Positions 1 to 64,000 of a stretch of 64,000 bases of DNA are shown piece after piece; positions within the stretch are counted from its first letter, which is position 1; each line of letters begins with the position of its first letter. Below the pieces are notes generated by a model that saw nothing but the letters and a program-made list of their open reading frames with translations, ran no database searches and had not been told where the DNA came from. The DNA comes from Paenibacillus sp. 32352 (GTDB lineage: Bacteria; Bacillota; Bacilli; Paenibacillales; NBRC-103111), in NCBI RefSeq assembly GCF_002042965.1, contig NZ_MZNT01000003.1, forward strand, positions 186,001 through 250,000, read 5' to 3'. A program made the position numbers and the translations under genes.

Positions 1-115
1 TATCCACCAGCATGGCCGAATCTCCATCTCGCAAGAGTGTGGGATAGACCCAGTCCGTTGTTCCCATAACTTCTGCGGACAATGGTAACATGTAGAGCAT
101 AGTGCTTTCCTGCAT
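1..115 (-). CDS. MBL-fold metallo-hydrolase, N-terminal fragment (runs off the window)
   Basis: The minus strand has a start codon at 115-113 with a good ribosome-binding site (ggaggga) just upstream, and the frame stays open to the window edge. The 38 visible residues begin MQEST and include LPLSAEVMGTTDWVYPTLL and DGDSAMLVD, which is the usual N-terminal strand pattern of metallo-beta-lactamase-fold hydrolases before the HxHxDH motif. The metal ligands lie outside the window, so substrate and activity cannot be judged. It is divergent from the T-box/gltX unit. Confidence 0.6.
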   Translation of the reverse strand, partial: MQESTMLYMLPLSAEVMGTTDWVYPTLLRDGDSAMLVD

Positions 116-296
116 GATGATCCCTCCTGTTTCCGTAATCATTTTGTATCATACGGCAAAAGGGGTATAAAATCAACATAAAATTTAATCATAACATATT
201 TATAACAAAATGTCAAATGTAAATTATTTATAGGTATATCTCATATTATATAAAAAGTTTATGGGAATAAATTTGAAAAGATAGGAGTCCATAGAG

Positions 297-325
297 TTGA
301 CGATGTCAAAGGAGTATGGTATTTT
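297..325 (+). promoter_or_regulatory. SigA-type promoter of the T-box/gltX transcript
   Basis: TTGACG (297-302) and TATTTT (320-325) are separated by 17 nt, placing transcription start near 332, just before the T-box leader. The region from 116 to 296 is very AT-rich and otherwise shows nothing recognisable. Confidence 0.5.
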
Positions 326-334
326 GAATTAATA

Positions 335-606
335 TTTTCAGAATATTGAAACGACGATGAAGAGGAAGAGTAGTGAGCCGCTCGAATGTCAGAGAGCCCA
401 TGCCGGTGGAAATTGGGTATTCGATGCTGACGAAAGAAGCCTTGGAGGATCGGACTGAAAGACGTGGAGTAAGTCCGGCGGGTCTTCCCGTTACAGAAGA
501 AGCGCCCTGCTGTATGAGAGCGCTGGTAAGCGGGTTGCTTTGCAACCAATATAGGTGGTACCACGGAAGCTTGGCCTTTCGTCCTTAGTGGATGAAAGGC
601 TTTTTG
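335..606 (+). ncRNA. T-box riboswitch leader upstream of gltX
   Basis: The leader has the ordered landmarks of a tRNA-sensing T-box: the AGAGAG box at 391-396, an apical-loop-like segment at about 402-417, the T-box sequence aggtggtaccacgg (553-566) and an intrinsic terminator at 574-605. T-boxes let uncharged cognate tRNA pair its CCA end with the antiterminator and so turn on synthetase genes. Two GAA triplets (432-434, 436-438) lie where the specifier loop should be and would fit tRNA-Glu, but the stem I fold was not computed. The leader fills the gene-free stretch 116-642 together with its promoter. Confidence 0.85.
574..605 (+). terminator. T-box attenuator terminator
   Basis: gcctttcgtcc (574-584) pairs with ggatgaaaggc (590-600) with a single G-U pair, followed by five T (601-605). 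Its 5' arm follows the T-box sequence directly, as expected for the alternative terminator/antiterminator switch. Confidence 0.85.
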
Positions 607-642
607 GCGTCTATCAGAAGCTTTAGGAAAGGAAGATGAAGC

Positions 643-2316
643 ATGCAGCAATCACAGCTATCTGCTCTATTATTCCCCCATGTGCATCTCAAGCCTCAAG
701 ATATTATTGACCGGTATGACCGAAGGAAGCTGCAGCCGGAGGCTATGGTCACAAGATTCGCGCCGAGCCCTACCGGCTTCTTGACGATAGGCGGCTTGTA
801 CGCTACCTTTATCTCCGAGAGGCTGGCGCACCAGAGCGGAGGTGTTTTTTACCTTCGGATAGAAGATACGGACAAGAAGCGCGAGGTCGAAGGAAGTCTC
901 GAACGAATCATGGAAGCCTTAGACTATTTCGGAATTCGCTATGATGAAGGAGTTACGGCCTCCGGTGAAGAAATGGGAGAGTACGGACCGTATCGACAGA
1001 GCGCCCGGGCTGAGTTGTATCAGGTGTTTATCAAGGACCTTGTCGAAAGGGACCTTGCCTATCCTTGCTTCTGCGATGCAGTTGCCCTGCAGGACATTCG
1101 AAACACTCAGCAGTCCCGTAACGAAATGACCGGGTATTACGGCAAATGGGCGGTTCACCGCGGCTTCACGCCGGAACAAGTCAAAGAGGAGCTGGCCAAA
1201 GGCCGGCCGTTCGTCATCCGTCTGAAATCTCCCGGCTCCTTCGATCGCATAATTCGCTATACCGATCTGGTTAAAGGGGAATTGGAACTGCCGGAGAATG
1301 GGCAGGATATCGTTATTATGAAGAGCGACGGTCTTCCTACTTATCATTTTGCACATGCTGTCGATGATTATTTGATGGGAACGACGCACGTAATCCGCGG
1401 TGACGAATGGCTGTCCTCCGTCCCTATACATATGCAGCTTTTTGACGTTCTCGGATGGAAGCGGCCGGAATACGGGCATCTGGCTCCGATCATGAAGATG
1501 GACGGCCAATCCAAACGCAAGTTCAGCAAGCGCAAGGACCCGGATGCCGCTGTACACTTTTACCAGCAGCAAGGCTACCCCAAAGAGGCGATAGCCGAAT
1601 ACTTTATGACCCTTGTCAATTCCAGCTATGAGGATTGGCGGCAGCTTCATCCCGATGAGCCGTACACCTGGTTTCAGGTTGAGACGGGCAAAATGAGTGT
1701 CAGCGGTCCTCTGTTCGACATGGCCAAGCTGCAGGATATCAGCAAGGATATCATTGCCGGACTGAGCGCCGAAGAAATGCTCGGACAGGTGACGGAGTGG
1801 GCCCGCAGGTATGATACAGGGTTCTATCACAGATTAGTCAGCGATACGGAGTATGCCCATCGGATTGTTGGCATAGGCAAAGATCCCTTTAAGCCAAGAA
1901 AGGATTATGCCAGGTGGTCGGATGTGCCGAACGCTGTCTCCTATTTCTTCGACGAGGCGTTTGAGGCGGATTCGGAAGCATTCCTGGAATGGCTTCCGGT
2001 GTCGGTCCCGCTGCCTATTGCCCGGCAAATAGTTCATTCCTATTCAACCTTGTATAATCCTGGGGATGAGAGGGAAGCTTGGTTCGGCAAAATGAAGCGG
2101 GTGGCGGAGCAGTACGGTTTTGCCCAAGATGCGAAGACATACAAGAAGCAGCCGGGATGCTTTAAAGGTCATGTTGGGGATGTTGCGATGGTTTTAAGGC
2201 TGGCAATGACCCATCGGACTCAAACACCCGATCTGTATGATATTATGCAGGTTATGGGCGAGGACAGAGTATGCAGGCGCTTGAACCTTTTTGCTAATGA
2301 GGATGGAAATGAGTAA
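643..2316 (+). CDS. gltX: Glutamyl-tRNA synthetase-like protein with altered HIGH motif
   Basis: Predicted class I synthetase charging tRNA with glutamate in the cytoplasm, 557 residues against roughly 480-500 for the usual enzyme. There is an N-terminal extension of about 35 residues before VTRFAPSPTG. The Rossmann domain shows FAPSPTGFLTIGG, so the first residue of the HIGH signature is Thr48 instead of His. A CFC pair follows, then IMKSDGLPTYHFAHAVDD and HVIRGDEW, which are strongly GluRS-like. The second signature is KFSKR (residues 293-297). The C-terminal ~200 residues are the anticodon-binding part. Start 643 is supported by GGAAAGGA eight bases upstream. It lies behind a T-box leader, as expected for a synthetase gene. 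It may be a second GluRS copy, since bacilli normally carry another gltX elsewhere; that copy is not visible here. Confidence 0.85.
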   Translation: MQQSQLSALLFPHVHLKPQDIIDRYDRRKLQPEAMVTRFAPSPTGFLTIGGLYATFISERLAHQSGGVFYLRIEDTDKKREVEGSLERIMEALDYFGIRYDEGVTASGEEMGEYGPYRQSARAELYQVFIKDLVERDLAYPCFCDAVALQDIRNTQQSRNEMTGYYGKWAVHRGFTPEQVKEELAKGRPFVIRLKSPGSFDRIIRYTDLVKGELELPENGQDIVIMKSDGLPTYHFAHAVDDYLMGTTHVIRGDEWLSSVPIHMQLFDVLGWKRPEYGHLAPIMKMDGQSKRKFSKRKDPDAAVHFYQQQGYPKEAIAEYFMTLVNSSYEDWRQLHPDEPYTWFQVETGKMSVSGPLFDMAKLQDISKDIIAGLSAEEMLGQVTEWARRYDTGFYHRLVSDTEYAHRIVGIGKDPFKPRKDYARWSDVPNAVSYFFDEAFEADSEAFLEWLPVSVPLPIARQIVHSYSTLYNPGDEREAWFGKMKRVAEQYGFAQDAKTYKKQPGCFKGHVGDVAMVLRLAMTHRTQTPDLYDIMQVMGEDRVCRRLNLFANEDGNE

Positions 2317-2842
2317 GGGAAGCCGGGCACCGTTAGCGTTCTTGATAGGGGGATTGGCGGTGTGCCTTGCTGTCGCATTGACGGTGTATCTCGTGCTAAG
2401 CCCTTCCGATTTAGAGAAGATCAATAAGCAAATCGATGCGGACGGCCTTCAGCTGCTTATGTCCAGGGCGGACGTGGAGAAGCGGATGGGAAGTACGGCA
2501 TCCTTGGAGCAAGGCTTCGGCGGCTATGCCTTACAGTATGCCGATAAGCAGATCAGGGTTGAATTCCCGGATGGGGACCGGTACAGGGACAAGGTCACGA
2601 CGATGGAAACGGACAATCCGCATTACTCCATCCTTGGAATTCGGGCAGGCGATTCCGCCGATAAGCTGGAGCAGCAGGCCAAGGCGTTTTCCTTTAAGCA
2701 AAGCCGCAGCAATCCCCCATATTTTGTATGGGGAAGATTTTATCTTATTGTGCACTATAATGAAGATCCCGATGGGAGCAAGACCATTCGAAGCCTGCGG
2801 ATAGGAATAGAAGATCCCGGGCGAAGGAAGAAAGTGTTCTAG
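2309..2842 (+). CDS. Small membrane-anchored protein of unknown function
   Basis: I do not recognise this gene. From ATG 2309 (GAGG six bases upstream) it encodes 177 residues: a short basic start, one strong hydrophobic segment (LAFLIGGLAVCLAVALTVYL, about residues 8-27) and an extracytoplasmic domain of about 145 residues ending in a basic tail. The pattern 'LLMSRADVEKRMG' followed by a beta-rich stretch resembles small domains that follow a single membrane anchor in Firmicutes. In-frame starts at 2291, 2297 and 2303 are also possible. It overlaps the gltX end by a few bases, so it is probably translationally coupled and cotranscribed from the T-box promoter. A functional link to tRNA charging is not evident. 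Confidence 0.6.
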   Translation: MSKGSRAPLAFLIGGLAVCLAVALTVYLVLSPSDLEKINKQIDADGLQLLMSRADVEKRMGSTASLEQGFGGYALQYADKQIRVEFPDGDRYRDKVTTMETDNPHYSILGIRAGDSADKLEQQAKAFSFKQSRSNPPYFVWGRFYLIVHYNEDPDGSKTIRSLRIGIEDPGRRKKVF

Positions 2843-2914
2843 GAACGCCCGGCAGGATGAGGAACGTGGTTCGGTCTTGTCCCAATCGGAATCAGGAAAA
2901 GAGGAGTAGGATTC

Positions 2915-3418
2915 ATGGGAACTGAAATTGAAAAGAAATATTTATTGGAGTCTTTTCCTGAAGCCATTCTGCAGAACAAGGAGTTGAAGCTGATATCCAC
3001 CCAACATATTTACCAGACGTATTTGGCTTTTTCGGATAAAGAAGAGATACGGGTAAGGCAGCTGGTTGATCACGACGGAACGTCGACATTCACTCATACG
3101 TTCAAATCAGGGCATGGCATGGTACGCCAAGAGATCGAATATCCCATATCCGAGGAGATATACCGTCAGCTTCTGGGCAATACGCAGCTCGTTCCGTTGG
3201 AAAAGGTCCGCACTACCGTCGAGCATCAGGGACATAAGTACGAAATCGACGAGTATAAGCAGATCGATCTGCTTGTGGTGGAGGTGGAATTTGCCGACGA
3301 GAGCGCGGCTTATTCCTTCCAGCCTCCGGCATGGTTTGGAAGAGAACTGGGACAAGAGGAAGAGTTTCGGAATAAGACGCTGTGGATAGGACTACAGACA
3401 CAAAATGATCGCATTTAA
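2915..3418 (+). CDS. CYTH-domain protein (triphosphate tunnel metalloenzyme family)
   Basis: The N-terminus carries the family signature ExExK as E4-I-E6-K-K8 (MGTEIEKKYLL), followed by alternating charged beta strands (EEIRVRQL, FTHTFKSG, RQEIEYPI, HKYEIDEYK, LLVVEVEF) that form the eight-stranded tunnel in this family. Members act on inorganic triphosphate, thiamine triphosphate or related substrates with a divalent metal; which one applies here cannot be told. At 167 residues it is the size of single-domain CYTH proteins. A clear site (aagaggagtagg) precedes ATG 2915. It stands 72 nt after the previous gene. Confidence 0.75.
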   Translation: MGTEIEKKYLLESFPEAILQNKELKLISTQHIYQTYLAFSDKEEIRVRQLVDHDGTSTFTHTFKSGHGMVRQEIEYPISEEIYRQLLGNTQLVPLEKVRTTVEHQGHKYEIDEYKQIDLLVVEVEFADESAAYSFQPPAWFGRELGQEEEFRNKTLWIGLQTQNDRI

Positions 3419-3507
3419 ATTTCCCGTATGGGGTTGATAAACTTCCTTATCTGTATAATAATAAATAAGCTATAAATCGAATGATTACAGGGAGAAAAGG
3501 ATTCAAA

Positions 3508-3744
3508 ATGCCAACGACAACAACTACTACAGAAGAACAAACTCAGGAAACGGAATTACAGCAGGTTGAAATTTGGAAATGTAAAGACGCGGCGTGCAAA
3601 GCCTGGATTCGCAAAGAGTTCGTGACCGAAGAGCATCCAGCCTGCCCATTGTGCAAAGGCGGCATGGTTCGCAGCTATAAGCATGTGCCGGTAGTAAAGA
3701 AAAAAGGAAACAAAAAATTCATCGTTGGTAAACGAAGACTGTAG
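3508..3744 (+). CDS. YdjO-like cold-inducible Zn-ribbon protein
   Basis: A 78-residue protein if started at ATG 3508 (MPTTTTT), which has an AAAGGA site; an upstream ATG at 3481 would add nine residues with no better site. After a Thr/Glu-rich N-terminus it has C25-x4-C30 and C46-PL-C49, a four-cysteine zinc ribbon, then a Lys/Arg-rich tail ending VGKRRL. This layout matches the YdjO family of small cold-inducible proteins of bacilli, whose molecular role is not known to me. Monocistronic by appearance, with a terminator at 3793. Confidence 0.65.
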   Translation: MPTTTTTTEEQTQETELQQVEIWKCKDAACKAWIRKEFVTEEHPACPLCKGGMVRSYKHVPVVKKKGNKKFIVGKRRL

Positions 3745-3792
3745 AAACGGATATCGCTCGAATCCTGGGCGTATATTATTGATGATAAAGGG

Positions 3793-3820
3793 GCTGCTGG
3801 GAGATACCGGCAGCTTTTTT
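3793..3820 (+). terminator. Intrinsic terminator after the ydjO-like gene
   Basis: gctgctgg (3793-3800) and ccggcagc (3807-3814) form an 8-bp stem with a six-base loop and a run of six T. Confidence 0.8.
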
Positions 3821-3867
3821 GTTTGCTTTAAGGAAGCTGAATGTTATTGTTCGATTTTGTAAAAGAA

Positions 3868-3912
3868 GTGTTCATTCCTCTCATTTTCGCAGCCGGATAG
3901 CTCTTTTATACT
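3868..3912 (+). promoter_or_regulatory. Putative response-regulator box and -10 for transporter I permeases
   Basis: GTGTTCATTCCTCTCATTTT (3868-3887) continues as CGCAGC and ends 13 nt before TATACT (3907-3912). The same box, 21 of 26 positions identical, and a TATAAT at exactly the same distance lie upstream of the binding-protein gene (9267-9311). The would-be -35 (about 3884-3889) is poor, which suits an activator-dependent promoter. The natural candidate regulator is the AraC-type response regulator at 7642-9249; that link is inferred. Confidence 0.6.
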
Positions 3913-3958
3913 TGGAGGTATGAAATGGAGTTATTTTATGTATAAAGGGTGAGCTGCT

Positions 3959-4915
3959 ATGAATACTCAAACAACACATTCTCCTGGCCGGCAACTTCCG
4001 CACAGACGTAAACCCTTCAAGACCAAGGGCCGGTGGGAATCCCCGATAGCCGGATATTTATTCATTTCTCCTTGGCTGCTAGGCTTCCTGCTCCTCACGC
4101 TGTGGCCGATGGCGCAATCTGTCTATTACTCTTTCACCAAATTCACGCTGCTGGATGTCCCGGAATGGGTAGGGACGAGAAACTACGAACGTATATTTGC
4201 CGATGACGATACGTTTCGCCAATCGCTTAAGGTGACGCTCCTATTCGTTGTCCTGTCCGTACCGGTCAAGCTGTTTACGGCGCTCATGGTCGCCATACTG
4301 CTTAACAAGAAGATTAAAGGGATTTCGATATACCGCACGTTGATTTATTTGCCGTCGCTCATTGGAAGCAGCATAGCCGTAGCGGTCTTATGGAAAAATA
4401 TTTGGGGCATCGACGGCTTCATCAATAAGCTGTTAAGCGTGTTCGGAATCAAAGGAATCAGCTGGATCAGCACGCCGGGTACGGCATTGGGCACGTTAAT
4501 TCTGCTCGTTGTATGGCAGTTCGGTTCGTCGATGGTCATCTTCCTTGCCGGCTTGAAGCAGGTCCCGACAGAATTATATGAAGCGTCCGCGGTAGACGGG
4601 GCCTCCAAGATAAGGCAGTTTTTCCGCATTACGCTGCCCATGCTCTCTCCGGTTTTGCTGTTTAATCTGGTGCTGCAGACGATCGGATCGTTTCAGATGT
4701 TCACTCAGGCTTTTATTATTACGAAAGGCGGTCCGGTGAACTCAACCTATATGTATGCGCTTTACCTGTATGACCGTGCCTTTTCACGATACGACATGGG
4801 GTATGCCTCGGCTCTGGCTTGGATCCTGCTTGTTATTATCGGCTTAGCTACAGCCATCATTTTTGCCTCATCCCGATATTGGGTATTTTATGAGACGGAA
4901 GCGGGGAAAAAATAA
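3959..4915 (+). CDS. Sugar ABC transporter permease (MalF/UgpA type), transporter I
   Basis: 318-residue inner-membrane permease of the CUT1 family. About 40 basic, polar residues precede the first membrane segment (YLFISPWLLGFLLLTLWP), and five further segments follow. The EAA loop that contacts the ATPase reads EASAVDGAS...ITLPMLSP. The start ATG 3959 has AAAGGGTGA upstream. The stop overlaps the next gene's start (TAATG), so the two permeases are coupled and should form a heterodimer. No ATPase gene lies nearby, typical for transporters energised by a shared MsmX-type protein. Substrate is unknown; the linked YesM/AraC pair suggests a plant-derived oligosaccharide or glycoside. Confidence 0.85.
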   Translation: MNTQTTHSPGRQLPHRRKPFKTKGRWESPIAGYLFISPWLLGFLLLTLWPMAQSVYYSFTKFTLLDVPEWVGTRNYERIFADDDTFRQSLKVTLLFVVLSVPVKLFTALMVAILLNKKIKGISIYRTLIYLPSLIGSSIAVAVLWKNIWGIDGFINKLLSVFGIKGISWISTPGTALGTLILLVVWQFGSSMVIFLAGLKQVPTELYEASAVDGASKIRQFFRITLPMLSPVLLFNLVLQTIGSFQMFTQAFIITKGGPVNSTYMYALYLYDRAFSRYDMGYASALAWILLVIIGLATAIIFASSRYWVFYETEAGKK

Positions 4916-5760
4916 TGAACAGCACATTGCGTCGTTCTCTTCAATCACATGTCCTACTAGTAATATTCAGTCTGATCATGGTGTACCCCATTCTATGGTG
5001 GGTAGGGGCTGCCTTTAAATCCAATGCTGAGATGAGCTCGCCTTCGCTGTTTCCGAAGGAATGGCTGTGGAGCAACTTTACGGAAGGCTGGACGGCGATT
5101 CCCAAATTCACGTTTACGCAATTTTATGTGAATACCTTCGAGCTGATTATCGGGGTGCTTGTTACCTCCGTTCTATCGTGCAGCTTGGTTGCTTTTGGCT
5201 TCGCCAGGCTGGATTTTCCGTTAAAAAACTTCTGGTTCAGCGTCCTGCTTGTCACGCTGATGCTCCCCACCCAGGTAACGCTGGTTCCCCAGTACATTAT
5301 GTTTAATACGTGGGGATGGGTCAATTCGTACTTGCCGTTTTATGTCCCGCATGCATTAGCCGGGGGGATTGGCGGACCGTTCTTTATTTTCCTGCTGGTC
5401 CAGTTTATCCGCGCATTGCCCAAGGAGCTTGACGAATCGGCCAAAATGGACGGCTGCAGCTGGTTCGGCATTTATTGGCGCATCGTGATGCCGCTGACCA
5501 AGCCCGCTCTCGTCACAGTGATGATATACTGCTTTTTATGGAATTGGGACGATTTCTTCGGTCAGCTGCTTTACATCAATTCGTTGGATAAATACACGGT
5601 AGGTCTGGCCCTGAAGCTGTTTGTTGACAGCCAGTCCGCACTGCCTTGGGGACAACTGCTCGCGATGTCTCTCGTGTCCATCCTTCCTTCGGTCGTTCTT
5701 TTTTTCATGGCCCAAAAGCACTTTGTAGAGGGCATTGCGTCCGGTGCAGTGAAAGGGTAA
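4915..5760 (+). CDS. Sugar ABC transporter permease (MalG/UgpE type), transporter I
   Basis: 281-residue partner permease with six predicted membrane segments, starting with HVLLVIFSLIMVYPILWWVG. The EAA loop is ELDESAKMDGCSWFGIYW followed by RIVMPLTKPAL, the contact site for the nucleotide-binding subunit. It ends in a typical MalG tail (QKHFVEGIASGAVKG). It starts inside the stop codon of the upstream permease and is followed by a terminator at 5792, so the downstream sensor genes are probably a partly separate unit. Confidence 0.85.
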   Translation: MNSTLRRSLQSHVLLVIFSLIMVYPILWWVGAAFKSNAEMSSPSLFPKEWLWSNFTEGWTAIPKFTFTQFYVNTFELIIGVLVTSVLSCSLVAFGFARLDFPLKNFWFSVLLVTLMLPTQVTLVPQYIMFNTWGWVNSYLPFYVPHALAGGIGGPFFIFLLVQFIRALPKELDESAKMDGCSWFGIYWRIVMPLTKPALVTVMIYCFLWNWDDFFGQLLYINSLDKYTVGLALKLFVDSQSALPWGQLLAMSLVSILPSVVLFFMAQKHFVEGIASGAVKG

Positions 5761-5791
5761 AATAGGTCTACCCAGCTTCATACATTGAATT

Positions 5792-5818
5792 AAGCTGCAC
5801 ATGGTGGCAGCTTTTTTG
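5792..5818 (+). terminator. Intrinsic terminator between permeases and sensor genes
   Basis: aagctgc (5792-5798) and gcagctt (5807-5813) form a short stem followed by T residues. It separates transporter genes from the two-component genes. Confidence 0.65.
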
Positions 5819-5885
5819 CTTCCTTTATGATAGCGTTTTCTATCAGGCTGGCCGAAAGAGCTAAACAGAATAAAACAGATGCCGC

Positions 5886-7667
5886 ATGAGGGAGTTGACC
5901 GTTCTGAATCTGTTTAAGAAAGTGCGAATAGACCGTCTGTTTTTTAGCAGCTTTGCTGTTTTTATTACCGCGCTGCTGCTTATTTTCACCTGGATCAGCT
6001 ACAGCTTCACCTCACGTGAGCTGGCAGAGAATACGTCGTTCTATCAGCAGGATTTGCTGGGAGAGCTGAACAAGCAGCTCGATATCCAGCTGAGGTCCAT
6101 TGAACAAATGTCCCTGGCCGCGTCCCGCAATATCGATACGATAGGCTTCGATCCTCTGGAGAAGGATTCCTTCGAGAGGCTCCGGCGCAAGAAGGACCTG
6201 CTCAATATGCTTGCCAATATTACGTATAGTACGACCATGGTGCAGTCAATATATTTGTATACGGATACGCCGGAGCTGACCGACTCTCAAGCGCCTGTCC
6301 GGTTTCTTGATCTTCGCGGCATCAAGGAAGAAAGCTGGTACCCGGAAATCCAGAAGAATGACTTCACCTGGATCGCCGATCATATGATACAGACGAATAC
6401 GGGACCTCAGCATTTTATCGGCTTTGCCCGCAAGGTGTACAACAACTCCGGCAAATATTACGGACTGCTTGTGCTTAATATCAAGGCCTCGGCCATTGAG
6501 CAGCTCGTGCGCGGCGAGACCGAGGGGAGAAGCCGGATCCTGCTGGATGCGGGAGGCAAGACGATATCGTCCATCGGCAATCCGGTATTAAGCGAATCGG
6601 AGCTCGCTTCGATCCGGGCGGAGAGGAACAAATCCGGCAGTGTCCGCCTTCCGGCGGCGGAAGGAAGGGAGGATGTGCTGCTCGTCTGGAACAAAACCCG
6701 TTCCGACTGGATGCTTGTTGAGACGACGCCCTGGAGCAGCATCGTGACCGGAAGCGTCCGGCTGGCGTATGTTTTGATTACGGTAGGGTTATCGGCTATT
6801 TTTATCGCCTCGTTCTTTACTTTATTTTTATCCCGGCAGTTCACGAAGCCGATCCGTCACCTGCTTGCCGTTATGGGAGGTGTGCCTGCGAGCACGTCCA
6901 TATCGAATTTGCCGACGGATTACACCAATGAATTCGGCAATATGTTCAACGGCTACCGAAGGCAAATGGAGCGGATCGAGGAGCTGCTGGAATCGTTGAA
7001 GGAGCAGCATAAACGGCAGCGGGAGGCGGAGATTCATGCGCTGCAGGCCATGATCAATCCGCACTTCTTATACAATACACTGGATCAGCTGAACTGGCTC
7101 GCCATCGAATCCGGCCAGGAGAAAATAAGCGAAATTTTATCCCTAATGGGCAAGATGTTCCGCATCGGATTGTCCAACGGGGAAACGATGATTCCCGTGA
7201 CGGATGAGCTGCTACATGCCGATTGTTATTTGCAAATTCAGAATGTTCGCTGGGGAGAACGGTTATCTTATACCATCCATGTAGATGAGGAGGTTAAGTC
7301 ACTTCTTATTCCCCGTATGACGCTGCAGCCATTTATTGAGAACGCCATTATTCACGGCTTTCACGGAAGACGATCCGGCCATATTGCCATATATGGATTG
7401 CTCAGGGATCAGCATGTAGAATTTCGGATAGAAGATAACGGCGCCGGCCTGCGGGACGATTGGAATACCCGCAAGAAAAGAAAAACAGGCGGCTACGGAA
7501 TAAGGAACGTTAAGGACCGAATAGACGCCTTCTGGGGAGCCCCGTACGGGGTCAAGCTTGAAAACAGAGAGCAGGTAGGGACGAGGGTAACCATTATACT
7601 GCCTGTAACGGTGAATCGGCAGGAAGAGGTGGAGAGATACGATGTGGAAGGTTCTCATTGTGGATGA
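5886..7667 (+). CDS. YesM-type sensor histidine kinase
   Basis: 593-residue membrane kinase. A first membrane segment (FAVFITALLLIFTWISYSF, about residues 20-40) precedes an extracytoplasmic sensor domain of about 250 residues, a second membrane segment near residues 300-320 and a HAMP-like linker (SRQFTKPIRHLLAVM). The His_kinase box INPHFLYNTLDQLNWLA places the phospho-accepting histidine near residue 393. The C-terminal ATPase has LQPFIENAIIHG and a GYGIRN G-box. This is the LytS/YesM type paired with AraC-type response regulators that control carbohydrate genes. It overlaps the regulator gene by 26 nt. The start is uncertain because no good ribosome-binding site precedes ATG 5886. Confidence 0.85.
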   Translation: MRELTVLNLFKKVRIDRLFFSSFAVFITALLLIFTWISYSFTSRELAENTSFYQQDLLGELNKQLDIQLRSIEQMSLAASRNIDTIGFDPLEKDSFERLRRKKDLLNMLANITYSTTMVQSIYLYTDTPELTDSQAPVRFLDLRGIKEESWYPEIQKNDFTWIADHMIQTNTGPQHFIGFARKVYNNSGKYYGLLVLNIKASAIEQLVRGETEGRSRILLDAGGKTISSIGNPVLSESELASIRAERNKSGSVRLPAAEGREDVLLVWNKTRSDWMLVETTPWSSIVTGSVRLAYVLITVGLSAIFIASFFTLFLSRQFTKPIRHLLAVMGGVPASTSISNLPTDYTNEFGNMFNGYRRQMERIEELLESLKEQHKRQREAEIHALQAMINPHFLYNTLDQLNWLAIESGQEKISEILSLMGKMFRIGLSNGETMIPVTDELLHADCYLQIQNVRWGERLSYTIHVDEEVKSLLIPRMTLQPFIENAIIHGFHGRRSGHIAIYGLLRDQHVEFRIEDNGAGLRDDWNTRKKRKTGGYGIRNVKDRIDAFWGAPYGVKLENREQVGTRVTIILPVTVNRQEEVERYDVEGSHCG

Positions 7668-9249
7668 TGATTTTCAAGTGCTCGAAGGGATGCGCAAAGC
7701 GATCCCTTGGGAGCAGCTGGATGCGGAATGGGTCGGGGAGGCGATGGACGGTGAAGAAGGCTTGGCCGCCATCAGAGCAGCCAAACCCGATATTGTCATC
7801 ACGGATATTTATATGCCCGTCATGAACGGCCTGGAGATGATCGAGCAGCTGCGGAACGAGCAATTCGCCGGAGAAATTCTTATTTTGAGCGGCTATTCCG
7901 ATTTCCAATATGCCCGTCAAGCCTTGCGCTTGCAGGTTACCGACTATCTATCCAAGCCGATCACGGTCGCAGAGCTTCGTACGGTGATGGAGAGGGTTAT
8001 TAAGGAGCTGGAAGCCAAGGAATGGAAGAAGCTGGAGCAGGAGGAAATCAGGCGGAGATTGAGGCTGTACGAGCCGTTTGTGCAGAAGGAATGGCTCAAG
8101 TCTGTCGTAACAGGCACGTTCGACCGCGAGCTGGCCGATGAGAGCCTGAGGCTGTCCGATAAAGCCTATTGGACTCACCGTAACCATATTGTCATAGGAA
8201 TCGAGCTGATGAGCACCCTAAGGATATCCAATGTCTCACTGACCGACTGGAGCTTGTTCCGCTTCGCGTTAGCGAACATTATTAGGGAGCTGCTCGCTGA
8301 GGAATGGCCGGAAGCCGAATTCGTCGAGCTGCACAGCCACCATGCCGCTATTGTATGTCATGTGATGCCGGAAACCGCGGCGGAAGAAGCGCTTCTTAAG
8401 CTGCACAGCATCGGAGAAAGAATCAGGCAGTGCATCAGGGAATACCTCAAGCTGGAAGTAAGAATAGGCTTTGGGGGATTGAAACACAGCTGGAAGGAAA
8501 TGGCGAATTCTACCGAAGAGGCATTTCTGGATCTTCTCAGGCAGACGATCTCTGCGAAGCAGCCCATGGATAGCGATTCCGGCGGCAGGGAGATTGGCAT
8601 CCGGCCGGTGAAGTTTTATCAGGAGCTGGCGGAGGCTATCGTCTATTCCAAGGAAGAAACGACGGACCGGATTATCGAAGGCTATGTCCGCCAGCTGAAG
8701 GACATGCAGGGACTGACGCCCGCTTATGTGCAGTATTTGTGCAAGGAGCTGTGGACGATTTTCGCGTATTCCCTATACAACACGGGCATCGTGCTGGACG
8801 AATTGTTTGAGGCAAGCCCGGTAACCGAGGAAATAGCGGGAATCGGAACGGCCGATGAGCTGGAGCAATGGCTGAAGGGCAAAATCCGGATTATCGTATC
8901 GAGCCGGGGCTGGACGGAGAACTCCCGCCATAAGGATGCCGTCGACTTTATGATTCATTATGCTCACAGCCGCTATGCCGAAGACATCAATCTGGAGGAC
9001 TTGTCCAAGCAGCTGTATTTATCCCGCAACTATTTGAATCAAATTTTTAAAAAGGCCACCGGAGAAACGTTCACCAACTATGTGATCCGGGTAAGAATGG
9101 AGAAGGCCAGGGCGCTTTTGATAGAAGGAAAGCTGATGATATACGAGATTTCCGAGAAGGTCGGCTACAAAAACGTCCCTTATTTCAGCTCCATCTTCAA
9201 AAAATATTATGGCATGAATCCGAGCGAGGTCGGAAAAAAGCCATTGTGA
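7642..9249 (+). CDS. Response regulator with AraC-type DNA-binding domain (YesN type)
   Basis: 535 residues. The receiver domain has DDD at 8-10, phospho-acceptor Asp55 (IVITDIYMP) and LSKP near residue 104. A long middle region (about 130-420) with no motif I recognise follows. The C-terminal ~100 residues hold two helix-turn-helix units (EDLSKQLYLSRNYLNQIFKK and ISEKVGYKNVPYFSSIFKKYY). It should be phosphorylated by the overlapping kinase. Candidate targets are the two near-identical promoter boxes at 3868 and 9267. The ribosome-binding site (gaagaggtggagag) lies within the kinase gene. Confidence 0.88.
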   Translation: MWKVLIVDDDFQVLEGMRKAIPWEQLDAEWVGEAMDGEEGLAAIRAAKPDIVITDIYMPVMNGLEMIEQLRNEQFAGEILILSGYSDFQYARQALRLQVTDYLSKPITVAELRTVMERVIKELEAKEWKKLEQEEIRRRLRLYEPFVQKEWLKSVVTGTFDRELADESLRLSDKAYWTHRNHIVIGIELMSTLRISNVSLTDWSLFRFALANIIRELLAEEWPEAEFVELHSHHAAIVCHVMPETAAEEALLKLHSIGERIRQCIREYLKLEVRIGFGGLKHSWKEMANSTEEAFLDLLRQTISAKQPMDSDSGGREIGIRPVKFYQELAEAIVYSKEETTDRIIEGYVRQLKDMQGLTPAYVQYLCKELWTIFAYSLYNTGIVLDELFEASPVTEEIAGIGTADELEQWLKGKIRIIVSSRGWTENSRHKDAVDFMIHYAHSRYAEDINLEDLSKQLYLSRNYLNQIFKKATGETFTNYVIRVRMEKARALLIEGKLMIYEISEKVGYKNVPYFSSIFKKYYGMNPSEVGKKPL

Positions 9250-9266
9250 TGAAAAGTGATAGAAAT

Positions 9267-9311
9267 GTGTTCATTACTCTTATTTTTCTAGCTTCCTGTC
9301 GTTTATATAAT
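9267..9311 (+). promoter_or_regulatory. Putative response-regulator box and -10 for the transporter I binding protein
   Basis: GTGTTCATTACTCTTATTTT (9267-9286) continues as TCTAGC and stands 13 nt before TATAAT (9306-9311). It has the same spacing and nearly the same sequence as the box at 3868, but here in front of the solute-binding gene. The two units therefore look like one regulon. Confidence 0.6.
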
Positions 9312-9359
9312 GATACTTGTGAGATATAACCTGCTGAAGACGGGAAGGGGACATGGTAT

Positions 9360-10667
9360 ATGAAAAAGCAGATGCAATCCTGGGGTTTGATGTCATTAGC
9401 GGCACTGATTGCGGTAGGTGTCTCGGGGTGCGGAGCGGCAACGGACAGCAAACCGGGCGGCAGTACAGGAGCGGCTCCTGCGGGAACGGACAGCAAGCCG
9501 ATCAAGCTGCGCATAGTTTGGTGGGGCTCGCAGGCTAGACATGACGCAACATTAAAGGCGCTCGACGCCTACACGAAAAAGCATCCCAATATCACGTTCG
9601 AGCCGGAGTTTTCCGGATTTGACGGCTATGCGGATAAATTGGCGACTCAGGCTGCTGCGAAGAACGCCCCTGACATTATTCAAATGGACCCGGCCTGGCT
9701 TGCCGAATATGCAGGAAGAAATCAGCTTGCGGATCTTTCGAAAGGAATTGAAACCGGGGATGTCGACAAATCGCTGTTAGACTCCGGCAAATATAAAGAC
9801 AAATTGTATGCGATTCCATTAGGCAACAACGCAACGGGAATGGTGTTCAACAAAAATACGGTCGATAAGCTGGGCATCAAGCCGCCTGCCAACGGGTGGA
9901 CATGGGAGCAATATTTTCAATTCGGAAAGGATGCCAAAGCGAAGCTTGATAAAGACAAGTATGTGCTGATGGATTATACCTCGGACTATACGATGTATTC
10001 GGCTTACCAGATCAGCCAAGGCAAAGGCTATCCGATTACAGCGGACGGCAAATTTAATATTGACAAGGAAACCTATCTGTCCTATGTCAATAAATATACG
10101 GAGCTGAGAAAAGAAGGCGTGGTTCCGCCGGCTGAAATCGCAAGCACGGACAAGGAATCCGATGCGAAGCTGGATTTGATGAACAACGACACGGTCCTGA
10201 TGAAGCGCAGCTTTGCCGCGTTATTCCCGGGCTATGACGGCGTGAAGCCGGACACTTATACGCTGGTGACACAGCCTAAAGGGACTCAGTCCAGCGGCTG
10301 GCTGAAGCCTTCCATGTTCTGGTCCATTAGCGCGGATTCCAAGTATGTGGAAGAGTCCAAGAAATTCATCGATTGGTTTATTAACGATAAAGAAGCGGCG
10401 GATATATTGACTACGACGAGGGGAGTGCCCGTATCCAAAAAGATTCTGGACTATTTGACCCCTAAGCTGACGGCCGCAGACAAGCTGCAGATCGAGCTCA
10501 TCAAGAGCGTATCACCAGATGCGCAGCCGTTTAATCCGGGCGCCAAGGGCTGGAGCAACTATACGGCTAAGGATTTTAAGGATATCGGCGAGAAGGTTAT
10601 GTTCGGTAAAACAACGCCGGAGGCCGCCTATGACGAGCTGGTGAAGAAGGCAAAAGATTATCAATAA
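9360..10667 (+). CDS. Sugar-binding lipoprotein of ABC transporter I
   Basis: 435-residue extracellular solute-binding protein, family 1 type. The signal peptide ends in the lipobox VSGC (MSLAALIAVGVSGCG), so it should be lipid-anchored on the outer face of the membrane. The mature start is rich in Gly, Thr and Ser, then IKLRIVWWGSQARHDATLKAL opens the first lobe. PDIIQMDPAWLAEYA and YAIPLGNNATGMVFNKN are typical of sugar-binding members. It delivers substrate to the permeases at 3959-5760, from which it is separated by the two-component genes. It has its own promoter (9267-9311) and terminator. Confidence 0.88.
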   Translation: MKKQMQSWGLMSLAALIAVGVSGCGAATDSKPGGSTGAAPAGTDSKPIKLRIVWWGSQARHDATLKALDAYTKKHPNITFEPEFSGFDGYADKLATQAAAKNAPDIIQMDPAWLAEYAGRNQLADLSKGIETGDVDKSLLDSGKYKDKLYAIPLGNNATGMVFNKNTVDKLGIKPPANGWTWEQYFQFGKDAKAKLDKDKYVLMDYTSDYTMYSAYQISQGKGYPITADGKFNIDKETYLSYVNKYTELRKEGVVPPAEIASTDKESDAKLDLMNNDTVLMKRSFAALFPGYDGVKPDTYTLVTQPKGTQSSGWLKPSMFWSISADSKYVEESKKFIDWFINDKEAADILTTTRGVPVSKKILDYLTPKLTAADKLQIELIKSVSPDAQPFNPGAKGWSNYTAKDFKDIGEKVMFGKTTPEAAYDELVKKAKDYQ

Positions 10668-10673
10668 TAATAG

Positions 10674-10721
10674 AGCGGGGTCCTTATCTGCATTAGCAGG
10701 AAAAGGGCTCCGCTTTTTTTT
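10674..10721 (+). terminator. Intrinsic terminator after the transporter I binding-protein gene
   Basis: agcggggtcctt (10674-10685) pairs, with wobbles, with aagggctccgct (10703-10714), followed by eight T. Confidence 0.75.
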
Positions 10722-10818
10722 GCAGTCCGTTAGAAGGAAGGATGAAACGGATTTATTTTTCAAGCCCCGGTCCTTCATAGTATATTGAAAATAGAACCTA
10801 AGAGTTTGGAGGATTCCT

Positions 10819-11487
10819 TTGAACGCTAAACAGCTTGCGGGCGAAAAAGCCGTTGAATATGTCAAAGATGGAATGCTTGTAGGGCTTGGTACCGGTTCGA
10901 CCGTGTACTGGTTTATTCTAAAGCTAGGCGAGCTGGTGAAGCACGGGCTGGATATTAAAGGGGTACCCACTTCTAAAAGCACTGAAAAGCTGGCCATTGA
11001 GTTAGGGATTCCTTTAGTAGACCTTGCCTCTGTCGATCAAATAGATTTGACCGTTGACGGCGCTGATGAAGCGAATCCGAATTTTGAGCTCATAAAAGGC
11101 GGCGGAGGAGCCTTATTGCGTGAGAAAATGGTCGCCTCCGTCTCCAAGCGGCTCGTTATTGTGATGGACGAAACCAAATTCGTGACGAATTTAGGCAGAT
11201 TCCCGTTACCGGTTGAGATTGTGCCGTTCGGCTGGGAAATGACTTGTAAGCAGATTAATTCGTTGGGCTGCAAGTCTGCTTTGCGAATGGCAAATAATAC
11301 CCCGTTGATTACGGATAACGGGAACTATATAGCGGATTGCCACTTTGAGAGCATACAGGACGCCAACAAGCTGAATCATACATTGAATATGATTCCCGGA
11401 GTTGTTGAGAATGGTCTTTTTGTTCAAATGGCGGATACCCTTGTGATTGGCCGTACTGATGGCCATGTCGATATCCTGCTTAAATAA
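10819..11487 (+). CDS. rpiA: Ribose-5-phosphate isomerase A
   Basis: Interconverts ribose 5-phosphate and ribulose 5-phosphate in the pentose phosphate pathway. The 222 residues match RpiA length. GLGTGST (22-28) binds phosphate, IDLTVDGADEAN carries the catalytic acid region, and KGGGGALLREK is the family signature with the catalytic lysine. LGRFPLPVEIVPF is also typical. It starts with TTG 10819 behind a strong TTTGGAGG site. It stands alone between two terminators. Many bacilli rely on the unrelated RpiB instead; whether RpiB is also present is not visible here. Confidence 0.93.
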   Translation: MNAKQLAGEKAVEYVKDGMLVGLGTGSTVYWFILKLGELVKHGLDIKGVPTSKSTEKLAIELGIPLVDLASVDQIDLTVDGADEANPNFELIKGGGGALLREKMVASVSKRLVIVMDETKFVTNLGRFPLPVEIVPFGWEMTCKQINSLGCKSALRMANNTPLITDNGNYIADCHFESIQDANKLNHTLNMIPGVVENGLFVQMADTLVIGRTDGHVDILLK

Positions 11488-11557
11488 ATTATATCCGAAC
11501 AAAATTGGTCTCCGGTATTTGTTCGTTGACGATAGCAGAGACTAAGGGAAAATAAAG

Positions 11558-11612
11558 AAGACAACTCTCTTTTCAGTTGCATGAGCAGCTGCATTGGGAG
11601 TTGTCTTTTTTG
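11558..11612. terminator. Bidirectional terminator between rpiA and the yneQ-like gene
   Basis: aagacaactc (11558-11567) pairs perfectly with gagttgtctt (11598-11607), with a further small stem inside the loop, T residues on the plus side and an A-rich 5' flank. It lies between convergent genes. Confidence 0.75.
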
Positions 11613-11651
11613 TCATACAGAATGATGAAAATCGCAGGCGATCAAAACGAC

Positions 11652-11951
11652 TTAAATACCGAATCGGCGGATATGCTCCGAGAGCTGCTCCTGAATCAAG
11701 ATGTCTTTTTGCTTGCTGCCGATAAGATCATAATGAGGATACTCGTCACGATGATGAATATAATCCGGGTTCAACCCGTTTTTGATGCACCAGCTTCTCA
11801 ATTCCGCCAAATCGGAGCAGCCTACCTTGGTCACGGTCTTGATTTCCGGAAAGCGGGGTTCATACCAATAATGGGTCAAAAAGGCAATTTGGCCTTCAGC
11901 CACGCGTCTCTTCCAATCGTTCAGTTCATCTCTTGTTATACCGAAAGCCAT
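11652..11951 (-). CDS. YneQ-like small conserved protein
   Basis: 99 residues beginning MAFGITRDEL, with FLTHYWYEPRFPEIKTVTKVG and HHRDEYPHYDLIG. The length and these motifs recall the YneQ family of uncharacterised cytoplasmic proteins in bacilli; I name it from memory only. The His- and Asp-rich PHYD segment could bind metal, but no activity is known to me. A strong site (caaggaggt) precedes its ATG at 11951. It is transcribed toward rpiA. Confidence 0.6.
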   Translation of the reverse strand: MAFGITRDELNDWKRRVAEGQIAFLTHYWYEPRFPEIKTVTKVGCSDLAELRSWCIKNGLNPDYIHHRDEYPHYDLIGSKQKDILIQEQLSEHIRRFGI

Positions 11952-11999
11952 ATTTGTACCTCCTTGCAGGCTAATTTTTGAAAGTGTCTTTAACGTGGT

Positions 12000-12659
12000 T
12001 TAATCTATGGAGCGTCTTGATGAGCGCTCTTGAATCCGTTGAAACAGCCATATACTTAAGGTAAGCAGCGACCCGCTGGCCAAATAACCGCCGATAACAT
12101 CGCTTGGATAATGTACGCCCAAATAAATCCGGCTAACCCCGATCATAACGATCATGACGGCGCTCCCGAGTACCAGCAGGAATCTGCCCCGCGGGGTAGG
12201 GATATGTCTCCATAGGAGGAAGGACAACGCACTGTACAGCGTAAAGGCAGCCATGGAATGGCCGCTCGGAAAGCTGTAGCCGGTCGCTTCCGCTATGCGG
12301 TGGATTGTCGGCCGAGCCCGGTGAAAGAGCAGCTTCAGCAGCTCGTTCAGCATCCAGGAGCTCAGCAGCAGCGTAAGGAAAAAGACCAGCTCTCTGCGGT
12401 GTCCTAGTACGACGTATAAATAAATGGAGATAAGGACGGTAAGGACGGTTGCCGGGGCTCCTGCTCCAATGAAGCTGAAGGATAGCATGACCGGTGTCAA
12501 AGCAGGAGATTCCAGCCCCTGAACGTAGGATATGACCGTCTGGTCAAATTGCGCGATTCTGTGATCGCTGATGAGTGCGGCGACCAAGCCGAACCCTCCG
12601 GCGCATAGTAAACAGATTAGCAAGGCTCGCGCCAGCAGCCACGGAAGAAGATGTCTCAA
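12000..12659 (-). CDS. PAP2-family membrane phosphatase
   Basis: Integral membrane phosphatase of the PAP2 superfamily, whose members act on undecaprenyl pyrophosphate, phosphatidate or similar lipids. The three catalytic motifs are all present: KLLFHRARP (KxxxxxxRP), PSGHS and SRIYLGVHYPSD (SRxxxxxHxxxD). Five to six membrane segments surround them. I place the start at TTG 12659, because AGGAGG lies about nine bases upstream; this gives 219 residues. A longer frame from 12764 (254 residues) has no ribosome-binding site. It is divergent from the SIS-isomerase operon. Confidence 0.85.
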   Translation of the reverse strand: MRHLLPWLLARALLICLLCAGGFGLVAALISDHRIAQFDQTVISYVQGLESPALTPVMLSFSFIGAGAPATVLTVLISIYLYVVLGHRRELVFFLTLLLSSWMLNELLKLLFHRARPTIHRIAEATGYSFPSGHSMAAFTLYSALSFLLWRHIPTPRGRFLLVLGSAVMIVMIGVSRIYLGVHYPSDVIGGYLASGSLLTLSIWLFQRIQERSSRRSID

Positions 12660-12808
12660 AAGATAGATGCCTCCTGGTAAGGGTCTCGTGTTCTTTTTAT
12701 TATGCATGAGCGGACTGAATTTAGCCAATGTCTTCTGCTTGCCGCGATAGAAACCGACCCGCACTGAAACCAGGTGTTCTTATGCTGATGAAGATAATTT
12801 TAATAAAA

Positions 12809-12840
12809 TGATTGAAAAAATCAAAAATATGATTTAATAT
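12809..12840 (+). promoter_or_regulatory. Promoter with overlapping inverted repeats, sugar isomerase operon
   Basis: TTGAAA (12812-12817), a 17-nt spacer and TAATAT (12835-12840) form a SigA-like promoter. Within it TGATT (12809-12813), AATCA (12819-12823) and TGATT (12830-12834) alternate in orientation. AAATCA and TGATTT (12818-12823, 12830-12835) make a perfect 6-bp inverted repeat with a 6-nt gap. This looks like a repressor site inside the promoter. The regulator is not identified. Confidence 0.45.
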
Positions 12841-12869
12841 TTCATTATTAAGATGAGAGGGGTAATAAA

Positions 12870-13925
12870 ATGACGACTTTCGGTCAATATACGTATCCGG
12901 AAATAAGCGCACAAGCGGAAGCATTACAAGCAGCATGGGATCAACTTGGCAAGCAGCAGGACTGGATCGATAAGTATTTGCTGAACCCACAGTTTGACGA
13001 AATTATTTTTATCGGTTCCGGTTCTTCCTACTACCAAGCTTTATCAATGGCTTCTACCTGCCGTTCCTGGCTTGGCAAAAGTTCGACGGCTTATCCGTCT
13101 TCCGAATTGTTCTTATTCCGTGAGCAAACAGCTCCCGCACACCGCAATTATTTGGTTATCGGCGTTTCCCGCTCTGGCGAATCGACAGAAGTTATTCTTG
13201 CCCTGGATTCGGTCAAAGACCTTTCTTACATTACGGTGGCCGGCATTACATGCTATGAGAACAGCAAAATGGCGCAGCTTGCCGAATGTCTCATATCCCC
13301 GCTAGGGAAAGAAACAAGCACGGTTATGACGAAATCCTTCATGAGCATGACATTTATGATGCAGGCCGCTATTGCCAAAGCATCCGGCCAGGAGAATTTG
13401 GTCCGCGAAATGGAGCAGGTGATCGCTCTTGATGCGGCTCTGGTCCCCAAAGCAGATTCCTTCGTTCAAACGCTGCTGAAGGAGAACTCTTTCAATAAAT
13501 TCATCTATCTCGGCATGGGAACCAGCTACGGAATCGCTTTGGAAGCCTGCCTGAAGATTAAGGAAATGTCCTACGTATGGACGGAAGCATACGGAACACT
13601 GGAGTTCCGTCATGGTCCAAAATCCGTTGTCGAGCCGGGAACTCTGGTATGTGTGATGGTTTCGGAAAAAGCTCGCTCTTACGAGCTCAAGGTAGCTCAA
13701 GAAATGCAGGCGTACGGTGCATTCGTCCTTCTGCTTACGGCGAAGCAGGGTGAGGATACGTCGTTTGCCGATGCGGTGGTTGAAATCGGCGGAGAAACCC
13801 TGTCGGATGATGCGCGCAGCGTCCTGTATTTGCCGACACTTCAGTATTTGGGCTATTACACAGCCTTGAAACGCAATGTGAATCCGGATGAGCCGCGCAA
13901 CCTGACTCAGGTCGTTATTATTTAA
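12870..13925 (+). CDS. SIS-domain sugar isomerase (AgaS-like)
   Basis: 351 residues with two SIS domains. The first has IIFIGSGSSYYQA and VIGVSRSGESTEV, the second KFIYLGMGTSYGIALEACLKI, LEFRHGPKS and a C-terminal EPRNLTQVVI. This is the layout of GlmS-like isomerases without the glutaminase domain, including AgaS, which deaminates and isomerises galactosamine-6-phosphate to tagatose-6-phosphate. The neighbours are a GatY/KbaY-type aldolase and a tagatose-6-phosphate-kinase-like enzyme, which together support an amino-sugar to tagatose phosphate route. No PTS genes are present, so uptake must come from elsewhere. A frlB-type fructosamine deglycase is an alternative. Confidence 0.7.
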   Translation: MTTFGQYTYPEISAQAEALQAAWDQLGKQQDWIDKYLLNPQFDEIIFIGSGSSYYQALSMASTCRSWLGKSSTAYPSSELFLFREQTAPAHRNYLVIGVSRSGESTEVILALDSVKDLSYITVAGITCYENSKMAQLAECLISPLGKETSTVMTKSFMSMTFMMQAAIAKASGQENLVREMEQVIALDAALVPKADSFVQTLLKENSFNKFIYLGMGTSYGIALEACLKIKEMSYVWTEAYGTLEFRHGPKSVVEPGTLVCVMVSEKARSYELKVAQEMQAYGAFVLLLTAKQGEDTSFADAVVEIGGETLSDDARSVLYLPTLQYLGYYTALKRNVNPDEPRNLTQVVII

Positions 13926-13942
13926 TTGGAGGTCAAACCCCT

Positions 13943-14812
13943 ATGCCATTAGTATCGTCGACACCCCTGTTGGAAGCAGCGAGAGCGAACGGTTATGCCG
14001 TTGGTGCTTTTAACGTTCATACCCTGGAAATGCTGCAGGCCGTAGTTGAAGCGGCAGAAGAGACGCAATCTCCGTTAATATTGCAATCCACCGTCGGTAC
14101 GGTGAAGCACTTGGGAGCCGATTATATTGCTGCAGCGGCCAGAACCGCCGCAGATCGGGCCAGCGTGCCGATCGCGCTGCATTTGGATCACTGCACCGAG
14201 TTTGATGTGCTGGTGCAATGTATTCGTGCGGGCTACACCTCGGTCATGATTGATGCCTCTATGCATCCTTTTGAAGAGAATGTGAGACAAACCCTGCGTG
14301 TGGTTGAAATTGCGAAGGCTGCGGGCATTAATGTCGAGGCGGAATTAGGCAAAGTCGGTGGCGTCGAGGATGATATCGTCGTAGCCGAGCATGAAGCTTT
14401 AATGGCCGACCCGGAGGAATGCGTCCGATTTGTCGAGCTGACCGGTGTCCAAACCTTGGCACCCGCTATCGGTACGGCGCACGGGATCTACAAAGGTGAG
14501 CCGAAAATCGATTTTGACCGCATTCAGCGCATTGCCCAGAAGGTTCCGGTTCCGCTGGTGCTGCACGGCGGCTCCGGCATTCCCGAGGAGCAGGTGAAAC
14601 GCAGCGTATCCCTCGGAATGGCCAAAATGAACATTGCTACGGAAATCCGGATCGTGTTCTCGGATGCGATCAAGAGCGTATTCGCCCAAAATCCCGACGA
14701 AAACGATCCGCGCAAATATATGATCCCTGCGAAGAAAGCGGTCAAAGCGGCTGCCATTGAAAAAATGAGAATGGTAGGCTGCATCGGAAAAGCACAGGAT
14801 TGGCGCGCTTAG
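13943..14812 (+). CDS. Class II aldolase (tagatose/fructose bisphosphate type, KbaY-like)
   Basis: 289-residue Zn-dependent aldolase, predicted to cleave tagatose-1,6- or fructose-1,6-bisphosphate into glyceraldehyde-3-phosphate and dihydroxyacetone phosphate. Zinc and catalytic motifs are ALHLDHC, EAELGKVGG, GTAHGIY and LHGGSGIP, with KMNIATEIR near the end. The shortness and YAVGAFNVH start fit GatY/KbaY/FbaA. It follows the isomerase gene by 17 nt with a TTGGAGG site and precedes the kinase, so the three enzymes form an operon. Fructose versus tagatose preference cannot be read from sequence by eye. Confidence 0.88.
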   Translation: MPLVSSTPLLEAARANGYAVGAFNVHTLEMLQAVVEAAEETQSPLILQSTVGTVKHLGADYIAAAARTAADRASVPIALHLDHCTEFDVLVQCIRAGYTSVMIDASMHPFEENVRQTLRVVEIAKAAGINVEAELGKVGGVEDDIVVAEHEALMADPEECVRFVELTGVQTLAPAIGTAHGIYKGEPKIDFDRIQRIAQKVPVPLVLHGGSGIPEEQVKRSVSLGMAKMNIATEIRIVFSDAIKSVFAQNPDENDPRKYMIPAKKAVKAAAIEKMRMVGCIGKAQDWRA

Positions 14813-14824
14813 GAGAGGAAGCAG

Positions 14825-15781
14825 ATGATAACAACAGTCACGCTGAACGCCGCGATTGATAAAACCTATTATATGTCCTCCTTTCCATTGGGACGGGTTT
14901 CGAGAGTGCAGCGGATGTTTGCAGAGCCGGGAGGCAAAGGTATCAATGTAGCACGGGTGATTCATCAGCTGGGTTACCCGGTGACGGCCGCCGGGTTTGT
15001 AGGCGGGCATAACGGCGAATGGATTCGCATGGCATTAGCCAAGCAGGGGATTGCCAACGATTTCGTACAGATTGAGGGAGAATCGCGGCTTTGTCTGAAT
15101 ATGATAGATGAAGAAAAGGGGACCTCGACGGAAGTGCTGGAAGGCGGTCCTGTGATTCCTCGGGAAGCGATGGAGCAATTAGCGACTGCGGTAAAGCGAT
15201 TAGCCTCCCGTTCCAGAATCGTATGCTTCAGCGGCAGTCTTCCTCAAGGCGTCCCGGCCGATTATTACGCTGAGCTGATCGCCCTGGTCAAAAAGGCGGG
15301 AGCGCTGGCCTTTCTGGATACGAGCGGCGCTGCGCTTCAAAACGGTGCTGCGGCGTCTCCCTATTTCATAAAGCCTAACGAGGACGAAGTGCTCCAGCTT
15401 CTCGGATCGCAGCTGGAGCTTAATCTGAGTCACGATGCAGCTAGTCTGGAGCATTCGCTGAAGGCCCCTATGGCTGCTTTACACGATAAGGGTATTGCAG
15501 CGGTTACTGTGTCCTTAGGGTCGAAGGGCTCCGTTTCTTCCATTGACGGCGGAGTATTCCGGGCCAAGGCACCGAAAATCGAGGTGGTGAATACCGTCGG
15601 CTGCGGTGACGCCTACGTGGCCGGGATGGCGATCGGTACGGCGCGCGGGCTCCCGGTGGAGGAACGCATCGCTTATGCGACCGCGGTCGGTACAGCCAAT
15701 GCGCTTCAGGAAAAAGCGGGATATGTAAGCTCGGCGGATGTCGAGCGTCTGTTTGGCGAGGTCATGGTCGAGCGGATATGA
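14825..15781 (+). CDS. PfkB-family hexose-phosphate kinase (LacC/FruK-like)
   Basis: 318-residue ribokinase-fold enzyme of the 1-phosphofructokinase/tagatose-6-phosphate kinase group. TVTLNAAIDKTYY at the N-terminus and PGGKGINVARV are diagnostic of that group. The ATP/anion-hole motif reads NTVGCGDAYVAG, with Cys where Ser or Ala is common. It would provide the bisphosphate for the preceding aldolase. It starts 12 nt downstream with AGGAGAGG. A strong terminator at 15789 closes the operon. Confidence 0.83.
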   Translation: MITTVTLNAAIDKTYYMSSFPLGRVSRVQRMFAEPGGKGINVARVIHQLGYPVTAAGFVGGHNGEWIRMALAKQGIANDFVQIEGESRLCLNMIDEEKGTSTEVLEGGPVIPREAMEQLATAVKRLASRSRIVCFSGSLPQGVPADYYAELIALVKKAGALAFLDTSGAALQNGAAASPYFIKPNEDEVLQLLGSQLELNLSHDAASLEHSLKAPMAALHDKGIAAVTVSLGSKGSVSSIDGGVFRAKAPKIEVVNTVGCGDAYVAGMAIGTARGLPVEERIAYATAVGTANALQEKAGYVSSADVERLFGEVMVERI

Positions 15782-15788
15782 TGGAAAA

Positions 15789-15820
15789 CAACGGTGCGAG
15801 CTTTCGCACCGTTGTTTTTT
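15789..15820 (+). terminator. Intrinsic terminator of the isomerase-aldolase-kinase operon
   Basis: caacggtgcga (15789-15799) pairs perfectly with tcgcaccgttg (15804-15814), followed by six T. Its symmetry could also stop the convergent LacI transcript. Confidence 0.85.
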
Positions 15821-15845
15821 AACGAATCTAAGAGGCTTACAGAGC

Positions 15846-15883
15846 TTGAACTATGCCAATATACTCCGATGCAGTACGCCCAG
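15846..15883 (+). repeat. Partial copy of the 46.5-kb inverted-repeat element
   Basis: gccaatatactccgatg (15855-15871) is identical to 46471-46487, and both are flanked by similar sequence (gaacta before, gtatgccc-like after). No second arm is seen here, so this looks like a remnant or a truncated copy, placed just after the LacI stop codon. Confidence 0.5.
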
Positions 15884-15908
15884 ATAGCAACGCCGGATGT
15901 TTCTCATT

Positions 15909-16919
15909 CTACACTTGCTGGGTTGATTTGCGGATAATGAGCTGTGAGGGCAGAAGCACCTTGCGTTTGGCGGCAGGAGCCTTGCCTTCAATGCGTTCAA
16001 TAAGCATCTGCATACCGATGAATCCCATGTCGTAAGCAGGCTGAGCGGCTACCGTCAAAAACGGGTTATAGTCGGGAATAGGCTCCGGATCATCGAAACA
16101 GGCTACCGCGATATCCTCGGGTACCCGGAGGTTCATTTCCCTTAGCGCCCGCAGGGTATTAACACCAATGAAATTATTGGCGGCAAGGATAGCCGTAGGA
16201 CGCCCGGACGGAGTTAAGCTCATCAAGGAACGAACGATATCCGGAAAATTGTCCTGCCGGAAATGAGTTTCAATGATGTCTTCCGGGGCCCACTGAAGCC
16301 CGTTCAGAATAAGCGCATCCGTAAATGCCTGGCGCCTCTCGCGGGCGTTCGATGCCGTATCGGGCCCGTTAATAAGGGCGATTTTGCGATGCCCCTGCTC
16401 CACGAGATGCGCGACCAGCTTGCGGGTCGTCTCCGCATTATCACCCATGACGAGGTCGGCGGCTATGCCATCCACATGCCTGTCTGCGAATACGAACGGG
16501 ACCTTCCGTTTGGCCAGCTTGCGCAGATGGACAAGGGAAGGCTCGCCTGTCGGCGCGATCAGCACTCCATCCACCTGCGCGGATAGCAGCATATCTATAT
16601 AACGGGACTCTTTATCCGCCTGCTCGTCAGTATTCCCAAGCAGCAGCTGATAACCGAACTGATGCGCCTTATCCTCCGCGCCGCGCGCAATGGTAGTGAA
16701 GAAGGGATTGGAAATATCCGGTATAACAAGAGAGACAATCTTTGTTTCCTTGGAGGTTAGGCTGCGGGCCTGCTTATTGGGAATATAGTCGAGCTCTTGA
16801 ATGATAGCCTCAACTTTTCGTCGGGTTGCTTCGCTGATCGAAGGGGCATGGTTTATCACCCTCGATACGGTCATGGGAGATACGTTTGCTTTTTTGGCAA
16901 TGTCATAAATGGTGACCAT
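15909..16919 (-). CDS. LacI-family transcriptional repressor
   Basis: 336 residues from ATG 16919, chosen because AAAGGAA lies nine bases upstream; an upstream ATG at 16967 lacks a site. The helix-turn-helix is VTIYDIAKKANVSPMTVSRV followed by the hinge helix (PNKQARSLTS). The rest is a periplasmic-binding-protein-like effector domain (VSLVIPDISNPFF, VDGVLIAPTG, AVACFDDPEP). It should bind a sugar or sugar phosphate. A near-perfect LacI-type operator at 17011-17026 lies between this gene and the divergent dehydrogenase, indicating control of both. Confidence 0.88.
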   Translation of the reverse strand: MVTIYDIAKKANVSPMTVSRVINHAPSISEATRRKVEAIIQELDYIPNKQARSLTSKETKIVSLVIPDISNPFFTTIARGAEDKAHQFGYQLLLGNTDEQADKESRYIDMLLSAQVDGVLIAPTGEPSLVHLRKLAKRKVPFVFADRHVDGIAADLVMGDNAETTRKLVAHLVEQGHRKIALINGPDTASNARERRQAFTDALILNGLQWAPEDIIETHFRQDNFPDIVRSLMSLTPSGRPTAILAANNFIGVNTLRALREMNLRVPEDIAVACFDDPEPIPDYNPFLTVAAQPAYDMGFIGMQMLIERIEGKAPAAKRKVLLPSQLIIRKSTQQV

Positions 16920-17010
16920 GGTGCGGAAATTCCTTTCACGAATCTGGCTGTAGTAAAATGTCGACAACGAGCTAAAACGATTGACGCAGATAGCTTGAGC
17001 TGTTATGTTA

Positions 17011-17026
17011 ATGTTACCGATAACAT
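17011..17026. promoter_or_regulatory. LacI-family operator
   Basis: ATGTTACCGATAACAT has perfect TGTTA/TAACA half-sites around a central CG, the classic form of GntR/LacI-family operators. It lies 92 bp from the LacI start and 189 bp from the dehydrogenase start. It also fits the CcpA cre consensus at all but one position, so catabolite control is possible. Confidence 0.65.
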
Positions 17027-17214
17027 AAAAGTATCACAACGAGAGTCCTCATTCAACGTTTCGGCAGCGAATAATAAGCCGCACCCAGGATGAAAAGGAC
17101 CAGCCGGATTCGGCATTAAAAGGCGAGCTTCATGGAAGCGTATTCATCTGAGATGTAACAGTCAAAGGTTATAGCTAGAAAGCGATGGATTACAAAGGAG
17201 GCGTACTTTTCTTT

Positions 17215-18228
17215 ATGAAAGCGATTGTTTGTGAAGAGCCGAATCATTTTGCAATGAAGGAAATCGAGCTGCCCTCGGCAGCCAAGGGAGAAGCCTTGCT
17301 TCGCATTCGCCGTGTGGGCATTTGCGGAACGGACTTGCATGCGTACAGGGGGAATCAGCCATATTTCGTTTATCCCCGTATTCTGGGTCATGAGCTGGCG
17401 GCGGAGATCGTCGATATTGGAAACAACCCACAGGGGCTAAAGCAAGGGGATCGGGTCACGATTATCCCCTATATGGAATGCGGCACTTGTATCGCCTGCC
17501 GAAACGGCAAAACCAATTGCTGTACGTCGATGAGTGTCCTGGGCGTCCATCAAGACGGAGGGATGCGGGAGTACATGACCGTGTCTTCCGACCATCTGCT
17601 GGCTGTTGACGGGCTAAGCCTCGATCAGACTGCGATTGTGGAATGCTTCAGCATCGGGGCCCATGCCGTACGCAGGGCAGCCGTTGAGAAGGGAGAATTC
17701 GCTCTAGTCATTGGTGCGGGTCCGATCGGTCTGGGCGTTATGAAATTTGCCAAGCTGGCAGGGGCTAAGGTGATTGCTCTGGATATGAATGAGGAGCGGC
17801 TAAGCTTCTGCAAAGACTGGGTGGCGGCGGACTATACCGTGAACGTGAAGAACGATCCGGTGAAGGCCATCGAGTCGATTACCGGAGGCGATCTCCCGAT
17901 TGTGGTGTTCGATGCGACGGGGAATGCCCGTTCCATGGAGGGAGCGATGCAGTACGTGTCCCATGGCGGCAGGCTCGTCTATGTCGGTCTGGTCAAAAGC
18001 GATATCTCGTTCAGCGATCCGGAATTCCATAAAAAGGAGATGACGCTCCTGAGCAGCCGCAACGCCAACCGCGTTGATTTCGAGCACGTGATCGAGAGCA
18101 TGCGCAGCGGTCAGATCGATACGGATGCTTTTATTACCCATCGAGCCTCCTTCGACGGGATGATTGATGCATATGAGAGCTGGCTCAAGCCTGAAACAGG
18201 CGTCATCAAGGCGATAGTTGAGCTGTAA
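17215..18228 (+). CDS. Zn-dependent alcohol/polyol dehydrogenase (RspB/LgoD-like)
   Basis: 337-residue medium-chain dehydrogenase. Catalytic zinc ligands are Cys37 (GICGTD) and His59-Glu60 (LGHE). Structural zinc ligands are Cys89, Cys92, Cys95 and Cys102 or Cys103. The NAD(P)-binding motif is VIGAGPIGLGV. Overall it resembles RspB/L-galactonate dehydrogenase-type enzymes that oxidise sugar acids or polyols. ATG 17215 is preferred over ATG 17185 because AAAGGAGG sits between them. It is divergent from the LacI gene with an operator in between, so its substrate is probably linked to the repressor's inducer. Confidence 0.82.
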   Translation: MKAIVCEEPNHFAMKEIELPSAAKGEALLRIRRVGICGTDLHAYRGNQPYFVYPRILGHELAAEIVDIGNNPQGLKQGDRVTIIPYMECGTCIACRNGKTNCCTSMSVLGVHQDGGMREYMTVSSDHLLAVDGLSLDQTAIVECFSIGAHAVRRAAVEKGEFALVIGAGPIGLGVMKFAKLAGAKVIALDMNEERLSFCKDWVAADYTVNVKNDPVKAIESITGGDLPIVVFDATGNARSMEGAMQYVSHGGRLVYVGLVKSDISFSDPEFHKKEMTLLSSRNANRVDFEHVIESMRSGQIDTDAFITHRASFDGMIDAYESWLKPETGVIKAIVEL

Positions 18229-18233
18229 TAGCC

Positions 18234-18265
18234 ATAGGCATCCTCGCAGGAGGATGCCTATTTTT
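18234..18265. terminator. Bidirectional terminator between dehydrogenase and GH43 genes
   Basis: A perfect 12-bp stem (18234-18245 with 18250-18261), a 4-nt loop and five T on the plus side. The genes on either side are convergent. Confidence 0.85.
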
Positions 18266-18301
18266 GCTTTTGGGGCTCGAAGCGAAGCCCGCGCTTATTA
18301 C

Positions 18302-19750
18302 TTATACACGGACCCCATAATGAGGCGTTACGGCAAAGCCTTGACTGCGCCGGAGCTCATGGCTGGCCAACGGCCTGAGGTGCAGGGCGCCGCCGTAATC
18401 GCGATTGCTGGTCAGTGCGAGACCCGTTGCGCGGTGCAGGATGCTGCACCAACCGCTGTGTTCGGCGTCATCAACGAGAGTCCATTGCTGTGTGGAGCGG
18501 CCGGATGCCTCTCGCAGCCGAACGGTCAGGCACATGTCGGCATCGGAATCGGAATCCGTCTCTGCCTCAGCGACATCGTCGGCATCCAAATACTTGCCGT
18601 TATGCTTATTCCTAATCTGGACAGCTCCATCCTCCAGATTCTCTATAATCCAATGCTGTGCGGCAGAGCCATAAGCCAATTTCCCGGCCGTAACCGTGTC
18701 TGCCTGCGATTCGCCGACGGCTGGACTCTCCGAATCATCACCCGAGACTGCCGCCAAATATCGGTGCGACCGGTTCAGGATACGGGAGAAGCTGCCACCT
18801 TCGCGGGATGGCACGATGCTGGCTTCCTCCGAAAGCACGCTCACCGCATCCGTCCATTCAAGCTTCATTGACTTGTCGTCCGGAAACCGGAGCGGCAGGA
18901 AGACGTAGGACGAGCTATGATAGTCCGAAGGGTCCCACCGGTCGCCGACATAGAGATAACGCGTTTCCCCTTCTCGGCTAACCGGAAGGATGAAGGTGGG
19001 CTGCGTATCGTATGTGGTCGGTCCGCCCAGGTCGTAAAGCTGTGACCAGTTGCCGGTCAAGCTGTCCGAATAAGCATACTTGCCTTGATTCGGCTCCCAG
19101 CCGGTGCAGCCGGACGAAACCATAAAGTAGACGCCGTTTCGCTTCATGACAGCAGGAGCTTCCCGGTACTGGCCCGGCCACAAGGTTCTGACATGCTCGT
19201 CAATCGACAAATAATCGTCGCTCAGACGGTACATGTGCAGGTCGGCATTTTCTCTCGCGGCCGAAATGAAATAGGCGGTCCCGTCATCATCGACGAACAA
19301 GGTGCAGTCCCGCGACATGAATCCGCAGGGATTGAAGCTGCCGTGATACGTATATTCTCCGTCAACCGTGTCGCAGCTGGCAACTGCACAGCGGGCGGCT
19401 GAATAGTCGGAGCCGTTCTCCCAATGCATCCACATGACGTAGCGGTTGGCAGGGGCATGATAAATGACCTTCGGTCTTTCGATATTGGCGCCCCGTCCCG
19501 TTGCGGCGTCCGTAACGAGCTCCGGTGCAGTCCGAACATCGATCGGTTGGTAAGGGGAATCCAGGGTAAGCACATCACCGCGAAACTCCCAGTCCTTCAG
19601 ATTGTTCGAGCGGTAGCAGGATACGCGTTTGCGTCCCTGCCTGTTTTCCCCGAACCAGTAATAATAGTCTCCGGATTGGAGTAATCCTCCCCCATGGGCA
19701 TGAATCGGCTGACCGGATGCGTCCCGCCATTGCGTACCGTTGTACAGCAT
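18302..19750 (-). CDS. GH43-family glycosidase with C-terminal ricin-type lectin domain
   Basis: 482 residues with no signal peptide, so presumably cytoplasmic. The N-terminal five-bladed propeller shows HAHGGGLLQSGDYYYWFGE, ERPKVIYH, SRDCTLFVDDDGTAYFISA, YREAPAVMKRNGVYFM and GWEPNQ. This series resembles GH43 subfamily 24 exo-beta-1,3-galactanases; Glu in YREAP is the candidate acid. Residues ~330-475 look like a ricin-B trefoil with QHW and QQW motifs, a carbohydrate-binding module. It follows the binding-protein gene by 45 nt behind AGGAGGAAG and probably trims arabinogalactan or RG-I side-chain fragments after import. Confidence 0.78.
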   Translation of the reverse strand: MLYNGTQWRDASGQPIHAHGGGLLQSGDYYYWFGENRQGRKRVSCYRSNNLKDWEFRGDVLTLDSPYQPIDVRTAPELVTDAATGRGANIERPKVIYHAPANRYVMWMHWENGSDYSAARCAVASCDTVDGEYTYHGSFNPCGFMSRDCTLFVDDDGTAYFISAARENADLHMYRLSDDYLSIDEHVRTLWPGQYREAPAVMKRNGVYFMVSSGCTGWEPNQGKYAYSDSLTGNWSQLYDLGGPTTYDTQPTFILPVSREGETRYLYVGDRWDPSDYHSSSYVFLPLRFPDDKSMKLEWTDAVSVLSEEASIVPSREGGSFSRILNRSHRYLAAVSGDDSESPAVGESQADTVTAGKLAYGSAAQHWIIENLEDGAVQIRNKHNGKYLDADDVAEAETDSDSDADMCLTVRLREASGRSTQQWTLVDDAEHSGWCSILHRATGLALTSNRDYGGALHLRPLASHELRRSQGFAVTPHYGVRV

Positions 19751-19795
19751 CTTTCTTCCTCCTGTTCTGGATAGACTTGATTGACTTGGCTAAGA

Positions 19796-21106
19796 TTATT
19801 TACCTGAACCAATGTCGATTTGCCGTATATGGTTTTGGATAGCTTCATCGGCGGCGCGCAGCGTAGTATTCACATCCTGCTCGTCATTCAAGTATTTGGT
19901 CACTTGCTCGCTTATCAATTTACCGGCATCGGGATATTTGCTTGTTGCCGTATAAGCCGGTATATAGGTGCCTTTAAATATCGCATCCAGATGCTTGCCC
20001 TGCAGCACGGGCATATCGGCTCCCAGCTCACGGCGGATGCTGGCATCCTTGAGGACCGACAGCTTCCCGGAGGCTCTCGTCATTTTTTTCTGAATCGCGT
20101 CCGACGTTAATATTTCTATCACCTTGAACGCTTCGTCCTTATGCTTGCTCGTTTTGGTCACGAGGGCGACGTGCTCATCCACCATACCGGCCATATTCGG
20201 TTTATCCGGGTAGCTTGGATATTGAGCGATGTCCCAGTTCAAGCCTTTGGCCGCATCCGATTGAAGCAGATTGAAATTGTTGCCCGTCGCAAACATCGCC
20301 AAATTGCGGTCCTTCATAAATTGATTCCGCTGGTGAACATTAGGAACCGGTTCGTTCGAAGGGATCGTATGGATCTTCTTGGACAGCTCCAGAATTTGCT
20401 TCCAGGACTCATTATTGAAGTTCGACTTGCCGTCCTTGATGGAAGGGAGCGCAATTTGCAGCGCCAGCTTCCCGTATCCTTCGGCCTCCAAGCCCCGATA
20501 GCGGACGCCCTGATCCTCCCGGCTCACGCGCTTGGCCAGCTCGATGGTTTCATCCCAAGTCATGCCGTCCTTCGGATAGTCGACGCCGAATTTATCGAAA
20601 ATGTCTTTATTGTAGTAAATGACGTTGAAATTCGAATCATAGGGCAGGGCGACCAGCCCGCTTTTGTCATAGCCCCGAATGGTATCCACGTAAGTGGCCT
20701 CGAAGCGGTTCAGATCCAGGTTATGCTTCTTGATGAGAGGCGTCATATCTTCAACCAGCCCCAGCTCCTGATAATCCGGGATCAGATTGACCCATGTTGC
20801 GATAAGGTCCGGCACAGTGCCTGCGGCTACCATTTCCTTAATGTTGTCGCCCTTAAGCATTTCGATTTCGATATGGGGATATTTTTGCTTGAGCGGCTCG
20901 ACAATAAGCGATTGGAAATCGGCGTCGTTGATTTCAGACCATTTTTGCGCCATCAACAGCTTCACAGGCTCTTGCTTGGCAGGGGCCTGGGTACCCTGAT
21001 CGGGTGTTGGTGCAGCGGTTTGCCCGCTACCTCCGTTGCTGCAGCCGATAAGAGCACCGAAAGCCAGCAATGCTGCCATAGCTGCCGCGTAAGAACGAAT
21101 TACCAT
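19796..21106 (-). CDS. Sugar-binding lipoprotein (orphan, no permeases alongside)
   Basis: 436-residue extracellular solute-binding protein, family 1 type. The signal peptide ends in LIGC followed by SNGGSG, a lipobox. Later features are typical: ELVEDMTPLIKKHN-like first-lobe segments, VALPYDSNFNVIYYNKDIFDKFG and MVDEHVALVTKTSKHKDEAF. It is flanked by its presumed AraC regulator upstream and the GH43 gene downstream, all on the minus strand. No permease gene is adjacent, so it must use permeases encoded elsewhere. Confidence 0.85.
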   Translation of the reverse strand: MVIRSYAAAMAALLAFGALIGCSNGGSGQTAAPTPDQGTQAPAKQEPVKLLMAQKWSEINDADFQSLIVEPLKQKYPHIEIEMLKGDNIKEMVAAGTVPDLIATWVNLIPDYQELGLVEDMTPLIKKHNLDLNRFEATYVDTIRGYDKSGLVALPYDSNFNVIYYNKDIFDKFGVDYPKDGMTWDETIELAKRVSREDQGVRYRGLEAEGYGKLALQIALPSIKDGKSNFNNESWKQILELSKKIHTIPSNEPVPNVHQRNQFMKDRNLAMFATGNNFNLLQSDAAKGLNWDIAQYPSYPDKPNMAGMVDEHVALVTKTSKHKDEAFKVIEILTSDAIQKKMTRASGKLSVLKDASIRRELGADMPVLQGKHLDAIFKGTYIPAYTATSKYPDAGKLISEQVTKYLNDEQDVNTTLRAADEAIQNHIRQIDIGSGK

Positions 21107-21145
21107 TTTGCAATCCCCCTTTTAGTTTCTTTTTGAAAGCGGTTT

Positions 21146-21208
21146 AGTGTTATCCTATCACGGGTTTTCGGGGGCCAGCAATTCACAAAAGAATGCTAAA
21201 ATAACACT
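21146..21208. promoter_or_regulatory. Separated inverted repeat around the binding-protein promoter
   Basis: AGTGTTAT (21146-21153) and ATAACACT (21201-21208) are perfect inverted copies 47 nt apart. They span the AraC/binding-protein junction, and the second lies at the very end of the AraC coding frame. A looping or paired regulator site is possible; chance is not excluded. Confidence 0.3.
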
Positions 21209-22062
21209 TTTGCACTTACACCGCAGCGATATTGAAAAGGGGTCGTACCTACCTGGGCGCGAAAAAATTTACAGAAATAGGCGGCTGACGAAAAGTTCAG
21301 CTTCAAGGCGATGTCCTCCACAGACAACGTGGATTCCTGCAGCAGCTTCTTGGCCTTCTCGATCCTCACTTTATTGAGATAGTGCTTCGGGGACATCCCA
21401 TACACCTGCTTAAAGCAGTCCGTAATATAATTGCGGTGCACGTGCAAGCGCTCCGACAGCTCCGAAATTTTCAATCCTTCCGCTCCTCCGTATGTCTCCA
21501 GCAAATAGGCCGCTTCCGCAGCAATCGTATGCTTCGATTTGGGGGCGGAGGGTTCATCCCGGATATCGGGGATCACAATTTTTTCAATTAAAAAAGCCAA
21601 AAATTGCATCATCATAGACTGCACCATCATTTTCTGGGTGAAGGCCGGCTCCTCCAGCGACTTGAATAATTGGATCAGCCGGTTCATGGAATGCCGGATC
21701 TCGCTTTGAATTTCGGGTGGCTGCTGCGTGCTGACAATCGGCTGTCTCCTGCGGTGGAACAACGAATGAACCTCCCGGGGCTCCACGTCGAAGTGAAAAT
21801 TGAAAAACCGGCTTTCCTCATGCGCTTGCGGATAATGCAGCTCGCCGGAATTAACGAGAATAAAATCTCCTGCTCTCAGCTCGTACTCAATCCCGTTAAT
21901 CCATTCGCTCATGAAACCGGATTCAATATATAAGATTTCAAACATCGGATGTTTATGGTTCGGATATACGGAGCCTTTCTCCGCATTTTTATATAAAATG
22001 CTCCAAACATGAAACGATGTAAAAAAACCGGGGAAGTAAAAATGATCCTTCATCTTTTGCAC
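21196..22062 (-). CDS. AraC-family transcriptional regulator with cupin sensor
   Basis: 288 residues. The N-terminal cupin-like part has HKHPMFEILYIESG and FILVNSGELHYPQA, a beta-barrel that usually binds sugar. The C-terminal ~95 residues have two helix-turn-helix motifs (LKISELSERLHVHRNYITDCFK and IALKLNFSSAAYFCKFFR). It is divergent from the PL11 lyase gene and upstream of the binding-protein and GH43 genes, so it is the likely activator of both sides. Candidate sites are the direct repeats at 22291-22319. Confidence 0.85.
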   Translation of the reverse strand: MQKMKDHFYFPGFFTSFHVWSILYKNAEKGSVYPNHKHPMFEILYIESGFMSEWINGIEYELRAGDFILVNSGELHYPQAHEESRFFNFHFDVEPREVHSLFHRRRQPIVSTQQPPEIQSEIRHSMNRLIQLFKSLEEPAFTQKMMVQSMMMQFLAFLIEKIVIPDIRDEPSAPKSKHTIAAEAAYLLETYGGAEGLKISELSERLHVHRNYITDCFKQVYGMSPKHYLNKVRIEKAKKLLQESTLSVEDIALKLNFSSAAYFCKFFRAQVGTTPFQYRCGVSAKVLF

Positions 22063-22401
22063 CGTCCTTTTCCAGTAAATGCCTTTGGCTTCAGAGTATC
22101 ATAACGAATCCTTTGGGTAAATGTCCCTGTGGTTGCAAAAAAGTACAATCGAAAAAACGGGCGTAAAACAAAAAAATGCAAGGTAATCAAAAATATACAA
22201 TTGTTAGCCGGAGGGAGAATCCCTTATGGTTAGGGGGTAGTACAGGCTTACTGGCAGGACTAGAAGAGAGGATAGGCAGGAGGTGAAATGACATTTTGTA
22301 ACCGTATACATTTTGTAACGGTGTGATGGAAACAGGCAGCAGGGGAGAGACGGATGAAGCACAACCAAATGATGGAAGTACATTAGGAGGCGGAATAACG
22401 G
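22063..22401. other. Divergent intergenic region between AraC regulator and PL11 lyase
   Basis: A gene-free stretch of 339 bp. It is A-rich at 22135-22200 and contains a TACAAT (22196-22201) that could be a -10 without a good -35. The direct repeats and cre-like site at 22291-22319 are listed separately. The last 80 bp are purine-rich and end in AGGAGG before the lyase start. No short gene is evident. Confidence 0.5.
22291..22319 (+). promoter_or_regulatory. Two perfect 12-bp direct repeats with an embedded cre-like site
   Basis: ACATTTTGTAAC occurs at 22291-22302 and 22308-22319, a 17-bp period, which suits an AraC-type dimer. TGTAACCGTATACA (22297-22310) spans the junction and matches the CcpA cre consensus TGWAANCGNTNWCA at 13 of 14 positions. 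Together they suggest activation by the neighbouring AraC protein and catabolite repression at the lyase promoter. Confidence 0.55.
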
Positions 22402-24627
22402 ATGAATAAGAAGCTCAATCGGAGATTCAAGAAAACAAGCCATGTACTTGCAGGTGCCATTTTATTAGGCGCATTGGCCGCGCCGCTGCAGGCAAGTGCG
22501 GCTGCCGGTTCGGCAGGCATACCAGGCGCTTCTTCTATACAAAGGCAAATGGAATACTTAGACCGAGGTCTTGTAGCGGTAAAAACAGACAGCGGTGTGT
22601 TCGTCAGCTGGAGGCTGCTCGGCAATGAGCCTGACGGTATTGCTTTCAATCTGTATCGCGACGGGGTGAAGGTCAACTCGTCCCCGATAACGAATAGCAC
22701 GAATTATCAGGACAATTCCGGCTCAAGTGAATCGAAGTACACGGTCAGAGCCGTGCTGAACGGCAAGGAGCAGCCGGCTTCGGCCCAAGCAGGCGTTTGG
22801 GATACGAATTACTTGTCGGTTCCTCTGCAAAAGCCGGCTGACGGCGTCAACCCGGACGGCTCGACCTTTACATACAGCGCGAATGATGCAAGCGTCGGGG
22901 ATTTGGATGGGGACGGCCAGTATGAAATCGTACTTAAATGGGACCCGTCCAACTCCAAGGATAACTCGCAGGACGGGGTTACCGGAGAGGTGTTTATTGA
23001 CGCTTACAAGCTGGATGGCACCTTGTTATGGCGCATTGGTCTCGGGAAAAACATCCGCGCGGGTGCGCATTATACGCAATTTATGGTATACGACCTCGAC
23101 GGGGACGGCAAAGCGGAGATCGCGTTCAAAACGGCTGACGGAACGACGGATGGAACTGGCAAAGTCATTGGAGATGCGAATGCGGACTATCGCGATCTGA
23201 CAGGCAGCCGCCCTGGACGTGTGCTCTCGGGGCCGGAGTATTTGTCGATATTTGAAGGGAAAACCGGCAAGGAGCTAGTAACGGTGCCTTATGATCCGCC
23301 GAGAGGCAAGGTGACGGACTGGGGGGATAATTACGGCAACCGGGTTGACCGTTTCCTTGCATGTATCGCCTATCTGGACGGCAAAAGACCTAGTCTTGTG
23401 ATGGCACGAGGTTACTATACCAGAACCGTACTTGCTGCTTACAACTGGCGAGACGGGCAGCTGACCAAGCTCTGGACCTTCGACAGCAATGAACCCGGCA
23501 ATGAGACCTATGCAGGGCAGGGGAATCACAATTTAAGCGTGGCCGATGTTGACGGTGACGGCAAGGATGAGATCATCTACGGGGCCGTGACGATCGACGA
23601 TAATGGAAAAGGGCTCTACAATACCCGATTAGGTCATGGCGATGCCTTGCATGTCGGTGATTTAGATCCTGGCAGACCGGGACTTGAAGTGTTCAAGGTC
23701 AATGAAGACAAAAATTCCCCGTACGGCGCAGCCATGTGGGATGCGGCTACAGGAGAAGTTCTATGGGGTGTCCATACAGGGAAGGATACGGGCCGCGGCA
23801 TGTCGGCGGATATCGATCCGAACTATGAGGGTGAGGAAGTATGGGCGTCGACAGGAGTCGGGTTGTACTCGAACAAAGGGCAGAAAATCAGCAGCTCCAC
23901 GCCTTCGATCAATTTCGGTATTTGGTGGGACGGCGATCTGCTCCGTGAGCTGTTGGATAACAACCACATCGACAAATGGGATTACAACAATTACAAAACC
24001 GTGAATCTGCTGACCGCAACGGAGGCAGCCTCCAATAACGGTACCAAAGCGAATCCGGCTCTGCAGGCTGACTTGTTCGGCGACTGGAGGGAGGAAGCGG
24101 TGTGGAGGACGGAGGACAGCACGGCCTTGCATATTTACACAACGACGGATTTGACGGACCATCGGATTTATACGCTGATGCATGATCCGGTCTATCGACT
24201 GGGTATTGCATGGCAAAATGTCGCGTACAACCAGCCGCCGCATACCGGGTTCTACCTCGGAGTTGGAATGGAGACACCTCCGGCGCCGAATATGTATGTC
24301 GTACTGCCGGCCGAGGTGAAGGTTGAGCCGCAAACCTTGAATCTGAAAAGCCAAGGGGGCCAGAATTCCGTCACCGTATCTGTTCAGCTTCCTGCCGGTT
24401 ATGATGCCTCCGCCATCGATGCTTCGACGGTACAGATGAGCGTCTATGGAAGCAAGCCTATAGCAGCCCAAGCCGCTGCAGGCAATAAAGCTGCGCTCAA
24501 ATTTGACCGGCAGCAGCTTATCGGGGCGCTTCAGGGACAAAATGGCAATGTGGAGGTTACGATCACAGGGGCATTGAGAAACGGTCATACGTTCCGGGGG
24601 ACCGATATCATTAAGGTTAATCATTAG
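22402..24627 (+). CDS. Secreted rhamnogalacturonan lyase, PL11 family (YesW-like)
   Basis: 741-residue exported enzyme that should cleave the rhamnogalacturonan I backbone by beta-elimination. A signal peptide (residues 1 to ~33, ending LQASA) is followed by RQMEYLDRGLVAVKTDSGVFVSWRLL-type N-terminal sequence and an eight-bladed propeller. Calcium loops of the type DLDGDGQYE, DLDGDGKAE and DVDGDGKDE are visible, as is GNHNLSVADVDGDG. This fits YesW/YesX. The last ~110 residues (from PAEVKVEPQ) look like an added beta-sandwich. An AGGAGG site precedes ATG 22402. The divergent AraC gene is its likely activator. Confidence 0.88.
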   Translation: MNKKLNRRFKKTSHVLAGAILLGALAAPLQASAAAGSAGIPGASSIQRQMEYLDRGLVAVKTDSGVFVSWRLLGNEPDGIAFNLYRDGVKVNSSPITNSTNYQDNSGSSESKYTVRAVLNGKEQPASAQAGVWDTNYLSVPLQKPADGVNPDGSTFTYSANDASVGDLDGDGQYEIVLKWDPSNSKDNSQDGVTGEVFIDAYKLDGTLLWRIGLGKNIRAGAHYTQFMVYDLDGDGKAEIAFKTADGTTDGTGKVIGDANADYRDLTGSRPGRVLSGPEYLSIFEGKTGKELVTVPYDPPRGKVTDWGDNYGNRVDRFLACIAYLDGKRPSLVMARGYYTRTVLAAYNWRDGQLTKLWTFDSNEPGNETYAGQGNHNLSVADVDGDGKDEIIYGAVTIDDNGKGLYNTRLGHGDALHVGDLDPGRPGLEVFKVNEDKNSPYGAAMWDAATGEVLWGVHTGKDTGRGMSADIDPNYEGEEVWASTGVGLYSNKGQKISSSTPSINFGIWWDGDLLRELLDNNHIDKWDYNNYKTVNLLTATEAASNNGTKANPALQADLFGDWREEAVWRTEDSTALHIYTTTDLTDHRIYTLMHDPVYRLGIAWQNVAYNQPPHTGFYLGVGMETPPAPNMYVVLPAEVKVEPQTLNLKSQGGQNSVTVSVQLPAGYDASAIDASTVQMSVYGSKPIAAQAAAGNKAALKFDRQQLIGALQGQNGNVEVTITGALRNGHTFRGTDIIKVNH

Positions 24628-24641
24628 TTCATGCTTGTACG

Positions 24642-24682
24642 AGGGAGAGCAGCTCTGACACAGGGGTTGCTCTCCCTTGCTT
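24642..24682 (+). terminator. Intrinsic terminator after the PL11 gene
   Basis: agggagagca (24642-24651) pairs with tgctctccct (24668-24677). The trailing T-run is short (ttgcttt), so it is a moderate candidate. Confidence 0.55.
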
Positions 24683-24748
24683 TATAAGGAGCTTAAGATG
24701 CGATTGAGGGTTCCGCATGGAGATGTTTATCCATTTAGGGCAATATGC

Positions 24749-24765
24749 TACGATAATGTTATCGT
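24749..24765 (+). promoter_or_regulatory. Extended -10 overlapped by a perfect palindrome
   Basis: TGCTACGAT (24746-24754) reads as an extended -10. Overlapping it, ACGATAA and TTATCGT (24750-24756, 24759-24765) form a 7-bp perfect inverted repeat with a 2-nt centre. This is the shape of a repressor operator about 55 bp before the hydrolase start. Confidence 0.4.
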
Positions 24766-24820
24766 TTATGCGAGTGAATAGTACAGCCTTATTCAGCATC
24801 CCAAAAAAGGAGTGATCGAA

Positions 24821-25711
24821 TTGAAGCCAACTTATACGGATCATGCTGCCTTCCGATTAGAAGCGGGGCATTTGCCTGCCGGCGAGCCGCTCAATATTCG
24901 CGGGGACATAAGAGTAAAGCGGGAGGAGGGCTCCGCCAGCGAGGCACCAAAGCCAGTATTGCTAGTCAGTCACGGCTTTAAAGGCTTCAAGGACTGGGGG
25001 TTCTTTCCATATATTGCGGAAAGGTTCGCCGAAGCCGGTTTCTTCGTAGTGACCTACAATTTCTCGTGCAACGGGGTCAATGAAACGGACTTTGACGAGC
25101 TGGACAAATTCGGCGTCAATACATTCTCGCGCGAGCAGCAGGATCTCGATATTGTGCTGAAGGCATTGCTCGGGCGAAAGCTGCCGCTTGCCGAGAAGGC
25201 CGATACGGAGCGCATCTATTTGCTCGGCCACAGCCGCGGAGGCGGCGGGGGAATCGTCTTTGCGGCCGAGCATCCCGAGATTCGGGCTCTTGTCACGTGG
25301 AACGGAAGCGCCTACGCCGATTTATTCGACGAAGCCTTCAAGGCTCGGGTGCTGGAGGATGGAGTCGGCTATGTGACCAATGCGCGCACGAAGCAGGAGA
25401 TGCCGATCCGGGCTGAATTTTATGCCGACCTGGAGGCTAACGGGGAACGGTTTGATATCATTCGCCGTCTGGCGGAGCTCACCATTCCGGTGCTGCAGGT
25501 GCAGGGGGATCAGGACTCGCCGCGTCTGCTTGCGGGTTTTGAAGCGCTTCGTGCAGGAGCCCCCCAGCATAAGCCAACCGTGATCCAAGGCGGGAACCAT
25601 ACGTTCGGCGCGGTGCATCCGTTCGTCTCCACGACCCCTCATCTCGAGGAGGCCATTCAGGCGACGCTTCGATTTTTGCAGGAAGCAGATTCTAAACGAG
25701 TACATAGCTAG
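24821..25711 (+). CDS. Alpha/beta hydrolase
   Basis: About 296 residues from TTG 24821 with AAAAAAGGAG eight bases upstream; GTG 24812 overlaps that site and is less likely. PVLLVSHGFKGFKDWGFFPY begins the fold. The nucleophile elbow is GHSRGGGGG, with Ser as nucleophile. The acid is probably Asp in VQGDQDSP and the base His in GGNHTFG. This resembles dienelactone-hydrolase/prolyl-oligopeptidase-like serine esterases. No signal peptide is present. The substrate is unknown. It appears monocistronic, with a palindromic site at its promoter and a terminator after it. Confidence 0.8.
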   Translation: MKPTYTDHAAFRLEAGHLPAGEPLNIRGDIRVKREEGSASEAPKPVLLVSHGFKGFKDWGFFPYIAERFAEAGFFVVTYNFSCNGVNETDFDELDKFGVNTFSREQQDLDIVLKALLGRKLPLAEKADTERIYLLGHSRGGGGGIVFAAEHPEIRALVTWNGSAYADLFDEAFKARVLEDGVGYVTNARTKQEMPIRAEFYADLEANGERFDIIRRLAELTIPVLQVQGDQDSPRLLAGFEALRAGAPQHKPTVIQGGNHTFGAVHPFVSTTPHLEEAIQATLRFLQEADSKRVHS

Positions 25712-25723
25712 AAAATAACCAGG

Positions 25724-25770
25724 TCCTTCATGGTCATGCATGCTTCATGCCTGACTGTGGAGGATTTTTT
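25724..25770 (+). terminator. Intrinsic terminator after the alpha/beta hydrolase
   Basis: tccttca (25724-25730) pairs with tggagga (25758-25764) with one wobble, interior pairs add to it, and six T follow. The -35 of the next operon starts shortly after. Confidence 0.55.
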
Positions 25771-25784
25771 GTGCCAATCGCCTG

Positions 25785-25845
25785 TTGAAGTGTGTGGTGC
25801 GTCGTGGTACAATACACACATATTGTATGGTGTGTAGCCATACAC
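25785..25845 (+). promoter_or_regulatory. Promoter with overlapping palindromes, GntR operon
   Basis: TTGAAG (25785-25790), 17 nt and TACAAT (25808-25813) form a good SigA promoter. Immediately downstream, over the expected transcription start, lie three overlapping inverted repeats: ACACAC/GTGTGT (25814-25819, 25830-25835), GTATGG/CCATAC (25825-25830, 25838-25843) and GTGTA/TACAC (25832-25836, 25841-25845). They probably form the autoregulatory site of the GntR protein. Confidence 0.6.
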
Positions 25846-25867
25846 TTCTGACATTGGAGTGGAACGA

Positions 25868-26260
25868 ATGGACGATTTTAGATGGAAGCCGGATCAAGTG
25901 CGAATCGACCCGTCGCGTCCTCTGTATGAACAGTTCGTTGAGCAGCTGCGTGCCGATATAGCGCGCGGCGAATTGGCTCCCGGTACCCGTTTGCCGTCTG
26001 TCAGGGAGTTGGCCGCAGGCATTCGTGTCAACCCGACAACGGTAATGAAGACATACCAGGAGCTGGAAAGAGAGCAATTGATCGTAACATACCGCGGTCA
26101 AGGCACTTTCGTTACGAAAGACGAAGCCATCATTCAACAGAGCAAGGAAACGCTCGCTGCTCAAGCCGTACGCAAGCTGCGCGAGGTCGCCGAATCGCTC
26201 AACATGACGGTGGAAGAGCTGCTGTTATTAGGAGGATACAAAGGGGGAACAAGAGAATGA
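25868..26260 (+). CDS. GntR-family repressor, YtrA type
   Basis: 130 residues from ATG 25868, with GGAGTGG upstream; GTG 25859 would add three residues. The winged helix covers about residues 14-80 (RPLYEQFVEQLRADIARGEL, GTRLPSVRELA, VNPTTVMKTYQELER, YRGQGTFV). The short C-terminal tail, without an effector domain, marks the YtrA subfamily, which represses adjacent ABC transporter genes. It overlaps the ATPase gene by 4 nt. Confidence 0.88.
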   Translation: MDDFRWKPDQVRIDPSRPLYEQFVEQLRADIARGELAPGTRLPSVRELAAGIRVNPTTVMKTYQELEREQLIVTYRGQGTFVTKDEAIIQQSKETLAAQAVRKLREVAESLNMTVEELLLLGGYKGGTRE

Positions 26261-26973
26261 TCGCTCAACACAATGATAATGCGCCGGTCATCGAGTGCCG
26301 GCAGGTTAGCGTAACCATAGGGAAAACGAGAGTGCTGCAGGACGCTACGTTTACCCTGGAGAAAGGACGCATAGCCGGTCTGCTCGGTCCTAACGGGGCG
26401 GGTAAATCCACTTTACTGAAGGTTTGCTCAGGAATATTGGAGCCAACAGCAGGAACGGTTGCTGTATTCGGGGAAAAGGCAGGCATAGCGACATTGGGGA
26501 GCATGGCTGTGCTGCCGGATCGGGGCAAACTCCCCGGATGGCTTACGTCCGGTGAGTGGCTCCAGTATGCCGAATCGATTTATCCGGATTGGGACTCCCT
26601 TTACGCCGAACAGCTGACAGAAACATTGAAGCTGGATTTGGCGCTGCGCATTGCTTCCTTGTCCAGGGGAGAGGAAGCTAGATTGCAGCTATTGAGCTGT
26701 CTAGCCCGCAAGTCTCCGCTCATCATGCTGGATGAACCGTTCACCGGCGTCGATATGATATCGCGTGAGCGGATAGCATCTACAGTCGTTGGTGATCTGG
26801 CGGATGGGGAACGAACCTTCCTTATTGCAACACATGATATTCGCGAGATGGAGCAATTATTTGATACACTGATTTTGATTGATCAAGGGACAATCCGGGC
26901 GACAGATGAGGTAGATGCATTAAGAGAGCAGGGACTATCGGTTGAAGCTCGCTATAGGGAAGTGTTCTCATGA
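26257..26973 (+). CDS. ABC transporter ATP-binding protein (YtrB type)
   Basis: 238-residue ATPase. Walker A is GPNGAGKST, the signature is unusual (SLSRGEEARLQLL rather than LSGGQ), and Walker B is LIMLDEPFTGVD. The Q-loop region is shortened. It starts within the GntR stop (ATGA) and overlaps the membrane gene, so the three genes are one operon. Systems of this layout respond to cell-envelope stress in other bacilli; the substrate here is unknown. Confidence 0.87.
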   Translation: MIAQHNDNAPVIECRQVSVTIGKTRVLQDATFTLEKGRIAGLLGPNGAGKSTLLKVCSGILEPTAGTVAVFGEKAGIATLGSMAVLPDRGKLPGWLTSGEWLQYAESIYPDWDSLYAEQLTETLKLDLALRIASLSRGEEARLQLLSCLARKSPLIMLDEPFTGVDMISRERIASTVVGDLADGERTFLIATHDIREMEQLFDTLILIDQGTIRATDEVDALREQGLSVEARYREVFS

Positions 26974-28562
26974 AAATCATCAAGCTGCTTGCCGATATGG
27001 AAACAAGCCGATTCGGCTCTTTTATGCTTGGAACCCGCAGAAGTAACTACAAATGGATCGGTCTCGGTATGCTGGTCCTGCTAGCTGTCAGCATAGTATT
27101 GATGAGAGGCTTTACTACGGTCAATGGCTTGCTGAGCACTGCAGTACTGAATGTTTTCACAGTGATGATCTTTTTTGTCCTGATAGATGGAATCCACCTC
27201 TCCACCAAGCAGGAAAGAGCATGGTGGCTTCTGCTTCCTCATCCCCGTCTGACCCTCGTATTGGGCAAAGCGCTGGCATTATGGCGAATAGGGATGCAGC
27301 TGTTTTTGTATTTTGTGCTGATACGAATGGCACAATATGCCCTTTTATTAGGACTGCATCAAATAGAGGCTGCCGCATGGACTGACGTGCTATTGACCTT
27401 GGGAGCGGGGGCGCTTCTTTTGATTGCAGCCTTGCCGGTGATAGTCAGTCTAGGGATTCTCGTATCGGTATTTCCGTTGTGGTGGGTGCGCAGTCTTGTG
27501 ATCCTGGTGATGATGTATTTATTTACGCCAAGCCTTATATTTACCTTTATGGCGGGGGACACTGGCTTCGCTTCAACTACTCTTACGCCGTTATCTGTTA
27601 GCCGATTTGCCGGCATCGCTTTGTTGATCGGATGGCCCTTTTCCATCCTATGTTTAGGGTTTACCGCGACAGTCGGGATGAGGTATTTGGTGAAAGCAAG
27701 CTCTTGGACCGGCAGTGCTGCCGTTAGACGACATCATGAACGACAGGCAGCCTTGCCAGTAATAAGATCCGGACCGAGCGTTAGCCGGAAAAGCAATCCA
27801 TTTTGGTCGCTAGTTGCTATGGAGAGACGCAGATATCTCTGGTTCGGGCTGCAAAATCACCGTCAAGGAAAAATCATTGCTGGCGTGTTAATGATGGTTA
27901 TTGCCTTCATTGCGTACCAAAACGCCGGGGAAGTGTTTGAATTGGTCTCGTTCTTTTCTTTAGTGTTCATTGGCTTTTATATGTTTACGATCATATATTA
28001 CTTTAATCGGCAAACTGAATTTATGAAAGGGACTGCCTCGTGGTGGGTTGCGATGCCGCATTCACGGCGATTGCTGCTTGGAAGCCGCGCCATGGCTTAT
28101 TTATCCGTTGTGCTGCCTTACTTGGCGGTTCTGCTGCTAAGTACGGTTATCGGCACGGCTGTGCGACAGTGGATAGACCCGATGCCGAAAGAGGAGCTGA
28201 AGGTCGCGCTGAGTTACTTCTCCCACTATGCTTTAGTGTTTATTCCGCTCATCATTTTGTATATTATTGCTTTACAAGGGTTTCCCGCTTTTCTGAAACG
28301 CTCCTGGCAGATGATTTTTACGGCGCCGCTATATGGCGGATACATTCTCAGCTTTCAATTGGCCAATGCTGTTATTATGCCGCATCGACTGGATGGGGCA
28401 ACGTTTCGATCAGGTCCGGCGCCTGATTTTGGTTACCATCTGCTGTTGATTTATGGTGCTGCAGTGCCTTATGCCCTATTCTGCTTTTGGCTTGGCTGCA
28501 AATATATGAACCGGTACGCGTTAGCACGGGATACCATCTGGCTCGGCAAGCTGAATAAATAA
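26970..28562 (+). CDS. ABC transporter membrane protein of the GntR operon
   Basis: 530-residue integral membrane protein with roughly 12 hydrophobic segments arranged in two blocks either side of a polar stretch near residues 240-285 (RRHHERQAALPV, RSGPSVSRKSN). This suggests a fused pair of six-helix permease domains working with the ATPase at 26257. It overlaps that gene by 4 nt (ATGA). I see no family-specific motif and the substrate is not predictable. No clear terminator follows; 28563-28754 shows nothing recognisable. Confidence 0.75.
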   Translation: MKIIKLLADMETSRFGSFMLGTRRSNYKWIGLGMLVLLAVSIVLMRGFTTVNGLLSTAVLNVFTVMIFFVLIDGIHLSTKQERAWWLLLPHPRLTLVLGKALALWRIGMQLFLYFVLIRMAQYALLLGLHQIEAAAWTDVLLTLGAGALLLIAALPVIVSLGILVSVFPLWWVRSLVILVMMYLFTPSLIFTFMAGDTGFASTTLTPLSVSRFAGIALLIGWPFSILCLGFTATVGMRYLVKASSWTGSAAVRRHHERQAALPVIRSGPSVSRKSNPFWSLVAMERRRYLWFGLQNHRQGKIIAGVLMMVIAFIAYQNAGEVFELVSFFSLVFIGFYMFTIIYYFNRQTEFMKGTASWWVAMPHSRRLLLGSRAMAYLSVVLPYLAVLLLSTVIGTAVRQWIDPMPKEELKVALSYFSHYALVFIPLIILYIIALQGFPAFLKRSWQMIFTAPLYGGYILSFQLANAVIMPHRLDGATFRSGPAPDFGYHLLLIYGAAVPYALFCFWLGCKYMNRYALARDTIWLGKLNK

Positions 28563-28754
28563 CTAAGACAAGCCGACAGCCTTCCACTAAATGACAATAC
28601 CTGCCAATAACCTGCATGAGATGAAGGGGATATTGGACATCCTAGCCTTAGGTCCAGGGAATTCCCAGCCTGCGGACTATTGAGACGCAAATCCATTATC
28701 TGTAATCTATAGATAAAAGATGACGAGACCATGAAGCAGGGAGTTGCTCAATAG

Positions 28755-29348
28755 ATGATCAATATTGGAACGATGGTGCAGGAAAAATTCCTTTTTCTTA
28801 ATAAATTTATTCAATCCCCTAAAGATGTGGGGAGTATTACCCCCAGCTCGAAATATTTGGCCAGAGCCATGACGCGAAGCATTCCTTGGGATGGAATAGA
28901 AGCTGCCGCAGAATTGGGAGCAGGGACCGGTGCGATTACCGAATCTATGAAACAAGTTGCAGGGAAGCATACAAGAATCCTTTTATTTGAAAAGGATACC
29001 GCGCTCAGAAGCCAGCTGGCCGAAAAATACACGGACATGGCCTGTTATCCGGATGCCTGTCAGATCCGCAAAGCGATGAGCAAGGAAGGAATCGAATCGT
29101 TAGACCTGATATTGAGCGGACTGCCTTTCTTTAATTTCCCGCAGCCGATCCGCGATGCCATCCTGCAGGAAGTATTGCTGTCGCTGAAGCCGGGCGGATG
29201 GTTCGTGGCCTTCCAGTATTCGCTGCAGATGAAGCAGCAATTAAGCCGCTATTTTGAAGTAGAAAGCATTCGATTCGTCCCTCTGAACCTGCCGCCTGCT
29301 TTTGTTTATGTTTGCCGCAAGAGAGGTGCCGGGGAAGATGAGCTATGA
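28755..29348 (+). CDS. SAM-dependent methyltransferase (phospholipid N-methyltransferase-like)
   Basis: 197 residues. FIQSPKDVGSITPSSKYLARAM at the N-terminus and the SAM-binding motif AAELGAGTGAITESM are typical of the PmtA/rRNA-adenine-dimethylase-like group. LILSGLPFFNFP is the motif IV equivalent. These enzymes methylate phosphatidylethanolamine or similar substrates, but the substrate here is not proven. ATG 28773 is an alternative start. The gene overlaps the DedA gene by 11 nt, consistent with a joint membrane-lipid role. Confidence 0.7.
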   Translation: MINIGTMVQEKFLFLNKFIQSPKDVGSITPSSKYLARAMTRSIPWDGIEAAAELGAGTGAITESMKQVAGKHTRILLFEKDTALRSQLAEKYTDMACYPDACQIRKAMSKEGIESLDLILSGLPFFNFPQPIRDAILQEVLLSLKPGGWFVAFQYSLQMKQQLSRYFEVESIRFVPLNLPPAFVYVCRKRGAGEDEL

Positions 29349-29952
29349 TACGTTAATCAGCATGATCGGCGACTACGGCTATGCGGCATTATTTTTTGCC
29401 TTGTGGCTCGGTATCGTGGGAATGCCGATTCCCGACGAAGTGATCGTAATGACCGGTGGAGCGGCTGCCGCAAGCGGGCTGCTGCATGAGATTCCGGCTT
29501 TCTTGTTAACGTATCTCGGCGTTATCTCGGGCCTGTCCTTAGGCTATTTTCTGGGCCGCTTTATGGGGACAAGGGTCATTGAAAAATGGAAGCATCAGAA
29601 GAAGATGGAGAGGTACTTGTCCATGTCGGAGAAGCTGGTGGAGAAATACGGCCCCTATGCTCTAGTAGTAAGCTACTTTTTCCCGGTTGTCAGACATGTT
29701 ACCCCCTATATCGTCGGGATCAATAAGATGGGCTTCCGAAAGTATGCGCTGCTGTCCTACTCCACAGGCTTTGTGTGGACATTGATTTTTTTCGCCGCAG
29801 GCAAAATGGCTGGAAATCACGTTGAGCAGGTTGGGCTGCTGATTCACAGCTACGGACTCAAGCTGTTATGGATTCCGATTGCAGCGGCGGGGATCTGGAT
29901 GGTCTATAAAATAACCCGGGGGAAGCGTTCGAACTTGGATGCCGGGAACTAG
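29338..29952 (+). CDS. DedA-family membrane protein
   Basis: 204 residues from ATG 29338 (GGGGAAG upstream); a longer frame from 29302 runs inside the methyltransferase gene. YAALFFALWLGIVGMPIPDE, LTYLGVISGLSLGYFLGRF, KYGPYALVVSYFFPVVRHVTPYIVGI and RKYALLSYSTGFVW are the hallmarks of the DedA/SNARE-associated family, with the conserved Glu and the FxPxxR-like segment. Members act as lipid flippases, for example of undecaprenyl phosphate, and support envelope homeostasis. Confidence 0.87.
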   Translation: MSYDTLISMIGDYGYAALFFALWLGIVGMPIPDEVIVMTGGAAAASGLLHEIPAFLLTYLGVISGLSLGYFLGRFMGTRVIEKWKHQKKMERYLSMSEKLVEKYGPYALVVSYFFPVVRHVTPYIVGINKMGFRKYALLSYSTGFVWTLIFFAAGKMAGNHVEQVGLLIHSYGLKLLWIPIAAAGIWMVYKITRGKRSNLDAGN

Positions 29953-30026
29953 TCGGCAAAATAGGAAGGGGCAGAATGCGGATCTAATGCAGCTGCTCTC
30001 TTTTGAGTTCGGTGGTAAAAAAAGGG

Positions 30027-30055
30027 TTGACATCTGACGGCAATGGATTTAGTAT
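30027..30055 (+). promoter_or_regulatory. SigA-type promoter of the amidohydrolase-transporter II operon
   Basis: TTGACA (30027-30032), a 17-nt spacer and TAGTAT (30050-30055). Transcription would start near 30062 and read through the hairpin at 30120. Confidence 0.6.
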
Positions 30056-30119
30056 ACAAATAACCATTAAAACCAACTAAGTATATAGGAATAATAAAAG
30101 TATCATTCGCCGGACGGCC

Positions 30120-30167
30120 GGAGATGAGGTGCTCTTTGAGAGAAGAGCTGCAGCATCTCCTTTTTTT
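30120..30167 (+). terminator. Leader terminator (possible attenuator) before the amidohydrolase gene
   Basis: ggagatg (30120-30126) pairs with catctcc (30154-30160), with an inner gctctt/aagagc stem and seven T. It lies downstream of a good promoter and only 14 nt upstream of the ribosome-binding site, so it may regulate the operon by attenuation. It may instead simply end the DedA transcript. Confidence 0.7.
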
Positions 30168-30192
30168 ATGTTCTAGGTAAAGGAGGATGGAT

Positions 30193-31116
30193 ATGTTCAC
30201 TAACGGATTCAAGGTGTTTGACATTCATGCGCATCTGCCCTATCCGCTGCCGTTTCTGAAGCGCAGCGAGATTATTAACGAGCATAACGCCAAGCGGTCG
30301 GAGCGAATGCGGCTGACGTGGGACTTTCCCCGCAGGGACCAGGAGGAGGAGAGGGAGGCAGGCAAGCCTGTCATTGAGCGTTGGAAGGAGGAGCTCGAAA
30401 AGTATGACATCGGGGGCATCAACTTCTTGACCGCATGGAATAACGATAATTTGGCGGAGCAGATTCGGGTCAGTCCCGACCGGTTTACCGGCTTCGCCCA
30501 CCATTCCATTGAACAGCCGGATGCGGCCGAGGAGCTGAAGAGAGCGGTCGATGAGCTGGGACTTAGAGGCTACAAGCTGTTCGGCCCACTGGTGCAAATC
30601 GCCTTCGACTCAGCCTCCTTGACACCGGTTTGGACCTTCGCAGCGGAGAGAAGGCTGCCCGTGCTGATTCATTTCGGTATCCTGGGCCATACGGGCGGCA
30701 TTGTGCATCACCCTAATATCAGCCCGCTATCGATCTTTAATGTAGCCCGGGAATATCCGGAGATTCCGTTCATCATTCCGCATTTCGGCGCCGGCTATTT
30801 CCAGGAGCTGCTGCATTTGTGCTGGAGCTGTCCGAACATTTACATCGATACTTCAGGCTCCAATCAATGGATGCGCTGGACCCCATATGAGCTAACCCTG
30901 GAGACGCTCTTTCGTAAGACCTATGAGCTGATCGGACCTGAGCGGATCATCTACGGTTCGGATTCCAGCAGCTTTCCAAGAGGCTATGTATACCGCTATT
31001 TACAGGATCAGGTCCGGGTTTGCCGGGAATTGAACTGGAGCGAGCGGGATATCGAGAACGTGTTCGGCAACAATGCGAGGCGATTGCTGAATGTTCCAAC
31101 GAAGCTAACCGAATAG
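30193..31116 (+). CDS. Amidohydrolase-family metal-dependent hydrolase
   Basis: 307-residue TIM-barrel protein. Metal ligands are visible: HAH in FDIHAHLP near the N-terminus, His in VLIHFGI, His in IIPHFGAG and Asp in IIYGSDSSS. This is the amidohydrolase-2 type, which includes hydrolases and decarboxylases. ATG 30193 is chosen because AGGAGG is six bases upstream, while ATG 30187 touches it. It leads an operon with a complete binding protein and two permeases, so it probably processes the imported compound. The substrate is unknown. Confidence 0.78.
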   Translation: MFTNGFKVFDIHAHLPYPLPFLKRSEIINEHNAKRSERMRLTWDFPRRDQEEEREAGKPVIERWKEELEKYDIGGINFLTAWNNDNLAEQIRVSPDRFTGFAHHSIEQPDAAEELKRAVDELGLRGYKLFGPLVQIAFDSASLTPVWTFAAERRLPVLIHFGILGHTGGIVHHPNISPLSIFNVAREYPEIPFIIPHFGAGYFQELLHLCWSCPNIYIDTSGSNQWMRWTPYELTLETLFRKTYELIGPERIIYGSDSSSFPRGYVYRYLQDQVRVCRELNWSERDIENVFGNNARRLLNVPTKLTE

Positions 31117-31134
31117 GAGAGAGGAAGAAAGAGC

Positions 31135-32520
31135 ATGAAGAGAAGAAGGAACAGCCAATCCATAGACAGGATGAGAGCCGCTTTGCTGCTATCCGGCTTA
31201 CTTATCGCTTTATCCGGCTGCTCGGGAGGGGCGGCCCAGCATGCTTCCGGGAAAGGAGACACACCCAAGGACCAAGAAGCAGCCAAATCGTCCGCCGATG
31301 CCGCTCAGGCCAAGGACGAGAAAGTGACCATCGAATATTGGCAGTATCAGTACCCTGCCAAGGTCGATTTGATAAATGCACTCATCGAGGACTTTCAGAA
31401 GAAGCATCCTAACATCACGGTAAAGCAAACCAATTTTCCCTATGACCAATATAACGAGAAGGTGGCGGCGCTTGTTCCCGCGGGAAAAGGACCCGATGTC
31501 ATCAACCTGTACTACGGCTGGCTGCCCAAATATGTCTCCTCAGGGTACTTGCAGCCGCTGCCGGACAGCGCCTTTTCGGAGGCGGCCTTTAAGCAGGAGT
31601 TTTTTCCCTTCGTGGATACCGCCAAGCTGAACGGCAAATATTACGCCATTCCGACGGCTGTCCGTACCCTCGCGCTTTTTTATAACAAGGAGCTGTTCAC
31701 CAAGGCCGGGCTGGATCCCGCCAAACCGCCGGCAACATGGGATGAGCTGGTGGATTACGCCAAGAAGCTGACCCAGAAGGACAAGAACGGCCAATACGTC
31801 GTCGAGGGGCTGGCTTGGCAGCCGAACGCGCAGCTGCACCATTGGTACCGGGATGCGCTGGTGTATCAGGCGGGGGGCAAAGACATCAGTGACGATAGGC
31901 GCAAAATTTTGTGGAACCAATCCCCGGCAGGGCTTGAGGCCTTCAAATATTTGATAGATTTGTCGCTTGTACATAAGGTGGGCACGAACAATTTTTATAA
32001 TGATGACATTACGGCCTTCAAGGGCGGTCATGCGGCGATGAATATCGACGGTTCGTTCCAGCTCGGCGGCTTGAAAAAGGATGTGCCGGATTTGCCGTAC
32101 GCGATCGCCCCGCTGCCTGCATATAAGGAGAAAGCGACGCAGGTATCGTTCTGGGCCAATGCCATTACGAAAAACGTGCAGGGCAAAAAGCTTGAAGCCG
32201 CCGCGGAGTGGCTGAAATATTTGACAAGCAAGGAAGTGCAGGAGCAATGGGTGGAGAAGGTCGGGGAGCTCCCGGCCAAGAAGGAGGTCGCTTTGCAGGA
32301 GAAATATGCCAAGGATGAGAAGCTGGGGCCGTTCATTCAACAGCTTGGCGTGGCACATGCCCATTTCTTCGTTGATGAGAAGCTGGAGCGGGACTACTTC
32401 ACAGAGGCGGTCGATCAGGTCGTGCTGAACAAGGTGCCTTACGAGAAAGCTTTCGAGGAGCTTGTATCGAAGACCCAGAAGCTGTATGACGACTATTGGG
32501 CGAAGCAGGATAAGAAATGA
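31135..32520 (+). CDS. Sugar-binding lipoprotein of ABC transporter II
   Basis: 461 residues. A basic start and hydrophobic stretch lead to the lipobox ALSGC, followed by a Gly/Ser/Lys-rich linker. Family 1 binding-protein features include VTIEYWQYQYPAK, KKHPNITVKQTNFPYDQYNEK, GPDVINLYYGWLPKY and YAIPTAVRTLALFYNKELF. It follows the amidohydrolase gene by 18 nt and is coupled to the first permease. The ligand is unknown; many aromatic residues in the cleft region suit a sugar. Confidence 0.87.
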   Translation: MKRRRNSQSIDRMRAALLLSGLLIALSGCSGGAAQHASGKGDTPKDQEAAKSSADAAQAKDEKVTIEYWQYQYPAKVDLINALIEDFQKKHPNITVKQTNFPYDQYNEKVAALVPAGKGPDVINLYYGWLPKYVSSGYLQPLPDSAFSEAAFKQEFFPFVDTAKLNGKYYAIPTAVRTLALFYNKELFTKAGLDPAKPPATWDELVDYAKKLTQKDKNGQYVVEGLAWQPNAQLHHWYRDALVYQAGGKDISDDRRKILWNQSPAGLEAFKYLIDLSLVHKVGTNNFYNDDITAFKGGHAAMNIDGSFQLGGLKKDVPDLPYAIAPLPAYKEKATQVSFWANAITKNVQGKKLEAAAEWLKYLTSKEVQEQWVEKVGELPAKKEVALQEKYAKDEKLGPFIQQLGVAHAHFFVDEKLERDYFTEAVDQVVLNKVPYEKAFEELVSKTQKLYDDYWAKQDKK

Positions 32521-32543
32521 GGCGGGAGTCAGGGGGAGCGTCT

Positions 32544-33473
32544 ATGGAACAAGTAAATAAGCTTGCACTCCGTAAAAAGCCAATTTCCTTTAAAAGCGGG
32601 CTCAGCTATAAAAAGCAGCGCTATCTGTTTATTTACAGCTGCCTTCTGCTGCCCCTTCTTTTTTTTGTCATCGTACGTATTCTGCCTATTGCCTATGCAT
32701 TCAACATTGGCTTCCGGGAGTGGGATTTATTGTCGGAGGAGAAGCCCTTCGTCGGATTCGACAACTATATAGCGCTCTTTCAGGATACGAAGTTCATCAG
32801 GTCGCTCGGCAATACGTTCGTATATGTTCTGATCGGCGTGCCGGGGCAGTTGATCGCCGGTTTGGCGGTTGCGCTCCTTCTTCATAAGCTCCATGTATCC
32901 AGAGGCTTGTACCGGACCCTTTACTTTATCCCTTATATCACCAGTGTAGTGGCGGTAAGCTGGGTGTTTCGCTGGATTTTTATGAAAAATGGAGTTATCA
33001 ATGCGCTGCTGCTGAAGCTGGGTCTCGAGCCGCAGCTATTCCTGGGCTCTCCGTCTCAAGCGATCTTTATTGTTATTGCCGCAATGATATGGCAGAGCAT
33101 CGGGTTTCAGATGATCGTCTTTTTGAGCGGGCTGGAGAATATCCCGACCTTGTATTACGATGCAGCTTCCATCGACGGAGCGAACCGCTGGCAAAGGTTT
33201 CGTTATATTACCTTACCGCTGCTCAACCCGGTTCTAGTGTTCTCCGTCATTATTGCCAGCATCAGCTATCTGCAATCGTTCACCCAGGTGTTGAATATGA
33301 CCTTGGGAGGTCCGCTGAACTCGACGGTTTCCCTGGTATTGTATATCTACGATATGGCCTTTAAGCATTTCAATATGGGAGAGGCGGCTGCGGCGACCGT
33401 GGTGCTGTTTGTCATTATTTTATTGCTGTCTCTGCTGCAGATGAAGATATTAAGCAGCAAAACAGAGTATTAG
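32544..33473 (+). CDS. Sugar ABC permease (MalF type), transporter II
   Basis: 309 residues from ATG 32544 with CAGGGGGAG upstream; ATG 32517 overlaps the previous stop and has no site. Six membrane segments begin with YLFIYSCLLLPLLFFVIV. The EAA loop is YYDAASIDGANRWQRFRY followed by ITLPLLNPVL. It pairs with the following permease and, like transporter I, has no ATPase gene beside it. Confidence 0.86.
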   Translation: MEQVNKLALRKKPISFKSGLSYKKQRYLFIYSCLLLPLLFFVIVRILPIAYAFNIGFREWDLLSEEKPFVGFDNYIALFQDTKFIRSLGNTFVYVLIGVPGQLIAGLAVALLLHKLHVSRGLYRTLYFIPYITSVVAVSWVFRWIFMKNGVINALLLKLGLEPQLFLGSPSQAIFIVIAAMIWQSIGFQMIVFLSGLENIPTLYYDAASIDGANRWQRFRYITLPLLNPVLVFSVIIASISYLQSFTQVLNMTLGGPLNSTVSLVLYIYDMAFKHFNMGEAAAATVVLFVIILLLSLLQMKILSSKTEY

Positions 33474-33492
33474 GCCCTAGGGGGTGAAGGCA

Positions 33493-34350
33493 GTGAAGGT
33501 TACAGGAAACGCCGGTGGAACGAACAAGAGGCGCCGGTTCGGGGCTACTATAGTTCTGCTTCATATCGTACTCAGCATCGGAGCTGCGGGAATGGTATTT
33601 CCTTTTGTGTGGATGATCGCCACCTCCTTGAAGCTGCCGAAGGACGTATTCTCCTTGCAGCTGATTCCGGAGACGATGACCCTTGATAATTATGCGGCCT
33701 TGTTCGTCCAATCCCCGTTCGCCGGCTGGATGCTGAACAGCCTGATCGTAGCCTGCATAACGACGGCAAGCGTGGCGCTGTTTGATACGGTAGCAGGCTA
33801 TATTCTGGCCCGATTTTCATTTCACGGCAAGCAGGTTATCTTTATCGCCATCTTAAGCACGATGATGGTGCCTACGGAGATGCTGATCATCCCCTGGCAT
33901 ATCGCCTCTGTTCAACTGGATTGGGTAGATACGTATACGGGGATTTTGTTTCCCGGGATCATGTCGGCTTTCGGCATTTTCCTGATGAAGCAATTTATGG
34001 AGCAGGTTCCTCAAGAGCTGCTGGACGCAGCCAGAGTCGATGGTTTGAATGAATGGAGCATCATGGTGCGTATTGCGGTGCCTCTTGTTCGTCCCGCGCT
34101 GGCTGCGTTAGGAATACTTACTTTTTTATCCAGCTGGAACGCTTTTATTTGGCCGCTTATTGTGACCCAGTCGCCCGAACGATTAACCATTCCGGTGGGC
34201 ATTTCCTTCTTCTCGAGCGAACAGAAGGACAGCAGCGGCTGGGCGATGATTATGACAGGAGCAAGTGTCTCGGTGCTTCCGCTAATCGCCGTATTCCTGT
34301 TGTTTCAAAAGCATATTATCCGCGGCATTGCATTAACGGGACTGAAATAG
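33493..34350 (+). CDS. Sugar ABC permease (MalG type), transporter II
   Basis: 285 residues from GTG 33493, nine bases after TAGGGGGT; GTG 33484 is possible. Six membrane segments begin at VLLHIVLSIGAAGMVFPFVW. The EAA loop reads ELLDAARVDGLNEWSIMV followed by RIAVPLVRPAL, and the protein ends with HIIRGIALTGLK, the standard MalG tail. Last gene of the operon; no obvious terminator follows before the riboswitch promoter. Confidence 0.86.
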   Translation: MKVTGNAGGTNKRRRFGATIVLLHIVLSIGAAGMVFPFVWMIATSLKLPKDVFSLQLIPETMTLDNYAALFVQSPFAGWMLNSLIVACITTASVALFDTVAGYILARFSFHGKQVIFIAILSTMMVPTEMLIIPWHIASVQLDWVDTYTGILFPGIMSAFGIFLMKQFMEQVPQELLDAARVDGLNEWSIMVRIAVPLVRPALAALGILTFLSSWNAFIWPLIVTQSPERLTIPVGISFFSSEQKDSSGWAMIMTGASVSVLPLIAVFLLFQKHIIRGIALTGLK

Positions 34351-34520
34351 GTTCTTCACCATTTGGCGGGTACTCATATGAATTTGGCCTCTTTACAAAT
34401 AGCCGGATATAGTAGTAAAGTCATGGAGATACGGTTGGTTCTATAGGAAAACAAGTACTATTTTGCCAGCTTGTATGCTACAATGGATGTAGTTTGGCTA
34501 TATAATCACCATGACAAATC

Positions 34521-34606
34521 GATAATGGCAAACTTGCCGAAAGGCAGGGACGCAAAGCCACAGGCCTAAAGGAGCATTCCTATGGCGGCTGGGTTACCGA
34601 AAACGG
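34521..34606 (+). ncRNA. Cyclic di-GMP-I (GEMM) riboswitch aptamer
   Basis: The ordered conserved elements of the c-di-GMP-I class are all present: GGCAAACTTGCCGAAAGGCA, GGGACGCAAAGCCA, CAGGCCTAAAGGAG, then TATGGCGGCTGGGTTACCGA. TATAAT at 34501-34506 is a likely -10 just upstream. The aptamer is followed by a terminator (34637) and then the cheX-like gene, so c-di-GMP should set its expression. Together these fill the gene-free stretch 34351-34700. Confidence 0.95.
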
Positions 34607-34636
34607 CGCATAGGTTCTAAGTTTTGCAAAAACAAG

Positions 34637-34663
34637 ACTGCCCAATTTCGGGCAGTTTTTTTT
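34637..34663 (+). terminator. Riboswitch expression-platform terminator
   Basis: actgccc (34637-34643) and gggcagt (34650-34656), then a T-run to 34663. It lies 31 nt after the aptamer and 38 nt before the next start codon, as in transcription-terminating GEMM switches. Confidence 0.85.
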
Positions 34664-34700
34664 AATTCTTATAACTTTCTTTGTAAAGGGGCTGTATCAT

Positions 34701-35150
34701 GTGCAAGCAAACTTCGTGAACCCGTTCTTAACTTCATCACTTCATGTCATTGAAACGCTGATCCAAATTAAACCCATTGTCGGGCAGCTTAGTATGAGAA
34801 CGATCCAATACACGGAGGATTACGTTTGGCTCAAAATCGGGATTCTGGGCCAGCTGCAAAAGGATATTATTTTTGGTATTCCCGAGACGGTTGCTTTACG
34901 GATGGTATCCGGGATGATGGGCGGTTATCCCCTCACGCATTTTGATGAGATGTGCCAGAGCGCGGTCGGCGAGCTGGGGAATATGATTAGCGGAAATGCC
35001 AGCACCTTGCTGTTTCAGCAGGGGATCGAAGTCGATATTACACCGCCGAGCCTCATTAATGGAGCTGCCAACCATTGGGGGGGCGAAGTGTTCAGTATTC
35101 CTCTTAGTCTGGAAACCATCGGAGAATTTCATATTTATATTTCCGCATAA
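34701..35150 (+). CDS. cheX: CheX-family chemotaxis phosphatase-like protein
   Basis: 149 residues from GTG 34701 with AAAGGGG nine bases upstream. The key CheC/CheX/FliY motif is in SAVGELGNMISGNAS, carrying the conserved Glu and Asn that attack the aspartyl phosphate of CheY. MRTIQYTEDYVWLKIGI and FSIPLSL fit the CheX fold. CheX dephosphorylates CheY-P. Here it is controlled by a c-di-GMP riboswitch and followed by a histidine kinase gene, not by che genes, so it may act on another response regulator. Confidence 0.8.
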   Translation: MQANFVNPFLTSSLHVIETLIQIKPIVGQLSMRTIQYTEDYVWLKIGILGQLQKDIIFGIPETVALRMVSGMMGGYPLTHFDEMCQSAVGELGNMISGNASTLLFQQGIEVDITPPSLINGAANHWGGEVFSIPLSLETIGEFHIYISA

Positions 35151-35275
35151 TAATGTATACTATTCCTATGAGACAAAATGTATATAAAGTCCTATAGTTT
35201 TGAGCATTGGACTTCCGATCTCTTTATGATATGTTATGTAATATCACACTCCTATATATAGGCGGGTTTTCTTTT

Positions 35276-36385
35276 ATGGATGCAGAGCCTTTGTTAAAGC
35301 ATGTAAGGGATAAGAAGTCACAGGTTATTGAGCAGTGGCAGAAGCTGATGGAGGAGCAGATTTTACGCGGGTATAATGTATCCAATATGATGCGCAGGGG
35401 CGACATCTATTTTGATTATATTACCGATCTTCATATTCCCCCGGAGCAGCATCCGATTCGGCAATTGGTTGACGATTGGTGCGGAAGGTTCGAGGAATTG
35501 GGGCTTCAAATTATTGATATTATTCAATGCTCTCACTCATGGCGCCGCGCCTTGCTGGATGTACTCGGAGATTCGCTGCCGGCAACCTTGTATCACCAAA
35601 TTTGTCTTCGAATCGACGATTTCGAGGGAATCCTATGCAAGCATTATTGGCAGATTACATTGGCTTCAATGATAGAAAAAGATACGGCTATTCACCAGCT
35701 TCACGACGACCGGATGAATCTGATCGGGAAAATGGCCGCCAGCATGGCGCACGAAATTCGCAACCCTTTAACTTCTATTAAAGGGTTTATTAAACTGCTT
35801 CGTTCTAATATCCATTCTCTGCCAAAAGAGAAGATAGACTCCTATTTGGAGTTCATAGAGGATGAATGCAACAATATGCATATGCAGGTGACCGGATTTC
35901 TCAGCTTCTCCAAGAAGCCTATGGTGGAAGAAGAGAAGGAGCCGATCTCCGTCAAGCAGATGCTGGAATACAACCTGTCGTTGCTGCGCCCTCGACTAAT
36001 TAATGAAAATGTCAATCTGTGCGTTAAAATTCCGGAGCATATGACCCTTCGCGTTCAGAGGCTGGGAATCCAACAGGTGCTGAACAATTTGATTAATAAT
36101 GGTATCGATGCGCTCTCTCAAGCGAAGTACGATAAAAAAATGAAGATATCCGCCTTCGAGGACCAGCGTAAAGCCTATATTCACATTACGAATAATGGAC
36201 CTCCTATTCCAGCGGAGCTGGCCAAGTCGCTATTTGTTCCATTTGTTACCAACAAAACAAATGGAACGGGCCTAGGTCTTACGATTTGCAAGCAAATTAT
36301 GCATAAAAATGACGGGGAGATCTCGTTCTCCAGCACGGATAAGGAAACTGTATTTATGCTGACCTTTCCCAAGTCGGCTTCCTGA
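35276..36385 (+). CDS. Soluble sensor histidine kinase (sporulation-kinase-like)
   Basis: 369 residues from ATG 35276 (GGCGGG eight bases upstream); an in-frame TTG at 35207 would add 23 residues. The N-terminal ~170 residues form a helical domain without membrane segments and without a motif I know. Then come HisKA (MAASMAHEIRNPLTSIKGFIK) and HATPase (QQVLNNLINNGIDAL, GTGLGLTICKQIM). The catalytic half resembles Kin-type kinases of the sporulation phosphorelay. It follows the cheX-like gene by 125 nt and may be read from the same riboswitch-controlled transcript. No response regulator gene is adjacent. Confidence 0.82.
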   Translation: MDAEPLLKHVRDKKSQVIEQWQKLMEEQILRGYNVSNMMRRGDIYFDYITDLHIPPEQHPIRQLVDDWCGRFEELGLQIIDIIQCSHSWRRALLDVLGDSLPATLYHQICLRIDDFEGILCKHYWQITLASMIEKDTAIHQLHDDRMNLIGKMAASMAHEIRNPLTSIKGFIKLLRSNIHSLPKEKIDSYLEFIEDECNNMHMQVTGFLSFSKKPMVEEEKEPISVKQMLEYNLSLLRPRLINENVNLCVKIPEHMTLRVQRLGIQQVLNNLINNGIDALSQAKYDKKMKISAFEDQRKAYIHITNNGPPIPAELAKSLFVPFVTNKTNGTGLGLTICKQIMHKNDGEISFSSTDKETVFMLTFPKSAS

Positions 36386-36411
36386 ATAACTGAATCCATA
36401 ATAGAGGAACT

Positions 36412-36438
36412 GCAAGCGATTAAGCTTGCGGTTTTTTT
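36412..36438 (+). terminator. Intrinsic terminator after the soluble kinase
   Basis: gcaagc (36412-36417) and gcttgc (36424-36429) form a 6-bp stem with a 6-nt loop, followed by seven T (36432-36438). Confidence 0.75.
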
Positions 36439-36600
36439 GTATGCACATATACCTGCAATAACTTACCAACGGTTAAATAAGGAGCCGGGAGGGGTTTGTT
36501 CATGCTCCGTTCATATTCGTGGTGTACTTTAATCGAAGAAATCGAATGTGCCCTGCCGTCATTCGTGCGGGCATAACGTGGATGCCGACGCTGATTATGC

Positions 36601-36775
36601 AAGCTTTGCTTCGCAAAGCTAAGCAAATGCTTACGAAGTCAGCTTTGCTTCGCAAAGCTCTGTACCGCTTACGAAGTAAGTTTTGCGCTGCAAAACTAAG
36701 CAAATGCTTACGAAGACAGCTTTGCTCCGCAAAGCTCAGTACCGCTTACGAAGAAAGCTTTGCTCCGCAAAGCTC
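36601..36775 (+). repeat. Array of five tandem hairpin repeats before the RND pump gene
   Basis: Five 19-20-bp palindromes of the form AGCTTTGC-NNN-GCAAAGCT begin at about 36601, 36641, 36679, 36718 and 36756, at 38-40-bp spacing. The linkers alternate between AGCAAATGCTTACGAAG and GTACCGCTTACGAAG, giving a 77-78-bp higher-order unit. The third hairpin reads AGTTTTGC-GCT-GCAAAACT, a change on both arms that keeps pairing. The last hairpin ends 15 bp before the pump start codon. The remainder of the gene-free stretch 36386-36790 holds the kinase terminator and about 160 bp with no clear feature. Confidence 0.9.
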
Positions 36776-36790
36776 TTAGGAGGGAACCCA

Positions 36791-39700
36791 ATGAACAAAC
36801 TGACCAGCTTCTCCATGAAAAATGTAGCTGCGGTGTTCATCATGATAGCCATATTGATGGGCGGAGGCTTGTACTCAGCATCTACATTGAAAGTGGAGAA
36901 CATGCCGGACGTATCCTTTCCGGTAGTCTTGATTTCCACCACCTACCAAGGTCCGCCTAAGGATGTGATGGAAGAGGTCACGAAGCCTATAGAGGATAAG
37001 GTGGCCAATATCGAGGATCTTGATTCGCTGACGTCTACCTCAAGCGATAACGTATCCACCATCATCGTCCAATTCAAGCAAAATGTAGACACGGATAAGA
37101 AGAAGCAGGACTTGGAAAGTCTGGTGCAGGAAGTGAAGCTCCCTGCGACGGCAGATAGACCCAAGGTATCCACCTTCGGCTTTGCTTCGATACCTGCCTA
37201 TTACTTGGCGATCAATGCCGACAACGGCATGAGCCAGACGGAGCTGGATCAGCTCTATGAGGACAAAATCAAGCCAGGCTTTGAAGCGATGCCGGGCATT
37301 GACCATCTGGACTCCATCGGCGCTAGAGAAACGACCATGGATATTCAGCTGGATGCGGATGCATTGAACAGCTTTGGCTTGACCCCGGCGCAAGTGACGG
37401 CCTCGCTGCGCAGCGCTTTGTCCAACGGGCCAATCGGCTCCGTCGAGTTTGACGGCAACACGAAGATGGCGCGGGTCACCGGCAATCTCGACAGCCTGTT
37501 TGGCTTGGAGCAGATGGAGCTGACCACAGGCAGCGGCAGCACGATTACGCTGAAGGAGATCGCCAAGATTAAGGCGGTAACCGATTCTACCTTTAACGCC
37601 CGCCTGGATGGGAAGCCGGCTATCGGCGTTCATTTGTACAAGACGAAGAGCGCGAATGCCGTTGATTTCTCCAACGATACGGACAAGCTGATCGCAGAGT
37701 GGCAGCAATCGATGCCTGGCGTGACCTTCAAAGCCGTATACAACAGTGCGGACGAAGTCAAAGAATCCGTTACCGGCATGCTGAAGGAAGGCATATCCGG
37801 GGCGATGCTCGCCTCCTTGATGATTCTGTTGTTCCTGCGAAATGTTCGTATGACGTTGATCGTACTAGTATCCATCCCGTTGTCCATATTAATTACCTTG
37901 CTCGCGATGTCTCAGCTTAATATTACTCTTAACATCATGACGCTTGGCGGTATGTTCATAGCGGTCGGGCGTGTTGTCGACGACAGTATCGTGGTCATCG
38001 AGAACATATACGCCGCGCTGCAAAAAGCGCATGAGCGCAACGAATCGGTAATCAAGCTTGCAACCAAGCAAGTGTCTATGGCTATCACATCATCCACGCT
38101 GGCAACCGTCGGGGTATTTGCTCCGATCGGGATGGTAAGCGGCATAGCCGGTGAATTTTTCAGACCGTTTGCCATTACGCTCGCCTGCGCCCTGCTTGCA
38201 TCCCTTCTGGTGGCGCTGACGGTGATCCCGATGATGGCCAAGCTGCTGGTGATCCGCGGCGGAAGCATCAAGCATCATGATGAGAACAAGCGTGGTCCGG
38301 TCCAAGCTTTTTATGAAAAAGTGTTGAAATGGAGCCTGACCCACCGGATCAAAACGCTGGTTATCTCAGGCCTTTTGCTGGTCGTCACATTGGCGGCCGT
38401 CATGCCTAATTTGGCCGTCAGCTTTATGCCGAACAGTCAGGCAGAACGCCAAATGTATTTTCAAATCAAGCTGCCTTACGAGACTTCCTTTGAGAGCAAC
38501 GACCAGCAGACGAAGCAGATTGAAGCGATGCTGCGTGAAGCCAAGGACAGCTCGGGCGAACCGCTTTTCACCTATGTTGAGGCTTTGGTTGGCTACGGCG
38601 GCAAAACCGATCAGGTAGCTTATGAATCCGAGGTGTATACCGAGGTGAATGAGAAGGCCGACCCGGACAAAGTGAAGGATGATTACAAAACGTTAATTCT
38701 GAACGAGCTGCCAAAAGGCTCGGAGGTAACTCCCAAGACATTGGCGGGCGGTGGCGGCGGCGTTTCCTCGACCGACTTCTCCTACTCCCTGAAGGGAGAT
38801 GATCAGAAGCAGCTGGAGAACGCATCAGCTATCGTGAAAGAGAAAATGAAGGAATTCCCTGAGCTGACGGAAGTGGAAGACAGCTTGAGCGATTCGAAGA
38901 CGGAAGTCGAAATCAATGTCGATCAGCAAAAAGCCCGTACGTTCGGCTTGAGTGCTTCGACGATACGCGATACGGCACGCAGCTGGATCCAAAAGGATCA
39001 GCTCGGCGATCTTCATTTTGACAATTTGCTGTACAAAACAACGGTCGAGCTAGCCAAAGAGGATAAAAATTCGCTTGATAAAATCGGGAAAATCCCTTTG
39101 AAGGCTTCGAACGGGAATACGGTCTATTTGAATGAAGTAGCTAAAATTACGGAAAAGCAGGCTCCTGCTTCCTTACAGCGCGATAGTCGTGTTCAGGTTG
39201 TGACGATAACCGCCAAAATCAATGATGTGAACAAATCCGGCGTCAGCAACAAGGTATCTGCCGCGTTGAATGCAACGGAACTGCCTGACGGCGTATCCCG
39301 CGAGGTCAAAGGGGTAACCGCCGATATTCAGGAAAGCTTTTCGCAGTTGTTCGTAGCAATGGGTGCCGCTGTCTGTATCGTGTATCTGGTCATGGTGCTT
39401 GCCTTCGGTAACGCCGGTGCGCCGTTTGCGATTCTGTTCTCTCTTCCTTTTGCCGCCATCGGGGGGTTAATAGCGTTATTGTTGACGGGAGAGTCGTTGA
39501 ATATTACATCCTTGATCGGCTTTATGATGCTAATCGGTATCGTAGTTACCAATGCCATAGTGCTTATCGACCGCGCACAGCAGTTAAGAGATGAAGGCTA
39601 CACGGTTCGCCACGCGTTGGTAGAAGCCGGCATGGTGCGGTTAAGACCGATCATTATGACGGCGGGTGCCACTGTCGTTGCGTTGATTCCATTGGCTCTT

Positions 39701-39886
39701 GGTCTGACCAAAGGCACCTTGATTTCCAAAGGCTTGGCTGTCGTGGTCATCGGCGGGCTGACGACTTCAACGATACTGACTCTGGTTGTCGTACCGGTCG
39801 TGTATGAGCTGATTGAAGCCATCAAGAGTAAAGTCGGACAATGGCTGCACCGTAAGCAAAAACCTAATGAAACTATGGATATGTAA
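36791..39886 (+). CDS. RND-superfamily efflux pump (AcrB/SwrC-like)
   Basis: 1031-residue proton-driven exporter of the AcrB/MMPL-like HAE type. The first membrane helix (AAVFIMIAILMGGGLYSA) leads to two large extracytoplasmic loops and 12 membrane segments. The proton-relay pair is visible in GRVVDDSIVVIENI. GFMMLIGIVVTNAIVLIDRA is the matching motif of the second half. ATG 36791 has TAGGAGGG and is chosen over any in-frame start in the repeat array. In Gram-positive bacteria such pumps export lipopeptides or toxic compounds. The adaptor gene follows 14 nt later. Confidence 0.92.
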   Translation: MNKLTSFSMKNVAAVFIMIAILMGGGLYSASTLKVENMPDVSFPVVLISTTYQGPPKDVMEEVTKPIEDKVANIEDLDSLTSTSSDNVSTIIVQFKQNVDTDKKKQDLESLVQEVKLPATADRPKVSTFGFASIPAYYLAINADNGMSQTELDQLYEDKIKPGFEAMPGIDHLDSIGARETTMDIQLDADALNSFGLTPAQVTASLRSALSNGPIGSVEFDGNTKMARVTGNLDSLFGLEQMELTTGSGSTITLKEIAKIKAVTDSTFNARLDGKPAIGVHLYKTKSANAVDFSNDTDKLIAEWQQSMPGVTFKAVYNSADEVKESVTGMLKEGISGAMLASLMILLFLRNVRMTLIVLVSIPLSILITLLAMSQLNITLNIMTLGGMFIAVGRVVDDSIVVIENIYAALQKAHERNESVIKLATKQVSMAITSSTLATVGVFAPIGMVSGIAGEFFRPFAITLACALLASLLVALTVIPMMAKLLVIRGGSIKHHDENKRGPVQAFYEKVLKWSLTHRIKTLVISGLLLVVTLAAVMPNLAVSFMPNSQAERQMYFQIKLPYETSFESNDQQTKQIEAMLREAKDSSGEPLFTYVEALVGYGGKTDQVAYESEVYTEVNEKADPDKVKDDYKTLILNELPKGSEVTPKTLAGGGGGVSSTDFSYSLKGDDQKQLENASAIVKEKMKEFPELTEVEDSLSDSKTEVEINVDQQKARTFGLSASTIRDTARSWIQKDQLGDLHFDNLLYKTTVELAKEDKNSLDKIGKIPLKASNGNTVYLNEVAKITEKQAPASLQRDSRVQVVTITAKINDVNKSGVSNKVSAALNATELPDGVSREVKGVTADIQESFSQLFVAMGAAVCIVYLVMVLAFGNAGAPFAILFSLPFAAIGGLIALLLTGESLNITSLIGFMMLIGIVVTNAIVLIDRAQQLRDEGYTVRHALVEAGMVRLRPIIMTAGATVVALIPLALGLTKGTLISKGLAVVVIGGLTTSTILTLVVVPVVYELIEAIKSKVGQWLHRKQKPNETMDM

Positions 39887-39900
39887 GGGGAGAGGATAGG

Positions 39901-41217
39901 ATGAATCAGCGGAAAAGAAAAAGTCAGTACCGGCGCTTGACGATGACGGCAGGATCGTTTCTTCTTGTCGCTGCGTTGGCTGCCGGCTGCGCATCACCCA
40001 AATCAACGGACACGGTGGCCTCAACGCAATCGGATACCAAATCCGTCAAGGTAGCAGCCGTCACTAAGCAAAGCATGGGGGATCCGAAGGAGCAAATAGC
40101 GGATGTCGTTGCGGCTTCACAGGTGGACGTTAGCCCCAAAGTGGACGGCCAGGTGCTGCAGGTACTGAAAAAACGGGGCGATGTGGTTCAGCAAGGGGAG
40201 GTGATCTTTAAGCTGGACACCAAGGATGCGATCCTTCAAAAGCAAAAAAGCGTGGTAGCTCTGAAAAGTGCGGAGGATGCTTTGCAAAAAACATCGGAGG
40301 ACTTGAACAACAGCCGTACCGAGCTTCAAAACTCGATCACGAAGGCACAGCAGCAGCTGGATAATGTGACGAAGGATTACAATAAAATGCATAACGATTA
40401 TGATGCGGGACTTGTAACGAAGCATCAGCTCGAGCAGAGCGAAATGCAGGTGAACAATGCCCAGCTTGATTTGCAAAATTTGCAGAACAAGTTAGATGCG
40501 ATGGATAAAACGAATGGACTGGCCAGCGCTCAGTCGCAGGTAGATTCGGCAAGAATCAGTATCCAGGACATTGATAACACGCTGGACAATTATGAAGTAA
40601 AAGCTCCGACCAGCGGTGTATTGACGGATTTGAGCATTGAAGAGGGCCAAACCTTAGCACGCGGCAGCAAGGTAGGGCAAGTTCAGCAAATCGACCCGAT
40701 TAAAATTAAGGCCGACTTAAGCGAGACGGCAGCCCAGCTGGCAAGAGGCAAGCAGGAGCTGAGCTTCTATAGCGCGGATAACCCGGGCCGGATCTTGAAG
40801 GGCCGTGTCACTTATTTGGCTGATGTGATGAATTCGCAGACGAAGTCATTTCCTTTGGAGCTGGAAGTGTCAAATACGGACGGGTATTTGAAGCCAGGTA
40901 CCCGCGTCCAGGTTCAGCTGACCACGCAGGAGGAGCAGCAGGTGATTGCTGTGCCTAGCCTGAGCATTGTACGTGAAGGCAGCGACGCCTTTGTATTTTT
41001 GCTCAGAGGAGGACAGGCAGTTAAAACTCCTGTGAAGCTGGGGCGCATTAACGAGACGTACCAGGAAGTGCTGGAAGGCGTGAAGGCTGGCGATGAGCTG
41101 ATCGTTTCCGGGCAGCATCAGCTTAAGGATGGACAGAAGGTTACAGCCGTTAAAGAACAGACTACAGATATGAAAAAGGATACGGCGAACGAACCGGCAA
41201 AAACAACGACACCGTAA
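39901..41217 (+). CDS. RND efflux adaptor lipoprotein (HlyD/MFP family)
   Basis: 438 residues. The signal peptide ends in the lipobox LAAGC, so it is membrane-anchored outside. VSPKVDGQVLQVLKKRGDVVQQGEVIFKLD is the first half of the lipoyl-like domain and VKAPTSGVLTDLSIEEGQTL the second. Between them (about residues 120-215) lies a long coiled-coil hairpin rich in Gln, Asn and Lys. A beta-barrel and membrane-proximal domain follow. It should link the RND pump to its substrates or to the wall. It is cotranscribed with the pump. Confidence 0.9.
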   Translation: MNQRKRKSQYRRLTMTAGSFLLVAALAAGCASPKSTDTVASTQSDTKSVKVAAVTKQSMGDPKEQIADVVAASQVDVSPKVDGQVLQVLKKRGDVVQQGEVIFKLDTKDAILQKQKSVVALKSAEDALQKTSEDLNNSRTELQNSITKAQQQLDNVTKDYNKMHNDYDAGLVTKHQLEQSEMQVNNAQLDLQNLQNKLDAMDKTNGLASAQSQVDSARISIQDIDNTLDNYEVKAPTSGVLTDLSIEEGQTLARGSKVGQVQQIDPIKIKADLSETAAQLARGKQELSFYSADNPGRILKGRVTYLADVMNSQTKSFPLELEVSNTDGYLKPGTRVQVQLTTQEEQQVIAVPSLSIVREGSDAFVFLLRGGQAVKTPVKLGRINETYQEVLEGVKAGDELIVSGQHQLKDGQKVTAVKEQTTDMKKDTANEPAKTTTP

Positions 41218-41247
41218 GGAATGCTAAAAAAGGAGGTTTTTCTCAAT

Positions 41248-43059
41248 ATGAAAACCAATTGGAAAACGGCTATGGCAGCAGCTGTGCTGTCCTTAACGCT
41301 AGTGGCCTCAGCCATTCCGGTAATGGCCGACGATGCGGTGCCGAGCGCTTCGATAAGCACTCTCTCCTATGCTTTGAATGATTCGATAACCGCATCGGTG
41401 AAGCGTGTTGCCGTTAATCGAACGACGGGTGGCTTGCAAATCGGCGCTGTTGTCAGATTGACGAATAACGGGAACGGTATGCTGCGTGTTCCCGATTATG
41501 AAATTCGCGTGAAGACGAAGGAAGGAATCGAATACAAGCTGCAGCCTAGCGCATCCAACATGAAATCCATTATGGCTAAGGAGAGCGGGGAGCTGTCCTA
41601 CATGGTAACCGTGGATCGTCCTGATGATATCGAAGTCACGGACCTCTCCTTTGTTGAGGTAGACGAATATACCTATCCTAAGACGGAAAAGGTGCTGCTG
41701 TCGGTCCCTGTAGCATTGAATGTCTGGTATGGAACTAAGGGGCAGCTGACAGATCCTTATGCCAATATGGCTTGGGGACAGCCGTTTCAAATTCCGGGTT
41801 CAAGCTCTCCGATTCGCTATACACCGGTAGAACTGACCAAGCAGAACGATGCGAACGGCTTCTCCTATTTAGTTACCCTGATGGCCGAAAATCCGGGTAC
41901 AGGCAATGAGACTGTCTCGAATTTCCGTATGGACGGCAAGACACCGGACAAGTTGTACACCGGGAAGAAGGTTGAGCAGGAACCCGTTACTCTCGCACCC
42001 GGCGAAAAGAAATATGTCCATTTCGCCATAACGTCGGATAAGGACATCAATCTGATCGGCTTGATGCTGATGACCACGGAGGGATTCGTTCCTGCGGGCG
42101 GTCAAGCTGGACAAGGAGCAGGGACTGCCGGAGCGGGCTCGGGCACAGGAGCGAGTGCCGGTACTGCTGCAGGTCCGGTAACGACCTCTGCGACAGGGTC
42201 CGGATTTGATGTTGGCCGTCTGGTCATTGCAGCACCGACTCCAGAGCAGATGAATAACACGGCTAACTATACTATGGGCACGCCTATCGCTTTGGACCCG
42301 ATGAATCATCTGGTTGATTCCAAAACGGAGGTTTCCTTAGTCGAGCTGCATTTGCATGATAATGACGGACAAGGCTTCAAATCGGTCGTCGCCAAATTCA
42401 AGGTTTCGAATAAAGGCGATATGACGGTTGCCTTCCCGCAATTCCAGGCGCAGCTTGTCGGCGGGGACGGAGCAAGCTATGCCGGTACGAGACAGACAAC
42501 AACGGCAGCCGAAATCATGCCGAACCTGGGTTACGTGGTCAGCTATTCCTTTATGATCCCTGCTTCAGAGAAAGGGGACAATCTGACCATGAAGCTGTTG
42601 GATAACCAAACCGCGGCGCCGTACAGCAGCACGATTGCCAACTTTAGCGCTCCGGTACAGAAAGAGGCGGACGATTCGGTTATGTCCTTGTATCCGTTTA
42701 ATGCGAAGCTGGACAACTGGACGATACAGGCCTACACCAATCCCGGCGGCAACGGCCTCGGCCTGTCCTACTCCTATAATTTGAAGCTCTGGCTGACCAT
42801 TGACCGCCTGGAGGATGTTGTTGTCGACCAAAACTTCTCCAAAATGAAGTTCGAAATTGTAGATAGCGCAGGCCGTATTCTTGGCTCGCAGACGGCTTCC
42901 TTAACGGGAGAAAACAAATTGGTCAGCGGCGAACAGATGATTCAATTCAGCAACATCAAGACAGACCAGTTCAGCTATCCGCTAACCCTCCATATTTATG
43001 AAGCAATCGATACGCCGAATGGAGAAGCAACCCGTTTGGTTAAGAGCGTGACGCAATAA
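41248..43059 (+). CDS. Secreted two-domain protein of unknown function in the RND operon
   Basis: 603 residues from ATG 41248 (AAAAAAGGAGG upstream). A signal peptide ends at VMADD. I see two similar beta-rich halves: one near residues 30-165 (GAVVRLTNNGNGMLRVPDYEI) and one near 360-470 (VAKFKVSNKGDMTVAFPQFQ). They are joined by a Gly/Ala/Ser/Thr-rich linker around residues 282-325. No catalytic motif or lipobox is visible. It starts 30 nt after the adaptor and is followed by a strong terminator, so it belongs to the pump operon and may be an extracellular partner. Function unknown. Confidence 0.75.
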   Translation: MKTNWKTAMAAAVLSLTLVASAIPVMADDAVPSASISTLSYALNDSITASVKRVAVNRTTGGLQIGAVVRLTNNGNGMLRVPDYEIRVKTKEGIEYKLQPSASNMKSIMAKESGELSYMVTVDRPDDIEVTDLSFVEVDEYTYPKTEKVLLSVPVALNVWYGTKGQLTDPYANMAWGQPFQIPGSSSPIRYTPVELTKQNDANGFSYLVTLMAENPGTGNETVSNFRMDGKTPDKLYTGKKVEQEPVTLAPGEKKYVHFAITSDKDINLIGLMLMTTEGFVPAGGQAGQGAGTAGAGSGTGASAGTAAGPVTTSATGSGFDVGRLVIAAPTPEQMNNTANYTMGTPIALDPMNHLVDSKTEVSLVELHLHDNDGQGFKSVVAKFKVSNKGDMTVAFPQFQAQLVGGDGASYAGTRQTTTAAEIMPNLGYVVSYSFMIPASEKGDNLTMKLLDNQTAAPYSSTIANFSAPVQKEADDSVMSLYPFNAKLDNWTIQAYTNPGGNGLGLSYSYNLKLWLTIDRLEDVVVDQNFSKMKFEIVDSAGRILGSQTASLTGENKLVSGEQMIQFSNIKTDQFSYPLTLHIYEAIDTPNGEATRLVKSVTQ

Positions 43060-43154
43060 TTCCGACAGCGGGCTGTAACATTGGCTGCAGGGCAAGGAGC
43101 CTAGGTAAGAAATTATGACAATGGTTTAAGGTTGCATATGTTTCTCAACAGACG

Positions 43155-43186
43155 CCATTGGACCGATAAGGTCCAATGGTTTTTTG
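43155..43186 (+). terminator. Intrinsic terminator of the RND operon
   Basis: ccattggacc (43155-43164) pairs perfectly with ggtccaatgg (43170-43179), 5-nt loop, then T-rich sequence. The rest of 43060-43340 shows no other clear feature. Confidence 0.88.
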
Positions 43187-43340
43187 CCATTCTAGAGTTT
43201 ACCAATCTCCCTCCGTAATCAACGGCAACAAACATCATAGCAGGAAGTCAGAAGGTACATAAACAAAAGTACGTGCCCAAAAGGATAAAAAGGGGCGACT
43301 TAGGCGAAAATGGATAAAAAATAGTGAAAGAGGATGCTCA

Positions 43341-44906
43341 GTGGACCTGTTTCAATTTTTATCCAGAAAAATGTTCAATTCGAGCCGGCGCGGACAGCAG
43401 ATGAATGAAACGCCGATCAATGAGGAGCAGCCGCGTCTATTATCTCCGGAATTGGCCGTGAATCAGGATGTCATCACTTCTTTGTACGAGGATTGCACGG
43501 ACATTATTCTTCATCCCTTTAAAATTGGGGAAGCCACGGATGCTTTACTGGTTTACATAGATAACTTGTCGGATACCGATCTTTTGGATCAGCAGGTGCT
43601 GTCCCCGTTGATGCAGGCAAGTCCAACAGGAATAACAAGAGCGGAGCTGAAGAACCGCATTCAGGTGTCCGCTTCTCAGGAAATAACTACATACGACGAT
43701 GCTATCAAAAGCATTTCGAGAGGGGATCCGGTTCTGTTCATTGACAAGATGAACATCGCCATGTCCTTAGGCTTAGGCAAGTGGGAGAAGCGTTCCATTG
43801 AAGAGCCTATAGCGGAATCTGTTGTAAGAGGGCCGCGTCTCGGGTTCACAGAAACATTGGGTGTGAACACGTCCATGCTAAGGCGAAGCATTCGCAGCCC
43901 CTCTCTGAAAATGAAATCTCTCACGGTAGGACGGTACAGCCAGACGGAAGTGGTAGTCACCTATATCAAAGGAATTGCCGATCCTGCTCTGATCGAAGAA
44001 GTGTGTCAGCGGCTACATCGGATAGATATTGATGGCATCTTGGATAGCGCTTATATCGAGGAGCTAATTACGGATAATCCGTATACGCCGTTTCCTACCA
44101 TGCTGTCTACGGAACGCCCGGATGTAGTCAGTGCCAACTTATTGGAGGGACGCGTAGGTATCATTGTGGACGGATCGCCGTTTGTTCTGCTGGCTCCGGT
44201 CACTATGTTCTCCTTGCTTCAATCGCCCGAAGATTATTACCAAACCTATTGGGCGGGTTCTATGATCCGATGGCTCCGCTATTTATTTTTTTTAGTTGCG
44301 CTTACGATTCCATCGGCTTATGTCGCCATATTGACATATCATCAGGAGATGATACCGACGACGCTCCTGCTCAGTGTCGCCAAATCACGGGAAGAAATTC
44401 CTTTCCCCGCACTGGTTGAAGCGCTGCTGATGGAAGTGACCTTTGAGGCGCTGCGCGAAGCGGGTCTGCGCCTGCCCAAACAGGTCGGTGCCGCCGTAAG
44501 TATCGTAGGGGCGCTGGTTATTGGCCAGGCTGCCATCTCGGCAGGACTGGTGTCCTCTCCCATGGTCATGGTCGTAGCTTTTACTGGAGTGGCCTCCTTC
44601 ACATTCCCGCGTTATACGCTGGGGGTTACCGTCAGGCTGCTTCGCTTCCCGCTTATGTTTCTTGCAGGCTTTCTGGGTCTGCTTGGTTTGATGCTCGGCA
44701 TTATTACGATTGTTATTCATTTGTGTACGCTGCGTTCCTTCGGGGTCACCTATTTGTCGACCGTAGCACCTTTGAAAAAAAGGGCTCTCAAAGACGTATT
44801 GTTTAGAAATCCGCTTTGGACAAGGGATATGCGGCCGCACCTTAGCGAATATTACAATGAACGCCGGCAGTCGCCTCATTTGAAACCGCGGCCTCCAAAG
44901 TCCTAA
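43341..44906 (+). CDS. Spore germination protein, GerA/GerKA family (A subunit)
   Basis: 521-residue inner-membrane spore protein, A subunit of a germinant receptor. The N-terminal soluble half shows DIILHPFKIGEATDALLVYID and GRVGIIVDGSPFVLLAPVTMF, typical of the family. Four to six membrane segments follow (LRYLFFLVALTIPSAYVAIL, VGAAVSIVGALVIGQAAISA). The C-terminus has FGVTYLSTVAPL and NPLWTRDMRP. GTG 43341 lies behind GAAAGAGGA. Usually A, B and C subunits are all needed, but the next gene is the C subunit. Confidence 0.9.
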   Translation: MDLFQFLSRKMFNSSRRGQQMNETPINEEQPRLLSPELAVNQDVITSLYEDCTDIILHPFKIGEATDALLVYIDNLSDTDLLDQQVLSPLMQASPTGITRAELKNRIQVSASQEITTYDDAIKSISRGDPVLFIDKMNIAMSLGLGKWEKRSIEEPIAESVVRGPRLGFTETLGVNTSMLRRSIRSPSLKMKSLTVGRYSQTEVVVTYIKGIADPALIEEVCQRLHRIDIDGILDSAYIEELITDNPYTPFPTMLSTERPDVVSANLLEGRVGIIVDGSPFVLLAPVTMFSLLQSPEDYYQTYWAGSMIRWLRYLFFLVALTIPSAYVAILTYHQEMIPTTLLLSVAKSREEIPFPALVEALLMEVTFEALREAGLRLPKQVGAAVSIVGALVIGQAAISAGLVSSPMVMVVAFTGVASFTFPRYTLGVTVRLLRFPLMFLAGFLGLLGLMLGIITIVIHLCTLRSFGVTYLSTVAPLKKRALKDVLFRNPLWTRDMRPHLSEYYNERRQSPHLKPRPPKS

Positions 44907-44948
44907 TGCAATCGAACTTAGAGCATCCATGTGAAAGGGCAGGATACG

Positions 44949-46163
44949 ATGGGCATACTCACTCGCTGTATTACGGCAATAAGCGGCTTCGTTATGGTTC
45001 TGCTGCTTACCGGCTGCTGGGACCGGGTCGAAGTGAATGACTTGACGCTGGTTATGGCCGCAGGGCTGGATAAAAAAGGTGATAAAATATCGCTTTCCGT
45101 CCAGGTATTCGTTCCTCAGCCTTCCGGCGGTGGGGGTGGTGGCGGTGGGGGTGGAGGAGGCGAATCCGGCAAGGGAACGAGCGGCGCTACCGCCCAGACT
45201 ATCGTCAGAGCGGCGGAGGGAGTGACGCTGGCGGATGCCATGTCCAAGCTGCAGGAGGGATTCCCGCGCCGTATTTTTTGGGGGCATTGTGAAATATTTA
45301 TTTTTGGCGAGGAGCTTGCCAAGGACGGGTTTAGAGACAACATCGATTTTATTATGAGGGAGTCCGGTCCGCGGGAGAGAGCGGATGTCTTCGTCAGCAA
45401 AGGCGATGCCAAAAGTATTTTGCGGTTAATCCCTCCCATTGAACGGAGCTCCGCCGAGGTGCTTCGGGAGATGGCCAAGCTTCAAACCGGAATGAAGGTA
45501 ACCGTGAAGGATTTTGCCGAGATGCTGAACGGAGATGCGGGCGCAGCCGCATTGCCTTGGGTTGAGTCTCTTCCGCCCGAGGCTGGTAAAGAGTCCCAAA
45601 ATACGGTAGGCTTTATCAACGGAACGGCTATTATCAGGGGGGATAAAATGGTCGGCCGCTTGAACGATAAGCTGACGCGGGGACTTTTATGGCTGAGAAA
45701 TGAGGTTGAATCCTCCATCGTGACGATAGAACCTAAGGAGTCCGCGGGGCACGTCTCCATGAAGCTTCTGCGCAGCAGCACCAATCTGGTTCCTCACATT
45801 GAGGGAGATCAGTGGAGCGTAACGGTTATAATCAAGACGGAGGACGATGTGATCCAGAATACGACGAATCTGGATTTAAGTGATCCGGTTGTGACCAAGA
45901 AATTGGAGAAGGAGCTGGCTGAGGATATTGAGGAGCGAATCAAATCGGCTCTGGTACGGCCGCAAAAACAGCTGAATGCGGATATTTTTAACTTTGCCGA
46001 AGCCTTTCGACGCAAGTATCCGAAGGAATGGCATCAGGTCAAGGACCGGTGGGGTGAAGTATTCCCGTCAGTTAAAGTAAACATCGAGGCTTCCGCCAAA
46101 ATCCTCCGGACCGGAATGGCGACGATAGATTCCAAGAAACAAAATAAAGAGGTGAAGCAATAA
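44949..46163 (+). CDS. Spore germination lipoprotein, GerC family (C subunit)
   Basis: 404 residues from ATG 44949; a GTG at 44931 would add six. The lipobox is LLTGC followed by WDRVEVND, the standard GerC start. VMAAGLDKKGDKISLSVQVFVP is the first domain. A run of about 12 glycines then interrupts it (codons at 45127-45162), an unusual insertion. FWGHCEIFIFGEELAKDG and the C-terminal IKSALVRPQKQLNADIFNFAE fit the family. It is a lipid-anchored part of the germinant receptor. It overlaps the following small gene by 1 nt. Confidence 0.88.
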   Translation: MGILTRCITAISGFVMVLLLTGCWDRVEVNDLTLVMAAGLDKKGDKISLSVQVFVPQPSGGGGGGGGGGGGESGKGTSGATAQTIVRAAEGVTLADAMSKLQEGFPRRIFWGHCEIFIFGEELAKDGFRDNIDFIMRESGPRERADVFVSKGDAKSILRLIPPIERSSAEVLREMAKLQTGMKVTVKDFAEMLNGDAGAAALPWVESLPPEAGKESQNTVGFINGTAIIRGDKMVGRLNDKLTRGLLWLRNEVESSIVTIEPKESAGHVSMKLLRSSTNLVPHIEGDQWSVTVIIKTEDDVIQNTTNLDLSDPVVTKKLEKELAEDIEERIKSALVRPQKQLNADIFNFAEAFRRKYPKEWHQVKDRWGEVFPSVKVNIEASAKILRTGMATIDSKKQNKEVKQ

Positions 46164-46390
46164 TGGGCTGGGGCTCTGCGGTTTTCGCTACCGTCGTCGC
46201 CTTACTGATGGTTTTATACGAGTGGCCAAGAATGAAGCAGCATACTAGAAGGGAAAAAACAGCGTTTATCGTCGTTACAGTGACAGGCTGGATATTAGCG
46301 GTTCTTCTCGTCTTATTCCCGGACATGAAGGGCCCGACGCAGTGGGTGGACGCTTTGTACAAGCCGCTCGGCAAGCTGCTGGAGCCTTAA
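46163..46390 (+). CDS. Small two-helix membrane protein in the germination operon
   Basis: 75 residues beginning MGWGSAVFATVVALLMVLYE, with a second membrane segment (FIVVTVTGWILAVLLVLF). Small two-helix D subunits occur in some germinant-receptor operons and modulate the receptor, so this is a candidate GerD-subunit-like protein. Assignment rests on size, topology and place. Its ATG overlaps the gerC stop (TAATG). Confidence 0.65.
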   Translation: MGWGSAVFATVVALLMVLYEWPRMKQHTRREKTAFIVVTVTGWILAVLLVLFPDMKGPTQWVDALYKPLGKLLEP

Positions 46391-46412
46391 TGCTTCGGGT
46401 CGCTGTATATGG

Positions 46413-46436
46413 AAAAAGGAACCTGTTGAGGTTCCT
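46413..46436 (-). terminator. Terminator for the minus-strand ABC exporter
   Basis: ggaacc (46418-46423) and ggttcc (46430-46435) with A residues on the plus side, which read as a T-run on the minus strand. It lies about 270 bp beyond the exporter stop codon, so the transcript would include the inverted-repeat element. Confidence 0.5.
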
Positions 46437-46442
46437 GAGTTG

Positions 46443-46673
46443 GTTGAAAAACCTATGGAGCTGAACTATTGCCAATATACTCCGATGGGGTATGCCCCTC
46501 CGGCCAGGCTTCCGAAGCAGGCTTTGTTACGCTAAGCCCACAGCTATTGAAACCCGTGAAAGGTGATTATATTTGCCGGTATTTTCACGGGTTTCAAAGG
46601 CGGATGTAAACTCCTCCGAGGCATACCCCACCTCCCTATGTAGCATAGTTCACGCAAAGCTAGGTTTTTCAAC
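46443..46673. repeat. 231-bp nested inverted-repeat element (MITE-like)
   Basis: Perfect 13-bp terminal inverted repeats GTTGAAAAACCTA (46443-46455) and TAGGTTTTTCAAC (46661-46673) bound the element. Further matching blocks inside the arms (gaacta/tagttc, ggggtatgcc/ggcatacccc) continue the symmetry. The core is a perfect 15-bp hairpin, TTGAAACCCGTGAAA (46547-46561) with its complement (46583-46597). No coding frame of note is inside, and no clear target-site duplication flanks it. A fragment sharing 17 identical bases occurs at 15855. This covers the gene-free stretch 46391-46706. Confidence 0.8.
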
Positions 46674-46706
46674 ACTATCAAGTTTCTTTTTCCGCTTGGT
46701 TGTAGA

Positions 46707-48644
46707 CTATGTCCCAAAGCTAAGATTTTTCATTTCCTCAGGACGCATTGCCTTCAATTGCTTCTCATACAGGTCGCGGTACAGCCCGCCTTGCTGAAGC
46801 AGCTGCTGATGCGTGCCGCTCTCCACGATTTCTCCCTGATCAAAGACGAGAATTTGATCCGCTCTTACTACAGTGGCTAACCGGTGGGCGATGATGAAGG
46901 TGGTTCGGTCCTTCATTAAATGCTCCAGCGCTTCGGTCACAAGCGCCTCGGATTCCGCGTCCAGCGCAGAGGTTGCCTCATCCAATATCAAAATGCGAGG
47001 ATTTTTGAGCAACGCCCGTGCAATGGCGATACGCTGCTTTTGACCGCCCGACAGACGAACCCCCCGTTCTCCGACAACCGTATCATAGCCAAGCTCCATA
47101 TCGCTGATAAAGCCGTGGGCATTTGCCGCGCGGGCCGCTTGAATAACCTGCTTTTTGTCTGCCTTCGGGTTGCCGTAGGCAATGTTATCGAAGATAGTTC
47201 CGGAGAACAGCATATTATCCTGCAGCACGATAGCGATATGTTTACGCACATCATATACGTCGTAGTCTTTAAGGTCGACGCCGTCCAAATATACGGTGCC
47301 TTCATCCGGATCATAGAACCGGGGAATGAGATTGATCAAGGTCGATTTTCCGGCTCCGCTAGGCCCTACGAGAGCGATGACTTCGCCCGGACGGGCGGTA
47401 AAGCTGATATGCTGTAAGGCAATGCGCTGCTCGGTCACCATGGGAGGCGGGTCAGGCCTTGTTTTTGGCGGAATAATATAAAACTTTTTGGGCGGCTCCG
47501 CCATATCCACGAGATCCGGGTCCGATGATTTACCGGGCTCTTTTTTTATGTCCGGACGCTCGGTAACGTAGGTGAAGGAAACATTTTTGAATACGATGCC
47601 GCCCTTACAATGCTTGAGAGGGACCGGGTTTTCTTTTACTTTGATTTCCGGCTCAATATCGAACACCTCGAAGATGCGCTCGATGTTGCTCATGGAATTT
47701 TGTATCGTGACATTGGCTTCGGCGAACCGCTGGATAGGACCGTACAGCTGGCTCAAATAGGCTTGAAACGCGATAAGCGATCCTATGGATAATTGCCCCT
47801 TCAACACGAGCAGGCCGCCGGTGAACCAGATAATGATGCCTCCCGTTTGGGTAAACGTCTGGCTGAGCCGTCCTAACGAATTTCCGAGGAGCTGCGCTTT
47901 GTTGGCGTGCGAAATATGATTTTTGGCCTGCTTTTCAAACCGCTCCATCTCCGTTTGTTCCTGATTGAACGATTGAACGACCTTCATACCGGAGATTTTT
48001 TCGACCAGAACCCCGTTAATACGCTCCATCTGTCTATGGACAGAGCGCCAGGAGAGACGTATCCGGACATTGAGATTGGTGAAGGTCAAATAATAGAGCG
48101 GCAGCAGCCACAAGGACAATAAAGCAAGCTTCCAATGCAGGCTGAACAGCATAAAGCCAGCAAACAAGACGAGGAACATATCGATGATCAGATTGATAAC
48201 GCCGCCGTTGACCAGGTTTTGCGCTCCGTTGACGTCATTCATAATTCTCGAGACGATACTGCCGACCTGCCTGTTATCATAAAAGCGCTGCGACAGCTTC
48301 TGCATATGTTCATACAGCTGGTGACGAATATCATAAACCATCCGGTTACCAAGCCGGAAGGTGATCGTATTTCGCAAAAAATTGATCCAAATGCCGAACG
48401 CATACACGATGGCCAGAAAAGTCACGGCATTGGTCAAATTCCAGAAGCCTTCCTTTTGGGGAAGCACGTCGTCAATCAATATTTTGGTCATCCAAGGGCC
48501 GATCATCGGCACGGCAAATTGAAAAATACCGAGGACCAATATGAGCAAGAGGGTGAGACGGTAAGGCTTTAAGAAGGTTAAATACCGTTGAACAAGCTTC
48601 TTTTTTTCAGCGGACTGATTTGGATTTTGATCGGACGCATTCAT
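46707..48644 (-). CDS. ABC exporter half-transporter (MsbA/LmrA type)
   Basis: 645 residues: a six-helix exporter domain (about 30-330) and an ATPase domain (about 350-620). Walker A is GPSGAGKST, the signature LSGGQKQRIAIAR and Walker B ILILDEATSALD. Just after the A-loop region (VSFTYVTERP) there is a Pro/Lys/Asp-rich insertion of about 45 residues before QHISFTARPGE, where most relatives have only about ten. A site (gggagg) precedes ATG 48644. It should act as a homodimer or with another half-transporter for lipids or drugs. It is divergent from the eight-gene locus. Confidence 0.9.
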   Translation of the reverse strand: MNASDQNPNQSAEKKKLVQRYLTFLKPYRLTLLLILVLGIFQFAVPMIGPWMTKILIDDVLPQKEGFWNLTNAVTFLAIVYAFGIWINFLRNTITFRLGNRMVYDIRHQLYEHMQKLSQRFYDNRQVGSIVSRIMNDVNGAQNLVNGGVINLIIDMFLVLFAGFMLFSLHWKLALLSLWLLPLYYLTFTNLNVRIRLSWRSVHRQMERINGVLVEKISGMKVVQSFNQEQTEMERFEKQAKNHISHANKAQLLGNSLGRLSQTFTQTGGIIIWFTGGLLVLKGQLSIGSLIAFQAYLSQLYGPIQRFAEANVTIQNSMSNIERIFEVFDIEPEIKVKENPVPLKHCKGGIVFKNVSFTYVTERPDIKKEPGKSSDPDLVDMAEPPKKFYIIPPKTRPDPPPMVTEQRIALQHISFTARPGEVIALVGPSGAGKSTLINLIPRFYDPDEGTVYLDGVDLKDYDVYDVRKHIAIVLQDNMLFSGTIFDNIAYGNPKADKKQVIQAARAANAHGFISDMELGYDTVVGERGVRLSGGQKQRIAIARALLKNPRILILDEATSALDAESEALVTEALEHLMKDRTTFIIAHRLATVVRADQILVFDQGEIVESGTHQQLLQQGGLYRDLYEKQLKAMRPEEMKNLSFGT

Positions 48645-48823
48645 GCCAATCCTCCCTGCTTCTGTCGTAAATTTCCAACAAATTAGACATTAACATAGTC
48701 GGAATGAAATAAAAATGAATGATTCCTTCAATAAACATGGACTATTTTGCTCTGTGGAGCGGCTCTCTCTTCTATTAAAAAAGAATCCGCCAGGAGACAA
48801 AAAGTTCCTCCTCTAACTAATTA

Positions 48824-48856
48824 TTCACACCATCTTCACACGGAATTCATTACAAT
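48824..48856 (+). promoter_or_regulatory. Pho-box-like repeats at the promoter of the msmX-led locus
   Basis: TTCACA (48824-48829), TTCACA (48835-48840) and TTCATT (48846-48851) repeat at exact 11-bp intervals. TACAAT (48851-48856) follows as -10, with no good -35. TTHACA-type repeats 11 bp apart are the pattern bound by PhoP-like OmpR-family regulators. An OmpR-type regulator is encoded just beyond the locus (61505). The rest of 48645-48897 shows nothing else recognisable. Confidence 0.55.
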
Positions 48857-48897
48857 AGTTTCTAAGATTAAGTAAATTTGCACGTGGAGGCGGTAAT

Positions 48898-50019
48898 ATG
48901 GCGAGAATTCTGATCAATCATCTCTATAAGCGATACGGTAAGGACAAACAACCGGTCGTGAAGGATTTCCATCTGGAAATCAAGGATAAAGAGTTTCTGG
49001 TCTTCGTAGGTCCATCCGGGTGCGGGAAGTCGACCACGCTCAGGATGATTGCCGGCTTGGAGGATATCTCCGAAGGAGAAATCTATATCGGCGATACATT
49101 GGTTAACGATCTGCCGCCGAAGGACAGGGATATTGCTATGGTGTTCCAGAACTATGCGCTGTATCCGAACATGAGCGTTTACGAGAATATCGCATTCGGT
49201 CTTCGTCTGCGCAAGCTGCCTAAGCATGAAATCGATTTGGCCGTTAAGCGTGCGGCCCGGGTACTCGAAATCGAGCAGTACTTGAACCGTAAGCCGAGAC
49301 AGCTGTCCGGCGGACAGCGGCAGAGGGTTGCTCTCGGACGCGCCATCGTACGGAATCCGCAAGTGTTCTTGATGGATGAGCCTCTGTCCAACCTTGACGC
49401 CAAGCTTCGCGTACAGATGAGAACAGAGATTATCAAGCTTCACAAATCGCTGGGCGTAACGATGATTTATGTAACGCACGATCAGATCGAAGCGATGACT
49501 ATGGGTGACCGAATCGTGGTTATGAAATCGGGGATCATCCAGCAGGTGGATACGCCGGAGGTCATTTATACGAATCCTGCCAATACGTTCGTCGCCAGCT
49601 TTATCGGATCGCCTCCAATGAATTTTATTGACGGCCGCATTCAAGAGAATGCTCAAGGCAAGCTGGAGTTTCATACTCAGCGCTTCTCATTGGCTATTCC
49701 AGAAGGGAAAGCGCATTCATTAATCAAGAACAAGCAGGTCAACAAAGTGGTTACCCTTGGCATCAGGCCGGAGAATATCAGCTTGGAGGAAATGGTGTTT
49801 CAGGCTTATCCTAACGCGATCATTCCGGGCATTCATAAGCTTAGCGAATTGATGGGTGCGGACAGATTCCTTCATCTCGATATCGGGCAGGAACGGATGC
49901 TTATCGTAAGGGTTAACCCGCGCTATCACTATGACGAGGAAGATAAGATCCAGGTAGCGGTCGATATGTCGAAAGCGCTGTTCTTCTACAGTGAGACCGG
50001 CGATCGGATCATGGATTAA
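48898..50019 (+). CDS. msmX: Sugar ABC transporter ATPase (MsmX/UgpC type)
   Basis: 373-residue cytoplasmic ATPase of CUT1 sugar importers. Walker A is GPSGCGKST, the signature [14 protein letters not shown], Walker [15 protein letters not shown] and the H-loop [14 protein letters not shown]. The C-terminal ~130 residues form the OB-like regulatory domain ([21 protein letters not shown]). MsmX-type proteins often serve several transporters. This is the only CUT1 ATPase in the window, where eight permeases occur. It leads the eight-gene locus, 30 nt before the giant binding protein. The start has GTGGAGGCGG upstream. Confidence 0.9.
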
Positions 50020-50049
50020 TATACGGCGTAAGGGAAAGGAGTGACTGAA

Positions 50050-53043
50050 TTGCAAGCTGTAAAATGGAAACGCATACGAAATCGCTTTGTTGCTGTGCTG
50101 CTGATCGGGTCGTTGGGCTTGACTTGTACGGCGTTCCCGATTTTGCCGCAGCAAACGGCGCGGGCGGCCGATACGGCTGCCAAACCGGATGCGGCTAAGC
50201 CGGCCCAGCAGGGGAACCAGCAGCGTCAAGCCATCAAGGCGAACGAGTTCGAGCCTTATTATGCCAACATCTTAAAGGGCTGGAAAGATAAAGGGATCAA
50301 GGATGGGGCGGCTCCTATCGAGATCAACGCAAGCAAAACTTCCAAAAAGTCGGATGAATCGGTAGCGACGGTAGGAAGCTATGAAGGCAAAAGCAACGTG
50401 CTTCTATGGAACAGTCCAAAGGAAAGCTGGATCGAATATCAGGTGGATGTGCCTAACGATGGCCTGTATGAGCTTCACGTATCCTATCGTCCCTTCACGG
50501 GCAACGGCCTTCGCAGGCCGATCAGCTGGGATGTAAAGCTCGACGGAGCACATCCGTTCCGTGAAGCTTCTTCCATTACCTTGTACCGGGAGTGGAAGGA
50601 TGCCCGTCCAATCAAGAAGGATATTGACGGCAACGACATCCGGCCCAAATCGGAGGATATTTCCGGATGGTCCGTGAAACCGTTGAGGGATGCGGGTGGC
50701 GCATACTCCGAACCGCTGCAATGGTACTTCAGTAAAGGGTCGCATACGATCCGCCTGCAGGGCTTCGAGCCGATCGCTCTGGAATCAATCAAGCTGGTTC
50801 CGCAAACCAAGCTGAAATCGTACAAGGATGTCAGCACAGCCTATCCGCAAGCCAAGCCGGTTCAAGCGGAGGCGGTAACGATGCAGGCCGAGGACGTGAA
50901 ATCGAAGAACGATTCGGCGATTCAGTTGGTGTCCGATACGGATCAAAGATCGGTTCCGCTGGCTAAAGGCAAAATTACGTTTAACAGCATCGGCGGGAAA
51001 AAGTGGTATGACCAGAACCAGGAAATCACATGGACTCTTGATGTTCCTGAATCGGGGAAATATAAGCTCGGCATGCGCGCTTTGCAAAACACCATCTCGC
51101 AAAAGGCTTCCTTTAGACGTATTGCCATTGACGGCAAGGTTCCGTTCGAGGAAATGCTCGCTTATCGCTTCTCCTACGATACAGGCTGGAAAGGGGTTAC
51201 CTTATCCGACGATGAAGGAAAGCCGTACGAGTTTTACCTGGAAAAAGGGACGCATACGTTGACGATGTCCGTGACGCATGCACCGTTCAAGCCGGTCATC
51301 ATCGGTATTGAGGAAATTACGGATATTTTACAGGGAATCGACCAGGATCTGAAGTCGCTGACAGGAGGTCAGGACGACAAGAACCGGACCTGGAAAATCG
51401 CTCAGGATATGCCCGATCTGCCGAAGCGCTTGACGGTTGTCGTCGACTTGCTGAAGAAGCTGTCCGAACAGATGCAGCAAGTAAACGGGCGCAAAGACAA
51501 TGTCAGCGAGAGCATGAACACCTCCATCAAGGATATTGAGGAGCTTCTGACCAAAGTCGATGATATCCCGTATCACAGAGATACGATCAGCACGACGAAT
51601 GAAAAAATAAGCAAGTTCATCGAAACGCTGGTCCAACAGCCGCTTCAGCTCGATGAAGTGTATTTTGCGCCGGTAGAGAAGAGCTTTCCATCGATGGAAG
51701 CATCCTTCTTCACAAAGATGAAGGGGATGGTAGTCAACTTCTTCTATTCGTTCCAAACGAAAAACAGATTGAGCGATATCGACGATAACGTACTGAACGT
51801 ATGGGTGCAACGCGGTCGCGACTACGTGACCCAGCTGCAGGAGCTATCGGACGAGACGTTCACACCGGAAACCGGCATTCAGGTCAAAGTCAACCTGCTT
51901 CCGAATGCTCAGCTGCTCGTCTTGGCGAATGCGGCAGGCATCCAGCCGGATATCGCACTGGGCTTAACGCAGGACCTGCCGGTTGATTACGCGATTCGGA
52001 ACAGTATTTATGATATCTCGCAATTCCCGGACTTCAAGGATCTTTACAAAAACTATAGCCCGGGTTCATGGCTGCCTTTCTACTATAATAAAGGCTACTA
52101 TGCGGTGCCGGAAACACAATCCTTCCATGTGCTGTACTACCGCAAAGATATTTTGAGCCGTCTCGGCTTGTCAATACCGAACACATGGAACGACGTGTAC
52201 GATATGCTGCCGACGCTGCAGCAAAACTATATGAACTTCTATATGCCGCCTACGGAATACATGACGTTCGTATACCAGAACAATGCGGAGTTTTTTGATA
52301 AAGAGGGCTCCAAAACCGCGTTGGACAGACCGGAAGGCTTCAAAGCCTTCAAGCAGTGGACCGACTTGTTCAATATTTACGCGATGGACCGTTCTGTAAC
52401 CAGCTTCCTGCAGCACTTCCGCAAAGGCGACATGCCGATCGGATTTGCAGATTATAACATGTACATTCAATTGTCCGCAGCGGCTCCTGAATTGAATGGA
52501 GCTTGGGGGATCGCCCAAATTCCGGGTACCCAGCAGCCGGATGGATCCATTTCCCGCTGGTCGGGCGGCGGTCAGACGGCCGGTGTCATTTTCAACAAAT
52601 CGAAAAAGAAAGACCAAGCGTGGAAATTTATGAAGTGGTGGGCATCCGCCGATACCCAAGAACGTTACGGCTCCGATTTGGAAGCCTTTAACGGAGTAGC
52701 CTTCCGCTGGAATACAGCTAATGTCGAGGCCTTCTCCAAGCTTCCTTGGAAGAGGGAGGATGCCAACGTCATCCTGGAGCAGTGGAGATGGTACAAGGAT
52801 ATGCCGAACCTGCCGGGCGGATATTTCGTAGGTCGTGAAATCAATAATGCATGGAACCGGGCCGTTGTAGACGGAACGAATTACCGAAGCTCTCTCGAAA
52901 CGACCGTAATGGACATTAACCGGGAGCTGAGGCGTAAGCAGCAGGAATTCGGTTTTATCGACGAGAACGGCAATGTCATTCGAACGATGGATCTGCCGGT
53001 TGTCGATAAGCCTTGGGATGGGGTGAATCCGTATGTTAAGTAA
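50050..53043 (+). CDS. Giant multidomain solute-binding protein (~1000 residues)
   Basis: 997 residues from TTG 50050 with AAAGGAG nine bases upstream; GTG 50041 overlaps that site. The signal peptide ends near ARA-AD, and no lipobox is present. Two similar beta-sandwich domains follow, about 90-260 ([20 protein letters not shown]) and 275-420 ([20 protein letters not shown]), resembling CBM6/35-type modules. A helical, probably coiled-coil, region covers about 430-560. The last ~400 residues are a family 1 binding protein ([34 protein letters not shown]). Ordinary sugar-binding proteins have 420-560 residues. It overlaps the first permease by 11 nt. Confidence 0.83.
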
Positions 53044-54010
53044 CCAAGCAAGCCTATCAACGAAAACGGCCGCTCCGGTCAAACTGACATGGACGGATAA
53101 GATGAAGGCTCTTCTGTCCGAGATGTGGGAGTACCGCTTGTCATACTTGTTTATTGCACCGTTTATGCTCTGCTTTCTCGCCTTTATCGTCATACCGGTA
53201 GTGGCGGCGATTGCTCTAAGCTTTACTTACTTTAATGCTATCGAGCCTCCGCGTTTTATCGGCTGGACGAACTTTCAGAACTTAATATCCCAGGACTTGA
53301 CGTTCCTGAAGTATGCTCTCCCGAACACGTTCAAGTTCGCTATTATCGTTGGACCCGGCGGCTATATTCTTGCCTTCCTGCTGGCCTGGCTCATTACGCA
53401 GCTGCCTGCGGGATTGCGCAAATGGTTCGCCCTTGCGATGTACACTCCTTCATTGACGATGGGGATTGCGATGTCCATCGTATGGCTGCCGCTTCTATCC
53501 GGCGACCGTTTGGGTTACTTGAACAGTTTATTGCTGCAAATCGGGTTTATCGATGAGCCTATCTTGTGGGTTACCGATAAAGCTTACCTGATGAATTCCA
53601 TGATCGTGGTTACCTTATGGTCCAGTATGGGTGTAGGCTTCTTGGCCATGATGGCCGGTATTCTGAACGTCAACCCGGAATTATATGAAGCTGGTCGTAT
53701 AGACGGCATGAGCAGCAGACTCCAGGAAATCTGGTACATTACCATTCCTTCCATGAAACCGCAAATGCTGTTCGGAGCGGTCATGGCTATCGTAACCACC
53801 TTTAAGGCCGGAGCGATAGGTGTGGAGCTGTCGGGACAAACACCGACTCCGCAGTATGCGGGACATTTGATCATTAATCATATCGATGATTATGGATTTA
53901 TTCGATTTGAAATGGGTTATGCCGCTGCGATTTCCGTATTCCTGCTGATTCTGATGTATTTGTCGAATAAACTTAGTATGGGATTGTTCGGCTCTAAGGA
54001 GGATGAATAA
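53033..54010 (+). CDS. Sugar ABC permease, first pair (MalF type)
   Basis: 325 residues, ATG 53033 inside the end of the binding-protein gene. Six membrane segments start with [20 protein letters not shown]. The EAA loop reads [20 protein letters not shown] followed by [11 protein letters not shown] long N-terminal cytoplasmic part (~40 residues) precedes the first segment. It is coupled to the next permease by a shared TAATG. Confidence 0.86.
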
Positions 54011-54912
54011 TGCAAAACGCAGCCGTTTGGTGGAAGAAGGTGGTTCCATGGAGAAAGAAATCCAAGCTGCACTCCATGGACACGTTTCAAAAAGTACTTG
54101 TATTTCTGCTCGTAGTGTTCTCGATTTTCATGCTGCTTCCGCTCATCTACATCTTTAACCATGCGCTGAAGCCGTATCAGGAGCTGTTCATATATCCGCC
54201 GAATATCTTTGTTCGGGAGCCGTCTTTCCAGAACTTCGTCGAGCTGTTCCTGGTAGCCTCCAGTTCGACAGTGCCGGTTACACGTTATTTGTTTAACAGC
54301 CTTGTGATTTCGGGCGGAGCCGTCGTGTGCGTGACCATTGTCAGCGCATTGTGCGCATACCCGATCTCCAAGCACAAGTTTCCGGGTCATAAAGCGGTAT
54401 TCGCTACGATCATTCTAACGCTGATGTTCGCACCGGAAGCCGTGCAGATTCCGCGGTATCTGGTAGCCAGCAATCTCGGCATTATGAACTCGTACTGGGG
54501 GCATATCCTGCCTATTCTGGCGATGCCTGTCGGGGTTTTCCTGCTCAAGCAGTTTATTGATCAGCTGCCGAATGAGCTGCTCGAGGCGGCCAGAATTGAC
54601 GGAGCAACCGAGATTCATATTTTCTTGAAAATCGTCATTCCGATTTGTATGCCTGCGGTGGCGACGGTTGCGATTCTGACGTTCCAAAGCTCCTGGGGCA
54701 ATACAGAGACTTCAACGCTTTTCATGCAGGATGACGAAATGAAGAACTTCCCGTTCTTCCTGTCCACGTTAACCAATAACCTGGCCAACAACGTTGCGAG
54801 ACAAGGCGCGGCAGCAGCCGCAGCCATGGTTATGTTCATACCGAACCTGATCATCTTCCTGATATTCCAAGGTAAAGTTATCGCTACGATGGCTCATTCC
54901 GGGATCAAATAA
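54010..54912 (+). CDS. Sugar ABC permease, first pair (MalG type)
   Basis: 300 residues. The first membrane segment is VLVFLLVVFSIFMLLPLIYIFN and the EAA loop ELLEAARIDGATEIHIFL followed by KIVIPICMPAV. It ends GKVIATMAHSGIK, a MalG-like tail. It starts in the stop codon of the previous gene, and the NHL/Yip1 gene follows 20 nt later with GGAGGAAG. Confidence 0.86.
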   Translation: MQNAAVWWKKVVPWRKKSKLHSMDTFQKVLVFLLVVFSIFMLLPLIYIFNHALKPYQELFIYPPNIFVREPSFQNFVELFLVASSSTVPVTRYLFNSLVISGGAVVCVTIVSALCAYPISKHKFPGHKAVFATIILTLMFAPEAVQIPRYLVASNLGIMNSYWGHILPILAMPVGVFLLKQFIDQLPNELLEAARIDGATEIHIFLKIVIPICMPAVATVAILTFQSSWGNTETSTLFMQDDEMKNFPFFLSTLTNNLANNVARQGAAAAAAMVMFIPNLIIFLIFQGKVIATMAHSGIK

Positions 54913-54932
54913 TAGAGAAAGGAGGAAGAACC

Positions 54933-57080
54933 ATGTTAGTCAAAACACGATGGCGCCGGCCGCTGTTCCTTCTTCTGGCCTTCACCCTGTTCGCCTCGGT
55001 CATGATGCCTATGACCGCGTTTGCCTGGGTGCCTTACGATACGAACTATAAGGACGGATTCGGCCAGCTGGTCTGGACCCAATCGGCCTATACACCGGTT
55101 GAAGTGCTGGGCAGGGAAATTTATGTTCCGGATCCCAAGGATCCTGCCAAGCAGGTATTTTCCCCGCTTGTACAGCCCAAAGGGATCTTTATCGATACCA
55201 AGGACAACATCTATATCGCCGATACGGGAAATAACCGGATCGTGCATCTGGATGAGAACGGGAACTTTAAGCGGATTATCGATGTGAAGGAAAACCCGCT
55301 CAAGAAGCCCGAAGGCGTATTTATCGATAAAAACGGAGATATTTACGTTGCTGACACAGGCAACAAACGCGTTTTGCGGTTGGATAGCAACGGCAAGATG
55401 ATCCGCGAATTCAAGCGTCCGGATTCGAAGTTTTTGCCTGAATCGTTCAAATACGATCCGATCAAGGTTGCCGTCGATAAGCGCGGTTTCCTGTATATCG
55501 CTACATTGGGCGGCTACCAGGGCTTGCTGCAGCTGGACCCGGAAGGCAATTTCCAAAGCTTCTTCGGAGCTAACAAAACAGAGTTTTCCGTTATGGACGC
55601 ATTGAAACGGATGCTGTACACCCGTGAAATGTATTTGCGGGAAATCAGTAAGCTGCCAGGCTCTGTCAGCAGCGTAACGATCGACCAGAACGGCTTTATT
55701 TATACGGTTACGAAAGAAGTGACGAACGGTCAGATCAAGAAGCTGAATATCGCGGGCAAAGATTTGCTGGCAACGAAGAACGACACGTCGGCTACCGGGG
55801 ACGCAGTCAAAACGTTCGGGGAAGTTCGTTTTCCGAGCAGAGATAAGCTGACGCCGAAGCTGAATGACTTGACGGTTGACCGTAACGGTAACATTACGGC
55901 CATCGATTCCACGTTAAAATACGTCAACCAATATGATGCGAACGGAAATCTGTTGTTTTTCTGGTCGGGAGACACCACCGCTTCTTCCTCCAAGCTTGGA
56001 GTCGTCAAGACGCCATCGGCCATTGCCTCCAACTCGAAGAACCATCTGTATATTCTGGATGAGGAAAACAACGTCGTGCAGGTGTTCCGCTTGTCGGAAT
56101 TCGGTGAACTGGTTCATAAAGCGAACCAATTGACGCAGGAAGGCCGTTATGAGGAAAGCGAGAAGCCTTGGCAGGAAGTACTGCGCCTTAACGCCTACTA
56201 TACTCCGGCGATGCTGGGCCTTGCCAAAGCGGCCTATAAGAAAGGCGACTTTGAGCGCGCTGAGAAATTGTTCTACGATGCAGGGCAAATTCAAGGCTAC
56301 TCGGATTCGTTCTGGCAAATCCGGCTCATGTGGTTCCAAAGAAACTTCGGTCTGTTAATGAACATCGTCATTATTTTCGGAGTAGGGTACTTGCTGTTTG
56401 AACGTCTTACGCGCAAGAGTGGGTTCCGTAAAAAATGGCGGAACCGCCAAAGAACGAAGATTCCTTTGCTCGTTCAGTTGAAGCATTCATTTTATATCCT
56501 GAAGCATCCGATCGACGGCTTCAGCGCGATTCGTTACGAAGGCAAAGGAGGATTCGCGAGCAGCACCATCATGCTGCTGCTGGCGCTGGTATCGTTCTGT
56601 ATTTACAGAGCATTTACCAACTTCACGTTTAATCCGTCCGTAGTATTGGAAATTAATCTGATTACGGTGTTCATCCAATTTATGGTGTTATGGGTAGGCT
56701 GGATCGTATCCAACTACTTGATAAGCACGATCTATCGCGGTGAAGGCCGGTTCCGGGACGTTGCCTTCGGCAGCACGTATGCTTTGTTCCCGATTGCTCT
56801 GGTTGGATTGCCATTAACCTTGCTTTCCAATGTTATGACATTAAGCGAAAGCGCGATTTATTCCTTCTTGCAGATTGCTATGATGATATGGGTCGGTCTG
56901 CTGATGTTCTGGAAAGTACAATCCATGCAAAACTACAGCGTGGGTGAAACGGTTATGAACATTTTCCTATCGCTCGTAACCATGACGATTCTCGGTGTCT
57001 TGATCTTCATCACATTCGGATTAAGCAGTGAAATGAAAGACTTCTTCTATTCGATCTATCAGGAGGTGACGATCCGATGA
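54933..57080 (+). CDS. NHL-propeller, TPR and Yip1-domain membrane protein
   Basis: 715 residues. A signal/anchor segment (LFLLLAFTLFASVMMPMTAFA) is followed by an extracytoplasmic propeller of NHL-type repeats (GIFIDTKDNIYIADTGNNRI, GVFIDKNGDIYVADTGNKRV, IDQNGFIYTV). Residues about 395-450 look like TPR helices (ANQLTQEGRYEESEKPWQEVL, AKAAYKKGDFERAEKLFYDA). A membrane segment (LLMNIVIIFGVGYLLF) and a C-terminal multi-helix Yip1-like domain with KHPIDGFSAIRYEGKG complete it. The architecture suggests a sensor or scaffold that holds the unanchored binding protein near the permeases; that is inference. It overlaps the next gene by 4 nt. Confidence 0.8.
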   Translation: MLVKTRWRRPLFLLLAFTLFASVMMPMTAFAWVPYDTNYKDGFGQLVWTQSAYTPVEVLGREIYVPDPKDPAKQVFSPLVQPKGIFIDTKDNIYIADTGNNRIVHLDENGNFKRIIDVKENPLKKPEGVFIDKNGDIYVADTGNKRVLRLDSNGKMIREFKRPDSKFLPESFKYDPIKVAVDKRGFLYIATLGGYQGLLQLDPEGNFQSFFGANKTEFSVMDALKRMLYTREMYLREISKLPGSVSSVTIDQNGFIYTVTKEVTNGQIKKLNIAGKDLLATKNDTSATGDAVKTFGEVRFPSRDKLTPKLNDLTVDRNGNITAIDSTLKYVNQYDANGNLLFFWSGDTTASSSKLGVVKTPSAIASNSKNHLYILDEENNVVQVFRLSEFGELVHKANQLTQEGRYEESEKPWQEVLRLNAYYTPAMLGLAKAAYKKGDFERAEKLFYDAGQIQGYSDSFWQIRLMWFQRNFGLLMNIVIIFGVGYLLFERLTRKSGFRKKWRNRQRTKIPLLVQLKHSFYILKHPIDGFSAIRYEGKGGFASSTIMLLLALVSFCIYRAFTNFTFNPSVVLEINLITVFIQFMVLWVGWIVSNYLISTIYRGEGRFRDVAFGSTYALFPIALVGLPLTLLSNVMTLSESAIYSFLQIAMMIWVGLLMFWKVQSMQNYSVGETVMNIFLSLVTMTILGVLIFITFGLSSEMKDFFYSIYQEVTIR

Positions 57081-59413
57081 GACGTAAACGTACAAAAGTA
57101 GTCCTCTCCGCGACACTGGCCGCTACGCTGAGCTTATCTCTATTTGCAACGCAGGCGGTCCAGACGATTAATGCGGCGGATCCACCGGCTGCCGGATCGG
57201 GGAACGCAGGGGACAATGCCGCCAAGCCTGATGCCAACGCGCAAGCTCCTGCGGCTAATACGGCTGCTCCAGCACAGGCGCCGGCAACGGCTCCGGTCGA
57301 TGTGAACAAAGTGAAGGCGGAGCTGCCGAACGACGCGAACTTCAAGCTCGCCGCACAAAGCGACAAGCTGAAGCTCCTCGTGGACAGCACGACCGGGCAC
57401 TTCCAGGTAGAAGATAAGCGAAATGGGGAAGTTTGGCGCTCCTATCCGAATGTGGATCTATGGCCTCAAGAAACAATTACAGGAACGTGGAGAAATAATC
57501 TCCGTTCTCCCATCATGGTTGAATATATCGATGCCGCGAACTTCAAGTCGCAGCCCAAAATGACCAGCCTTATCGAAGATAAAGGCGTGCTCGAAGGCTT
57601 CCAGACGACGGCGACAGGCTTCAAGGTCACGTTCAACTTCAAAACCTCCGGCTTTAAAATTCCGGTGGAAGTGAACATAAAGGATGATTACGTAGAGACC
57701 AAAATCATCGACAGCGGCATTGAGGAAGGCAAGCTCAGTCTCTTGAACCTGAAGCTGTACCCGATGTTCGGCGCGGAGCCTTCCGTCGGCCAAGACGGCT
57801 ACATGGTCGTTCCAGACGGTTCCGGTGCATTGATCCGTTTCAAAACGAAACAGATCAACGATAAATCGATTTATCGCGAGAATATGTATGGCAGCGATAT
57901 TTCATTTTATGCGGAAAGAACGGCCCGTCAGCAAGCGAAGATGCCTGTATACGGCATGAAATCCGGCGACAAGGCATTCGTAGCGATCATGACCGGTGGA
58001 GAAGAATACTCCAAAGTATTCGGTTCCCCCTCCGGCGCATTCGGCCAATCCAACTGGATCACGGCAGAATGGCAGTATCGGATCAAGTTTTTCCAAAATA
58101 CGAGCAAAAAAGGAAATGCGGGCTTCTTTACCTACAGTAAAGAAAGATTTACCTCCGATCAGCGCAGCACCCGTTATTACTTGCTCGATAAAACCAATGC
58201 GGACTATGTCGGCATGGCTTCCAAATACCGCGAATATTTAATGAAGGAACAAGGCGTTAAGCCGCTTCAGGCTGCGTCGAACAAGATTCCGATGTTCGTG
58301 GATATCGTTGGAGCAGACGTGAAAAAAGGGATGCTGTGGGATAAGTATTTGCTCGGAACCTCAACCTCTCAAGCGATGGAAATGGTGAAAAGGCTGTACG
58401 GTCTTGGCATTGAAAATATGTCCATTCAATATTTGGGCTGGCAGAAGGGCGGTTACAGCTCCTTCGGCGGATTGTTCCCGGTAGATAAGCGGCTGGGCGG
58501 CAACGAAGGCATGAAGCAGTTCATCCAATTCGCACATTCCTTGAAGGTGCCGGTCTACTTGACCGCTAACTACACCTATAACAATAACGAAAGAGACGGA
58601 TTCAATGCGAGATATGACGGGATGCGTAACCTTGCAGGCAAGCTGATGGATTTCGAAATGTTTGCAAGCCGGGATACGATTACCCAGATGAGTCCGAAGT
58701 TCTCGGCCCAGTCGCTCTCCAAGGACATGAGCCAGTTTAAGGAATTGGGTGCGGACGGCATTTATTTCGAAGACGGCATCGGCCGGTACTTGAACAGTGA
58801 TTTCAATACCCGTGCACCGTCTACGAGAACGGAAACGATGCATACGCAGCAGGAGATGCTAAAGGAGACGAAAGAGACGCTGGGCGGAGTAAGCGTAGAA
58901 AGAGCCAATATGTATACGCTGAAGGACATTAGCCATATTCACCGCATAGCGGATGACTATTCGTATGACCTGTTCATCGACGAATCCATTCCGTTCCTGC
59001 AAATCGCTCTGCATGGCCTTGTCACCTATTCTTCCGGCTGGTCTAATCTGCGGGATCAGTACAAGACCGAGATGCTTCGCAGTATCGAGTACGGCGCAAG
59101 CCCATCGTTCATTTTCACTTATGCGCCGTCTGAGGATATGAAAGGGGCTTACTCTGTTTATTACTACAGCATGAATGTCCATGACTGGGAATCGACCGCT
59201 GTAGAGGAATACCAGCGCTACAATAAAGCTTTGGGCGACGTACAGACCAAATTTATTGTCGGCCACAAAACCATCGCTCCGAACGTGAAGGAAGTTACCT
59301 ACGACGGAGGGAAGAAAGTGGTTATCAACTACAATTCAACACCGTATAGCGACGGCAAGGTAACGATACCGGCTCAAGACTTTATCGTAGTTCAAGGAGG
59401 CGCTGGCCAATGA
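57077..59413 (+). CDS. Secreted DUF5696-like, probable glycosidase-fold protein
   Basis: 778 residues. A signal peptide ends near INAAD, followed by an Ala/Pro/Asn-rich linker to about residue 75. Then comes a beta-sandwich-like region (GHFQVEDKRNGEVWRSYPN, GYMVVPDGSGALIRF) and, from about 390, what looks like a TIM barrel: YLGWQKGGYSSFGG, VPVYLTANYTYNNN, LGADGIYFEDGIGRYLNSDF and YDLFIDESIPFLQI. These resemble the catalytic strands of retaining glycosidases, with Asp/Glu in IYFEDG and FIDES as candidate catalytic residues. I recall the family as DUF5696 without known activity. It could trim the polysaccharide for import. It is coupled on both sides by 4-nt overlaps. Confidence 0.72.
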   Translation: MRRKRTKVVLSATLAATLSLSLFATQAVQTINAADPPAAGSGNAGDNAAKPDANAQAPAANTAAPAQAPATAPVDVNKVKAELPNDANFKLAAQSDKLKLLVDSTTGHFQVEDKRNGEVWRSYPNVDLWPQETITGTWRNNLRSPIMVEYIDAANFKSQPKMTSLIEDKGVLEGFQTTATGFKVTFNFKTSGFKIPVEVNIKDDYVETKIIDSGIEEGKLSLLNLKLYPMFGAEPSVGQDGYMVVPDGSGALIRFKTKQINDKSIYRENMYGSDISFYAERTARQQAKMPVYGMKSGDKAFVAIMTGGEEYSKVFGSPSGAFGQSNWITAEWQYRIKFFQNTSKKGNAGFFTYSKERFTSDQRSTRYYLLDKTNADYVGMASKYREYLMKEQGVKPLQAASNKIPMFVDIVGADVKKGMLWDKYLLGTSTSQAMEMVKRLYGLGIENMSIQYLGWQKGGYSSFGGLFPVDKRLGGNEGMKQFIQFAHSLKVPVYLTANYTYNNNERDGFNARYDGMRNLAGKLMDFEMFASRDTITQMSPKFSAQSLSKDMSQFKELGADGIYFEDGIGRYLNSDFNTRAPSTRTETMHTQQEMLKETKETLGGVSVERANMYTLKDISHIHRIADDYSYDLFIDESIPFLQIALHGLVTYSSGWSNLRDQYKTEMLRSIEYGASPSFIFTYAPSEDMKGAYSVYYYSMNVHDWESTAVEEYQRYNKALGDVQTKFIVGHKTIAPNVKEVTYDGGKKVVINYNSTPYSDGKVTIPAQDFIVVQGGAGQ

Positions 59414-60276
59414 ATCGCAAATTGAGATTGAGCTCCGCCACCCTACGTAAAGTGGAAGGTTCTTTATTCATCGCACCATGGGTTATCGGATTTCTGGGCT
59501 TTATCGCATTTCCACTGGTATATTCGTTCTATATGAGCTTTAACCGCGTTAAAATTACGGCCGGCGGCGTGGAGTATTCGCCGGTCGGCTTCCAGTACTA
59601 CCGCGAGATTTTGTTTGCGGATGGCGGCCTCTTGTACAATGACTTGCTGCCGTTTTTGCGTCAAGCGTTAATGATGATTCCGGTTATCGTGGTTTTCTCG
59701 CTGCTTGTAGCGATTTTGCTGAATCAGAAGTTTATCGGACGCTCGTTTTTCAGGGTCATTTTCTTCCTGCCTGTCATATTCTCCACCGGACAAATTATCC
59801 AGGAGTTTATTACGCAGGGGGAAGGAACGTTGTCCTTCGTTCAAGAGTTCGAGCTGGGCAGCTACATCAACACCTATTTGCCGAAAGCCTGGGCGGCTCC
59901 GCTTAACTCCATCATTAACTCGTTTGTTCTCATCCTATGGTATTCCGGTGTGCAAATCTTGATTTTCCTGGCGGGTCGTCAGACCATCTCGACCTCGGTA
60001 TATGAGGCAGCCCGGATTGATGGAGCCGACCCTTGGGAAACGTTCTGGAAAATTACGCTGCCTGGCTTGACACCATTTATTTTGCTGAACTTGATTTACA
60101 CGGTAGTCGATTTGTTCACGTTCCCGTCCAACCCGATCATTTCCAAGGTCAACACGACCAACTACGGTTTGTCTAGTGCTCTGGCATGGATTTACTTTAT
60201 GATCGTATTGCTCTTCCTGGGTATTGTCCTGCTCATCTTCTCCAGAGTGACCAAATCCTCAAGCGGAGCCAAATAG
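59410..60276 (+). CDS. Sugar ABC permease, second pair (MalF type)
   Basis: 288 residues, ATG overlapping the previous stop. The first membrane segment is LFIAPWVIGFLGFIAFPLVYSFYM, and the EAA loop is VYEAARIDGADPWETFW followed by KITLPGLTPFIL. The short N-terminus (~18 residues) distinguishes it from the first-pair MalF-type protein. That one operon has two permease pairs is unusual. Confidence 0.86.
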   Translation: MNRKLRLSSATLRKVEGSLFIAPWVIGFLGFIAFPLVYSFYMSFNRVKITAGGVEYSPVGFQYYREILFADGGLLYNDLLPFLRQALMMIPVIVVFSLLVAILLNQKFIGRSFFRVIFFLPVIFSTGQIIQEFITQGEGTLSFVQEFELGSYINTYLPKAWAAPLNSIINSFVLILWYSGVQILIFLAGRQTISTSVYEAARIDGADPWETFWKITLPGLTPFILLNLIYTVVDLFTFPSNPIISKVNTTNYGLSSALAWIYFMIVLLFLGIVLLIFSRVTKSSSGAK

Positions 60277-60293
60277 AAAGGAGGCGAGACGGA

Positions 60294-61262
60294 ATGCAAA
60301 AAGTAATAAAAGATATCAAGAACGTGCGCTTCGATTCTCATTCGGTCAGGTCATGGCTGACAGCGGCCAAAAACCTGCTGATAGGCAAGGAAGCCGATAA
60401 AGGCTTAATATTCAGGCTGTTCATGTACCTGATTTTGATTGACGTGGCCTTTATCTATGTGAAGCCGATCATTTATATGATCACGACCATGATTAAGGAC
60501 TCCGCCAACCTGCTGGATCCGGCCGTTATTTGGGTTCCGAGGTCCTTCTTTACAGGTCATCTGCAGGAAGCGTTCCGGCTGTTGAAATATTCCAACGCTT
60601 TCTTTATCAGTATGACGGTGTCGCTTAGCGTTGCGGTGCTGCAGGTCATTTCATGTGCTATTGCGGGATATGCCTTTGCCAGATTGGATTTTCCGCTTAA
60701 AAAATTCTGGTTCGTATGTCTCATCTTTACGTTCGTCATGCCGCCTCAGGTGACCATTTTGCCATCCATCCTGCTGTTCAAAGACTTCGGATGGATCAAT
60801 ACGTACCTGCCGCTCATTGTGCCTGCCATATTCGGGCATGGCTTGAAAGGCGCGCTCTTTGTCATCATTTACCGCCAGTTCTTCAGCACGCTTCCTAAGG
60901 AGCTTGAGGAGGCAGCCAAAATGGACGGAGCGAATGTATTCAGAGTGTTTTTCCGGGTTATGCTGCCGATCTCGACTTCGGCGATCATCGTCGTATTCTT
61001 GTTCTCCTTCGTTTGGAACTGGAACGATTTCTATTTCCCTACGATGTATATGTTCGGGGCAAAAGAGGTTCCGCTGTCCATCAGCTTGTCGCGTCTGGCT
61101 GCATCCTTAACAGCCGAAGCGGAGCAGGCCGGTCCAAGTATTTTTGCGGAGCCGATCAAGATGGCCGCATCGTTCTTGATCATTATGCCGGTCTTGGTAG
61201 TATACACGTTTACTCAGCGCTGGTTCGTAGAAGGCGTAGAGCGTACGGGCCTTGTAGAATAG
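60294..61262 (+). CDS. Sugar ABC permease, second pair (MalG type)
   Basis: 322 residues from ATG 60294 with AAAGGAGGCG upstream; a longer frame from 60186 has no site and runs inside the previous gene. The N-terminal cytoplasmic extension is about 40 residues. The EAA loop reads ELEEAAKMDGANVFRVFF followed by RVMLPISTSAI, and the tail is QRWFVEGVERTGLVE. It is the last gene of the locus, closed by the terminator at 61275. Confidence 0.86.
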   Translation: MQKVIKDIKNVRFDSHSVRSWLTAAKNLLIGKEADKGLIFRLFMYLILIDVAFIYVKPIIYMITTMIKDSANLLDPAVIWVPRSFFTGHLQEAFRLLKYSNAFFISMTVSLSVAVLQVISCAIAGYAFARLDFPLKKFWFVCLIFTFVMPPQVTILPSILLFKDFGWINTYLPLIVPAIFGHGLKGALFVIIYRQFFSTLPKELEEAAKMDGANVFRVFFRVMLPISTSAIIVVFLFSFVWNWNDFYFPTMYMFGAKEVPLSISLSRLAASLTAEAEQAGPSIFAEPIKMAASFLIIMPVLVVYTFTQRWFVEGVERTGLVE

Positions 61263-61274
61263 TAAGGAGTAGGA

Positions 61275-61301
61275 AGCCTGCTGCGAGCAGGCTTTTTTTT
61301 T
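61275..61301 (+). terminator. Intrinsic terminator of the eight-gene locus
   Basis: agcctgct (61275-61282) and agcaggct (61286-61293) form a perfect 8-bp stem with a 3-nt loop, then nine T. Confidence 0.9.
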
Positions 61302-61423
61302 CTCCTATCCTAAGACGATGGTCTGATGCGTCATTATTTCCCGGGAAACAAGGGGGATAGCCATGCTTCGGATAGCAGGTACACAGTGTGATGAAATGAC
61401 TATGACCGGCTCTGCGTGAAAGC

Positions 61424-61452
61424 AAAAAGCCTGAGAAATTCAGGCTTTTTTG
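61424..61452 (+). terminator. Second intrinsic terminator, 52 nt before the OmpR-type gene
   Basis: aaaagcctg (61425-61433) and caggctttt (61441-61449), 7-nt loop, T tail. With the first terminator at 61275 it brackets 61302-61423, which contains small palindromes such as TTTCCCGGGAAA but no riboswitch class I recognise. It may be an attenuator in the leader of the regulator gene. Confidence 0.75.
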
Positions 61453-61504
61453 CTTGTCTAATTCCAATTTGGCAAGTAATATGTAGAAATAGGGGGTATT
61501 TTGA

Positions 61505-62218
61505 ATGCATATATTACTTGTGGAGGACGAGCTCAAAATCCGCGAAGTAGTCACCGCATATTTGAAGAATGAAGGATGGGAAGTCGATTGCACGGCAAAC
61601 GGCTTGGAGGCTGTTCAATTGTTCGAGAACGGTTCTTATGATCTGGTTATTTTGGATCTTATGCTGGAAGGCCTGTCGGGAGAAGAGGTATGCCAGCAAA
61701 TCCGCGCCAAATCGGTCGTACCTATCATCATGCTGACTTCCAAGTCAAGGGAGAGCGACACGATTGCAGGATTAAATCTGGGCGCCGATGACTATATAGC
61801 GAAGCCTTTCCGGGTTAAAGAAGTCATTGCCCGCATTCATGCTCTTCGACGCCGCATTCATGCTTACAAAGCCGATGCCGTCAAGCAAAACGTATTGACC
61901 TTCGATAGAGGCCAGTTAGTCGTAGACTTGGAAGCGAACACCTTGCTGGTACGCGGCGTACATGCGAACTTGACGACGACGGAATTCAAGCTGTTAACGG
62001 TGTTTACGAGCAAGCCGGGCAAGATTTGGTCGCGCAGCGATCTTTCTTATCATGTGCTTGGCTATCGTTTTCAGGGAGACAGCCGATCTATCGATACCCA
62101 CGTCAAAAATTTGCGCAAAAAAATCGAGGAAGACACAAAGGAGCCCCGGTATATTCTTACCATGGTAGGCTCAGGCTATAAATTTGCCGCAGAATCGGAT
62201 ACGAAGGAAACAACTTGA
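61505..62218 (+). CDS. OmpR-family response regulator
   Basis: 237 residues. The receiver has EDE at 7-9, phospho-acceptor Asp51 (LVILDLMLEGLSG) and KPF near residue 100. The C-terminal winged helix shows ANLTTTEFKLLTVFTSKPGKIWSRSDL and DTHVKNLRKKIEED...RYILTMVGSGYKF. ATG 61505 follows AGGGGG. The kinase gene begins two bases after the stop. It is the closest candidate for binding the 11-bp repeats at 48824, but this is inferred from position and family only. Confidence 0.9.
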   Translation: MHILLVEDELKIREVVTAYLKNEGWEVDCTANGLEAVQLFENGSYDLVILDLMLEGLSGEEVCQQIRAKSVVPIIMLTSKSRESDTIAGLNLGADDYIAKPFRVKEVIARIHALRRRIHAYKADAVKQNVLTFDRGQLVVDLEANTLLVRGVHANLTTTEFKLLTVFTSKPGKIWSRSDLSYHVLGYRFQGDSRSIDTHVKNLRKKIEEDTKEPRYILTMVGSGYKFAAESDTKETT

Positions 62219-62219
62219 G

Positions 62220-63590
62220 ATGATTAAAGTATTTCGCAAAATGGAAGTGATCTTGTTTTTAACGCTTCAAAGCTGCTTCATCTTGATTATATCGGTGGTT
62301 GCTTACGGCTATAATTTTAATTGGCAGGATGTCTTCACGCACTATCAGGAGGATCAATTAAAAGTAAACGCTTTCAAATTAATAGACGATATGCGCAACG
62401 ATAACTTGTCGGTGGGGCCATACACGGAGGAGCAGAAGTCTTGGCTGGACCGGAGGGCCACATTATACGGCATTCTCGTCCGTTACGGAGAGGATAAGCA
62501 TACGGTCTGGTTTGATATGTTCTCGCGTGTACAAAACCAAAAGGACCTTATCATCCAGGAGTATCCGGTGGTAGCCAAGGGAGAGACCCGCGGCATTTTG
62601 CAGGTAGGATATTTAAAGACATTGAATCAGATCGATCCGAATGTCATCGCCTATCAAAAAATGATGGAAACCCGTTCCGGAATCTTGTATGGTGTCATTA
62701 TCCTGATCTCCGTTCTGGTCAGCTTTGTCGTTGCCCGTCTGCTGTCCGCGCATTTGCAAAGACTGCAGGAAACGGCGAATAAAATCCGTCTGGGCAACTG
62801 GGAGGTACAGGCGGCCGTCAAAGGCCCGGAGGAGGTCCGGAGGCTTGCTTTAACGTTAAACGAGCTCTCCAGGGAGCTGAAGAAGCAGGAGGATTGGCGC
62901 CATCATCTTATGGAGGATTTGACCCACGAGCTTCGAACGCCGCTGACATCCATGCTCTCCCAGCTGGAAGCGATGATTGACGGGATCTATGAAGTGGATC
63001 TGGAATGGCTGGAGCAAATCTATGACGAGCTGATCCGGCTTACCCGCCTGATGAATGATATGGAACGCTTATCCGAGGCGGAGGCCGCCCGGTTTACGAT
63101 AAATATTCGGCGAATTAATATCGTACAGCTGACCCAGAACGTCTACCGCAATTTTCAGCAGATGGCCAAGAGCAAAGGGGTCAAGCTGCAATTTGTCCCT
63201 ACCAATGCTCCTTGCTATGCCGAAATCGACCGCGATAAAATGATACAGGTCATTTCGAATATTGTATCCAATGCGATTAAGTATACGGACGAAGGCGGAA
63301 AGGTCACGCTTGGGGTTGATTGGACGATCGATTCTACTATTATCTATTGTGAGGATACGGGCATTGGAATCAGCGAGGCGGATTTGCCTTATGTATTTAA
63401 CCGGCTGTACAGGGTCGATAAGTCCAGATCCCGCTTTAGCGGAGGGGTCGGTCTTGGCTTAAGTATCGTTAAAGCGTTAGTAGAGGCTCACGAGGGTAAG
63501 ATTGAGGTGACAAGCACCTTGGGACAAGGCTCCAAATTTATGGTTACCATCCCGAATGTGTACAAGTCGCTGGAGCAGCAATTATCATAA
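62220..63590 (+). CDS. Membrane sensor histidine kinase paired with the OmpR-type regulator
   Basis: 456 residues from ATG 62220 with GAAGGAA upstream. Two membrane segments (FLTLQSCFILIISVVAYGY and GVIILISVLVSFVVARLL) enclose an extracytoplasmic domain of about 125 residues. HAMP (RLQETANKIRLGNWEVQAAV), HisKA (MEDLTHELRTPLTSMLSQL) and HATPase (ISNIVSNAIKYTDEGG, GIGISEADLPYVFNRLYR, GGVGLGLSIVKAL) follow in order. The sensor domain shows no motif I recognise. Confidence 0.9.
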   Translation: MIKVFRKMEVILFLTLQSCFILIISVVAYGYNFNWQDVFTHYQEDQLKVNAFKLIDDMRNDNLSVGPYTEEQKSWLDRRATLYGILVRYGEDKHTVWFDMFSRVQNQKDLIIQEYPVVAKGETRGILQVGYLKTLNQIDPNVIAYQKMMETRSGILYGVIILISVLVSFVVARLLSAHLQRLQETANKIRLGNWEVQAAVKGPEEVRRLALTLNELSRELKKQEDWRHHLMEDLTHELRTPLTSMLSQLEAMIDGIYEVDLEWLEQIYDELIRLTRLMNDMERLSEAEAARFTINIRRINIVQLTQNVYRNFQQMAKSKGVKLQFVPTNAPCYAEIDRDKMIQVISNIVSNAIKYTDEGGKVTLGVDWTIDSTIIYCEDTGIGISEADLPYVFNRLYRVDKSRSRFSGGVGLGLSIVKALVEAHEGKIEVTSTLGQGSKFMVTIPNVYKSLEQQLS

Positions 63591-63618
63591 CAGCCTATGC
63601 TGGAAGGAGGCAGACGGA

Positions 63619-64000
63619 TTGAGCTTTTACGGTCAAAATGTACTTCCCGCCGTTCGGAAAATGCGGGATCTTGAGCTGCTGTTGAAGAGCCGGTTCCAAT
63701 ACCTGGTTCTGCTCGACATTCATATTTCCCAGCTGGCCAGTATTGTGCAGCTTGCAAGATCGCATCAAAAGAAGATGCTGATCCATGCCGATTTGATTCA
63801 GGGGTTGAAGAATGATGAGTACGCGGTGGAATTTTTATGCCAGTCGGTCAAGCCGGCCGGCATAATATCCACTAAAAGCGCTGCCATAGCGACAGCCAAA
63901 AAAAATAAAGTGCTGGCGATTCAGCGGCATTTTTTGCTGGATACGACGGCACTGGAGATGACCTATAAAATTACGGAGAAGGTTCAGCCGGATTACATTG
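63619..64000 (+). CDS. glpP: Glycerol-uptake operon antiterminator, N-terminal part (runs off the window)
   Basis: The frame opens at TTG 63619 with GGAAGGAGG about nine bases upstream and continues to the window end (127 residues visible). VLLDIHISQLASIVQLA, KKMLIHADLIQGLKNDEYAVEFLCQ and PAGIISTKSAAIATAKKNKVLAIQRHFLLD are hallmarks of GlpP, an RNA-binding TIM-barrel protein that binds glycerol-3-phosphate and prevents termination in glp mRNA leaders. glpF/K/D should lie nearby but are beyond the window. Confidence 0.88.
   Translation, partial: MSFYGQNVLPAVRKMRDLELLLKSRFQYLVLLDIHISQLASIVQLARSHQKKMLIHADLIQGLKNDEYAVEFLCQSVKPAGIISTKSAAIATAKKNKVLAIQRHFLLDTTALEMTYKITEKVQPDYI

Follow-up and report, generated by a model that had tools for sequence, protein, structure and literature searches.

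A conserved eight-gene locus of Paenibacillus with two CUT1-type permease pairs and a DUF5696/NHL-Yip1 core: a candidate pathway for the uptake of polysaccharide fragments

Results

Architecture of the locus

We analyzed a 64,000-nucleotide stretch of DNA from Paenibacillus sp. 32352 (hereafter called the window), in which the ORF listing places eight open reading frames at 48898-61262, all on the + strand. The features of the locus, including those before and after the eight genes, are as follows.

48824..48856, + strand: predicted regulator site and promoter, TTCACACCATC-TTCACACGGAA-TTCATTACAAT (two half sites exact, the third a near-match; TACAAT at 48851-48856)
48898..50019, + strand: MalK/UgpC-type ATPase (Pfam and UgpC subfamily model)
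50041..53043, + strand: giant binding protein, 1000 aa, GTG start (Pfam, profile comparison, hydrophobicity)
53033..54010, + strand: permease A (BPD_transp_1, coupling loop)
54010..54912, + strand: permease B (BPD_transp_1, coupling loop)
54933..57080, + strand: NHL propeller-TPR-Yip1 membrane protein, 715 aa (Pfam; Yip1 score just below the cut-off)
57077..59413, + strand: DUF5696 protein, exported, with a predicted GH129/GH101 fold (Pfam and fold prediction)
59410..60276, + strand: permease C (BPD_transp_1, coupling loop)
60294..61262, + strand: permease D (BPD_transp_1, coupling loop; frame open from 60186)
61271..61297, + strand: terminator-like hairpin and T run (hairpin scan, 12 pairs)
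61505..62218, + strand: OmpR-family response regulator (Pfam/subfamily model, co-occurrence with the box)
62184..63590, + strand: sensor histidine kinase, predicted partner of the regulator (co-occurrence with the box)

The eight same-strand genes and the duplicated permease pair described in the initial annotation are both present, a Pfam scan of the operon having confirmed the ATPase, the SBP_bac_1 protein, the four BPD_transp_1 permeases and the NHL part; the same scan found no classical glycosidase or CAZyme gene in the operon. From the ATPase to permease D the genes are spaced by 21, -11, -1, 20, -4, -4 and 17 nt, the last value holding when permease D starts at 60294; its ORF is listed as 60186-61262, but the start at 60294, which gives the 322-aa form of the relatives L038 and L039, is likelier. 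Six of these seven gaps agree with the earlier figures, while the first had been put at 30 nt, which implies a start other than the GTG used here. A single promoter region and a single terminator had also been proposed. A terminator-like hairpin lies at 61271-61297, and a conserved repeat with TACAAT starts at 48824, although a sigma-70 scan gave no + strand match in 48645-48897. The hairpin is the longest terminator-like one of the whole scan, whose terminator-like sites in total (19, against a mean of 16.5 in shuffles) are not above chance, and no Rfam family reached its gathering score within 40000-64000.

Elsewhere in the window we observed an AcrB-type RND pump (1067 aa), its HlyD-type partner and a 612-aa protein that matches nothing in Pfam at E 1e-6 (36683-43059), in a Paenibacillus-like genome, and the spore germination genes GerA and GerAC (43341-46163), upstream of a divergent MsbA-like exporter (46707-48644).

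Conservation and linkage of the gene set

The core of the gene set is conserved far beyond Paenibacillaceae, from Paenibacillus to Caldicellulosiruptor-like genomes. Eight named Paenibacillus loci were retrieved by means of the NHL-Yip1 protein, and all of them have these eight genes in an unchanged order. DUF5696 scores above the cut-off in 67 of the 104 family genomes and in 39 of the 398 sampled over the phylum, and some of the phylum matches belong with Caldicellulosiruptor, the DUF5696 protein of L135 being 72% identical to a C. bescii protein. The genome of the strain itself has two further DUF5696 loci. One of them, L033, carries all eight genes in the same order; in the other, L034, the core is split into halves ~23 kb apart, the order being ATPase, SBP, permeases A and B (L147, L103), ~23 kb of same-strand genes including GH95, GH2, GH42 and GH106-like ones, and then NHL-Yip1, DUF5696 and permeases C and D. 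L147, L103 and L034 thus form one same-strand run of ~35 kb (contig C22, ~275-311 kb) in which the core halves flank many glycosidase genes.

We then examined the surroundings, up to 22 kb, of 107 loci, consisting of 65 of the 112 non-own full DUF5696 matches listed for the family, 40 of the 55 non-own strong matches listed for the phylum and the two own paralogues; they were chosen mostly from the better-scoring DUF5696 matches, and the window's own locus stands outside the 107. Two loci were repeated, so the tables hold 109 rows. L068 and L070, which duplicate L037 and L039, were dropped from the coupling-loop, second-SBP, box, distance and acid-residue counts, and L035 and L103, which lack DUF5696, were left out of the linkage count.

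Permeases C and D adjoin DUF5696 on its strand in all 109 rows (107/107 distinct loci), and the NHL and Yip1 parts lie on that strand in 108 rows (106/107 loci), the sole miss, L075, ending at a contig edge. The SBP and permeases A/B fall inside the same 20-kb stretch in 85 rows (83/107 loci); one of the 24 rows in which they are not all inside it is L034, whose A/B half lies ~23 kb upstream. A dedicated ATPase was found in 38 of the 109 rows of relatives. The linkage also holds in reverse: 122 of the 125 NHL-Yip matches listed lie within 3 kb of a same-strand DUF5696, and 110 of the 115 full DUF5696 matches listed have an NHL match no more than 3 kb away. The exceptions that we read turned out to carry the complete set (L149, L150, L153) or to be cut by contig ends (L151, L152); the exceptions also include two fragments in G007. 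The partners are the same and the gene order mostly so over the 107 loci, which come from many families of the phylum sample, and the pairwise distances of the eight parts correlate with each other (r 0.91-0.97, 83 loci). Scattering of the genes in relatives had been named beforehand as the observation that would speak against a single system; in the loci read the parts sit together. On the strict linkage in both directions, the followed exceptions and the correlated distances, we reject chance clustering.

Two irregularities were seen along the way. In one genome of the Caldicellulosiruptor-like group, a 442-aa antisense ORF inside permease B (L129, 4584-5912) splits the gene and looks like an inserted element, and in G023 and G079 (L076) many DUF5696, NHL-Yip1 and glycosidase genes are fragmented, reflecting gene decay or assembly error.

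The giant binding protein and the NHL-TPR-Yip1 protein

The giant binding protein has its SBP_bac_1 domain (PF01547) at residues 598-874, and PF01547 is found in 33 of 33 giant binding proteins of relatives. By profile comparison, the nearest solved chain to this domain is the sugar-binding Lin1841 (E 2.2e-32), for which our literature search found no mention. At a permissive E of 0.1, Golvesin_C matches the N-terminal half in 20 of the 33 relatives and CBM_35 matches it in 8 (best 2.8e-5 and 6.7e-7, respectively), the Golvesin_C match of the window copy being weak (E 0.012), and profile positions 443-508 resemble designed coiled coils, suggesting a coiled-coil-like linker. The protein had been called unanchored; it does lack a lipobox, as most relatives seem to (a lipobox-like motif occurs in 6 of 87 rows), but it retains one hydrophobic N-terminal stretch at 15-36. 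It may thus be either cleaved and secreted or anchored by its signal.

The Yip1 part of the 715-aa protein scored 27.3 bits in the window copy against a Pfam cut-off of 28.6; the precomputed domains of the window protein, and of nearly all homologues listed, include PF04893. NHL and Yip1 are encoded in one ORF in 73 loci and in two ORFs in 33, so the window shows the fused version of a unit that elsewhere can consist of two genes. The protein is likely to dock exported components at the membrane; the role of scaffold or gate suggested in the initial annotation gained no support here.

The DUF5696 protein is more likely to bind or present sugar than to cut it as GH129 enzymes do

The DUF5696 protein is a full member of its family (PF18952, 632.6 bits against a cut-off of 25.6). 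Its predicted fold is a beta-sandwich plus a TIM barrel as in NagBb (GH129/GH101), at 16% identity to the GH129/GH101 structures (NagBb 5wzn, DagB 5opq, EngBF 2zxq), and a scan at E 0.001 returned PF18952 only, with no match to the GH129 family PF11308. Five residues, D247, D274, D575, R584 and E671, are nearly invariant. At the expected end of the nucleophile strand, a position set by spacing and strand end and not by superposition, D or E occurs in 30 of 108 proteins at residue 565 and in 50 of 108 at residue 566, and 40 of 108 have neither anywhere in 562-567. The nucleophile expected there is an Asp (Asp435 of NagBb, equated with Asp486 of DagB in an excerpt of PMC5698469), and an acid at the expected position is not conserved in the DUF5696 family. 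The trimming of glycan that the initial annotation proposed is therefore doubtful, and on the predicted fold it is more likely that DUF5696 binds or presents sugar than that it cuts by the GH129 mechanism.

We nevertheless give real, if lesser, weight to the possibility that DUF5696 represents a new family of active exo-glycosidases, trimming the glycan before import with acids other than those of GH129. The predicted fold and the five nearly invariant residues would suit such an enzyme, and DagB, a GH129-like protein that shares the fold, already departs from NagBb at one of the two catalytic residues (excerpt of PMC5698469); the low acid counts at 565 and 566, and the 40 proteins without any acid in 562-567, argue against it. 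A search for GH129 proteins in 199 phylum genomes gave no match, and as its controls were silent too it says nothing on absence. In the control genomes of Thermotoga maritima and Lactococcus lactis the DUF5696 model gave sub-cut-off matches, possibly to related barrels. No paper with DUF5696 or PF18952 was found in the literature searched.

A predicted promoter box that tracks a two-component system

A direct repeat with 11-bp spacing begins exactly at 48824, where the initial annotation had set the start of the locus, and runs into TACAAT (48851-48856), which would be the -10 element. Such an arrangement is expected of a promoter under an OmpR/PhoB-type regulator. When the upstream regions of the window and seven relatives were aligned, an invariant TTCACACNATCTTCACA block was found. 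The pattern TTCACA-N5-TTCACA has three exact sites in the 7.93-Mb genome, and the reversed-pattern control has none. Among the 79 of 84 loci that could be judged, the others having fewer than 130 upstream bases, the exact box precedes 11 of the 11 loci with the response regulator/kinase pair and 1 of the 68 without it. This single locus, L041 (P. filicis), turned out to have the pair as well, ~11 kb past permease D, and its kinase is 67% identical. L054 and L116, where the pair is absent, have one-mismatch copies of the box upstream. Five genomes were searched for the kinase as negatives, and in the two of them whose locus is shown to lack the box, G095 (L062) and G046 (L058), the best-identity matches were 38% and 37%. 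Since the exact box tracks the pair across loci, the pair at 61505-63590 is likely to be the regulator of the operon; neither this two-component system nor its box figured in the earlier account.

A cre (CcpA) site before the operon was considered and rejected: the window has 34 against 30.4 expected, none of them in 48645-48897. Beside the pair, downstream of the kinase, L036-L039 have a 187-aa protein and genes resembling those for GlpP, GlpD and GlpK of glycerol metabolism.

Neighbouring genes and the likely substrate

The neighbours in the conserved runs include GH2, 5, 10, 26, 29, 30, 31, 32, 35, 38, 42 and 43, pectate lyase, alginate lyase, chondroitinase B and others, and also one RuBisCO-like protein; this survey covered 51 of 119 cluster representatives, favoring long proteins, and 25 of 79 families listed, so that it gives occurrence and not frequency. 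Transporter and CAZyme genes stand together in relatives such as L034 and L128. Because a constant core is joined to varying polysaccharide-degrading sets, uptake of polysaccharide fragments is the best explanation, and we infer, direction and substrate alike, that the core likely imports such fragments. The glycan-import role proposed earlier thus gains from the relatives, whose copies lie among polysaccharide-degrading enzymes, but not from the window operon, which has no such enzyme.

The nutrient role is in fact less clear in the window than in the relatives, since the operon has no classical glycosidase gene and is accompanied by an OmpR-type regulator. The main rival for the window lineage is envelope housekeeping, where the system would recover or sense the cell's own surface glycan and not food. 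The response regulator/kinase pair with its matching box, together with the lack of a glycosidase gene in the operon, would fit this role, but paralogues and relatives of the core stand in runs of GH2, GH42, GH95, GH43, lyases and others, and we regard it as unlikely.

Two further observations concern the surroundings. A small exported protein family is repeated several times after permease D (L034, 13797-16052; ~ten loci, the GH42/GH106 subgroup); three L034 copies have no Pfam match, and the sequence is, we presume, S-layer-like. The window itself holds a cache-domain histidine kinase with an AraC-type response regulator (5886-9249) and a rhamnogalacturonan lyase (RGL11, 22402-24627), which together make up a separate pectin-related cluster.

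Two permease pairs as two probable pores

Sugar importers are usually pictured as one permease pair with one binding protein. For a CUT1 system one pair per locus is expected, whereas the window has two. All four permease families retain the EAA-type ATPase-coupling loop, in permease A as EAG, and the ATPase has PF00005, PF17912 and PF08402 (the OB/TOBE regulatory part) and scores above the UgpC subfamily model cut-off. The single binding protein stated in the initial annotation holds at the window locus but not for the family: in 61 of 107 loci an ordinary second SBP directly adjoins the conserved run, and 27 of 74 second-SBP genes directly follow permease D (the second SBP was defined as a sequence cluster, of which two members, in L033 and L128, were checked and both have PF01547). 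It is absent from the window and from most of its nearest relatives. For the loci without an ATPase gene, a shared ATPase is likely by analogy with A. bescii, in which all CUT1 transporters are powered by MsmK (excerpt of PMC12096829).

The second contiguous SBP and the coupling loops in all four permeases fit two working pores better than one pore and a spare, and from these features two pores in one pathway are likelier than the single glycan machine that had been proposed. In that arrangement the four permeases, the giant binding protein, DUF5696 and NHL-Yip1 would be one complex moving a single large glycan. It would account well for the fact that all parts are strictly linked and diverge in step and for the one SBP and one ATPase of the window locus, but we think it improbable, because a second SBP is so often contiguous, each pair alone resembles a complete CUT1 pair with coupling loops, and the halves of the strain's own paralogue lie ~23 kb apart.

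Discussion

On balance, and with modest confidence, we favor the reading that the two CUT1-type permease pairs encoded in 48824-61297 serve a single pathway that takes up polysaccharide fragments and has a predicted two-component switch. The downstream response regulator and kinase would switch the operon on. The giant binding protein, at or near the membrane, would grip glycan chains with its CBM-like modules and load permeases A/B. A second pore would consist of permeases C/D; in many relatives the ordinary binding protein encoded alongside would load it, whereas the binding protein that does so in this strain is presumably encoded elsewhere. Both pores would draw their power from the operon's own MalK-type ATPase, or from a shared MsmK-like one in those relatives that have none. 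DUF5696, with its glycosidase-like predicted fold, would bind or present sugar rather than cut it as GH129 enzymes do, and the NHL-TPR-Yip1 protein would hold the exported parts at the membrane. It is extremely improbable that the parts are neighbors without a common function, brought together by chance or lineage-wide operon drift, since CUT1 genes are indeed frequent in these genomes (an extra SBP and pair lie near L041, for example) but the partners are constant, the order is mostly constant in loci of many families and the divergence is correlated.

The proposed pathway shares with CUT1 importers such as MalEFGK and UgpABCE the MalK-type ATPase, the SBP_bac_1 protein and heterodimeric BPD_transp_1 permeases with coupling loops, and differs from them in its two permease pairs, its 1000-aa binding protein with CBM-like modules and its obligate NHL-Yip1 and DUF5696 module. 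The sharing of an ATPase where none is encoded, as is likely in relatives here, is known from the MsmK-driven transporters of Anaerocellum bescii (excerpt of PMC12096829). Like Gram-positive polysaccharide utilization loci, it has a transporter beside CAZymes in many relatives, and beside a regulator in the window; unlike them, it has a fixed core of NHL-Yip1, DUF5696 and the second pair, and the window copy lacks a classical CAZyme.

In the SusCD systems of Bacteroidota, surface capture is coupled to import and the enzyme sets are exchangeable. The likeness to our locus is by analogy only, as the set here includes no TonB-dependent porin and has ABC pores instead. We can suggest, quite tentatively, that the locus is a phylum-wide Gram-positive counterpart of SusCD, in which a pseudo-glycosidase DUF5696, a gripping giant binding protein and a propeller-TPR-Yip1 dock would feed two cooperating ABC pores on one polysaccharide, the enzyme set being swapped from locus to locus to change the diet.

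The statement in the initial annotation that no characterised system has this set agrees with our literature searches, which found no description in titles and abstracts. Literature mentions of Athe_0082 to 0084 were not found either, and an excerpt of a curation of C. bescii (PMC8579813) lists Athe_0085-87 as a putative oligosaccharide transporter without an assigned substrate. Caldicellulosiruptor is used in plant biomass breakdown and has a strain in which deletions were made, according to an excerpt of PMC12096829.

Beyond the usual picture of one permease pair and one binding protein, a larger core, composed of DUF5696, NHL, Yip1 and a permease pair, is kept together in the loci read. The analysis points to the kind of function that DUF5696 may have, gives a bacterial Yip1 protein a possible place, and names a specific candidate regulator along with its DNA site; the substrate and the role of the system thereby become testable.
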